In this document: in pieces, positions 1-34,565 of the stretch
How positions within the stretch are numbered: the stretch's first letter is position 1
Layout: every line of letters starts with the position of its first letter
DNA from: Actinomycetes bacterium
GTDB taxonomy: Bacteria > Actinomycetota > Acidimicrobiia > Acidimicrobiales > Palsa-688
Reading direction: 5' to 3'
NCBI GenBank assembly: GCA_021838445.1
Contig: JAKCDU010000041.1
Span: forward strand, 1-34,565
Length of the DNA stretch: 34,565 nt
The notes under the pieces: model-generated
Seen by the model: the letters and a program-made list of their open reading frames with translations, nothing else
Databases searched by the model: none
Told to the model about the DNA's origin: nothing
Program-made: the position numbers and the translations under genes

Positions 1-1
1 C

Positions 2-127
2 TACTACGGGGCGGACGCGCCTTTCGGTGGCTACAAAGCCAGCGGAATAGGCCGCCAGAACGGTCTGGAGGGCTTCGAGCAGTACACCGAGACCAAGACC
101 CTGTCAGGGCCGCTACCGGCTGAATAG
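2..127 (+). CDS. Aldehyde dehydrogenase, C-terminal end (partial at window edge)
   Basis: Only the last 41 residues are in the window. The reading frame opens with [18 protein letters not shown] and continues [13 protein letters not shown] before a TAG stop. The PFGGYKxSGIGRxxG...YTxxKT pattern is the hallmark C-terminus of NAD(P)-dependent aldehyde dehydrogenases, where it forms the oligomerisation strand. The catalytic Cys and Glu lie upstream of the window, so substrate cannot be judged. The gene converges on the MaoC-type dehydratase/acyl-CoA synthetase pair, with about 44 bases between the stops. That neighbourhood suggests catabolism of an aldehyde that feeds into an acyl-CoA pathway, but this is inference from position only. 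Confidence 0.85.
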
Positions 128-171
128 GCGGGGGCGGGCAGCCCTTCGTCGTGCCTCGCACGGGCCGGCGC

Positions 172-1341
172 TCAGTCGGTGGGCAACTCGACATCGACCT
201 CGGCGCGGGCCAGGGCAGCGCCGTCCTGATTGGCCATATCCACCGACACGACGACGATGAATCGGCTGCGGCGGCCGCGCCGCTCCTCGCGCCGGTCGGT
301 CACCGTTCCCCGTATGTAGGTGGCGTCACCGGTGAACGCCGGGTTGCGATACTGCGCCTTGGAGTGGGTGATCAAGCCCCACTCGCCGGCCCAGGCCGCC
401 ACATAGTCGAGCACCCAAGCGCCCATCGAGGCGCCGTAGCCGTAGCCGCGGGCCATCCCTACATGACGGGCCCACTGTGGCTGCAGGTGACCCCGCGAGG
501 GACCGTAGTAGGCCCCGTCGGTCAGCTCGGGGTTGACGCGCTCCATGCTCCGGTCGCCCTCGAAGCCGGCCATCTCCTTCGTGTAGCCGAGGTCCTCGGC
601 GGTCTGAGTGGAGGGGCCCTTGCGGGTGGCGCCCCACGTGGTCATCGGGTAGGCCCGCCACTCGGTGGCGAAGCTGGCCAGGCTGTGAGGCCCGAGGACG
701 TTGGTCGCCAGCTCCTGGCCGATGTCGACCGTCGACCACCGCCGGGGCGCATGGCCGAGCGAGCGGATCTGCTCGATGAAGCCCGCTTTCGCCTGCTCCA
801 GCTCGAGTAGCTGCTCGGAGGACCATTCGGGCTCGCCGGGCTGCTCGAAGAGCTTCTGCTCCTTGGCTCGGCGTACCTGGTAGCGGATCGATGTGGACCG
901 CTGCTGGGCGATCCGCTCGCCCTTCTGGTTGATGTATAGGGTGTCGCCGCGCTGGAAGCAGGTCGGTCCGGCGAAACGGGTTTCGGTGACCTTGTAGTCG
1001 TAGGGCATGCGGTGGCACACGAGTCGGTCCCCGGCTTCGATGAGCGGGCCGAAGAACCACCACTCGTCACCGCCGAAGATGAGGTGGGAGTCGGGGATGC
1101 GCCCCACCTGCGCCGGAGCGCACCCGTGGCTGGTGTCGCAGGTCACGGCAAACGACTGCGGCGCCACCAGGCGACCCCATCGGCTGGCCTCGGCCCACTC
1201 CTCGTCGTAGTGCAGCGGGTTGGGGTAGTGCATGGCCTGGACCCAGCGGCGGATGTCGTTGATGGCGACGGCTTCTTTGAGCTCGCCCGGCATCATCGGC
1301 ACTCCCATGTACTGGTCGAGGTCGGATGTATCGAGAGTCAC
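172..1341 (-). CDS. MaoC-type double hot-dog acyl-CoA dehydratase (FAS1-like dehydratase domain)
   Basis: Predicted 389-residue protein. I place the start at the GTG at 1341, because its GTGA overlaps the TGA stop of the upstream ligase; the frame is open further upstream, but only inside that ligase gene. The N-terminal half (MHYPNPLHYDEEWAEASRWG then LVAPQSF) matches the MaoC N-terminal/FAS1-like dehydratase fold, which binds acyl-CoA and hydrates or dehydrates enoyl/3-hydroxyacyl thioesters. The C-terminal quarter (GASMGAWVLDYVAAWAGEWG, then YRNPAFTGDATYIRGTV) looks like the second hot-dog domain. Length fits a double hot-dog enzyme. Coupling to the acyl-CoA synthetase suggests the two act on the same acid: activation, then dehydration or hydration of its CoA ester. 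The acid itself cannot be named. A structural but catalytically inactive hot-dog partner is an alternative. Confidence 0.75.
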   Translation of the reverse strand: MTLDTSDLDQYMGVPMMPGELKEAVAINDIRRWVQAMHYPNPLHYDEEWAEASRWGRLVAPQSFAVTCDTSHGCAPAQVGRIPDSHLIFGGDEWWFFGPLIEAGDRLVCHRMPYDYKVTETRFAGPTCFQRGDTLYINQKGERIAQQRSTSIRYQVRRAKEQKLFEQPGEPEWSSEQLLELEQAKAGFIEQIRSLGHAPRRWSTVDIGQELATNVLGPHSLASFATEWRAYPMTTWGATRKGPSTQTAEDLGYTKEMAGFEGDRSMERVNPELTDGAYYGPSRGHLQPQWARHVGMARGYGYGASMGAWVLDYVAAWAGEWGLITHSKAQYRNPAFTGDATYIRGTVTDRREERRGRRSRFIVVVSVDMANQDGAALARAEVDVELPTD

Positions 1342-2975
1342 CCGGTGTTTCCCTTCGTCTCCAGGCGGCCCAGCACCAGCCGCATCAGTTCGTCGTCGCG
1401 CACCTTGGTGTCGCTGCCGGTCATCGGGATCTCGCCGTCGGCGAAGAAGAGGACCTCCTTCGGCACCTTGTAGGAGGCCACCCGCTCGGCGAGGAACGAC
1501 CGGACCATCGCGGCGTCGGCGGAGAAGCCGTCCTTGATCACGGCGCACAGGACCACCTTCTGGCCCACACGGCGGTCGGGTACCCCGAGGACCCGGGCCA
1601 GTTTGATCGGCGGGCAGGCCCTGAGAGCCACCTCGATCTCGGCGGGGGACACACTGGCGCCCGCTGTCTTTATCATCTCCGATCGCCGGCCCGTCCAGTG
1701 CACAAATCCGTCGTCGTCGAAGAAGCCGAGGTCGCCCGTCCGGAAAAAGCCGTCACGGTCGAAGCAGTCCCGGCGGTCGTAGCCGACGTAGCCCATCATG
1801 AGGGTGGGGCCGTCGATGGTCAGCTCGCCGACCTGGTTGGGGCCGAGCTCGTGGCCGTCATCGGGGTCGATCACCCGCAGCCGGCTGCCGGGAAGCAGCC
1901 GGCCGCTGCTGGATCGCAGCAGGTGGCGCGGCGTGTCATAGCGGTGGGTGGCGAAGCCGGTGCAGGTCTCGGACAGGCCCCAGGCGACCGGCATGCTCCA
2001 GTCGGTGTCGGGTTCGGTGACACTCGGGTGGCGGGCGAAGGCCGATTTGCCGAAGACGCAGCGTAGCGACGACAGATCGGCGCCGGGCCACCCGGGGTGC
2101 TCCTCGAGGGCGGCCGTCTGGTGGGGGAGGGTGTAGGGCTCGGTGACCCGCTCCTCGGCGATGAGCTCGATCGCCCGGCCGGGGTCGAACCACTCCTGCA
2201 TCACCCAGCAACCGCCGGCGGCCAGGGTGGCTCCCATCGCCGTGTTGAGGCCGGCGGTCCAGAACATCGGCAGGCTGGTCCACAGCCGGGTCGCCGGGTG
2301 GCGGCCGAAGACGCCAGCCTGGAGCCAGAACTGCATGGTGGGAGCCCGGTGGCAGTGCAGAACCCCCTTGGGTTGCTTCGTGGTCCCCGAGCTGTAGATG
2401 ATCAGCCCTTGGTCGGAGGGCACGATCTGTTCGGCACGGGCTCGGATGATGGACCGGTCTGTGCCTGCGCCGGAGCCGGTCCAGTCGTCCCAGTCCTCCC
2501 CGACGGCCACGACGCGGCGTAGGTAGGGGAGCGACGGAGCCAACGAACGCACCTCGTCGCCGTAGCGCCGGGACCTCATCACGGACTGCGTGAGCACGGT
2601 GTCGACGGCCGAGTGGGCCAAGAAGAACCCGATCTCGGGCGGCGGGGAGAAGGTGGGGATCGGTACGGCCACGGCTCCAGCCAGTGCCGCACCGAAGAGG
2701 GCAGCCACCGCCTCGGGGCGGTTGCCCATGAGGATCCCGACTCGGCTGAAGCGGGCGGTTCCCCCCGCCACGAGGGCGGCGGCCACCCGTTCGGCCTCTT
2801 CCCGCACGTCCCGGTAGGTCCAGCGTTGCCCTTCGAACACGAGTGCTTCCCGCTCGGGCCAGCGGCCGGTGACCTCGTAGAGGAACCCTCCCAGCGTGAG
2901 CGCCCCGACGCCGTCGGCGTCGCAGAGCGGACGGCTCTCCAGTACCGTCACCGGCCCCGCCCTGCGCCGCCCCAC
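1338..2975 (-). CDS. Acyl-CoA synthetase (AMP-dependent ligase)
   Basis: About 545 residues, the normal length for an ANL-superfamily acyl-CoA ligase. Visible motifs in order are the ATP-binding loop YSSGTTKQPKGV (about residues 194-205), the adenine-binding WGLSETC, the hinge region FRTGDLGFFDDDGFVHWTGR, and a C-terminal lysine region TGSDTKVRDDEL in place of the usual SGK. It would activate a carboxylic acid with ATP and CoA. General resemblance is to cyclohexanecarboxylate/medium-chain acyl-CoA ligases; the substrate is unknown. The start is uncertain: GTG at 2975 gives the full ORF, while GTG at 2951 (VTVLESRPLC) is also possible, and neither has a strong Shine-Dalgarno. The stop overlaps the dehydratase start (GTGA), so the two are cotranslated. 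The gene is divergent from the amidohydrolase. Confidence 0.88.
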   Translation of the reverse strand: MGRRRAGPVTVLESRPLCDADGVGALTLGGFLYEVTGRWPEREALVFEGQRWTYRDVREEAERVAAALVAGGTARFSRVGILMGNRPEAVAALFGAALAGAVAVPIPTFSPPPEIGFFLAHSAVDTVLTQSVMRSRRYGDEVRSLAPSLPYLRRVVAVGEDWDDWTGSGAGTDRSIIRARAEQIVPSDQGLIIYSSGTTKQPKGVLHCHRAPTMQFWLQAGVFGRHPATRLWTSLPMFWTAGLNTAMGATLAAGGCWVMQEWFDPGRAIELIAEERVTEPYTLPHQTAALEEHPGWPGADLSSLRCVFGKSAFARHPSVTEPDTDWSMPVAWGLSETCTGFATHRYDTPRHLLRSSSGRLLPGSRLRVIDPDDGHELGPNQVGELTIDGPTLMMGYVGYDRRDCFDRDGFFRTGDLGFFDDDGFVHWTGRRSEMIKTAGASVSPAEIEVALRACPPIKLARVLGVPDRRVGQKVVLCAVIKDGFSADAAMVRSFLAERVASYKVPKEVLFFADGEIPMTGSDTKVRDDELMRLVLGRLETKGNTG

Positions 2976-3122
2976 CGTTCGGATCGATCAAGCCTGGCCG
3001 GGCCCACTGCCACGGCGGCCATCGTAAGCCGGCCGGGCCCGGCCGGGTCGATCCGGTGACCGTCGGGCGCCGGCGGGGTAGCGTGGGCACACCCACCTTC
3101 GGTGTCGGGAGCGGAGGGTCCA

Positions 3123-4793
3123 GTGCGAGACGAATCGATTCTCATCCGGGGCGGCACGGTCGTAGACGGGACCGGCCGGGACCGCTTCGAAGCGGATGTG
3201 GCGGTGCGCGGTGGACGCATCGTCGGCCTCGGACCCGACGCCGGGGGCGCCCTCGACGGCCCGGTCCGCACCCTCGACGCGTCGGGCCAGGTGGTGGCCC
3301 CCGGCTTCATCGACATCCACACCCATTACGACGCCCAGGTCTTCTGGGATCCCTGGCTCACCCCCTCGGCCTTCCACGGGGTGACGACGGTGGTAGCCGG
3401 GAACTGCGGTTTCTCCATCGCCCCCACTCGACCCGAGGGCGTGGACCTTCTGGCCCGCACGCTCCAGCACGTCGAGGACATGAGCTTCGACACTCTCGCC
3501 GCGGGCGTCCCGTGGGGCGAGTTCCAGACCTTCCCCCAGTACCTCGACTCCGTGGCGCGGCGGGGCGTGGGACTCAACTACGGCTGCTACGTGGGGCACA
3601 CCGCCGTCCGCCTGTACGTGATGGGGGAGGAGGCCTACCAACGGGAACCGGGCCCCGACGAGTTGCGGGCCATGCAGGAAGTGGTGGCCGACGCCGTCGA
3701 CGCCGGTGCCATCGGGTTCGCCTCTAGTTCCTCACCGACTCACAACGGCGACCGGGGCCGCCCGGTCCCGTCCCGGCTCGCCGGCATCGACGAGCTGCGA
3801 GCCCTCCTCGAACCGCTGCGGGCCCGCCGGCGGGGGGTCGTCGCGTTGCTGCCCGGCGGGGTGATCAAGCACCATGAGATGTTCGACCTCCAGCGTCACG
3901 TCGGTCGGCCCTTCACCTGGACCGCCCTCCTGACGGTGGCCGGTCGTCCCTACCACGAGCGGGTGATCGCCGAGCACGAGGCGGCGTGGGCCGACGGGGT
4001 CGAGGTGTGGCCCCAGGTATCGTGCCGTCCTCTGGTGTTCCAGATGAACCTGGCCGAGCCCTTCACGTTGAACATGCGACCGCCCTTTGCCGCTCTCATG
4101 GGGTTGGCGCGAGAGGAGCGAATCGCCGCCTACCGTGACCCGGTGTGGCGGTCGGGGGCCTGGGCCGACGTCGAGACGAACTTCAACTGGCGGTCATTGT
4201 CGGTGGCCGAGTCCGACCGCCACCCCGAGTTGGTCGGCCGGGCCGTCCTGGACCTGGCCGCGGAGCGGGGTGGGACCGCCCTCGACGTGGTGCTGGACCT
4301 GTCGCTCGAGGACGGACTGACGACGCGCTTCTGGTCGGTGCTGGCCAATGACGACCCCGACGGCATCGCCTGGCTGTTGCCCCGCGACCACGTCCTGCTC
4401 GGCCTCGCCGACTCCGGAGCCCACGTCTCGCAGCTGTGCGACGCATGCTTTGCCACCGACCTACTCGGCAACTGGGTCCGGGGACGGCAGATCATGAGCC
4501 TCGAACGGGCCGTCCACAAGCTGACCGGTGAGCCGGCCGCGGTGTTCGGTTTGGTCGAGCGGGGCACGCTGGCGCCCGGCCAGGCCGCCGACATCTGCGT
4601 GTTCGACCCCTCGACGATCGGTCCCGGACCGCTGCGGCGGGTGCGCGACTTCCCCGCCGGGGGAGAGAGGCTGACCGCCGACTCCCCCGAAGGAATGAGC
4701 CACGTGCTGGTCAACGGTACGCCGATCCGCCTCGACGGCGCTCCCTGCGCCGAGGGGCTGGAGTCGCGTCCCGGCTCGGTCCTGCGGGGCTAG
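3123..4793 (+). CDS. N-acyl-D-amino-acid deacylase (D-aminoacylase-type amidohydrolase)
   Basis: 556 residues from the GTG at 3123, which has GGAGGG four bases upstream; an in-frame GTG at 3102 is an alternative. The N-terminal strand-rich domain (ILIRGGTVVDGTGRD) is followed by the metal site PGFIDIHTHYD (His66, His68) and by VVAGNCGFSIAP, whose Cys95 matches the zinc-ligand cysteine of D-aminoacylases. The late metal/catalytic Asp is in LADSGAHV. The C-terminus (LAPGQAADICVFD) is the usual closing sheet of composite-domain amidohydrolases. These enzymes hydrolyse N-acyl-D-amino acids or related amides in the cytoplasm. Related sequences include dihydroorotase-like and hydantoinase-like proteins, so the exact substrate is uncertain. 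It stands alone between the divergent ligase and map. Confidence 0.85.
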   Translation: MRDESILIRGGTVVDGTGRDRFEADVAVRGGRIVGLGPDAGGALDGPVRTLDASGQVVAPGFIDIHTHYDAQVFWDPWLTPSAFHGVTTVVAGNCGFSIAPTRPEGVDLLARTLQHVEDMSFDTLAAGVPWGEFQTFPQYLDSVARRGVGLNYGCYVGHTAVRLYVMGEEAYQREPGPDELRAMQEVVADAVDAGAIGFASSSSPTHNGDRGRPVPSRLAGIDELRALLEPLRARRRGVVALLPGGVIKHHEMFDLQRHVGRPFTWTALLTVAGRPYHERVIAEHEAAWADGVEVWPQVSCRPLVFQMNLAEPFTLNMRPPFAALMGLAREERIAAYRDPVWRSGAWADVETNFNWRSLSVAESDRHPELVGRAVLDLAAERGGTALDVVLDLSLEDGLTTRFWSVLANDDPDGIAWLLPRDHVLLGLADSGAHVSQLCDACFATDLLGNWVRGRQIMSLERAVHKLTGEPAAVFGLVERGTLAPGQAADICVFDPSTIGPGPLRRVRDFPAGGERLTADSPEGMSHVLVNGTPIRLDGAPCAEGLESRPGSVLRG

Positions 4794-4823
4794 AACCGGG
4801 AGGCTGCGACCGGCGCCCGGTTC
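4793..4823 (+). terminator. Hairpin after the D-aminoacylase gene
   Basis: An 8-bp perfect stem pairs 4793-4800 (GAACCGGG, including the last base of the stop codon) with 4816-4823 (CCCGGTTC), with a 15-base loop. There is no clear T-run after it. It may be a GC-rich factor-assisted terminator that separates the catabolic gene from map. Confidence 0.35.
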
Positions 4824-4900
4824 CGGGGGCCCCAGCCCCATGGGGAGGCATCGGTTCGGGCCGGGCTGCTTCGGACCCGGGGGCACCTAGCATGGGGTGG

Positions 4901-5641
4901 GTGAAGAGGTCGGCGTCGGAGATCGCCAAGATGCGCCGGGCCGGGCGGGTCGTCGCCGAGATGCACGAGGCGACCCGGGCCGCCGCTCGGGAGGGGGCCA
5001 CGACGGCTGACCTCGACCGGGCGGCGCGAGCCGTGCTCGACCGGCGCGGGGCGCGGTCCAACTTCTTGAACTATCACGGCTTCCCGGCGGTCATCTGCGC
5101 CTCACCCAACGATGTGGTCGTGCACGGCATCCCCGGCCCCTACCGGCTGAAAGAGGGCGACATCGTCTCGATCGACTGCGGGGCCATCGTGGAGGGTTAC
5201 CACGGCGATGCCGCCTTCACCATGGGCATTGGGGCGATCGCCCCCGCAGCCCGGCGCCTACTGGAGGTGACCGAGGCCAGCCTGTGGGCCGGCATCGAGC
5301 AGATGCGCGCCGGGAACCGCCTCAACCACATCGGCCGGGCGGTGCAGGAGGTGGCCGAGAAGGCCGGCTTCTCCGTCGTGCGGGAATACACTGGGCACGG
5401 CATAGGAACAGCCATGCACGAGGACCCCAGCGTGCCGAACTACTACCCCGGTCACCCCGGGCCCCTCCTGCAGCCCGGGATGGTCCTGGCCGTGGAGCCC
5501 ATGGTCAATGCCGGGCGATCCGGTACCCGCACCCTCGACGACGGCTGGAGCGTGGTGACCATCGACGGTGGCCTGTCGGCCCACTTCGAGCACACCATCG
5601 CCGTCACCGAGGACGGCCCTGAGGTGCTCACCCGTCTCTGA
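4901..5641 (+). CDS. map: Methionine aminopeptidase type I
   Basis: Removes the initiator methionine from new proteins. I choose the GTG at 4901 (246 residues, beginning KRSASEIAKMRRAG), because bacterial type I enzymes start close to this motif. A TAGCAT that could be a -10 box lies at 4888-4893, overlapping the alternative ATG at 4892. All five metal ligands are visible: Asp92 (SIDCG), Asp103 (HGDAAF), His166 (GHGIGTAMHE), Glu199 (AVEPMVN) and Glu230 (FEHTIAVTE). There is no N-terminal extension with an SH3/zinc-finger motif. In most bacteria map sits between adk and infA; here neither is adjacent, and the next gene is rpmJ 159 bases on. Confidence 0.95.
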   Translation: MKRSASEIAKMRRAGRVVAEMHEATRAAAREGATTADLDRAARAVLDRRGARSNFLNYHGFPAVICASPNDVVVHGIPGPYRLKEGDIVSIDCGAIVEGYHGDAAFTMGIGAIAPAARRLLEVTEASLWAGIEQMRAGNRLNHIGRAVQEVAEKAGFSVVREYTGHGIGTAMHEDPSVPNYYPGHPGPLLQPGMVLAVEPMVNAGRSGTRTLDDGWSVVTIDGGLSAHFEHTIAVTEDGPEVLTRL

Positions 5642-5699
5642 GGCCCCAGACGTCGAGCAGCCCCGGGTCCGGTGCCCCGGGTCGAGATCGAGGGCGCGA

Positions 5700-5729
5700 T
5701 TTACGAATGGGCTCAGATACGTGTAGCAT
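5700..5729 (+). promoter_or_regulatory. Predicted promoter of the rpmJ-rpoA operon
   Basis: TTTACG (5700-5705) and TAGCAT (5724-5729) are separated by 18 bases, as expected for a housekeeping sigma factor. Transcription would begin near 5736, just before the hairpin at 5743-5761 and about 65 bases ahead of rpmJ. The spacing mirrors that of the rplM promoter. Confidence 0.5.
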
Positions 5730-5742
5730 TATCCCCCGGCCT

Positions 5743-5761
5743 GGCGCGCCTTCAGCGCGCC
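5743..5761 (+). promoter_or_regulatory. Leader hairpin of the rpmJ operon
   Basis: Perfect inverted repeat GGCGCGC (5743-5749), loop CTTCA, GCGCGCC (5755-5761). It starts 13 bases after the predicted -10, so it would lie almost at the 5' end of the mRNA. No T-run follows. It could be a 5' stabilising stem, a ribosomal-protein binding site, or a DNA operator; it could also end map transcripts. A comparable hairpin at the same distance is found before rplM. Confidence 0.5.
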
Positions 5762-5800
5762 GCGTGGCGACCCATTGAGGAAGCTCCGAATGGAGACACG

Positions 5801-5914
5801 GTGAAAGTACGTCCAAGCGTAAAAGCGATCTGTGAGCACTGTAAGGTGATACGCCGCCACGGTCGTGTGATGGTGATCTGCACCAACCCCCGGCACAAGC
5901 AGCGGCAGGGCTAG
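5801..5914 (+). CDS. rpmJ: 50S ribosomal protein L36 (bL36)
   Basis: A 37-residue protein starting at the GTG at 5801 ([18 protein letters not shown]). GGAG at 5792-5795 is a well-spaced ribosome-binding site. The zinc ribbon is complete (Cys11, Cys14, Cys27, His32), so this is the zinc-binding form of L36. A longer frame beginning at 5672 is open, but only the last 37 codons resemble the family. It is the first gene of the operon, four bases before rpsM. infA, which normally precedes rpmJ, is not present. Confidence 0.96.
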
Positions 5915-5918
5915 GGAC

Positions 5919-6299
5919 ATGGCGCGAATCGCTGGAGTAGACATCCCCCGAGAGAAGCGTCTCGGTACGTCGCTCACCTATATCTTCGGTATCGGCGACA
6001 CCACCGCCGTCCAGGTTTGCGAGGGCACCGGTATCGACCCGGCCACCCGGGTTCGCGACCTCACCGACGAGGAGGTCACCCGCCTCCGCAACTGGATCGA
6101 CGCCAATCTGAAGGTCGAGGGTGACCTGCGGAGAGACGTCAGCCAGGACATCAAGCGCAAGATGGAGATCGGCTCCTACCAGGGGATCCGACACCGCCGT
6201 GGTCTGCCCGTGCACGGCCAGCGCACCCACACCAACGCTCGTACCCGCAAGGGTCCGAAGAAGACCGTCGCCGGAAAGAAGAAGGTTCGTAAGCACTGA
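5919..6299 (+). CDS. rpsM: 30S ribosomal protein S13 (uS13)
   Basis: 126 residues, beginning [16 protein letters not shown] with the conserved [10 protein letters not shown] helix-hairpin-helix region. It ends in the basic tail that contacts the P-site tRNA ([20 protein letters not shown], then a lysine-rich end). Length and motifs are normal for the family. It sits in the head of the 30S subunit. It is the second gene of the rpmJ-rpsM-rpsK-rpsD-rpoA-rplQ operon, and AGGG just upstream of the ATG serves as ribosome-binding site. Confidence 0.98.
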
Positions 6300-6317
6300 T
6301 GGCTCTCTCGAAGTCCA

Positions 6318-6716
6318 ATGGCTAAGCCCAAACCGGGCGGTCGCCGCCCCCGTCGCCGCGAGCGTAAGAACGTCACCTACGGGGTGGCGCACATCAAGAG
6401 CTCGTTCAACAACACCATCGTTTCGATCAGCGACCCCGAGGGCAACGTGCTCGCTTGGGCCTCGGCCGGCAACGTCGGCTTCAAGGGCTCCCGAAAGTCG
6501 ACTCCTTTCGCCGCTCAGCTCGCCGCTGAGGCGTGCGCCCGCCGGGCCATGGAGCACGGTGTCCGCAAGGTCGAGGTGCTGGTCAAAGGTCCCGGTTCGG
6601 GGCGTGAGACTGCTATCCGCAGCCTGATGAACACCGGCATCGAAGTCGCCGGCATCAAGGACGTGACGCCCATCCCCCACAACGGTTGCCGCCCCAAGAA
6701 GCGGCGACGGGTCTAG
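6318..6716 (+). CDS. rpsK: 30S ribosomal protein S11 (uS11)
   Basis: 132 residues. The core [20 protein letters not shown] and the C-terminal [15 protein letters not shown] are diagnostic. S11 lies on the 30S platform and helps shape the mRNA exit/Shine-Dalgarno helix. It follows rpsM by 18 bases, and its stop overlaps the Shine-Dalgarno of rpsD. The basic N-terminal tail ([16 protein letters not shown]) is typical of the family. Confidence 0.98.
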
Positions 6717-6727
6717 GAGGTCAGGCC

Positions 6728-7354
6728 ATGGCCCGCTACACCGGTCCGGTTTGCCGCTTGTGCCGCCGGGAGAAGATGAAGCTGTTCCTCAAGGGACCCA
6801 AGTGCGATTCGATGAAGTGCCCCATCGAGCGTCGCCCCTACCCGCCCGGTGAGCACGGCCGGGACCGCATGCGCCAAGGGTCGGAGTACCTGACCCAGCT
6901 GCGGGAGAAGCAGAAGGCTCGTCGCATCTATGGCGTCCTCGAGAAGCAGTTCCACAACCTCTACGAGGAAGCCAACCGCCAGCAGGGCATCACCGGCGAG
7001 AACCTGCTGCGCATGCTCGAGTTGCGACTCGACAATGTCGCTTTCCGGGCCGGTTGGGGAGCCAGCCGGGCCCAGGCCCGTCAGTTCGTCCGCCACGGCC
7101 ACGTCCTGGTGAACGGCAAGCGGGTGACGATCCCCTCCTACCGGGTCCGCAAGGGCGACACAGTGGCCCTCAAGGGCAAGTCCCGGGACATGATCGTGAT
7201 CCGCCACAACCTCGACACCCTCGAGCGGCAGGTGCCGCCCTGGCTGGAGACCGCGGCCGAGGGCCACGAGGTCACCGTCCTCGATCAGCCGCTCCGTGAC
7301 CACATCGACGTTCCGGTGCGCGAGTCGCTGATCGTCGAGCTCTACTCCAAGTAG
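6728..7354 (+). CDS. rpsD: 30S ribosomal protein S4 (uS4), zinc-binding form
   Basis: 208 residues from the ATG at 6728, with a perfect AGGAGG (6715-6720) seven bases before it; an upstream in-frame ATG at 6686 lies inside rpsK and is rejected. The N-terminus has four cysteines (Cys9, Cys12, Cys26, Cys31) in the zinc-finger arrangement of C+ S4 proteins. The S4 RNA-binding domain is seen as LRLDNVAFRAGWGASRAQAR and VLVNGKRVTIPSYRVRKGD. S4 starts 16S assembly, and in some bacteria represses its own operon through a leader structure, which makes the hairpin before rpmJ worth noting. Confidence 0.98.
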   Translation: MARYTGPVCRLCRREKMKLFLKGPKCDSMKCPIERRPYPPGEHGRDRMRQGSEYLTQLREKQKARRIYGVLEKQFHNLYEEANRQQGITGENLLRMLELRLDNVAFRAGWGASRAQARQFVRHGHVLVNGKRVTIPSYRVRKGDTVALKGKSRDMIVIRHNLDTLERQVPPWLETAAEGHEVTVLDQPLRDHIDVPVRESLIVELYSK

Positions 7355-7362
7355 GAACCCTC

Positions 7363-8304
7363 ATGCTGATCATTCAAAGACCGACCGTAGAAGCGCTGGG
7401 CGAGGCTTCTGGCAATCGCCAGCGCTTCGCTATCGGCCCCCTCGAGCCCGGCTTCGGCCACACCCTCGGGGTGGCGCTGCGCCGCACCCTCCTGTCGTCC
7501 ATTCCCGGGGCGGCGGTGACGCAGGTTCGCTTCGACGAGGCGCTCCACGAGTTCACGACCCTGCCCGGGGTCAAGGAGGACGTCACCGAGATCATCCTCA
7601 ACCTGAAGGACATCGTGCTGTCGGTCTACTCCGACGAGCCGGTGACCCTCCGCCTCGACGTGCGGGGGCCGGCGACGGTCACCGCCGGTGACATCGTCAC
7701 CACCAGCGACGTCGAGGTCCTCAATCCCGAGCTGGTCCTCGCCACGCTGAGCGGCAAGGGCCGGCTGGCGTGTGACCTCACCGTCGAGCGGGGCCGCGGT
7801 TACGCCTCGGCCGACCGCAACAAGCGCTCGGCCACCATTGGCGTGATCCCTGTCGACTCCATCTTCTCGCCCATCCGGGTCGCCGCATTCAGCGTCGAGC
7901 CCACCCGGGTGGAGCAGTCGACCAACTACGACCGCCTCGTGCTGGACGTCACCACCGACGGGTCCATCACGCCGAGCGACGCCCTGGCGTCGGCCGGTGA
8001 CACGCTGCGATCCCTGGTGGGGTTGGTGGCCGACATGAGCGACAATCCCCAGGGTCTCGAGCTCGGCGATGTCGGCACGGCCATCAGCGGTTCCCCGGAC
8101 CTGGATCTGCCCATCGAGGACCTCGATCTGTCCGAGCGGCCCCGAAACTGCCTGAAGCGGGCCCAGGTCAACACGGTCGGGGAGCTCGTGCTCAAGACCG
8201 AGGACGACCTGCTGGCCATAACCAACTTCGGTCAGAAGTCCCTCGACGAGGTGCTACAGAAGCTCGACGAGCGCGGTTTGTCGCTGCGTAGCAAGGAAGG
8301 TTGA
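7363..8304 (+). CDS. rpoA: DNA-directed RNA polymerase subunit alpha
   Basis: 313 residues, standard for actinomycete alpha subunits. The N-terminal assembly domain is seen in RFAIGPLEPGFGHTLGVALR and RRTLLSSIPGAAVT. The middle part (VTTDGSITPSDALASAGDTL) is typical. After an acidic linker, the C-terminal DNA- and activator-binding domain follows (LSERPRNCLKRAQVNTVGEL, then NFGQKSLDEV with a lysine-rich end). AGGAA lies upstream of the ATG. It is eight bases after rpsD and one base before rplQ. Confidence 0.98.
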   Translation: MLIIQRPTVEALGEASGNRQRFAIGPLEPGFGHTLGVALRRTLLSSIPGAAVTQVRFDEALHEFTTLPGVKEDVTEIILNLKDIVLSVYSDEPVTLRLDVRGPATVTAGDIVTTSDVEVLNPELVLATLSGKGRLACDLTVERGRGYASADRNKRSATIGVIPVDSIFSPIRVAAFSVEPTRVEQSTNYDRLVLDVTTDGSITPSDALASAGDTLRSLVGLVADMSDNPQGLELGDVGTAISGSPDLDLPIEDLDLSERPRNCLKRAQVNTVGELVLKTEDDLLAITNFGQKSLDEVLQKLDERGLSLRSKEG

Positions 8305-8305
8305 C

Positions 8306-8686
8306 ATGGCCACCCTGCCCGCCCGCCCCAAGAAGGGTCGCCGTTTCGGCGGCGACGCCGAGCACCAGAAGGCCATGGTCGGCAACCTGGTGGCCTCGCT
8401 CATCGCGGCCGAGGCCATCGTCACCACCGAGGCCAAGGCCAAGTTCCTCCGGCCCATCGTGGAGAAGTGCGTGACCAAGGCCAAGAAGGCCCACGCCAAC
8501 GAGGACGCGGCGGTACACCTGCAGCGGCAGGTGGTGGCACTGATCCGGGACAAGGACATGGCCTCCAAGCTGTTCAGCGAGATCGGCCCCCGCTACGCCG
8601 ACCGCGCCGGGGGCTACACCCGCATACTGAAGCTGGGCCCCCGCCACGGTGACAATGCACCGATGGCGCGCATCGAGTTCGTCTGA
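8306..8686 (+). CDS. rplQ: 50S ribosomal protein L17 (bL17)
   Basis: 126 residues. It begins with RRFGGDAEHQKAMVGNLVAS (the Gly-x-x-x-H-x-x-A-M pattern of L17), and its C-terminus GGYTRILKLGPRHGDNAPMA is diagnostic. It lines the peptide exit tunnel region of the 50S subunit. The ATG follows the rpoA stop by one base, with AAGGAAGG upstream, so it is translationally coupled to rpoA. Confidence 0.98.
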   Translation: MATLPARPKKGRRFGGDAEHQKAMVGNLVASLIAAEAIVTTEAKAKFLRPIVEKCVTKAKKAHANEDAAVHLQRQVVALIRDKDMASKLFSEIGPRYADRAGGYTRILKLGPRHGDNAPMARIEFV

Positions 8687-8708
8687 TCCCAGATCCGGAG
8701 GCGGGGCC

Positions 8709-9500
8709 CTGACCCTTTTCTCCGACGAGGCGGTACCCGAGGCGGTGACCGCTTCGCCGACGCGCCGCCTGCGCCTGCTGGTGGCCTACGACGGTGGCGG
8801 CTTCCACGGTTTCGCCGCCCAGCCGGGTCAGCTCACCGTCGGCGGAGCCCTGGTCGGGGCCATCGAACGCTACTTGCGCCACACCGTCGAGTTGACCTGT
8901 GCCGGGCGCACCGACGCCGGGGTCCACGCGTGGGGTCAGGTCGTCACCTTCGACGCCCGCGCCGATGCCGACCCGGTCCGACTGGCGCGGGCCGTCAACC
9001 GGACTTTGAGGCCGGCCATAGTGGTCCGCGAGGCGGGAGTCGCCGACGCCGGGTTCGACGCCCGCCGTTCGGCCACCGGCCGGCTGTACCGCTACAGCAT
9101 CCTCAACCTTCCCGTGCCCGATCCGTTCTCCGCGGCCACCTCCTGGCATGTGACCCGCCCGCTCGATCTGCCGGCCATGCGCCTCGCCTGCGACGCCCTC
9201 CTCGGCGAGCACGACTTCAGCTCGTTCTGCCGGCGACCGCCGGTTCCGGGGGCGTCCCTGGTCCGCGTCGTGCGCGACGCCCGCTGGCACGACCTCGGTG
9301 AGGGACGGCTGCGATTCGACATCGAAGCCTCGGCCTTCTGCCACCAGATGGTCCGGTCGGTGGTCGGCACCCTTGTCGAGGTCGGGCTCGGGAAGCGTCG
9401 GGCGGGTGACATGACCGCCATCGTCGCCGCCCGTTCCCGCTCGGCCGCCGGCCAGCCGGCCCCGCCCCACGGGCTGTGCCTGTGGCAGGTCCTCTACTGA
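8709..9500 (+). CDS. truA: tRNA pseudouridine(38-40) synthase TruA
   Basis: Isomerises uridines 38-40 of the tRNA anticodon stem. The catalytic motif CAGRTDAGVHAWGQ carries the nucleophilic Asp (Asp69 from the chosen start), and HQMVRSVVGTLVEVGLG is the conserved C-terminal helix. Length is about 263 residues, close to the usual 250-270. The start is unusual. No ATG lies in a good position: ATGs at 8649 and 8655 are inside rplQ. A perfect GGAGG (8697-8701) sits seven bases before a CTG at 8709; the next candidate, GTG at 8745, has GAGG only two bases away. I favour CTG. Last gene of the alpha operon. Confidence 0.93.
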   Translation: MTLFSDEAVPEAVTASPTRRLRLLVAYDGGGFHGFAAQPGQLTVGGALVGAIERYLRHTVELTCAGRTDAGVHAWGQVVTFDARADADPVRLARAVNRTLRPAIVVREAGVADAGFDARRSATGRLYRYSILNLPVPDPFSAATSWHVTRPLDLPAMRLACDALLGEHDFSSFCRRPPVPGASLVRVVRDARWHDLGEGRLRFDIEASAFCHQMVRSVVGTLVEVGLGKRRAGDMTAIVAARSRSAAGQPAPPHGLCLWQVLY

Positions 9501-9513
9501 CGACGGCCGGGAG

Positions 9514-10728
9514 TCAGCTGACCGCCTCCACGTGGTAGCCCCGGGCCGTCAGTTCGCCGACCACCTCGTCGTGGTGGGCCCGGTCACGGGTCTCGGCCGT
9601 CACCTGGATCTCGACCTCGGATATGGCCAGCGGAATACCGCTTCGGTGGTGCTCGACGTCTAGGACGTTCAGGCGCAGGCGGGCCAGGTCGCCGGTGAGG
9701 GCGGCCAGAGCCCCCACCCGATCGGTCATTACGATGCGCAGCGTGAGGTAGCGGCCGGCCGCGGTCAGGCCGTGCTCGACCATCTTCATCAGCAGCAGGG
9801 GGTCCACATTCCCGCCTGACAGGACGGCCACCACCGGACCGTGGCCGGGCACCAGGTCGGCCATGACGGCGGCCAGCGAGGCGGCCCCGGCGGGCTCTAC
9901 CACGGCCTTGGCCCGCTCCACGGCGAGGACCATGGCCCGGCTGATCTGCTCCTCGTCGACAGTGATCACCGAGTCGACGAAGGCCTGGGCGTGGGCCAGG
10001 GTGAGGTCGCTGCACTCGGCTACGGCGATCCCGTCGGCCATGGTGGACATCCGCTCGAGGGCGACGGGGCGCCCGGCGGCCAGCGCCTCGGTCATGGTCG
10101 GCGCCCCGGCCGCCTCGACGCCTATGACCTGCGGCCGCCGCCCCGACCCGGAGCCGATGACGAGCGCCGCGGCCACTCCGGCCAGGAGGCCGCCCCCCCC
10201 GACAGGCACGACTACGGCTTCGGCGTCGGCGGCCTCCTCCAACAATTCGAGGCCCAGGGTGCCCTGCCCGGCTATCACCTCCAGGTCGTCGAAGGGCGGA
10301 ACGTACACGGCGCCGGTCGCCGCCGCGAACTCCTGGGCCGACACGATGCAGTCGTCGACCCGCTCCCCGCCCAAGCGCACCGCGGCCCCGTAGCCGCGGG
10401 TCGCCTCCACCTTGGGTATGGCCGCGCCCACCGGCATGAAGATGGTGGCCTCCCGCCCGGTGAGCGACGCGGCGAGAGCCACACCCTGGGCGTGGTTGCC
10501 GGCCGATGCCGCCACCACCGGACAGCCGGCCGGTAGCTGCGATACGCGGTTGAAGGCACCCCTGATCTTGAACGAGCCGGTTCGCTGCTGGTACTCCGGT
10601 TTGAGTAGCACCGGCCGTCCGACGAGTCGGGAGATGGCCTCGGAGCGGACTACGGGGGTGGCCCGCAGGACCGGCTGCACCCGCTCGCGGGCGGCGCGCA
10701 GGGCGTCGAGCGTGACCAGGGCGGTCAT
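9514..10728 (-). CDS. ilvA: Threonine ammonia-lyase (threonine dehydratase) with C-terminal ACT domain
   Basis: 404 residues. It deaminates L-threonine to 2-oxobutanoate, the first step to isoleucine. The PLP lysine is Lys54 in TGSFKIRGAFN, with the substrate loop SAGNHAQG and phosphate loop VPVGGGGLLAG. Residues from about 330 form a single ACT domain (RYLTLRIVMTDRVGALAALT), the layout of the shorter IlvA/TdcB-like enzymes rather than the 510-residue E. coli IlvA. The ATG at 10728 overlaps the TGA of ctaG (ATGA), so the two are cotranslated, an odd pairing. It converges on truA with a 13-base gap. Confidence 0.93.
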   Translation of the reverse strand: MTALVTLDALRAARERVQPVLRATPVVRSEAISRLVGRPVLLKPEYQQRTGSFKIRGAFNRVSQLPAGCPVVAASAGNHAQGVALAASLTGREATIFMPVGAAIPKVEATRGYGAAVRLGGERVDDCIVSAQEFAAATGAVYVPPFDDLEVIAGQGTLGLELLEEAADAEAVVVPVGGGGLLAGVAAALVIGSGSGRRPQVIGVEAAGAPTMTEALAAGRPVALERMSTMADGIAVAECSDLTLAHAQAFVDSVITVDEEQISRAMVLAVERAKAVVEPAGAASLAAVMADLVPGHGPVVAVLSGGNVDPLLLMKMVEHGLTAAGRYLTLRIVMTDRVGALAALTGDLARLRLNVLDVEHHRSGIPLAISEVEIQVTAETRDRAHHDEVVGELTARGYHVEAVS

Positions 10729-11588
10729 TGTGAGGCGGCTCTGGCGGCGGCCTCCCGCGACGCCCGCCACACGGCCATCTGGCGGACCGCCACCTGCTCG
10801 TTATCCACCTCCTGCGCCCTCGCTCTGCGCTCGTCGGCTCTGAGCCACGTGGCGAAGACCCACAGGACACCCGCCAGGGCCACGGTCTCCCCCGCCACCC
10901 AGACGACCGCTCCTCCCAGGTGCAGGCTGGCGGGAGTGACCGACGAGGCGATCCGGCTGGTCTGGCTCTCCAGGCCCATGCCCATGATGGCGAACACCGG
11001 GAACACCAGAAGCAGGTACAGGATCCGGGGCAGGTGGCTCATCCGCCGCGGGACCGGGTCGGCGGCCAACACGGGCCAGTAGAACAGCCAGCCGGCGACC
11101 AGCCACCAGAGGTGGAGACCCTGGGCACCCCACCCGCCGCCGATGGTGGCCGGGACCACGCCGGCGAAGAACACCACGAACACCGAGGTGGTGAAGAGGA
11201 CCCACACCGACATGGGGCCGGCGAGAATGCGGGCCGTCCGGCTCTCCAGCCACCGGGCCGGATGGCGGTCCCCGGCCGACAGCAACGCCAGCGTCACCGG
11301 CGCGGACGCCGCCAGTAGGGCGGGAGCGACCAGACCCACCAGGATGTATATGGTCCCGTAGGCGGTGAAATTCCGACGGCCGAAGGCCGTCAGGCCCGAG
11401 AATTCGGCGACGGCCAAAGTGAGCCAGGACGCCGCGAAACAAGCGCTGCGGTAGGCGGGCCACCTGCGGTCGCGCTGGCGCAAGCGTCGTGTCGACCACA
11501 GGTACCAGGCCGCCCCGACGATCAACACCACCGCGTCGAGGACCCCGAAACGAGCCTTGGTAAAAAAGTCCAGGGGCGTCAGGCCCAT
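10725..11588 (-). CDS. ctaG: Cytochrome c oxidase assembly factor CtaG (caa3 type), membrane protein
   Basis: About 287 residues from the ATG at 11588. The open frame reaches back to 11774, but that part overlaps the divergent ctaE start and is not membrane-like. Seven or so hydrophobic helices are visible, with WLTLAVAEFSGLTAFGRR, GLVAPALLAASAPVTLALLS and GWGAQGLHLWWLVAGWLFYW fitting the caa3_CtaG family, which helps insert copper into cytochrome oxidase. The conserved His in LHLWW is a plausible metal contact. It sits back to back with ctaE and ends overlapping ilvA. The start is uncertain, because the nearest GGAGG is 14 bases upstream. Confidence 0.8.
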   Translation of the reverse strand: MGLTPLDFFTKARFGVLDAVVLIVGAAWYLWSTRRLRQRDRRWPAYRSACFAASWLTLAVAEFSGLTAFGRRNFTAYGTIYILVGLVAPALLAASAPVTLALLSAGDRHPARWLESRTARILAGPMSVWVLFTTSVFVVFFAGVVPATIGGGWGAQGLHLWWLVAGWLFYWPVLAADPVPRRMSHLPRILYLLLVFPVFAIMGMGLESQTSRIASSVTPASLHLGGAVVWVAGETVALAGVLWVFATWLRADERRARAQEVDNEQVAVRQMAVWRASREAAARAASQ

Positions 11589-11637
11589 CGCCGACGAGGA
11601 TACCTCCGGGCACCGACCAACCGGGGGCCGGGTGAGT

Positions 11638-11667
11638 TTGGGTTTGGGTCCGCCGGTTGTGTAGAAA
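11638..11667 (+). promoter_or_regulatory. Predicted promoter of ctaE-qcrCAB
   Basis: TTGGGT (11638-11643), an 18-base spacer and TAGAAA (11662-11667). Transcription would begin at about 11674-11677, at or next to the GTG start of ctaE, so the mRNA is probably leaderless. No Shine-Dalgarno precedes that GTG, which agrees. Confidence 0.45.
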
Positions 11668-11676
11668 TAGAGCCCA

Positions 11677-12291
11677 GTGACTGCGATATCCACCAGCGGC
11701 GCCGTTCCGGCGCCGGTTATCCGCCACGTCGATCCCTCGATGTATCGCCCCAAACTTCTCCAAGTGGGCGTCATCGTGTGGCTGGCGTCGGAGTTGATGT
11801 TCTTCTCGGGCCTCTTCGCCGCCTACTTCAGCATCCGGTCGGCGACCGTCCACAACTGGCCGCCACAGGGCGACATCCTCGATGTGCCTCCCGTGCTGGT
11901 GGCCACCATCCTGCTCGTGCTGTCGTCGTTCACGATGCAGTACGGGGTGGTCAGGGCCATCCGAGGCTCGAGGTGGGGCTTCATCGGCTGGCTGGCCATG
12001 ACCTTCGTCCTCGGTGGACTCTTCGAGGGGATGCAGATCTCTGACTACCTCGGACGGCCCTTCGCCATCTCTACCGATGCTTACGGCTCGCTTTTCTACA
12101 CGCTCACCGGATTCCACTTCCTGCACGTGGCCGGCGGCCTCGTCGGCATGATCATCATCGCCGTGCGGGTACTCAGGACTCCCCGCTTCGGTCACCGCAC
12201 CATGCCCGCCATCGAGATGCTGTCCTACTACTGGCACTTCGTCGATGTGGTCTGGGTCGCCATGTTCCTCGCCATCTTCATCCTCAAGTGA
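11677..12291 (+). CDS. ctaE: Cytochrome c oxidase subunit III
   Basis: 204 residues from the GTG at 11677, with five predicted membrane helices, the size of actinobacterial CtaE. Diagnostic segments are VGVIVWLASELMFFSGLFAA, GGLFEGMQ, FHFLHVAGGLVGMIII and the C-terminal YYWHFVDVVWVAMFLAIF. It packs against subunit I of the aa3 oxidase and supports proton uptake. Its TGA overlaps the GTG of qcrC, giving the classic ctaE-qcrC-qcrA-qcrB order seen where the bc1 complex and aa3 oxidase form one supercomplex. No ribosome-binding site is seen, and the start may be leaderless. Confidence 0.96.
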   Translation: MTAISTSGAVPAPVIRHVDPSMYRPKLLQVGVIVWLASELMFFSGLFAAYFSIRSATVHNWPPQGDILDVPPVLVATILLVLSSFTMQYGVVRAIRGSRWGFIGWLAMTFVLGGLFEGMQISDYLGRPFAISTDAYGSLFYTLTGFHFLHVAGGLVGMIIIAVRVLRTPRFGHRTMPAIEMLSYYWHFVDVVWVAMFLAIFILK

Positions 12292-13154
12292 GCGCCGTGA
12301 GACGAATATTCCAAGGCCGCCGCATGCTGCGCGGACCGGTCCTTCTGCTCAGCCTGGTCGTGGTGGTCTTCTCGGTGCTGATCCTGACCCAGGCACCGGC
12401 TCGGAGCGCGAGCAACACTGTGAGCACCAACCCGTCGGACATCGCCGCCGGGGCCGTCCTGTTCGAGGTGCACTGCCAGTCGTGCCACGGCTACCAGGGC
12501 AAAGGTGGCGTCGTGGCGGGCGCCCCGGCTCTGGTGAACGTCGGCGCCGCCGCCGCCGACTTCTACCTCACCACCGGACGCATGCCGCTCAACTCGCCGA
12601 GCAACGAGGCCCTGCGCCACCACCCCGCCTTCACCGACGCCCAGATCCAGGAGCTGGACGCCTACGTCAACGCTCTTCCGCAGATCACCGGGCAGGGCAC
12701 GGCGGGCCCGACCATTCCCTCACCGGAGCCCCTCTGCTCCGTCGACCAGCAGAAGTCGCCGACTTCAGTGGACCTGGCCACCCAGGACCCGGGCTGCGTC
12801 ACCCTCTCCGAGGGACAGCAGCTCTACGCCGTCAACTGCGCCCAGTGCCACCAGGCGGCCGGCTCGGGCGGGATGTTGTCGGGTGGCAACGTGATCCCGA
12901 CCCTGCACAACTCCAACCTGATCCAGGCCTACGAGGCCCCCCTGATCGGCCCCAAACCCATGCCCATCTTCTCCCAGCTGAGCCACGCCCAGCTGTCGGC
13001 CATCGCCCAGTACGTGCAGTACCTGAAGAAGCCGTCCAACCCCGGTGGCTTCGGCATCTCCGGTTTCGGACCGGTCGCCGAGGGCTTCTTCGGAATACTC
13101 GTGGGCTTCGTTCTGCTCTGGTTCGCTTCCCGGATGATCGGTAACAGAGGATGA
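12288..13154 (+). CDS. qcrC: Diheme cytochrome c subunit of the bc1 complex
   Basis: 288 residues. After an N-terminal membrane anchor (about residues 12-32) come two c-type haem sites, CQSCH (63-67) and CAQCH (184-188), and a C-terminal helix (FFGILVGFVLLWFASRMI). Two haems plus a C-terminal anchor is the actinobacterial QcrC design, in which the second haem replaces a soluble cytochrome c and passes electrons straight to the oxidase. The mature part lies outside the membrane. The start is a GTG overlapping the ctaE stop, and the end overlaps the qcrA ATG. Confidence 0.96.
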   Translation: MSAVRRIFQGRRMLRGPVLLLSLVVVVFSVLILTQAPARSASNTVSTNPSDIAAGAVLFEVHCQSCHGYQGKGGVVAGAPALVNVGAAAADFYLTTGRMPLNSPSNEALRHHPAFTDAQIQELDAYVNALPQITGQGTAGPTIPSPEPLCSVDQQKSPTSVDLATQDPGCVTLSEGQQLYAVNCAQCHQAAGSGGMLSGGNVIPTLHNSNLIQAYEAPLIGPKPMPIFSQLSHAQLSAIAQYVQYLKKPSNPGGFGISGFGPVAEGFFGILVGFVLLWFASRMIGNRG

Positions 13155-14221
13155 GCAACATCGACGACGAACTCACCCACCCGGGGCCCGCGGAGACGAC
13201 CGCCGGGGCCGACGGCCACGTCCCGGCCAGCTCGGTCCGTCTTCCCTTCGGTCGTAACCCCCGTCACTTCGGCATCGACCCGTCAGACCCATGGCCCGCC
13301 GACGTCCCAATGGACCAGGACGACACCCACTGGCGCTTCGAGAACGATCCCAAGGGCGCCAAGCGCGCCGAGCGGCGCATCGCCGCCTGCTGGACGGTCA
13401 CCCTCCTCGCTTCCATAGCGGTGTGCGTGGTGTACGTGACCGGCGCCAACAATCAGCTCGCCGGTCTCTGCTACGGCTTGGCCTTCGGTGGCCTCGGCGT
13501 GGGCATGATCCTCTGGGCCCGCGACCTCCTGCCCGGCCACGAGGTCACCGCCAGTCGCGGCCATCATGAGGTGAGCAGTGAGGGCTACCGGGTGGCGGTG
13601 GCCGAGTCTTTCAGCCGGGGAACCGACGCCATCGCTCGCCGGCCGTTCGTGTTCAAGATCCTGGCGCCGGCGGCTGGTCTGCTCGGGCTCGGAACGCTGT
13701 TCGGCCCGGTGGCGTCGCTCGGACCCCGGCCCCACACCGACCTCTACAAGACCAAATGGGGCAAGGGCACCCGGGCCGTCGACCAGGACGGCAACCCGAT
13801 CAAGCCGACCGACCTTCCCGTGAACGGGATACTGACGGTGTTCCCCGAGGGTTACATGGACGACGCCCTCAGCCCCACGCTTTTGATCAACGTCGGTGAC
13901 TCCGACTTCAAGGTCCAGCCTCAGAGGGCCGGGTGGAACCTACAGGGCCCCTACGGCAACATCGTGGCCTTCTCCAAGATCTGCACCCATGCGGCGTGCC
14001 CGGCGAGCCTCTACAACGTGCAGCGCCACCAACTCATCTGCCCATGCCACCAGTCGACATTCGACGTGCTCGACGACTGCAGACCGGTCTTCGGGCCGGC
14101 GCCGCGGTCGCTGGCGCAGTTGCAGATCTCCACCAACAGTGACGGCTACATCATCTCGGTCAGTGACTACACCCGAGCCGGGGGTGGCCCAGTCGGCCCC
14201 GGTTTCTGGAACAGAGGGTAG
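13151..14221 (+). CDS. qcrA: Rieske iron-sulfur subunit of the bc1 complex
   Basis: 356 residues. Three hydrophobic helices (around residues 75-95, 100-120 and 165-190) precede the Rieske domain, as in actinobacterial QcrA, which has three helices rather than one. The [2Fe-2S] ligands are Cys278 and His280 (CTHAAC) and Cys297 and His300 (CPCHQSTF), with Cys283 and Cys299 placed to form the stabilising disulfide. It accepts electrons from menaquinol at the Qo site and passes them to QcrC. The ATG overlaps the qcrC TGA. It ends six bases before qcrB, with the GGAGG for qcrB just after its stop. Confidence 0.97.
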   Translation: MSNIDDELTHPGPAETTAGADGHVPASSVRLPFGRNPRHFGIDPSDPWPADVPMDQDDTHWRFENDPKGAKRAERRIAACWTVTLLASIAVCVVYVTGANNQLAGLCYGLAFGGLGVGMILWARDLLPGHEVTASRGHHEVSSEGYRVAVAESFSRGTDAIARRPFVFKILAPAAGLLGLGTLFGPVASLGPRPHTDLYKTKWGKGTRAVDQDGNPIKPTDLPVNGILTVFPEGYMDDALSPTLLINVGDSDFKVQPQRAGWNLQGPYGNIVAFSKICTHAACPASLYNVQRHQLICPCHQSTFDVLDDCRPVFGPAPRSLAQLQISTNSDGYIISVSDYTRAGGGPVGPGFWNRG

Positions 14222-14227
14222 GAGGCT

Positions 14228-15781
14228 ATGAGCACCACTCAGGAGCGAGCGGCGGCCCAGAAGCGTTTCGCTCTGGCCAAGTCCGGCCTGGATACCGTCG
14301 ACGAACGCTTCGCCTCGTCGAAGTGGCTGGTCAGTGCCCTGGACAAGATCTTCCCCGATCACTGGTCGTTCATGGTCGGCGAGATCGCCATGGACTCGCT
14401 GATCATCCTGATCGCCACCGGCATCTACCTCGCTCTCTTCTACGTTCCCTCGTCGACCGACGTGGTCTACGCCCCGACCAGTGGCCACGTGTACCTGCCG
14501 CTCGTGGGCCAGCACATGTCCGAGGCCTACCAGTCGGTCATCAACCTGTCGTTCGACGTGCGCTTCGGGCTGATCATGCGGCAAGCCCACCACTGGGCGG
14601 CGCTGATCTTCCTGGCTGCGGTGTTCTTCCACATGTGCCGCATCTTCTTCACCGGGGCGTTCCGCAAGCCCCGTGAGATCAACTGGATCATCGGCCTGGC
14701 GCTCTGGCAGATCGTGTCGCTCGAGGGCTTCACCGGCTACTCCCTCCCCGATGACCTCTTGTCGGGCACGGGTATCCGGGTGATCTATTCCATCGTCCAG
14801 AGCATCCCGCTGGTGGGAACCTGGTTGGCTTATGCCCTGTGGGGCGGCCGCTTCCCGGGATCGACGTTCATTCCCCGGCTGTTCGTCATCCACGAGTTCC
14901 TCTTCCCGCTCGCCATCGTCGGGCTCCTGACCGCCCACCTGATGATTCTCTGGCACCAGAAGCACACCGACTTCCCCGGGCCGGGCAAGACCGAGACCAA
15001 CATCCGGGGCAGCCGGGTGTGGCCTCAGTACGCCATGAAAGCCGGCGGCCTCATGATGCTCACGGCCTCGGTCACCTTCCTGCTCGCCGGCTTCGTGCAG
15101 ATCAACCCGGTCTGGCTGTACGGGCCGTACACCACCTACACGGTGTCCGCCGGATCGCAGCCGGACTGGTACCTGGGCTGGTTGGACGGCTCGGTACGGC
15201 TGTGGCCCCACTGGGAGTTCCGCTCGTTCGGCCACGAGATACCGAACCCCTTCTTCCCTGGCCTGCTCATACCTTCGATCCTGTTCGGGATCATGTTCGC
15301 TTGGCCGTGGATCGACAAGTGGATCTACAAGGACTACGGCCCGCACAACCTCTTGGACCGTCCCCGGGACAAGCCCTTCCGGACCGGTGTCGGGGTGGCC
15401 GCGGGGATGTTCTTCACCGATCTCACCTTGGCCTGCGCCACCGACCTGCTGGCCAACAACCTGCACGTACCCTTCGAGCGGCTCATCGAGGTGCTGCAGT
15501 ACGGCGTCTTCGTCGGACCCATCGCCGGCTTCGTCGTGGCTTACTGGACCTGCCTGCATCTCCAGCGAACCGACGCCCACCCCATCCGCCGACCCGTCGG
15601 TGGGATCATCTACCGGACGGCGTCGGGCGGCTACCACACCGTGGGCGACGTTCATCACGATGACCACGGCCACGACGATGGACACGGCGATCATGGTCAC
15701 GGCGGTCCTCACAGCGATACGCCGGGCGGTCAAAGCCCCCGCCACGACGCCCCCACCCCCGAACCTGTAGCCGGCGACTAG
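14228..15781 (+). CDS. qcrB: Cytochrome b subunit of the bc1 complex, with histidine-rich C-terminal tail
   Basis: 517 residues with eight or more membrane helices. Haem ligands lie in RQAHHWAALIFLAAVFFHM and in HEFLFPLAIVGLLTAHLM. SQPDWYLGW is the Qo-site PEWY equivalent in its PDWY form. It oxidises menaquinol and moves electrons across the membrane. After the last helix comes a polar tail in which residues 476-497 hold nine histidines alternating with Asp and Gly, a possible metal-binding segment. GGAGG sits a few bases before the ATG. It is the last gene of the ctaE-qcrCAB operon and is followed by a strong hairpin. Confidence 0.97.
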   Translation: MSTTQERAAAQKRFALAKSGLDTVDERFASSKWLVSALDKIFPDHWSFMVGEIAMDSLIILIATGIYLALFYVPSSTDVVYAPTSGHVYLPLVGQHMSEAYQSVINLSFDVRFGLIMRQAHHWAALIFLAAVFFHMCRIFFTGAFRKPREINWIIGLALWQIVSLEGFTGYSLPDDLLSGTGIRVIYSIVQSIPLVGTWLAYALWGGRFPGSTFIPRLFVIHEFLFPLAIVGLLTAHLMILWHQKHTDFPGPGKTETNIRGSRVWPQYAMKAGGLMMLTASVTFLLAGFVQINPVWLYGPYTTYTVSAGSQPDWYLGWLDGSVRLWPHWEFRSFGHEIPNPFFPGLLIPSILFGIMFAWPWIDKWIYKDYGPHNLLDRPRDKPFRTGVGVAAGMFFTDLTLACATDLLANNLHVPFERLIEVLQYGVFVGPIAGFVVAYWTCLHLQRTDAHPIRRPVGGIIYRTASGGYHTVGDVHHDDHGHDDGHGDHGHGGPHSDTPGGQSPRHDAPTPEPVAGD

Positions 15782-15797
15782 ATCCCTTCACGTGTTG

Positions 15798-15834
15798 ACC
15801 GGCGGTCCCTTGCCGGGGACCGCCGGTTGGTTTC
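15798..15834 (+). terminator. Terminator after qcrB
   Basis: Perfect 12-bp stem: 15798-15809 (ACCGGCGGTCCC) pairs with 15816-15827 (GGGACCGCCGGT) around the six-base loop TTGCCG. A short T-rich tail (TTGGTTT) follows. It lies 17 bases after the qcrB stop and fits an intrinsic terminator of the ctaE-qcrCAB operon. Confidence 0.8.
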
Positions 15835-15989
15835 CGCACTCGCCCCTCCGGTGGCGCTGATGTGTTCTCCCGGGAGCCTTGTCTCACCAGACCGGTATGC
15901 GACGGTTCGACCGGTGGTCCGGGGACATTGCGCTTTCCCGGGTGTGGACGGTTGCTTGGGGGCACCGGGTCCGACGGGCCCCAGGTCGG

Positions 15990-16330
15990 CCGGCCTCCCC
16001 GTGTACCTGACATTCGGGGCTCGCTCCTCGTTGCGGAAGCCGTCGATCCACTCGACGGGGATGGAGCCGTGCCTCCCGTAGAATCTCATCGCGCCCTCGT
16101 TGGATTGGAAGGTCCACAGCTGCAGGCCTCCTGGCCGGAGGGATCTGGCGACGGTGAGGAGAGGTCGATCCCGACGCCCGCCCGGGTGTGTCGGGGATCC
16201 GCATAGAGCTGGTCCAAGAATTCACCGTGGAGGACCATGAGGCCGATCGCCGCGCCAGAAGCGTCGGCAGCTATCCACAGCTCCTGCGGGGGAAGCGAGC
16301 GGCTCAGATCCCGGCGCAGGACCACCCGTG
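15990..16330 (-). pseudogene. Broken GNAT-family acetyltransferase (second of two)
   Basis: The minus strand reads ELWIAADASGAAIGLMVLHG then FLDQLYADPRHTRAGVGID, the acetyl-CoA-binding core of a GNAT enzyme. After about 16160 this frame turns into nonsense, while the next frame continues the family sequence (LTVARSLRPGGLQLWTFQSN, then EGAMRFYGRHG and RNEERAPNVRYTGRP). A one-base deletion near 16160-16165 would explain it. The front of the gene is missing: its first recognisable strand directly follows the last residues of the other GNAT remnant (RVVLRRDL), as if two tandem genes were fused by a deletion. The second frame then runs without a stop into the qcrB terminator. Sequencing error could explain the single-base shift but not the missing N-terminus. 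Confidence 0.7.
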
Positions 16331-16657
16331 AGGCCGGGTCGAGCCTTGGGCGGCCTCCACCTCGCGCCCAGACCCCAGGCCGGGACCGATCTCATGATCG
16401 GGAAGGACCCGAAAGCCGAGATGCTCGTCGAGGAGCCGGTTCCAGGGAATGTCGCCGAACGTGATCAGCGTGAGTGTTCCCACGCCCTGGCTGGCGGCCC
16501 AGCGGGCCGCCCGCTCGACCGGCGCCGCCCGACCCAGCCCCCGGCCTTGATGGTCCGGGGCCACGCTGACCTGTTCGATATGGGCCGCGTCGTCAACCAC
16601 ATCGACCAGGATGTAGCCAACGGGCGCACCACCAGCGTCTTGCACCGCCCACGTTCA
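16331..16657 (-). pseudogene. Broken GNAT-family acetyltransferase (first of two)
   Basis: The frame reads TWAVQDAGGAPVGYILVDVV, then HIEQVSVAPDHQGRGLGRAA (the acetyl-CoA pyrophosphate-binding loop QGRGLG) and GDIPWNRLLDEHLGFRVLPD, clearly a GNAT domain. It is cut at both ends. A TGA (16655-16657) stops the frame four codons before the conserved part, so the N-terminal strand and helices are absent. Near 16345 a one-base deletion shifts the frame, while the expected ending (LDPASRVVLRRDL) continues in the neighbouring frame. Translation from the GTG at 16645 could still give a 113-residue product, so a short residual protein cannot be ruled out. Confidence 0.65.
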
Positions 16658-16695
16658 CCCCCCCGACCGTTCAAGCTGTCCAACCCTGATCCAGA

Positions 16696-16766
16696 GTGAA
16701 TCTACGAACGAAGGCGAATCTACGGCCTATTTCAGGCCGTGGATTCGCACACGTTCGCAGATTCAC
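16696..16766. repeat. Large imperfect inverted repeat (33-base arms)
   Basis: Left arm 16696-16728 and right arm 16734-16766 are reverse complements except for about five positions (one near the outer third, a run of three in the middle, one near the loop), around the five-base loop ATTTC. Paired blocks include GTGAATCT/AGATTCAC, CGAACG/CGTTCG, GCGAATC/GATTCGC and ACGGCCT/AGGCCGT. The arms are much less GC-rich than the surroundings. It lies about 160 bases beyond the ctaF stop and 39 bases from the truncated GNAT gene. It could be a terminator, a REP-like or MITE-like element, or a recombination scar. Confidence 0.75.
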
Positions 16767-16924
16767 ACCGGATGCCTCACGCGGGCGGGGCGGCTGGCTC
16801 GCTCGCGCGGGCCGGGTGGCTGGCTCGGGCTCCCGGCGCTCCGGGCGCTCCAGGCGCAGCCGCGGCCGCTGCGGCGCCGGGGAAGCGCTGAGACCACGGA
16901 GTGGAGTTGCTGGCTCGAGTCGCC

Positions 16925-17413
16925 TCAGCCGTGGTGGGGGAGCGAAGGCCCGGAGGGCACTTCGTGATCCGCCAGCTCAGCCGGGTCGATACCGGGAAGC
17001 ACGTCCTCGGTGTAGTCGGATTCCGTAACCCAGCCGATCACCGAGCCGATGAACAGGATCCCTCCGATGTAGAGGTACCACAGGCCCCAGACCAGGGCGC
17101 AGCCCCCGAAGATCATGCCGAGGCCCATTCCCGCCGGCCAGATCGAGGCCGCCGGGAAGTAATCGATCACCCCGGCACCTTCCTCCTGGGTCGCGTCGAA
17201 GCGGTCTTCGACGCGGGGTGTGCCGTGGCGGCGGAAGTACTGCGCCAGCAGATAGAACCCGAGCAGGCCGTAGGCCGAGAAGCTGAAGATGAGCATGGCG
17301 ATACCGCTGCGCTCGGCGGTGTGGCCATAGGTGGCCACCATGGCCCAGTAGGCGGCGGCCAGAATCACCAAGAAGACGAAGGCGCCGATTATGGTGCGGG
17401 ATTCGACTTTCAC
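16925..17413 (-). CDS. ctaF: Cytochrome c oxidase subunit IV (actinobacterial CtaF)
   Basis: 162 residues from the GTG at 17413, with GAGG upstream. Four hydrophobic helices are visible: TIIGAFVFLVILAAAYWAMV, a second at about 35-60 (GIAMLIFSFSAYGLLGFYLL), and two in the C-terminal half (MGLGMIFGGCALVWGLWYLY, then GGILFIGSVIGWV). The loop FPAASIWPAGMGLG is typical of the family. This small subunit accompanies the aa3 oxidase of actinobacteria. It is the last gene of ctaC-ctaD-ctaF and is separated from ctaD by 111 bases containing a hairpin. Confidence 0.93.
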   Translation of the reverse strand: MKVESRTIIGAFVFLVILAAAYWAMVATYGHTAERSGIAMLIFSFSAYGLLGFYLLAQYFRRHGTPRVEDRFDATQEEGAGVIDYFPAASIWPAGMGLGMIFGGCALVWGLWYLYIGGILFIGSVIGWVTESDYTEDVLPGIDPAELADHEVPSGPSLPHHG

Positions 17414-17436
17414 TTATTGCCTCGGGATTTGCCGGT

Positions 17437-17462
17437 GCCCGCCGCAGGTCAGGGCGGCGGGC
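17437..17462 (-). terminator. Hairpin between ctaD and ctaF
   Basis: Perfect 9-bp stem, GCCCGCCGC (17437-17445) with GCGGCGGGC (17454-17462), and an eight-base loop. On the minus strand it follows the ctaD stop by about 60 bases and precedes ctaF by about 25. No T-run follows, so partial termination or mRNA processing that lowers ctaF relative to ctaD is as likely as full termination. Confidence 0.45.
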
Positions 17463-17524
17463 GAATTGGTCAGGGAGAGTCGGGGGCTAGCGCCCGCCGC
17501 CGACGGTGAGCCCACCGGGGTCAC

Positions 17525-19201
17525 TCAGTGGCCGACCTTGGTGAGCATGTCGGGGTGGTTGGCGTCCCAGACCGGTCGCTCCGAGCGGATCGGGGGAAGG
17601 GCCTCGAAGTTGTGGTCGGGCGGCGGGGACGAGCAGGCCCACTCCAGGGTCTGGGCATCCCACGGGTTGTCGCCGGCGATGGGGCCGCTGCGGTAGGACT
17701 TCACCAGGTTGATCACGGTGGCTACGACACCGAGGCCGGTGATGTAGGACCCGATGCTGGAAAGCTCGTTGAGGAAGTTCCAGCCCAGGCCGGCGTTGTA
17801 AGTCTCGATCCGGCGCGGCATCCCCCGCAGGCCGAGGTCGTGCTGGGGGAAGAAGGTCAGGTTGAAGCCAATGAGCAGAAGGATGAAGCTGGCCTTACCC
17901 CAGCGCTCATCGAACATCCGCCCGGTCATCTTGGGATACCAGTAGTACAGCCCGGCCAGGCCGCCGAAGACCAGGCCCATGATGACGTAGTGGAAGTGGG
18001 CCACGACGAAGTAGGTGTTGTGCAGCTGGAAGTCCAACACCGGCTGGGCCAGGATGACGCCGGTCACACCGCCCATCAGGAACTGGATCAGGAATCCGAT
18101 GGAGAACAGCAGCGGAGTGTTCAGCACGATCGTTCCCCGCCACATGGTGCCAATCCAGTTGAAGAACTTGATACCGGTCGGCACGGCGATGAGCAGTGAC
18201 ATGGCGGCGAAGAACGGCAGGAGAACCGCCCCGGTCGTGTACATGTGGTGGGCCCACACGCCCATCGACAGGGCCCCGATGGACAGCGTGGCGGCGATCA
18301 TGCCCTTGTAGCCGAACACGGGTTTGCGGCACATGCTGGCCAGGACCTCGGTGACTACGCCGAAGTAGGGCAGGGCGATGATGTACACCTCGGGATGACC
18401 GAAGAACCAGAAGAGGTTCTGCCACAGGATGGGCTGGCCGCCCTTCTGGGTGTTGAAGAAGTTGCCGCCGAGGTGCCGGTCGATCCACAGGAGGGCGAAC
18501 GCCGAGGTGAGGACCGGGAAGGCCAGCAGCACCAGGAACATCGTGACCAGGATGTTCCACACGAAGATGGGCATCCGGAACATCACCATGCCGGGAGCGC
18601 GCAGGGTGAAGATGGTGGTGATGATGTTGACGGCCGAGAAGATGCCCGAGAAACCGGTCAGGGCGATTCCCACCAGCCACAGGTCGCCGCCCGGGCCGGG
18701 GGAGTGGATGGCCTCGGTCAGGGGGGCGTAGCCGAACCAGCCGAACTGGGCCGCCCCGTTGTTGGTGAGGAAACCGGCCATCAGCAGGCTGAACCCGCCC
18801 AGGTACAGCCAGTAGGAGAGGTTGTTGAAGCGGGGGAAGGCCATGTCCGGCGCCCCGATCATCAGCGGGACGAGGTAGTTGCCGAAGCCGGCGAAGCCGA
18901 ACGGACCGGCGAAGACGAACAGCATGATCGTCCCGTGGATGGTGAACAACTGGTTGTAGACATCCGCGGTGATGAAGTGGTTGTTGGGCACGATCAGCTG
19001 CGTGCGCATGCCCAACGCCATGATCCCGGCCACCACGAAGGCGAGCAGACCGGTCACCAAGTAGTTGAGGCCGATCTGTTTGTGGTCGGTGCTGGTTATG
19101 TACTTGACCAGACCGGCCGGGCGGGGGCCCGGAACGATGTCCATCAGGAGCGGATTGTGTTCCTCCGAGGGCGGCTGGGGTCGATCTTCGAGGAGGGTCA
19201 T
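17525..19201 (-). CDS. ctaD: Cytochrome c oxidase subunit I (aa3 type)
   Basis: 558 residues with about 12 membrane helices. The haem a ligand region FTIHGTIMLFVFAGP (His89), the copper/active-site segment FGHPEVYIIALPYFG with the cross-linked His and Tyr, the following HHMYTTG, and the two-haem segment HNTYFVVAHFHYVIMG are all present, so the catalytic centre appears complete. It reduces O2 to water and pumps protons. The ATG at 19201 overlaps the TGA of ctaC (ATGA). In many actinobacteria ctaD is unlinked from ctaC; here they are coupled. Confidence 0.98.
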   Translation of the reverse strand: MTLLEDRPQPPSEEHNPLLMDIVPGPRPAGLVKYITSTDHKQIGLNYLVTGLLAFVVAGIMALGMRTQLIVPNNHFITADVYNQLFTIHGTIMLFVFAGPFGFAGFGNYLVPLMIGAPDMAFPRFNNLSYWLYLGGFSLLMAGFLTNNGAAQFGWFGYAPLTEAIHSPGPGGDLWLVGIALTGFSGIFSAVNIITTIFTLRAPGMVMFRMPIFVWNILVTMFLVLLAFPVLTSAFALLWIDRHLGGNFFNTQKGGQPILWQNLFWFFGHPEVYIIALPYFGVVTEVLASMCRKPVFGYKGMIAATLSIGALSMGVWAHHMYTTGAVLLPFFAAMSLLIAVPTGIKFFNWIGTMWRGTIVLNTPLLFSIGFLIQFLMGGVTGVILAQPVLDFQLHNTYFVVAHFHYVIMGLVFGGLAGLYYWYPKMTGRMFDERWGKASFILLLIGFNLTFFPQHDLGLRGMPRRIETYNAGLGWNFLNELSSIGSYITGLGVVATVINLVKSYRSGPIAGDNPWDAQTLEWACSSPPPDHNFEALPPIRSERPVWDANHPDMLTKVGH

Positions 19202-20001
19202 AGTCCGGCTTGGAATCCCTTGCTCAGTTGGCTGTCACATGTACCGGGTGCGGGCGGCCCGCTGATGCCTGCGGTGGTCACCGAACAGGCGGGTTGGTTG
19301 GCGTACCACTGGTTGTACTGATCGGCGGGCATGACCTGCACCAGGAACCTCATGTAGGCGTGGTACTCGCCGCAGATGTTGTTGCACTGTCCCTGGTAGA
19401 TGCCGGGGGTCTTCACCGTGAAGTTGACGTTGTTATCCACCCCGGGGATGAGGTCCCGGTTGTAGAGGAAGTCTTTCACGTAGAAGGTGTGGACCACGTC
19501 GAGCGAGACGAGGTGCAACTGCACCGGCTCGTTGGCCGGCAGGTAGAGGACCGGCAGGTCGCTGTTGGTGTTGATGTTGGTGTAGTCGGCCGTTCCCACC
19601 TCGGCGTGACCGTTGGGGTAGACGAAGCGCCAGCCCCACTGGAAGCCGTCCACGGTGATCTTGAGGACGTTGCCGGCAGCCGGCGCCGGGGACTTCGACT
19701 GTTGGTTCTCGGCGTTGAACATGAAGCCGAAGATCACGGCCACCACCACGAGGGGGATGATGGTGTAGGCCGCCTCGATGGGGATGTGGTACTGGAACTG
19801 GGCCGGGACCCGCTCCTTACCCGGGCGCTCCCGGTACCGGAACAGGGCATAGCCAATAAGGCACACCACGAGGAGCGTGATCGGCAGGGCGAACCAGAAG
19901 CTGATGTTCCACAGCAGATGGTTCCAACCGTCCTGTTTGGTCACACCCTGGGGGCTGCCGAAGTTGGACACGGAGCCGAGCAGAGAAGAGGCTAGGTGCA
20001 T
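19198..20001 (-). CDS. ctaC: Cytochrome c oxidase subunit II
   Basis: 267 residues from the ATG at 20001. An in-frame TTG at 20016 is open but falls inside the predicted -10 box. Two membrane helices (about residues 30-52 and 75-95) are followed by the cupredoxin domain. The CuA site is complete: His in VVHTFYVKDF, and two Cys, Glu, His and Met in QCNNICGEYHAYM. It takes electrons from the second haem of QcrC. The domain is outside the membrane. No lipobox cysteine is seen near the N-terminus. It is the first gene of ctaC-ctaD-ctaF, nearly leaderless. Confidence 0.96.
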   Translation of the reverse strand: MHLASSLLGSVSNFGSPQGVTKQDGWNHLLWNISFWFALPITLLVVCLIGYALFRYRERPGKERVPAQFQYHIPIEAAYTIIPLVVVAVIFGFMFNAENQQSKSPAPAAGNVLKITVDGFQWGWRFVYPNGHAEVGTADYTNINTNSDLPVLYLPANEPVQLHLVSLDVVHTFYVKDFLYNRDLIPGVDNNVNFTVKTPGIYQGQCNNICGEYHAYMRFLVQVMPADQYNQWYANQPACSVTTAGISGPPAPGTCDSQLSKGFQAGL

Positions 20002-20012
20002 AACTAGGGACC

Positions 20013-20042
20013 ACAATAAGCAGAGCGGCCCCGTCTTACCAA
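20013..20042 (-). promoter_or_regulatory. Predicted promoter of ctaC-ctaD-ctaF
   Basis: On the minus strand TTGGTA (20037-20042), an 18-base spacer and TATTGT (20013-20018) lie just before the ctaC ATG at 20001. The predicted start of transcription is only a few bases ahead of that ATG, so the mRNA would be nearly leaderless. This agrees with the absence of a Shine-Dalgarno. Confidence 0.45.
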
Positions 20043-20279
20043 AACCATCCGGGCGCCGATCCCGGAAAACCCTGCCACCGGCCGCGTCGCGATCCGATGC
20101 CCCCGATCCCCATGTCGGAGTATCACCCAGGATGGACGAATAGAGGATTCCGGGCTCCCCATCTCGGCTCGCTCACTCTCGGCGCCGCCCCCGGCTGGGC
20201 TCCGCTCCGGTGGGGTCCCGCTCGGGGTCGTCCCTCCGGCGGATCCAGCCGGGGAGGCCGAGCGGAAGATCGGGCCCGA
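20043..20279. other. Intergenic region between the ctaC and rplM promoters
   Basis: The genes diverge, and the whole gap between the ctaC and rplM starts is 365 bases. Apart from the two promoters and the rplM leader hairpin I see no gene. The plus frame is open from 20097 into rplM, but its translation upstream of the real start is proline/glycine/arginine-rich without motifs. Confidence 0.6.
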
Positions 20280-20309
20280 TTGCCGCGCCGGCCTCAGAGG
20301 CTCTATGAT
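20280..20309 (+). promoter_or_regulatory. Predicted promoter of rplM-rpsI
   Basis: TTGCCG (20280-20285), an 18-base spacer and TATGAT (20304-20309), the best -10 match in the window. Transcription would begin near 20316, about 50 bases before the rplM GTG. The layout matches that of the rpmJ promoter. Confidence 0.6.
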
Positions 20310-20322
20310 CAGCAACCGGCCC

Positions 20323-20340
20323 GGCGCGCCCAGACGCGCC
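20323..20340 (+). promoter_or_regulatory. Leader hairpin of rplM-rpsI
   Basis: GGCGCG (20323-20328), loop CCCAGA, CGCGCC (20335-20340). It begins 13 bases after the -10 box, the same distance as the GGCGCGC hairpin before rpmJ, and both are preceded by CCGGCCY. A shared control element for ribosomal operons is possible; a chance GC-rich stem is the alternative. Confidence 0.5.
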
Positions 20341-20366
20341 TCCATCGACCACCACGAGGACTCGCA

Positions 20367-20819
20367 GTGCGCACCTTTACGCCGAAACCCGCCGACATCC
20401 AGCGTGTCTGGTTCGAGGTCGACGCGGACGGGGCTGTCCTCGGTCGCCTCGCCACCGAGGTGGCCCGGGTGCTCCGGGGCAAGCACAAGCCCATATTCGC
20501 CCCGCACGTCGACACCGGGGACCATGTCATCGTGGTCAACGCGTCCAAGCTGCGGATGACCTCGGGTAAGGCGGAGAAGAAGGTCTACTACCGCCACTCC
20601 GGCTATCCCGGTGGGCTCAGCTCCCGGACCTACGCCGACCTGTTGGCCACCGACCCGGAGGAGACCTTCCGCCGCGCCGTCAAGGGGATGCTCCCGAAGG
20701 GTCCTCTCGGCCGTCAGATGCTGCGCAAGCTCAAGGTCTACGCCGGCCCCGAGCACCCCCATTCGGCGCAGATGCCCAAGCCGCTGCCCGTCGACCCGCG
20801 CGTCCACCGCGCTTCTTGA
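20367..20819 (+). CDS. rplM: 50S ribosomal protein L13 (uL13)
   Basis: 150 residues from the GTG at 20367, preceded by GAGGA at six bases. The frame is open for 270 bases upstream, but only this part is L13-like. Conserved blocks are [45 protein letters not shown] and [19 protein letters not shown], and the protein ends with a His-rich [11 protein letters not shown] typical of the family. L13 is an early 50S assembly protein. It forms an operon with rpsI, whose Shine-Dalgarno overlaps its stop. Confidence 0.97.
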
Positions 20820-20833
20820 GGAGTTCCACCGTC

Positions 20834-21226
20834 GTGCCCAAGCCGCTCATCCAGTCCACCGGTCGCCGCAAGGCCGCTGTCGCCCGGGTGCGCCTGCGTC
20901 CCGGTACCGGGAACGTGACCGTCAACCGGCGTCCTCTGGCCGACTACTTCCCCTCGGCCACCCACCGCATGATCATCACGGAGCCTCTCCGCCTGGTCGA
21001 GCGGGAGGAGACCTACGACGTGGACACCACCCTCGACGGTGGTGGCATATCCGGTCAGGCCGGGGCGTTGCGGCTGGGTATAGCCCGGGCCTTGGCCGAG
21101 CTCGACCCCGAGGCTCGGGTGCCGCTGAAGCGGGCCGGTTTCCTCACTCGGGACGCCCGGGAGAAGGAGTCCAAGAAGTACGGGCTCAAGAAGGCCCGCA
21201 AGGCGCCTCAGTACTCGAAGCGCTAG
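20834..21226 (+). CDS. rpsI: 30S ribosomal protein S9 (uS9)
   Basis: 130 residues from the GTG at 20834, with GAGGAG upstream. An in-frame TTG at 20816 overlaps the rplM stop and is less likely. Blocks [39 protein letters not shown] and [20 protein letters not shown] are diagnostic. The terminal SKR, which reaches the P-site tRNA, is intact. It follows rplM by 14 bases and precedes glmM by 25. Confidence 0.97.
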
Positions 21227-21251
21227 CCGCCGGTCACGGCGCCCAGACGCC

Positions 21252-22787
21252 TTGTCGCTGCGTTTCGGCACCGACGGTGTGCGCGGTGTCGCCGGCTCGG
21301 ACCTGACTCCCGAGCTCGTGGTGGCCCTCGGTCGGGCCGCGGCGCGCGTCGTGGGTGTGGCGGGTCGCCCGTTCGTGGTCGGTCGCGACACCCGCCTGTC
21401 GGGTCCCATGCTGCAGTCTGCTTTCGCCGCCGGGGTGGCGGCGGAGGGTTTCGACGTGGTCGACCTCGGTGTCATCCCGACACCGGGGGTGGCCGACACC
21501 GCACTCGACCTGATGGCCCCGGGGGCGGTGGTCTCGGCTTCGCACAATCCTTTCGCCGATAACGGCATCAAGCTTCTTGCCGCCGGGGGGCGCAAGCTCG
21601 CCGACGAGACGGAAGCGGCGGTGGAGGCCCTGGCCGCCGAGCTGGTGGTGCGGGGGGGCGCCAGCCGACCCGGGGCTTTGCCCCGCAGCGGCGCCGGCCT
21701 CGGGCGGGTGAGCACCGACCGCGGCGCCGTCGCCCGCTACTGCGCCCGCCTCGCCGGGGTGCTCGAGGGCCGGTCCCTGAATGGTCGGAAGGTGGCCGTG
21801 GATTGTGCCAACGGTGCTTCGTCGGTGACAGCCCGGGACGTCCTCGAAAGGGCCGGAGCCCAGGTGGTGGCGGTGCTGAGTGACCAGCCCGACGGTACCA
21901 ACATCAACGACGGTTGCGGGTCGACCGATCCCCGTCGCCTGGCTGCTGCTGTGGTCGCCCACGGAGCCGACGTCGGCCTGGCCTTCGATGGCGACGCCGA
22001 CCGGGTGATCGCCATCGACGAGACGGGTTCAGTGGTCGACGGCGACCGCCTGATCGCCCTGTTCGCCTTGGACATGCACGCCCGGGGGCGACTGGCCGGG
22101 CCGGGGGTGGCGGTCACGGTGATGACCAACCTCGGCTTCCACCGGGCTATGGCCGACGCCGGGGTGGAGGTGGTCACGACGCCCGTCGGTGACCGCAACA
22201 TCGTCGACGCCCTGGAGGTGAGGGACTGGAACATCGGTGGGGAGCAGTCGGGCCACATCGTCTTCCGCCGCCTCCTCTCGGGTGGCGTCGGGCATGGCCT
22301 GGCTCCGACCGGAGACGGAGTCTTGACCGGACTGCTGTTGATCGACCTGCTCGAACGGGCCGGCAGACCCTTCTCGGCTCTGGCCGCCGGCGCCATGCAG
22401 CGTTTTCCGCAGGTGCTCGAGAACGTGCGGGTCGCTGATCACCGGGCCCTCGACTCGGCCGGTGCGGTGTGGGAGGAAGTGCGTCGTGTCGAAGCGGCGC
22501 TCGGGTCTTCGGGCCGGGTGCTGGTGCGACCGAGCGGTACCGAACCGTTGGTCCGGGTCATGGTGGAGGCGTCCACCGAGCAGGCCGCTGCGCAAGCCGT
22601 CCGCTCCCTCTCCTCGGTCGTCGTCGACAGCCTCGGGCCCCCGGCTGCCACCGCCGGCCCGGCTGACTCCGGGCCAGCTGCCGCCCCCGCCGGCCCGGCT
22701 GCCTCCGGGCCAGCCGCCACCCCCGGGGTGCCCCCGACCCCCGGGGCGGCGGGAGCCGTACCGCTAGCCGATCACCGAATCGAGTGA
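21252..22787 (+). CDS. glmM: Phosphoglucosamine mutase, with repetitive C-terminal tail
   Basis: 511 residues; converts glucosamine-6-phosphate to glucosamine-1-phosphate for UDP-GlcNAc. The TTG at 21252 is the only start that fits, because the family motif FGTDGVRGVAG begins at residue 5. The phosphoserine is Ser97 in VVSASHNPFADNG; the metal loop is FDGDADRVIAID, the sugar loop GGEQSGHIV and the phosphate loop RPSGTEPLVRV. The enzyme normally ends near residue 455. Here about 55 further residues rich in Ala, Pro and Gly follow, encoded partly by a 36-base tandem repeat. The last 24 bases overlap the tail of the convergent MFS gene. A small hairpin (21238-21251) abuts the TTG. Confidence 0.96.
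   Translation: MSLRFGTDGVRGVAGSDLTPELVVALGRAAARVVGVAGRPFVVGRDTRLSGPMLQSAFAAGVAAEGFDVVDLGVIPTPGVADTALDLMAPGAVVSASHNPFADNGIKLLAAGGRKLADETEAAVEALAAELVVRGGASRPGALPRSGAGLGRVSTDRGAVARYCARLAGVLEGRSLNGRKVAVDCANGASSVTARDVLERAGAQVVAVLSDQPDGTNINDGCGSTDPRRLAAAVVAHGADVGLAFDGDADRVIAIDETGSVVDGDRLIALFALDMHARGRLAGPGVAVTVMTNLGFHRAMADAGVEVVTTPVGDRNIVDALEVRDWNIGGEQSGHIVFRRLLSGGVGHGLAPTGDGVLTGLLLIDLLERAGRPFSALAAGAMQRFPQVLENVRVADHRALDSAGAVWEEVRRVEAALGSSGRVLVRPSGTEPLVRVMVEASTEQAAAQAVRSLSSVVVDSLGPPAATAGPADSGPAAAPAGPAASGPAATPGVPPTPGAAGAVPLADHRIE
22652..22723 (+). repeat. 36-base tandem repeat (two copies) in the glmM tail
   Basis: Two near-identical 36-base units start at 22652 and 22688 (about three differences). 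They encode AGPADSGPAAAP and AGPAASGPAATP. Each unit contains the inverted repeat GGCCCGG-N6-CCGGGCC, so each could fold in the mRNA and may help end or stabilise transcripts of the two convergent genes. Confidence 0.75.
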
Positions 22788-24311
22788 CACGCCTGCCGTC
22801 CCGGAAGTCTCGGTCGCAGGGGTGGAAGCGATCGGGCCGGAGCTGCGCAACTTGACTTCGCGCAGAAGGAACGAAAGCAGGAAGGCCAGCACGGCGGCCG
22901 GCAGGGCGTAGAGGAACGACTTGTCCATGCCGTGGACGAAGGCCAGATTGGTGGCGTGCGCCCCAGGGCCGTAGCGGGCGGTGTAGCCGGGCAGGCTCCG
23001 GCGCTGGTTGAGCAGCAGCACCGCGCCGAGCACGGCTGCGCCGACCGCGCCTCCGAGAGTCCGGAAGAAGGTCACTGAGGCCGTGCCCACCCCCATGAAC
23101 TCCCGGGACAAGGCATTTTGGACGGCGATGGTGAGGATCTGCATGAACAAACCCATGCCCATGCCCACCACGAAGAGCATGCCCGAGATGATCCAGGCCC
23201 CGGTGGAGATGGTGAGCTGGCTCATGAGCCCCACCCCGACGGCCAGGATGGCCGTACCGGCGACCACGAAGATCTTGTAGCGGCCGAGACGGGACACCGC
23301 CCGGCCCGACGAGATGGACGTGACGAGAACGCCGGCCAGCATGGGCAGCATCCGGAAGCCCGAGATGGTGGGGCTGACGCCGCGGACCACCTGGAAGTAC
23401 TCGGGCACGAACAGGAGGGCTCCGAACATGACCGTCCCGCTGATGAAGCCCAGGATGTTGCAGACGGCAAAGACCCGGTTGCGGAACAGATGCAGGGGGA
23501 TGATGGGTTCGGCGGCCCGGCTCTCCCACCACACGAAGCCCAGTAGGAGGACCACACCAGGCACCATCCAGGCCCAGGCCGTGGGGGTGATGCGGGCCGC
23601 CGCGCCGGCGATCTGCACGCCGATCAGCAGCATCGACACCCCGCCCACGATCATGGCCGAGCCGGCCAGGTCGATACGGGCGCGGCGGGCCCGGTGGTCG
23701 AGCTTGAGGACCCGGTTGATCAGCACCAGCCCGGCCAGGCCGATGGGGAGGTTGATGTAGAACACCCAGCGCCAGCTGGCCTGGTCGACGAAGAAACCCC
23801 CCACGAGGGGACCGACGACGCTCGAGAAGGCGAAGATGACCCCGAAGTAGCCCTGGTAGCGGCCCCGCTCACGGGGGGCGATCACGTCGCCGACGATGGC
23901 GATGGCGAGGGTCATCAACCCCCCGGCCCCGAGACCCTGCACGGCTCGGAAGGCGATCAGCTGGTACATGTTCTGCGACAGGCCCGATAGGGCGCTGCCG
24001 ATCAGGAAGATCACGATCGAAGCCTGGAATATCCGCTTGCGACCGAATTGATCGCTGATCTTGCCGTAGAGGGGGGTGCTGGCCGTGGACGTCAACAGGT
24101 AGGCGGTGACCACCCAGCTGTACAGGTCGGTGCGGTGGAAGTCCTCGCTGATGCGGGTGAGGGCGGTGGTGACGATGGTCTGGTCGAGCGATCCGAGCAG
24201 CAGGCCGACGGCCAGGCCGGACATGATGAGCATGATCTGGCGGTGGCTGTACTGGGGGATTTCCTCGCCCAGCACGTCCATGGGGGCGGCGGCCGGTTGG
24301 GTGGCGCTCAT
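22764..24311 (-). CDS. MFS drug exporter, DHA2 family (14-helix, EmrB/QacA type)
   Basis: 515 residues from the ATG at 24311. The family signature SLDQTIVTTALTRI is in helix 1; motif A (GKISDQFGRKR) follows helix 2 and motif C (GPLVGGFF) is in helix 5. The hydrophobic pattern fits 14 helices, with a last helix ending FLLSFLLREVKLR. Such proteins export lipophilic drugs, dyes or metabolites with a proton gradient. The ATG overlaps the TGA of the TetR gene (ATGA), so exporter and regulator are made together. The last 24 bases overlap the glmM tail on the other strand. The substrate is unknown, but the divergent flavoprotein may act on the same compound. Confidence 0.92.
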   Translation of the reverse strand: MSATQPAAAPMDVLGEEIPQYSHRQIMLIMSGLAVGLLLGSLDQTIVTTALTRISEDFHRTDLYSWVVTAYLLTSTASTPLYGKISDQFGRKRIFQASIVIFLIGSALSGLSQNMYQLIAFRAVQGLGAGGLMTLAIAIVGDVIAPRERGRYQGYFGVIFAFSSVVGPLVGGFFVDQASWRWVFYINLPIGLAGLVLINRVLKLDHRARRARIDLAGSAMIVGGVSMLLIGVQIAGAAARITPTAWAWMVPGVVLLLGFVWWESRAAEPIIPLHLFRNRVFAVCNILGFISGTVMFGALLFVPEYFQVVRGVSPTISGFRMLPMLAGVLVTSISSGRAVSRLGRYKIFVVAGTAILAVGVGLMSQLTISTGAWIISGMLFVVGMGMGLFMQILTIAVQNALSREFMGVGTASVTFFRTLGGAVGAAVLGAVLLLNQRRSLPGYTARYGPGAHATNLAFVHGMDKSFLYALPAAVLAFLLSFLLREVKLRSSGPIASTPATETSGTAGVSLDSVIG

Positions 24312-24946
24312 CGGCGTCCGGCTCCGCCCGACAGCGCGGCCATGGGGGTGAGCTCCCCGGCCAACTCCCTGAAGGCCTCTTCGACCAGGCCGTGGAAGGG
24401 CCGCCTTCCCTGCTCGTCGGCCCACTTCTGCTGAGCCACCCGGCACGCCCCGCAGGCGGCCATGACCAGCACGCTCGGTCGCAGGCTGGTGGCCGGGTCG
24501 GTGCCCAGCCGCTCGGCCACCGCGGATACCAGGGCCCGCTCGAGCTCGTCGAAGCTGGCGGCCAGGGCGGCCATCAGGTGGGGCTCGCGGCGTACGAGGG
24601 CCTGCCGGCGCACCGCCTTGTGCGAATCGACCAGCCGGTCTCCCACGTAGCCCTCGAGGACGGCGCGCAGGGCCTGGACCGGGTCCTCGTCGGCGGGGCG
24701 GGTGAGTAGGGCGTCCCGCAGCCTCTCGGCCAGGAACGGGTCCCGGTCGAGCACGGCGTACTCCTTGGATGGGTAGTAGGACCAGAAGGTTCGGGAGGCC
24801 ACCCCGGCCCGGTCGCTGATGGCCTCGATGGTGGTGGCCGAGAAGCCCAGTTGGTCCACCAGCTCGAAGGCCGCCTCGTGGATGGCCTGGCGGGTCGCTC
24901 GCTTCTTGCGCTCCCGGTGGGAGGTGGCTTCGGTGGTCGCGGACAT
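24308..24946 (-). CDS. TetR-family transcriptional regulator
   Basis: 212 residues. The N-terminal helix-turn-helix is clear (RQAIHEAAFELVDQLGFSAT, then TIEAISDRAGVASRTFWSYY and YPSKE). The C-terminal ligand domain is about 140 residues. It most likely represses its own operon with the MFS exporter, and perhaps the divergent flavoprotein gene, responding to the exported compound. A TAGGGT -10-like box lies six bases before the ATG, so the mRNA may be leaderless. A palindrome (24968-24986) sits in the promoter region. Confidence 0.92.
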   Translation of the reverse strand: MSATTEATSHRERKKRATRQAIHEAAFELVDQLGFSATTIEAISDRAGVASRTFWSYYPSKEYAVLDRDPFLAERLRDALLTRPADEDPVQALRAVLEGYVGDRLVDSHKAVRRQALVRREPHLMAALAASFDELERALVSAVAERLGTDPATSLRPSVLVMAACGACRVAQQKWADEQGRRPFHGLVEEAFRELAGELTPMAALSGGAGRR

Positions 24947-24967
24947 TTGGTCACCCTACCCGCAAGA

Positions 24968-24986
24968 TTCTGCATACCGTGCAAAA
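24968..24986. promoter_or_regulatory. Candidate TetR operator
   Basis: TTCTGCA-TACCG-TGCAAAA: seven-base half sites around a five-base centre with one mismatch. It is 22-40 bases upstream of the TetR start and overlaps its likely -35/-10 region. A partial second copy, TTCTGCA, begins at 25002, followed by the palindrome ACCTGC-C-GCAGGT, which would suit control of the divergent gene. Confidence 0.5.
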
Positions 24987-25111
24987 AAGCGGGTTCGGCA
25001 ATTCTGCACCTGCCGCAGGTTCGACCATCCCGCTGGTCAAAACGCCGGCCCGGTCGTGAGTGGGCCGAACTCGGTAGCCTCAGCCCGCAGCCACTATCGA
25101 GGGGGAAACCG

Positions 25112-26659
25112 TTGGCCTCTGAAGCTCAACATTGCGATGTACTCGTGGTCGGTTCGGGAGCAGGAGCTCTCGCCGGGGCACTGCTCGCCGCCACCGCCGG
25201 TCTGGCGACCATCGTGATCGAGAAGACCGACCAGTTCGGCGGTACCACTGCGTACTCCGGGGGAGGTCTGTGGATCCCCCTGTCGGCGCCCAACCAACGA
25301 GCGTCGGTGCCCGACTCGCGGGCCGATGTCGACACCTACCTCGATGCCTGCGTCGGCCAGGAGCACCGGGAGCTGCGCGACGCCTATCTCGACGCCGGAC
25401 CGGGCGTCATCGACGAGCTCGAGCTCAATCCCTGGTTGGAGTTCGAGTGGAGGCCCTTCCCCGACTACTTCTGCGAGGCGCCCGGCGCCCAGACCGACGG
25501 CCGGTCGATCTACGCCCTCAACTTCGACGCGACCGGGCACGAGGAGACCATCGCCGATCTGCGCCAGCCCCTGCCCCCCGAACGGGGCGGGTGGAAGGAG
25601 CCGTTCCCGACCATCATCGGCGGGCGCGCCCTCCTGGCCCGGCTGCTGGTCGCGTTGAGCGAGACCGACGCCGTGCTGCTGAAGGAGACCGAGCTGCAGT
25701 CGCTGATCGTCGAGGACGGCCGCGTCGTGGGGGCGCGCTGTACCGGCGCCGCCGGGGAGTCAACCATCCAGGCCGCCCGGGGCGTGCTGCTGGCCGCCGG
25801 GGGCTTCGAACGCAACGACCAGCGTCGACACCGTGACCAGGCCCCGCTGGGCGCCGACTGGACGCTCGGTGCTCCGGGGGGCATGGGATCGGCTCTCGAG
25901 GCGGCCGAGCAGGCCGGCGCCGACACCGGGCTCCTCGAGGAGTGCTGGTGGGCGCCGGGGCTGATGCTGCCCAACGGTACGGCATCATTCCGCCTGTTCG
26001 AACGGGGCAAGCCCGGTTCCATCATGGTCAACGGGGCCGGCGTCCGCTTCGCCAACGAGACCTGGCCATACGACCGCCTGGGCCGGGCCATGGTGGACGG
26101 CCACGCCAGTGGCGTGTCGCACATACCGTGCTGGTTCGTGGCCGACGCCGACCACGTGGAGCGCTACGGCTTCGCCACGGCCCGACCGGGGCGCGAGGTC
26201 GATCAGGAATGGATCGACAGCGGGGTGGTGGTCCGAGCCGACACGGTGGAGGAACTGGCCGGTCGTATCGGTGTTCCCGCCGACGCCCTGGTCGCCACCG
26301 TCGCCGAGTGGAACGCCGGGGCGGCCGACGGCAAGGATCCGCGCTTCGGTCGCGGCGAGCTGGCCTTCGACCGCTTCTTCGGCGACCCCTCGGTCGAGCC
26401 CAACCCCTGCGTCGGGCCGCTCACCCGCGGCCCGTACTGGGCCTGGCAGGTCAACCCCGCCGATCTGGGCACCAAGGGCGGCGTCCGCTGCGACTCCCAC
26501 GGGCGGGCCCTCCGTCCCGACGGCTCGGTCCTGCCCGGCCTGTATGCGGCCGGCAACACGATGGCGTCGTGGACCAACCACTGCTACCCCGGTCCCGGCT
26601 CTCCGATCGGGTCCGGCGTGGTCTTCGCCGCCCTCGCCGTGAGGGACATGATCGGGTAG
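25112..26659 (+). CDS. FAD-dependent oxidoreductase, 3-ketosteroid dehydrogenase (KstD)-like
   Basis: 515 residues from the TTG at 25112, which has GAGGGGG six bases upstream; the open frame extends further but without family similarity. The N-terminus is a dinucleotide-binding fold (VLVVGSGAGALAGALLAATA) followed by IEKTDQFGGTTAYSGGGLWI, typical of FAD_binding_2 proteins such as 3-ketosteroid dehydrogenases and fumarate-reductase-type flavoproteins. The C-terminus has GLYAAGNTMASWTNHCYPGP and GSPIGSGVVFAAL, the flavin-contacting end. A role in delta-1 or delta-4 dehydrogenation of a steroid-like ketone is plausible, not proven. It is divergent from tetR-MFS, which suggests shared control. 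Confidence 0.85.
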   Translation: MASEAQHCDVLVVGSGAGALAGALLAATAGLATIVIEKTDQFGGTTAYSGGGLWIPLSAPNQRASVPDSRADVDTYLDACVGQEHRELRDAYLDAGPGVIDELELNPWLEFEWRPFPDYFCEAPGAQTDGRSIYALNFDATGHEETIADLRQPLPPERGGWKEPFPTIIGGRALLARLLVALSETDAVLLKETELQSLIVEDGRVVGARCTGAAGESTIQAARGVLLAAGGFERNDQRRHRDQAPLGADWTLGAPGGMGSALEAAEQAGADTGLLEECWWAPGLMLPNGTASFRLFERGKPGSIMVNGAGVRFANETWPYDRLGRAMVDGHASGVSHIPCWFVADADHVERYGFATARPGREVDQEWIDSGVVVRADTVEELAGRIGVPADALVATVAEWNAGAADGKDPRFGRGELAFDRFFGDPSVEPNPCVGPLTRGPYWAWQVNPADLGTKGGVRCDSHGRALRPDGSVLPGLYAAGNTMASWTNHCYPGPGSPIGSGVVFAALAVRDMIG

Positions 26660-26703
26660 GCCGGACCCGGTTCGGTGGCGGCGGACCTATAGCCTGCTGG
26701 TCC

Positions 26704-29700
26704 ATGTGCGGAATCGTCGCGGTCCTGGCCCAGCGCTCCGACCGGGTCCCGCTGGCACCCGAGGCCGTGCTGGAGGACCTGGCCGCGGTGACCGCCCTCC
26801 TGGGCGGCTCCGCCGAGGAGCTGGTGCGCGGCGGGCCCGGACCGCTGCAGCGGGCCACGGTGGAGGCCAGGCGGCTCGAGCGCAGCCTGCGGGGCGCCCC
26901 CGGGTTGCGCACCCTCCTGAGCGAGCCGGCTGGCCTGGAGCGTCTGGAGCAGGCGGCCCGGGCCGCGTGGGACGCGCTCGGGTGCATCGAAGCCACCTTC
27001 GACGGGATGGCGGCGGACATGGATCCGCTGTCTCAGGAAGCCTTCAGCTCGGCCCTGGTCGAGTTGAAGGACGCCCTGTGGGCTCTGTCGCGTGACCGAA
27101 TCCAGGCCGGACGGCGGGTCCGGTCGTTGCTCGGCGGGCGGGATGTCACCGACGGGACCAACCTGGACGGCTGGTGGGCCGTCCAGGTTGCTCTGGCTTC
27201 CCTCGACCGCCTCGAGGTGCGTGGCCGTGACTCCGCCGGGATCCACATCATGGTCTCGGGGCCGGGGATCCCCGCGGACGGGGCGGGCGGGCGCGACGGC
27301 GACCTCCTTTTTCCCGGCGGATCGGTCCGAGCGGCCGACGGCACCATCAACTTCGTCTACAAGGCGGCGGCTGAGATCGGCGAGCTGGGTGACAATGTCC
27401 GGGTCCTTACCGCAGCTATCGCCGGCGACCCCCTGCTGAGCCGACTGATCGAGGACCCCGCGGCGCACGTGACGGTCCTGGGCCACACCCGCTGGGCCAG
27501 CGTGGGCATCATCTCCGAGCCCAACGCCCACCCGGTCAACTCCGAGGAGCTCGGCCGCCGCAGCCCTTATGTGGCGTCGGCGCTCAACGGCGACGTCGAC
27601 AACCACACCGAGTTGCTCGAGCAGGAGTCACTGTCGTTCCCCCCCGAGATCACCACCGACGCCAAGGTGATCCCCGCGCTCATCGGGCGGCGCCTGGCCG
27701 CTGGCGACGAGGTCATCGACGCGTTCGTTTCGGCGGTGCGCCGCTTCGAGGGGTCGGTGGCCATAGCCGCCTCCGCCGCGGTGACCCCCGACCAGCTCCA
27801 CCTGGCCCTGGCCGGCTCCGGCCAGTCGCTCTACATAGGGCTCGCCGAGGACGCCTTCGTGGTCGCCAGCGAACCCTACGGGCTGGTCGAGGAGGCCAGC
27901 TGCTACGTCAGGATGGACGGGGAAGCCAGCCAGGGCGAAGTGGTGGTCCTCGACCGCTCCGGCGCCGGGTCCCTCGCCGGTCTGTCCCGCCGTCGCTACA
28001 GCGGGGCCGACACACCCGTCGCCGACACCGAGGTGGTGACCGCCCAGATCACCACCCGCGACGTCGATCGCCGCGGCTTCGAGCACTTCCTTCTGAAGGA
28101 GATCACCGAGGCCCCCGACTCGTTCCGCAAGACCCTGAGGGGACGCATCCAGTCCGGGGCCGACGGGCGGCTAACCGCCCGCCTCGGCGAGGAGACCATC
28201 CCGCCCGGCCTGGCCGCCGCCGTGGCCGAGGGTCGGGTCCGCCGGATCATCGTGGTAGGGCAGGGCACCGCGGCCGTCGCCGGTCAGGCCACCGCCGCGG
28301 CGTTGCGCCAGTGCCTGAGCGGATTGATGGTGCACGCCATGCCGGCCACCGAGCTGTCCGGGTTCGGCTTGAGCGACGACATGGGCGACACCCTGGTGGT
28401 GGCCATCAGCCAGTCGGGGACCACCACCGACACCAACCGCACCGTCGACCTGGCCCGAACCCGAGGCGCTCACGTCGTGGCCGTGGTCAACCGCCGCAAC
28501 AGCGACCTGGCGACCAAGGCCCACGGGGTCCTCTACACCTCGGACGGCAGGGACGTGGAGATGAGCGTGGCGTCGACCAAGGCATTCTACGCCCAGGTCG
28601 CCGCGGGCTGGCTGCTCGCCGCCGGCCTGGCCGAGGTCGCCCCGCAGCGGCGGGCCCTGTCGGGCGAAGAGATGCACGCCCGTCTCGGGGCCCTGCGGGA
28701 CCTGCCCGCGGCCATGGTCCAGGTCCTCGGCCAGCGGGAGGAGATCGGACGCATCGCCGCGTCGGTGGCCCCGCCCCGGCGCTACTGGGCCGTCGTTGGC
28801 AGCGGGCCCGACCGGGTGGCGGCCTCCGAGATACGGATCAAACTCTCGGAGCTGTGCTACCGATCCATCTCGTCGGATCACACCGAGGACAAGAAGCACA
28901 TCGATCTGTCCTGCGAGCCCCTGGTCCTGGTCTGCGCCAGCGGCCTCCGGGGACCCAACGCCGACGATGTAGCCAAGGAAGTGGCCATCTACCGGGCCCA
29001 CAAGGCGGTGCCCGTGGTGATCGCCACCGAGGGCGAGGAGGAGCGCTTCCGGTCCGTGGCCCGGGAGCTCGTCACCGTCCCCCCGACCGACCCGGCGTTG
29101 GCGTTCGTGCTCGCCGCAATGGTCGGCCACCTCTTCGGCTACGAGGCCGCCCTGTCCATAGACGCCCAGGCCCGCACCCTGAGGGGGGTGCGGGCGGTGC
29201 TCGAGGGAGCCACCGGCGAGGACCCCGACGGGATCCTCCTGCGCCTGCGCCCGGCCCTTTCGGCGGCGGCCGGGCCGTTCCTCGACGGGCTGCGGGCCGG
29301 CAGCTACAACGGCAACCTGGAGGCGTCGACCGCGGTGCGACTCACTTCGCTGCTGCGCTACGCCACCGGGATGCTGCCGCTCGAGGGCTACGAGACCGAG
29401 ACCGGCAAGATCGGCACGCCGGAGGCCCTGATGTCGGACCTCCTCGAAGCCCTGAGCACCGCCATCGACGAGCTCACCCGGCCGATCGACGCCATCAAGC
29501 ACCAGGCCAAGACCGTTACCGTGGGCATATCCCGCAGCGAGGACGCCCTGTTCGGGGTGCCCCTGGTGGCCGCCACGCTCGGCGCCGGAGCCGCGCCCGA
29601 CACCTTGGGCTACCGGGCCCTGCGCACCCTCGCCGCGCTCGACCAGGCCGTGGAGGAGGTGCTCGGCTACACCCGCTACCGGATCGATGCGAGCGTCACC

Positions 29701-30111
29701 GAACCCACCGCCACGGTTCTCGACCAGGGGGGGGTCGCTCTCGGTCTGCGGTCGCGCACCCAGCGCGACCCCCGTCTGCTCGGCAGCAAGCACCGCGCCG
29801 CCGAGGAGCGGGAGGTGACCGTGGTGCGGGGCGCCAGCGACGGTCGCACGGTGATCCTCGTGCCCGAGTCCAAAGGTCTGCAGGTCACCGGCATGACACT
29901 GCTCCATGTCCGCTTCCACGAGCGGTTGCCGGCCGAGACCATGGCCGCCGTGCTCGGTGGCTACCGCACCCGGTTCAACGCCCTCTTCGACGCCGTAACC
30001 GAGACCGAGCCGGTGTTCGACCGGTCCCGTCTCGGCCACGAACCGGTCGCCGACCTCCTCACCGAGCCGGTCTACCAGCTGGCCCGCCGTTGGAGGAGTG
30101 TCACGGAGTGA
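26704..30111 (+). CDS. glmS: Giant GlmS-like glutamine-fructose-6-phosphate aminotransferase
   Basis: 1135 residues against about 610 for usual GlmS. It begins MCGIVAVLAQ, so Cys2 would be the N-terminal nucleophile. The next family motif, VRGRDSAGI (canonical YRGYDSAGI), comes only at about residue 172, giving an insert of about 145 residues (16-160). Then come GHTRWASVG (260-268), NAHPVNS and NGDVDNH (Asn295, Gly296). The sugar-isomerase half has SQSGTTTDTN (from 569) and MSVASTKAFYAQV, then a second SIS domain with KLSEL (Glu716) and EDKKHIDLS (His732) in place of GELKHGPLA. The usual C-terminal end appears as AKTVTVG (Lys936) but is followed by about 199 extra residues. TATAGCCT 9-16 bases upstream of the ATG suggests a leaderless start. 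Position before acpS-nnr-alr supports a GlmS role; a divergent activity is possible. Confidence 0.85.
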   Translation: MCGIVAVLAQRSDRVPLAPEAVLEDLAAVTALLGGSAEELVRGGPGPLQRATVEARRLERSLRGAPGLRTLLSEPAGLERLEQAARAAWDALGCIEATFDGMAADMDPLSQEAFSSALVELKDALWALSRDRIQAGRRVRSLLGGRDVTDGTNLDGWWAVQVALASLDRLEVRGRDSAGIHIMVSGPGIPADGAGGRDGDLLFPGGSVRAADGTINFVYKAAAEIGELGDNVRVLTAAIAGDPLLSRLIEDPAAHVTVLGHTRWASVGIISEPNAHPVNSEELGRRSPYVASALNGDVDNHTELLEQESLSFPPEITTDAKVIPALIGRRLAAGDEVIDAFVSAVRRFEGSVAIAASAAVTPDQLHLALAGSGQSLYIGLAEDAFVVASEPYGLVEEASCYVRMDGEASQGEVVVLDRSGAGSLAGLSRRRYSGADTPVADTEVVTAQITTRDVDRRGFEHFLLKEITEAPDSFRKTLRGRIQSGADGRLTARLGEETIPPGLAAAVAEGRVRRIIVVGQGTAAVAGQATAAALRQCLSGLMVHAMPATELSGFGLSDDMGDTLVVAISQSGTTTDTNRTVDLARTRGAHVVAVVNRRNSDLATKAHGVLYTSDGRDVEMSVASTKAFYAQVAAGWLLAAGLAEVAPQRRALSGEEMHARLGALRDLPAAMVQVLGQREEIGRIAASVAPPRRYWAVVGSGPDRVAASEIRIKLSELCYRSISSDHTEDKKHIDLSCEPLVLVCASGLRGPNADDVAKEVAIYRAHKAVPVVIATEGEEERFRSVARELVTVPPTDPALAFVLAAMVGHLFGYEAALSIDAQARTLRGVRAVLEGATGEDPDGILLRLRPALSAAAGPFLDGLRAGSYNGNLEASTAVRLTSLLRYATGMLPLEGYETETGKIGTPEALMSDLLEALSTAIDELTRPIDAIKHQAKTVTVGISRSEDALFGVPLVAATLGAGAAPDTLGYRALRTLAALDQAVEEVLGYTRYRIDASVTEPTATVLDQGGVALGLRSRTQRDPRLLGSKHRAAEEREVTVVRGASDGRTVILVPESKGLQVTGMTLLHVRFHERLPAETMAAVLGGYRTRFNALFDAVTETEPVFDRSRLGHEPVADLLTEPVYQLARRWRSVTE

Positions 30112-30488
30112 GCGGGCGGCTCATCGGTCTCGGCATCGACGTGGTCGACATACCGAGGTTCCGGGAGGTGATGCGCCGCCGGCCGGCGCTGGCCGAGCGG
30201 CTCTTCTCTCCCGACGAGCTGGCTTACGCCGCCACACTGGCCAACCCCGCTCCCACCCTCGCCGGTCGCTTCGCCGCCAAGGAGGCGGTGATGAAAGCAC
30301 TGGGGGTGGGTCTGGGCGCCGTCGACTGGAAGGACATCTCGGTTCAGCGCCTGGCGGGGGGTGCGCCCGAGTTGGCCGTGCAGGGGCGCGCCGCCGAGCT
30401 GGCCCGCAAGTTCGGGGTGAGCTCGTGGAAGATGTCCATCTCCCACACCGATACCGTCGCCACGGTCACCGTGGTGGCCCTCACATGA
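30108..30488 (+). CDS. acpS: Holo-[acyl-carrier-protein] synthase
   Basis: 126 residues from the GTG at 30108, overlapping the glmS TGA (GTGA). It transfers 4'-phosphopantetheine from CoA to acyl carrier protein. Mg-binding Asp11 is in GLGIDVVDIPRF and Glu59 in GRFAAKEAVMKALG, both conserved; the C-terminal SSWKMSISHTDTVATVTVVA completes the fold. Length is normal. Its TGA overlaps the ATG of nnr. Confidence 0.96.
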   Translation: MSGRLIGLGIDVVDIPRFREVMRRRPALAERLFSPDELAYAATLANPAPTLAGRFAAKEAVMKALGVGLGAVDWKDISVQRLAGGAPELAVQGRAAELARKFGVSSWKMSISHTDTVATVTVVALT

Positions 30489-31912
30489 TCCCCCTCCTCC
30501 TGCCGGCGGAGCTGGCCGAGGTCGACTCGTCGGCGCCCGAGCCGGTCGAGGTGCTGGTGCGAAGGGCCGGTTACGCCGTCGCCGGCGCGGCCCGGAGGCT
30601 CATGGCCGGAACCTACGGGCGGCGGGTCGTGGTCGTCGCTGGCCGGGGTAACAACGGTGCCGACGGACGGGTCGCGGCCGCCGTTCTGGCCCGCTGGGGC
30701 GCCCGGGTGGTGGTCCTCGACGCCGCTGACCTCCCCGGCGGGGCGGCGCTGCTCGGTCCCGACCGGCCCGGCGCCGACCTGATCGTCGATGCCGCCTACG
30801 GCACCGGGCTGAGGCGCCTGTACGAACCCCCCGATCCCGGTTCCACCCCGGTGCTGGCCGTGGACATCCCCTCCGGCCTGTCAGCTACCACCGGTACCGG
30901 CTCGTCGATGACAGCCGCGGCGACGGTCACCTTCGCGGCCTTGAAGCCGGGCCTGGTGCTGAACGACGGGGCCGAGCGCAGCGGACGGTTGGAGCTCGCC
31001 GGGATAGGCCTGGACGGGGCGGCCGCCCGGCGGGCCGCCATGTGGCTGGTCGAGGACGCCGATATGCAACGCCTGCCCCGTCGTGGCCGCCGGGCTCACA
31101 AGTGGCAGAGCGCGGTGGCCGTGGTCGGCGGATCGCACCAGATGAACGGCGCCCCGCTCATGGTGGCCCGGGCCGCGCTGCGGGCCGGGGCCGGTTACGT
31201 CCTCGTGGGGGTGCCGGGCGCCCCCGAGGGGGGTGGGCTCCCCCCTGGCGAGCACGTGGCTGTGGACCTGCCGGAAGGGGACTGGGTGGCGGCGGCCGCG
31301 GCTTCGGCGGGGCGGGCCCGGGCCCTGGCCGTCGGCCCCGGTCTGGGGGCCGCGGCGCGGGGGACCGAAGGGGCTGCCGGCCCCGACACCGCCGTCGGCC
31401 GGCTGCTCCTCGCCACCGACGTGCCGGCGGTCGTGGACGCCGACGGGATCACCGCCCTTGGAAGCATCGACGCCGTTCGGGCCGTCACCTCCCGTCGCAG
31501 CGCGCCCATCGTGCTCACCCCCCACGAAGGTGAGTACGCCAAGCTGACCGGCCATCGCCCGGCTGACGACCGCATCGCCGATGTGAGGGCCACGGCGGTA
31601 CAGACTGGGGCGGTGGTACTGCTCAAAGGCTCGACGACGGTCCTGTCCGATCCGGCGGGAAGGGTCCTGGTGGCCGCCGCGGGACGCCCCAACCTGGCCA
31701 CCGCCGGCAGCGGGGACTCCCTGACGGGCATCATCGCCGCCTTCCTGGCCCGGGGGGTCGAACCCCTAGAGGCGGCGGCCCTGGCCGCCCACGCCCATGG
31801 CCGGGCGGCTGGCCTGGGCCGACCGGAGGGGCTCGTAGCCTCCGACCTGCCCGAACTGGTGGCCGACTACCTGTCGGCAGTGGCGGGTACCCAGACGGCG
31901 GCCTCGAGTTGA
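30485..31912 (+). CDS. nnr: Bifunctional NAD(P)HX epimerase / ADP-dependent dehydratase
   Basis: 475 residues, a two-domain repair enzyme for hydrated NAD(P)H. Residues 1-200 are the YjeF_N epimerase (VVVVAGRGNNGADGRVAAAV, then AYGTGL and VDIPSGLSATTG). The rest is the ribokinase-like dehydratase, with VGGSHQMNGAP, ALAVGPGLG, PIVLTPHEGEYAKLTG, VLLKGSTTVLSDP and the catalytic NLATAGSGDSLTGIIAA. Both halves look complete, although the epimerase half is on the short side. The ATG overlaps the acpS stop, so glmS-acpS-nnr are coupled. Confidence 0.95.
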   Translation: MIPLLLPAELAEVDSSAPEPVEVLVRRAGYAVAGAARRLMAGTYGRRVVVVAGRGNNGADGRVAAAVLARWGARVVVLDAADLPGGAALLGPDRPGADLIVDAAYGTGLRRLYEPPDPGSTPVLAVDIPSGLSATTGTGSSMTAAATVTFAALKPGLVLNDGAERSGRLELAGIGLDGAAARRAAMWLVEDADMQRLPRRGRRAHKWQSAVAVVGGSHQMNGAPLMVARAALRAGAGYVLVGVPGAPEGGGLPPGEHVAVDLPEGDWVAAAAASAGRARALAVGPGLGAAARGTEGAAGPDTAVGRLLLATDVPAVVDADGITALGSIDAVRAVTSRRSAPIVLTPHEGEYAKLTGHRPADDRIADVRATAVQTGAVVLLKGSTTVLSDPAGRVLVAAAGRPNLATAGSGDSLTGIIAAFLARGVEPLEAAALAAHAHGRAAGLGRPEGLVASDLPELVADYLSAVAGTQTAASS

Positions 31913-32003
31913 CCGCGCCGCCGGCGACTTGGCCCTCGGGTCGGTCCGTCGATCGGCCCACCGGGTCGGAGCCGCGGGCCGCATGCGCCCGGAGATGAGC
32001 GCC

Positions 32004-33254
32004 ATGTCGGACCGGTACGGGCCCTCCGGCGGGCACCCGGCGGGGCGCGCCGCTGACAGCTATCGGGCCCGCCCCGCCTGGGCCGAGATCGACCTCGGTG
32101 CCGTCACCCACAACGCCGCGGTGCTGGCGGCGCGGGCCGCCCCCGCCCGCTTGTGCGCGGTGGTCAAAGCCGGAGGTTACGGCCACGGGTCGGTACAGGT
32201 CGCCCGGGCCGCTCTGGCCGGTGGGGCGACCTGGCTGGCCGTGGCGCTGGTCGAAGAGGGACGGGAACTGCGCGCCGCGGGGATCGCCGCCCCCATCCTG
32301 GTCCTTTCGGAGCCACCGACCGACGCCATGGTCGAAGTGGTCGAGGCCGGCCTAACCCCGACGGTGTACACCCCCGCCGGCCTGGCCGCCCTGCGCCGGG
32401 CCGTCGCTGAGCACCTGCGACGCCGGCCCTCACCGGCTCTCGCCCGGTGGCCCTCACCGGTCCATGTCAAAGTAGACACGGGCATGCACCGCGTCGGCGC
32501 CTCACCGCTCGACGCGCTGGGCCTGGCGGCCGAGGTGGCTTCGGACCCGGACCTGGAGCTGGAGGGGTTCTGGACCCACCTGGCGGTCTCCGACGAGGTC
32601 GACCACCCGTTCAACGCGGTCCAGTTCGAGCGCTTCGAGCGCGCCCTTTCGGACCTGGCCGGTCGCGGCGTGCGCCCGGCCATCCGTCACGCGTCCAACT
32701 CGGGGGGCACGCTCTGGCTTCCCCAGGGCCGCTACGAGATGGTCCGCTGTGGCATCACCCTCTACGGCCTGTCCCCGTCGGGGGCGAGGCCCGAACCCGC
32801 TGACCTGCGCCCGGCGATGTCGCTCAAGGCCCGGGTGTCGTACGCCAAGACAGTGGCGGCCGGTGAACGCCTCTCCTACGGTCTGCGCTACCGCGTGGCC
32901 GAGGACTCGGTGGTGGCGACGGTCCCACTCGGTTACGCCGACGGTATCCCCCGACGCCTATCGGCGGCCGGCGGGGAGGTTCTCATCGGGGGCCGCCGAT
33001 GTGCCCTGGCCGGGACCGTGACCATGGACCAGATCCTGGTCGATTGCGGCCCCGGAGCCGACGTCAGGAGCGGCGACGAAGTGGTGCTCATCGGGCGGCA
33101 GGGCTCACAGACCATCGGCGCCTGGGAGTGGGCCGAGCGGACCGACACCATCGCCTACGAGGTGGTCTGCGGTATCAGCGGGCGGGTGCCGCGGGTGTAC
33201 ATCGACGGTTCGTGGCCCCCCTCCGCGGGTCCGGTCGGTCGCGCTCGGCCGTGA
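32004..33254 (+). CDS. alr: Alanine racemase
   Basis: 416 residues from the ATG at 32004 (GGAG nine bases upstream). In-frame ATGs at 31983 and 31995 and a TTG at 31929 are possible but have poorer sites. It makes D-alanine for peptidoglycan. PLP is bound by Lys55 in AVVKAGGYGHG; the usual motif is VKADAYGHG, so the conserved Asp is Gly here. Other landmarks are KVDTGMHRVG, HASNSGG, RCGITLYG, the second catalytic Tyr region RLSYGLRYR, VPLGYADGIPR and TMDQILVD. The N-terminal 20 or so residues are an extra polar tail. It follows nnr closely and precedes the peptidase by 13 bases. Confidence 0.93.
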   Translation: MSDRYGPSGGHPAGRAADSYRARPAWAEIDLGAVTHNAAVLAARAAPARLCAVVKAGGYGHGSVQVARAALAGGATWLAVALVEEGRELRAAGIAAPILVLSEPPTDAMVEVVEAGLTPTVYTPAGLAALRRAVAEHLRRRPSPALARWPSPVHVKVDTGMHRVGASPLDALGLAAEVASDPDLELEGFWTHLAVSDEVDHPFNAVQFERFERALSDLAGRGVRPAIRHASNSGGTLWLPQGRYEMVRCGITLYGLSPSGARPEPADLRPAMSLKARVSYAKTVAAGERLSYGLRYRVAEDSVVATVPLGYADGIPRRLSAAGGEVLIGGRRCALAGTVTMDQILVDCGPGADVRSGDEVVLIGRQGSQTIGAWEWAERTDTIAYEVVCGISGRVPRVYIDGSWPPSAGPVGRARP

Positions 33255-33267
33255 GCGGGGCCGCTCG

Positions 33268-34122
33268 GTGATCACCGACGTGGCCGGCGTCCGGGTCGGT
33301 CACTGGACCGACCCGGAGGCTCGCACAGGGTGCACCGTGGTGCTCCTCCCGGCGGCCACGGTGGCCTCCGGTGAGGTCCGTGGTGGCGCACCGGGTAGCC
33401 GGGAGTGGGCGCTGCTCGATCCCCGCCGCAGCGTCGACCGGGTCAACGCGGTGGTCCTGACCGGCGGCTCGGCGTTCGGGCTGGCGGCCTGCGACGGGGT
33501 GGTCCGCTGGTGCGAGGAGCGGGGTATCGGCTGGCCCACGGCAGCCGGCCCCGTGCCCATCGTGGTGGGCCTGGTCATCTTCGATCTGGGCGTCGGCGAC
33601 CCCACCGTCCGGCCCGGCCCGGCCGAAGGCTACGCGGCCTGCGTCGCCGCGGCCGACCGGGGCGTGCCGCTACAGGGGTTGGTGGGCGCCGGGGCCGGGG
33701 CGACGGTCGGCAAGTGGCGGGCGGGGGGCCCAGCCCGTCCCGGGGGCATCGGCTCGGCCACGCTGACCGCGGAGGGTGCGACCGTTTCCGCCCTGGTCGT
33801 GGTCAACGCCGTCGGTGACCTGATCGGGTCGCCGGGCGAACCCCCGCGGCTTTTAGACCTCACCGGCGCGGTGCTGCCGTCAGGAGAGGCGACGACCATC
33901 GGCATCTTGGTGACCGACGCCCGGCTCGACAAGCTCCAGTGCCGGTTGGCCGCCGAGTCGGCCCACGACGGCCTGGCCCGGGTCCTGGACCCGGTTCACA
34001 CCGCGGCCGACGGGGACGCCTTCGTGGTGGCCGCCACCGGAGCCGTCGAGGTCGCTCCCCACACCGTACGGAGCCTGGCCGCGCACGCCGTCCACCGCGC
34101 CGTGATCGACGCCATCGGTTGA
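33268..34122 (+). CDS. P1-family peptidase (DmpA/NylC-like N-terminal nucleophile hydrolase)
   Basis: 284 residues from the GTG at 33268. It opens with ITDVAGVRVGHWTDPEARTG, the near-universal start of this family, followed by VVLTGGSAFGLAACDGV, GAGAGATVGKWRAGG and TVSALVVVNAVGDLIG. Members cut themselves into two chains before a Ser/Thr that becomes the nucleophile, and hydrolyse aminopeptide or amide bonds. The likely site here is ATTIGILVTDA (Thr209), where many homologues have Asn rather than Ala before the Thr. No signal peptide is seen. It is the last gene of the glmS-alr run. Its physiological substrate is unknown. Confidence 0.9.
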   Translation: MITDVAGVRVGHWTDPEARTGCTVVLLPAATVASGEVRGGAPGSREWALLDPRRSVDRVNAVVLTGGSAFGLAACDGVVRWCEERGIGWPTAAGPVPIVVGLVIFDLGVGDPTVRPGPAEGYAACVAAADRGVPLQGLVGAGAGATVGKWRAGGPARPGGIGSATLTAEGATVSALVVVNAVGDLIGSPGEPPRLLDLTGAVLPSGEATTIGILVTDARLDKLQCRLAAESAHDGLARVLDPVHTAADGDAFVVAATGAVEVAPHTVRSLAAHAVHRAVIDAIG

Positions 34123-34123
34123 G

Positions 34124-34155
34124 CCCGCCCGCCACCCCGGGGCGACCCGGGCGGG
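34124..34155. terminator. Hairpin between the convergent P1 peptidase and RDD genes
   Basis: CCCGCCCG (34124-34131) pairs with CGGGCGGG (34148-34155); the 16-base loop contains CCCCGGGG, which can pair with itself. It lies two bases after the peptidase stop and 24 bases beyond the RDD stop, so it may serve both genes. No T-run is seen. Confidence 0.5.
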
Positions 34156-34179
34156 TCCGGCCCTTTCAGGCGCCGGTTG

Positions 34180-34563
34180 TCACCTGGTGCGGACCACCAG
34201 AGTGCCGGCCATCTTGTCGTGGAGGGTCTGGTTCTGGCGGTCCCAGAGTGGCCACAGGATGTCGAGCAGCCCGGGGATGAAGAAGAGCAGGATCAGGATG
34301 GTCTCCGACAGCCAGCGGACCACGGCCTTGCCGGCGGTGACCGGCCCCCCGGTATTGGCGTCGATGACCCGGGTCCCGACCGCCATGTTGCCGACGGTCT
34401 GGCCTCGCCGGCTGATCATCAGGGTCAGGTACAAGACGTTGAGTACCAGCACCAGGACGGTGCCGGGGCCCCGGCCCCCGATCAGGTCGAGGATCAGGTC
34501 GGGGACGAGCAGGACGAGGTTGTCGACGAGGGTGGCTCCGGCCCGCTGCCACCATCCGGTCGC
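34180..34563 (-). CDS. RDD-family membrane protein, C-terminal part (partial at window edge)
   Basis: 127 residues are visible, and the frame is open to the window edge, so the N-terminus is missing. The visible start is GWWQRAGATLVDNLVLLVPD, with the Arg and Asp of the RDD domain in the first membrane helix. A second helix follows (VLVLVLNVLYLTLM), then RGQTVGNMAVGTRVIDANTG and a third helix (ETILILLFFIPGLLDILWPL). It ends DRQNQTLHDKMAGTLVVRTR, typical of the family. RDD proteins are small membrane proteins of mostly unknown function, sometimes linked to ion exchange. A GTG at 34452 would give a shorter product lacking the RDD motif, so it is not the likely start. Confidence 0.85.
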   Translation of the reverse strand, partial: ATGWWQRAGATLVDNLVLLVPDLILDLIGGRGPGTVLVLVLNVLYLTLMISRRGQTVGNMAVGTRVIDANTGGPVTAGKAVVRWLSETILILLFFIPGLLDILWPLWDRQNQTLHDKMAGTLVVRTR

Positions 34564-34565
34564 CA

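Follow-up and report, generated by a model that had tools for sequence, protein, structure and literature searches.

A REP-like family of dispersed palindromes at gene ends in one genus of uncultivated bacteria

Main finding

The palindrome of interest lies 3' of a ctaF-like gene in a stretch of 34,565 nucleotides (the window: the whole stretch of DNA analysed). It belongs to a repeat family that is new in itself, though of a kind already known. In the wide sense the family is REP-like, which was one of the options in the original prediction: the palindrome is multi-copy, lies outside genes and stands at gene 3' ends. It is not a REP of the GTAG/RAYT type. As far as we have searched, it is confined to a single uncultivated genus, probably of Actinomycetota, and no published description of it was found in the literature searched. 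We lean, by a small degree, towards a REP/SPRITE-like family of interspersed palindromes that would now be immobile and would retain a putative binding motif. The likelihoods worded for this reading and, below, for a MITE-like fossil and an RNA hairpin overlap: the dispersed-repeat part is common to all three.

The palindrome beside ctaF

The window was originally described as carrying, next to a truncated acetyltransferase, an inverted repeat with 33-base arms, about five mismatches and a five-base loop, and this geometry is confirmed (Table 1). The same holds for (i) its base composition (GC 52.1% in the hairpin, 63.3% and 80.0% in the preceding and following 150 bases, 69.4% in the window), (ii) the modular motifs within one arm, GAATCTACG occurring in the left arm at 16698 and 16716, 18 bases apart, and (iii) the distance of 39 bases between the end of the hairpin and the in-frame stop (16655–16657) that truncates the acetyltransferase. 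The start of this GNAT remnant is missing, because its match to Acetyltransf_1 begins only at profile position 41 of 116.

Table 1. Features around the palindrome, in window coordinates
Feature	Position	Strand	Remarks
ctaF-like gene, upstream of hairpin	16925..17413	-	protein matched in 24 of the 33 genomes searched
GC-rich 26-base direct repeat, two copies	16776..16827		between ctaF stop and hairpin; stretch differs in G001
Palindromic repeat (hairpin)	16696..16766	-	read in ctaF direction; G000 has 12 copies at 11 loci, this one included
Right arm, 33 bases	16734..16766		complement of left arm, 5 mismatches
Conserved hexamer CGTTCG (CGAACG on other strand)	16752..16757	+	41 bases from first hexamer
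Loop ATTTC, 5 bases	16729..16733
Left arm, 33 bases	16696..16728		18-nt unit 16696–16713 (contains CGAACG), then second, partial unit from 16714
Conserved hexamer CGAACG	16705..16710	+	ortholog-pair comparison
TCCAGA, outer boundary	16690..16695		TCSARA form, common to many, not all, copies (by eye)
GNAT acetyltransferase remnant, far side of hairpin	16304..16645	-	N-terminal part missing

A scan with 31-pair arms and a five-base loop found at least 24 Watson-Crick pairs at a single place in the window, the hairpin itself (26 pairs); the maximum in six Markov-simulated windows was 21. A general repeat listing of the window does not include the hairpin as an inverted pair. Both strands fold strongly, with z-scores of -9.4 (DNA, plus strand), -12.0 (RNA, minus strand) and -11.0 (RNA, plus strand), and in each of the three tests none of 200 shuffles folded as well. 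A terminator scan of 15700–17700 returned no terminator-like site. Rfam 15, searched over 15900–17700, has no match at the hairpin; the only hit in that stretch (RF02605, E 0.13) lies inside ctaF and is below the gathering score.

The name ctaF is that of the original prediction, and the protein has no NCBIfam match. The prediction also named the case that would speak against it: a single copy, kept in relatives as a terminator of ctaF. A copy is indeed kept beside ctaF in the nearest relative, yet the repeat is multi-copy. That the hairpin serves as a locus-specific terminator of ctaF only is hardly credible, conserved though it is in that relative: the same repeat stands at ten other loci, and of the 17 ctaF loci examined, the other 15 of the same family did not show it within 450 bases downstream of ctaF. 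We rejected a single ctaF terminator on account of the other copies.

On the far side of the hairpin (window positions 15782–16695), the window's genome carries the GNAT remnant and the nearest relative an OmdA/DUF1905 gene; a variable gene slot therefore lies beside ctaF. The suggestion of a recombination hot spot stands in so far as tandem repeats and the ctaF-side gene differ between species, but these differences do not single out the hairpin as their cause.

Copies and their distribution

Three genomes make up the whole sample of the genus: the window's own (G000), its nearest relative (G001) and a third species (G002). All are fragmented assemblies, 90–96% complete, with many repeat copies at contig ends. 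Paired locus labels such as C113/C202 give the contig in G000 and the matching contig in G001; C17/C115 and C5/C34 are contig ends with the same sequence and were merged before loci were counted. When the genome and its relatives were searched for more copies, G000 proved to have 11 loci with 12 copies in all, C78 having a tandem pair; 13 loci were counted in G001 and a single one in G002. The two identical hairpins of C78 lie in a tandem duplication of ~217 bases (C78, 289–584).

In G000, blastn with the hairpin gave 17 matching pieces (E up to 10). The motif GAATCTRCGAACG, with at most one mismatch, occurs there at 25 places, against one for the reversed control. Palindrome loci account for 21 of these places; the other four (C54, C58, C80 and C112) are single, chance-like matches, and beyond them the motif was not found without a palindrome. 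A covariance model, built from 16 copies, added further copies beyond the motif scan. The pattern CGAACG-N41-CGTTCG matches 12 times in G000, 14 times in G001 and once in G002, with matches of non-family appearance at C24 in G000 and at C119 and C155 in G001. The bare pattern is not rare: it turned up in 28 of the 41 genomes scanned, with as many as 14 occurrences in G037, and is common by chance in relatives.

Run over the 59 relatives other than G000 and G001, the covariance model yielded one further convincing copy, that in G002; given the many genomes, stricter filters were applied, under which weak copies can be lost. Matches in four of the 58 relatives besides G000–G002 scored 20–43 bits and were not counted: those in G055 (two; E down to 1e-8) are long hairpins without CGAACG, that in G049 has one CGAACG in a different stem, and those in G053 and G032 are other GC-rich hairpins. 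A long, near-perfect hairpin with an A-rich end, 3' of a gene in the distant relative G055 (C69, 3823–3894), is probably an ordinary terminator.

An exact-pattern scan of genome contigs, which may omit records near the window's genome, found the repeat only in the MAG REEB343 (JAGWSF01), in seven stretches. Viral contigs (exact pattern) and plasmids and phages (blastn) gave no match, and an origin in those collections was rejected. REEB343 is assigned to Acidobacteriota, probably wrongly, given an actinobacterial QcrB. The QcrB of the window (14228–15781) passes the actinobacterial NCBIfam model NF050120.

Anatomy of the family

The core is exactly 67 bases long in 17 copies and is built of 18-base units in inverted order, with about two units to each arm: GAATCYRCGAACGNNNGY and GAATCYRCGG. 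G0C1, one of two weaker copies added by hand, has a one-base shift. Additional 18-base units occur in some copies, for the most part on a single arm: six in G1C193, five in each of G1C81 and G1C54, and two in each of G0C17, G0C15 and G1C63 (counted by hexamer, at most one mismatch). The extra units add hexamers and make the stem no longer, and their number varies between orthologs.

GC-rich tandem repeats stand beside many copies, usually on the assigned 5' side, and contigs often end there; at C5/C225 they lie on the opposite side, against the general pattern. G000 and G001 differ both in these and in the 18-bp tandem repeats that adjoin the hairpins. TCSARA, the outer sequence, can be clearly recognised at just one of the two ends. 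In 25 copies, inspection by eye revealed no shared GTAG or CGTC foot (CGTC stands beside the foot in one pair, C78/C12), and a run of five T after the core was found in none (C78 has TTTT some bases on). As regards the terminal inverted repeats of a MITE, the whole element is an inverted repeat.

Past spread and present immobility

The genomic positions of the copies point to two features of their history. Firstly, 10 of the 11 G000 loci are matched in G001 by a copy in the corresponding position; seven of these were aligned across the spacers and three paired by common flanks, some with low flank identity. At the eleventh, metH, the G001 contig ends at metH. Core identity over the ten ortholog pairs is 583/670. 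Secondly, the G002 spacers after ino1, metH and aspRS (the neighbour of aspRS being putative) are short and lack the repeat. After rpsA the G002 neighbour gene differs, and the G002 DAHPS and VTT spacers, which have other neighbours, were left out of the count of empty spacers. In G014, from another genus, a methyltransferase directly follows ino1 and the aspRS spacer is short.

Because the three G002 spacers lack the repeat, it probably spread in the common ancestor of G000 and G001, and it seems to have stayed put since. The distances agree with this placing: outside the hexamers, orthologs differ by 0.153 and paralogs by 0.37, while four-fold sites differ by 0.154 between G000 and G001 and by 0.46 to G002 (five genes). 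Insertion as such we infer, the empty spacers of G002 and G014 being too diverged to align at base resolution with filled ones, and no target duplication was visible. Loci seen in one species only (metH in G000; C39, C54 and C79 in G001) were unusable as filled/empty pairs, since the contig ends there or the neighbour gene is missing. Of the small non-autonomous mobile element originally suggested, the past spread stands, in view of the empty G002 spacers, but present movement does not, given that 10 of 11 loci are in the same place in G001.

The lone G002 copy is a case apart. Three genes on its contig (L102; G002:C178) have four-fold distances to G000 of 0.115–0.275, whereas five other G002 genes, pooled, give 0.46. 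Because these genes are far closer to G000 than other G002 genes are, we suspect horizontal exchange or misbinning, and we rejected this copy as a founder of the family.

What moved the repeat was sought among Y1/RAYT transposases (PF01797): none was found in G000, G001 or G002, whereas the control was positive in 5 of 14 genomes. REP/BIME elements proper, mobilised by a RAYT, do share with the present family an extragenic palindrome at gene ends, and the same placement is reported for REPs in the part of the literature consulted (PMC3733652). Against them stand the missing PF01797, the lack of a GTAG foot common to the copies (by eye) and the small number of copies, and we regard RAYT mobilisation as very improbable. 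A RAYT-REPIN was rejected, with no Y1/RAYT transposase in assemblies of the completeness given above.

A decayed MITE-like element is a rather unlikely alternative, but one with several points on its side. It would have no present function and would have lost its transposase, and its placement at gene ends would reflect the removal of insertions elsewhere. The family is dispersed, palindromic and probably gained in one lineage, all of which fits; and pneumococcal repeats, held to be parasitic, are also enriched in convergent spacers according to the parts of the report consulted (PMC3049150). It sits less well with the failure to find a Y1 transposase (the sole transposase family searched) in the three genomes, or with the lack of matches in viral contigs, plasmids and phages under the searches described above.

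Placement relative to genes

Gene calls around the loci were made with a codon-usage script, and short gene names were assigned in the analysis. Twelve loci have both neighbours: nine are convergent, three tandem and none divergent, with the window locus counted as convergent by ignoring the GNAT remnant (it is tandem if the remnant is included) and three of the 12 assembled from two contigs or two species. In a baseline of 74 other spacers (60–600 bases, with orthologous loci counted twice), seven are convergent, 41 tandem and 26 divergent; element spacers were taken without a size limit, and two of them, the window locus and C39, exceed the 60–600 base range. The difference is clear for convergent placement (Fisher P 4e-6) and smaller for divergent placement (P 0.015). 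With only the nine loci that lie in one piece, after removal of orthologous duplicates, seven are convergent and two tandem (P 2.5e-5 for convergent). At two further loci with a single neighbour, that gene points at the hairpin, so that at 14 of 14 loci at least one neighbour gene ends toward it. The family is thus dispersed, extragenic, 3' of genes and not found between divergent genes.

The neighbours include ctaF, metH, class II DAHP synthase, inositol-1-phosphate synthase, a class II (D/K/N) tRNA synthetase, an alkyl-sulfatase-like hydrolase, an Rrf2-family gene, SnoaL-like genes, a VTT-domain gene and an S1-domain protein. No common pathway is apparent among them.

A gene ending toward the hairpin at every locus is what would be expected of a 3' UTR hairpin that acts in the RNA, either terminating transcription or shielding the end of the transcript, a reading that we consider possible, if unlikely. 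At the tandem loci (ino1, metH and DAHPS), the assigned sense strand is also that of the upstream gene (3/3). However, convergent loci look co-directional in either orientation, and constant co-direction of hairpin and upstream gene was dropped as strong evidence for a terminator, with the tandem loci kept. Further against an RNA hairpin, no terminator-like site was found in the scanned part of the window and no five-T run follows the core in the 25 copies.

Two conserved hexamers in a drifting core

Nine of the ten ortholog pairs were compared base by base (the pair at the Rrf2 locus was dropped, a one-base shift breaking the register). In the hexamers CGAACG and CGTTCG together, one of 108 positions has changed; in the core outside them, 74 of 495 (14.9%) have (P 3.5e-6). 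The choice of hexamer was made with the copies in view, but the test used changes between orthologs. Across 24 copies (G0C1 left out), every position of the hexamers has the same base in at least 23. For comparison, 15.4% of four-fold sites have changed in nine flanking genes, a rough yardstick at that number. The core outside the hexamers drifts at about this rate; therefore, the stem as such is without detectable constraint. The prediction that the hairpin is not a simple terminator is borne out, with no terminator-like sites in the scan and core constraint detectable only in the two hexamers.

Compensatory change in the stem is weak: over 16 copies, the covariation score was reached by 14 of 500 shuffles and the number of double-change pairs by 168 of 500. 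On the assigned sense strand, G-U pairs outnumber A-C mismatches by 93 to 45 in 25 related copies, and by 30 to 16 among changes since the G000/G001 split (P 0.054). This excess is a hint of a function in RNA, or else of deamination biased by strand. Which strand is sense was judged by eye, with the TCSARA side, the loop and the neighbouring repeats as guides; the pairs C113/C202, C5/C225 and C15/C81 show the opposite G-U bias or a more stable fold in the other strand.

These data bear on both remaining alternatives. The G-U excess favours an RNA hairpin, but deamination could yield the same bias, the strand was assigned by eye, three loci run the opposite way, covariation is only modestly above shuffles and the core outside the hexamers drifts at the four-fold rate. 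That same drift is what a MITE-like fossil predicts; in a fossil, however, the hexamers should decay too, and their single change stands against 74 in the rest of the core. As for the preferred reading, a family with a retained motif, the chances that the hexamers are a binding site for a sequence-specific factor, rather than parts of a dead repeat or of an RNA hairpin, appear about even.

Literature on a CGAACG palindromic binding site, judged by titles and abstract openings, held nothing relevant. Likenesses to a LexA-box, parS, SlmA and the tRNA T-arm were considered and dropped.

Comparison with known repeats

The comparisons below draw on parts of the cited reports. SPRITE repeats of Streptococcus pneumoniae are small, terminator-like elements that lie close to the 3' ends of genes and are enriched in convergent spacers; they spread in the past and spread slowly now (PMC3049150). 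In behaviour they are nearest to the present family, followed by REPs: terminator-like form, gene 3' ends, convergent enrichment and past spread are common to both families. The present family differs in lineage and in its conserved hexamers and 18-base modular arms, the two being compared by description rather than by sequence.

BOX elements have the structure boxA-boxB(n)-boxC. They are modular repeats of S. pneumoniae whose internal boxB number varies among strains (PMC3049150). The present family is likewise modular with a varying number of internal units, but, comparing descriptions, its 18-base unit itself forms both hairpin arms.

REPs are extragenic sequences of 20–40 bp, mostly downstream of genes and between convergent or tandem genes, and REP/BIME elements bind gyrase, IHF or Pol I (PMC3733652; PMC2817692); tagged REPs are reported from eight phyla, mainly Proteobacteria (PMC3733652). 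The likeness lies in extragenic palindromes at gene ends with convergent or tandem placement. Unlike the GTAG and CGTC families described there, the present family has a longer core and about a dozen copies, with no common GTAG foot and no RAYT found.

Correia/NEMIS, ERIC and RUP elements are intergenic repeats of ~100 bases that form stem-loops, some of which are processed in RNA (PMC2229807). They resemble the present family as small intergenic stem-loop repeats; they differ in target duplication and a parent insertion sequence, neither of which was seen for it.

Proposed history and significance

Taken together, the comparisons suggest the following course of events. A near-perfect palindrome would have spread in the common ancestor of the two species, G000 and G001, and its movement would then have stopped. 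Since the split the core has drifted at about the four-fold rate, leaving only CGAACG and CGTTCG hardly changed. Inverted and 41 bases apart, these hexamers are a candidate recognition site for a factor acting at gene ends, for which the binding of gyrase, IHF or Pol I by enterobacterial REP/BIME elements offers an analogy. A bolder version, which we put forward as speculation more likely wrong than right, predicts that the paired CGAACG hexamers are the site of an undescribed gene-end factor, that the 18-bp units form a tunable binding array, and that the repeat has been co-opted as a gene-end boundary or termination element.

Position is a main argument on whether repeats of this kind have any role. 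Base-by-base comparison of two species separates the hairpin from the motif as the thing that is kept, and the conserved hexamers provide a concrete sequence with which a candidate factor may be found.

Follow-up and report, generated by a model that had tools for sequence, protein, structure and literature searches.

The open reading frame at 26704..30111 of the window, by which is meant the whole stretch of 34,565 nucleotides that was analysed, raises the question of whether a GlmS-like protein of 1135 residues is the glucosamine-6-phosphate synthase of the cell that carries it, and of what its added residues might do. The frame and its parts are as follows.

26704..30111, + strand: long GlmS (P0001), 1135 aa, a single uninterrupted frame with start MCGI
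26704..26748, + strand: residues 1-15, with nucleophile Cys2 and the first glutaminase-domain strand; Cys2 invariant in 123 long proteins
26749..27153, + strand: residues 16-150, all-helical N-terminal insert; helices at 19-142 in the AlphaFold2 (AF2) model; least conserved part
27154..28068, + strand: residues 151-455, remaining glutaminase domain with RGRDSAG, HTRWAS, NGDVDNH and TDAK
28069..28683, + strand: residues 456-660, first SIS domain with GQGTA, SQSGTT and VASTKAF; Pfam SIS match of 1.8e-19 at 513-639
28684..29163, + strand: residues 661-820, second SIS domain with E709, K713, E716 and EDKKHIDLS (H732)
29164..29463, + strand: residues 821-920, helical segment ahead of the C-tail, about 105 additional residues, from spacing and AF2 helices
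29464..29538, + strand: residues 921-945, canonical C-tail motif ELTRPIDAIKHQAKTVTVGISR with Lys936, an internal linker
29539..30108, + strand: residues 946-1135, additional alpha/beta domain at the C-terminus, with a PAS-like five-strand fold predicted by AF2

The long GlmS has 526 residues more than E. coli GlmS. Between the equivalents of Cys1 and Arg26 there are 146 extra residues, with RGRDSAG at 173-179, at the position of E. coli Arg26, in agreement with the earlier note, made from this sequence, that the motif is displaced from Cys2 and the first strand. The same note had described EDKKHIDLS in place of the usual GELKHGPLA, which is found at 728-736, and some 199 residues beyond Lys936 of AKTVTVG, which is the length in this protein, with 193-220 in 123 full-length homologues. 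Beyond what was described there, about 43 residues are added between Arg26 and Arg73 (RGRDSAG to HTRWAS) as a longer loop at about 180-250, 24 between Asp123 and Thr302, and about 105 between His504 and Lys603, that is, from the EDKKH histidine to Lys936.

The genome of the window is a draft in 117 contigs, where an assembly fusion or a gene-calling artefact could join GlmS to its neighbours. The same architecture is repeated in the 123 full-length homologues from other genomes, including the single-contig genomes G033 and G037, which rules out such an artefact and leaves it a negligible probability. In one genome (G042, locus L027, at about 5334-7685 plus an overlapping downstream frame) the long GlmS is split in its second SIS domain, close to residue 737, either through a sequencing error or as a real split. 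AlphaFold2 run on 25 homologues gives a whole-length model with pLDDT 84 and pTM 0.74.

Against the NCBIfam model TIGR01135 (glmS) the long GlmS scores 226 bits, below the cut-off of 418, and against PRK00331 it scores 244 bits, below the cut-off of 381. As the TIGR01135 cut-off is a similarity threshold derived from ordinary GlmS, and not a mechanistic one, the long GlmS is referred to here as a divergent variant rather than as a standard member. Pfam recognises one SIS and one GATase_6 domain, the second SIS being shown by fold and alignment. The AF2 model superposes on both E. coli GlmS, an overlay proposed in the earlier note, and human GFAT-1, at a Z of about 40 across some 600 residues.

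The catalytic set of GlmS comprises Cys1, Glu488, His504 and Lys603 (PMC9272926). By alignment, E709, K713, E716 and H732 of the second SIS domain are E. coli E481, K485, E488 and H504. The equivalents of C1, R73, W74, H86, N98, G99 and D123 in the glutaminase domain, and of S347, Q348, S349, T352, S401, E481, K485, E488, H504, A602 and K603 in the isomerase domain, are invariant across the 123 long proteins, and that of T302 is kept in 122 of them. Judged from these residues, the catalytic apparatus for both half-reactions is complete.

There are nevertheless substitutions in all or nearly all of the long forms: T76S, H77V/I/M, S303A, E351T/S, R472N/S, N600H and L601Q. The changes T76S, H77V, S303A, E351T and R472S/N leave room for a shift in kinetics or in sugar specificity. 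The invariant changes near the sugar and glutamine sites (S303A, E351T, R472S/N, H77V), together with the scores below the curated GlmS cut-offs, would fit a GlmS-like synthase with a new function, the amination of another sugar phosphate, in which case glucosamine-6-phosphate (GlcN6P) would be supplied otherwise. Against this, all three isomerase catalytic residues and most of the phosphate-loop residues are unchanged in the long forms, and S303A is no hallmark of them, since Ala is present in 13 of 39 ordinary GlmS too. The distribution and the location of the gene, described below, also tell against a change of substrate, which is considered improbable.

In its own genome, which is 96% complete, the long GlmS is the sole GlmS-type candidate; a second, standard glmS, which the earlier note had named, together with loss of activity in the long protein, as evidence against this identity, was searched for in that genome and none was found. 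Two other matches there were rejected. The 518-aa frame at G000:C18:70075 has glutaminase-type similarity only and is probably PurF, and a match on G000:C108 is of another SIS type.

The long form has 50-96% identity to the long forms of its relatives and 28-34% to the ordinary GlmS of sister families, which in turn have about 40-44% identity to E. coli GlmS. Among 148 genomes of the order of the window with completeness of at least 90%, in which doubtful long forms were confirmed by a long-form profile, 98 have the long form, 49 have ordinary GlmS above cut-off, and one has neither. The matches were listed down to about 155 bits, below which a genome with ordinary GlmS might still carry a divergent long copy. 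The two forms thus alternate, with nearly always one or the other present, which is not what would be expected if the long form aminated another sugar. One of the 98 (G158) also has a frame-broken ordinary copy.

In G158 the intact long GlmS is inside the glmM cluster, and the broken ordinary copy, which extends over two frames (L233, G158:C29:9855-11538), is outside it. The isomerase half of this copy has 64% identity to the ordinary GlmS of G035, which likewise has no glmM or acpS neighbours. The order genome in which neither form was found (G066) is 1.8 Mb and 98% complete, and possibly represents a dependent organism or a gap.

In the class sample, searched with the long-form profile, 53 genomes have the long form, the match is in a frame of ordinary size in 64, and no genome has both. 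Long GlmS would seem to stand in for ordinary GlmS in most sequenced Acidimicrobiia, a group of bacteria from soil and water. Named records with long GlmS are from this class, for example Aquihabitans, Ilumatobacter, Candidatus Microthrix and IMCC26207. The C-terminal segment also occurs beyond the class, in four further families of the phylum, although some of these contigs are possibly contaminants; G311, with 5% contamination, has both GlmS forms. That the length might be common and already characterised in this lineage had been raised as an objection: it is indeed common, and in the open-licence literature, with most subscription journals outside the scope of the search, no paper describing GlmS in Acidimicrobiia was found. 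Long GlmS is real and widespread, and as a variant of a known enzyme it is apparently undescribed.

The genes around glmS in the window are as follows.

21264..22787, + strand: glmM, phosphoglucosamine mutase, the next enzyme of the pathway; TIGR01455 464 bits, above cut-off
24851-26659, + strand: 3-ketosteroid-dehydrogenase-like FAD enzyme
30120..30488, + strand: acpS, holo-ACP synthase; start codon inferred
30485..31912, + strand: nnr, NAD(P)H-hydrate epimerase/dehydratase
31968..33254, + strand: alr, alanine racemase; TIGR00492 331 bits, above cut-off; coordinates of the frame searched

The order glmM-glmS-acpS-nnr-alr is found in most loci with enough flank, whether the glmS is long or ordinary, with other genes separating glmM from glmS in the window. 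The position before acpS-nnr-alr had been taken earlier to favour a GlmS function, and this is strengthened by the presence of glmM upstream and by the fact that the slot is common to both forms; that long GlmS has kept a slot near glmM also argues against its use on another sugar. The FAD enzyme is immediately 5' of glmS, between it and glmM, in the window and in several close relatives, and in most other families glmM adjoins glmS.

A tree of the neighbouring glmM genes requires at least nine changes of glmS type, of which well-supported branches force at least two, the tree as a whole being weakly supported. One clean change from one form to the other was considered and finds no support in this tree, given the nine changes that it needs, although only two are forced by well-supported branches. 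These changes would suggest that the form of glmS has probably been swapped in place more than once.

The GlmU proteins of the family of the window are about 356-371 aa and end just before the acetyltransferase part of the left-handed beta helix. Such short GlmU are at G000:C20:1547-2659, - strand (L275), in the genome of the window itself, and in G001 (L284), G014 (L286) and G005 (L289); in the first of these genomes prs is within about 100 bp after GlmU. Given that the acetyltransferase part is absent, N-acetylation must come from another enzyme or take place in another order.

The alternative proposed in the earlier note, a move to another amino sugar, is disfavoured because GlcN6P would then have no recognised source, although glmM and the GlmU nucleotidyltransferase remain. 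The suggestion made beside it, that this is the hexosamine synthase of the cell, is upheld: as the sole candidate, in the GlmS slot, alternating with the ordinary form and with invariant catalytic residues, long GlmS is almost certainly the glucosamine-6-phosphate synthase of these bacteria.

The most conserved part of the protein is the tail motif at 921-945, with a mean identity of 0.94; residues 933-947 have pLDDT below 50 in the whole-length model. In long GlmS the AKTVTVG sequence with Lys936 is internal, whereas the ordinary AKSVTVE is a free, mobile C-terminus that contributes residues to both active sites. Of the mobile elements that connect the two domains of GFAT/GlmS the C-tail is the main one, and in E. 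coli GlmS it is restricted by a salt bridge between Arg331 and Glu608 (PMC8041777). Of the 39 ordinary GlmS compared, 38 have Arg331 and all 39 have the final Glu. In the long forms Arg331 is mostly absent and the chain goes on through an invariant Gly941 in place of the terminal Glu. The loss of both residues and the continuation of the chain mean that the tail is now a linker and that its old anchor is gone.

In one genome (G103:C38, L271) the GlmS at 2904-6017 ends at KTVTVGISRR and has no C-terminal domain; nnr starts about 20 bp past it, and acpS is absent between the two. The other members of this family have kept the domain, with frame lengths of 1172-1243 among the matches listed. This form is seen in a single genome, another member of the genus having neither GlmS form. 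The stop directly after the tail indicates that the C-terminal domain can disappear with the tail still in place, and suggests that this domain is an accessory module which catalysis can do without, whereas the tail is needed.

The C-terminal domain itself (946-1135) has a mean identity of 0.67, with G988, R991, Y992, D1046, R1048, E1055 and H1068, several of them polar, invariant or nearly so. The AF2 model of 819-1135 has pLDDT 91 and contains five strands in an order similar to the PAS topology. The nearest solved fold is 7jsr 170-361 of the mycobacterial large glutamate dehydrogenase (large GDH; Foldseek E 3.6e-4, probability 1.00), with a superposition of Z 9.3 over 164 residues at an rmsd of 4.8, and we infer that this is the PAS domain of that enzyme. 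Next in order, at Z 7-9 and so near the aligner background, come helical bundles and GAF, PAS and CACHE sensors. On its fold alone the C-terminal domain is predicted to be PAS-like.

Common descent with the large-GDH PAS domain, the best PDB fold match, is not claimed, since hhalign against 29 windows along large GDH gave a probability of at most 5%, which is not significant; the highest-scoring of these windows overlap the PAS region, and place VLGYTRY opposite FLGYRSY. The insert and the extension were also searched separately, as had been proposed, and both have chance-level Pfam matches only. The C-terminal segment has no significant match among PDB sequences. There is no stand-alone copy of the domain in the genome of the window or in 246 genomes of the phylum, where the matches are frames of about 1140 aa or shorter ones consistent with truncated genes.

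Purely structural additions to GlmS, which would give a different oligomer or stabilise the fold with no metabolite control, are the less likely case, at perhaps one chance in three or slightly better. The N-terminal insert is all-helical, with AF2 pLDDT mostly 83-95, and has a mean identity of 0.51, the lowest in the protein, compared to which the helical segment at 821-920 has 0.60. An all-helical, poorly conserved insert is expected of a surface packing element, and the nearest structural relative of the C-terminal domain is in the N-terminal segment of the mycobacterial large GDH, which makes subunit contacts (PMC8175468). However, the C-terminal domain is joined directly to the catalytic tail, and the conservation of its seven residues would appear to exceed the needs of packing.

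The explanation that is preferred as a whole, and is thought probable, is of a lineage-specific long GlmS that is the enzyme of the cell and in which the added domain controls the tail. Cys2 would hydrolyse glutamine, the ammonia would pass the Trp264 gate, and Glu716, His732 and Lys936 would turn fructose-6-phosphate into glucosamine-6-phosphate. The added domain would be a regulatory or assembly accessory governing closure of the tail on the sugar and the coupling of the active sites, and the enzyme might be tunable by a bound metabolite or by a change of oligomer. That the C-terminal domain acts on the tail in this way, either as a metabolite sensor or by determining the oligomer, is given a little under an even chance, and UDP-GlcNAc, the example named in the earlier note, is a possible candidate for the metabolite. 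More tentatively, and rather doubtfully, the C-tail may be a lever worked by a PAS-like domain that senses a ligand; binding would pull on the tail or let it go, and it is this tail that closes the sugar site and completes the channel for ammonia.

The long form shares with GlmS/GFAT (1JXA, 6SVM, TIGR01135) an Ntn glutaminase and two SIS domains, the catalytic residues, the fold and the neighbourhood. It differs in its 526 extra residues, in the internal C-tail followed by a new domain, in being without the Arg331-Glu608 tail lock, and in its identity of about 30%. In eukaryotic GFAT-1 the additions are placed elsewhere than in long GlmS. GFAT-1, which is under UDP-GlcNAc feedback (PMC8041777, PMC7000685), is similarly an enlarged GlmS, and its regulation acts through the coupling of its two domains, but its C-tail is a free terminus (PMC8041777) where that of long GlmS is internal. 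The mycobacterial large GDH (7JSR, PMC8175468) is also a large glutamate-linked enzyme with added domains, and provides the predicted-fold match. It has, however, another catalytic core, carries the domain at the other end of its chain and shows no significant profile similarity.

GlmS supplies the first precursor of the cell-wall sugars in a committed and normally essential step of cell-wall synthesis, and is an antibiotic target. With long GlmS scoring below the curated thresholds, glmS could be reported as missing from these genomes by automated pathway calls. The account is strongest in the displacement pattern and in the catalytic tail as linker, and weakest in what the new domain does. 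Related genomes with ordinary, long and tail-terminated GlmS, the last without the C-terminal domain, in the same slot offer a natural comparison for the coupling of the active sites by the C-tail. If the reading of the tail as a lever of ligand sensing is true, these bacteria would have built-in control of the supply of cell-wall precursors, in an enzyme that would have taken over from ordinary GlmS in most of a class of bacteria.
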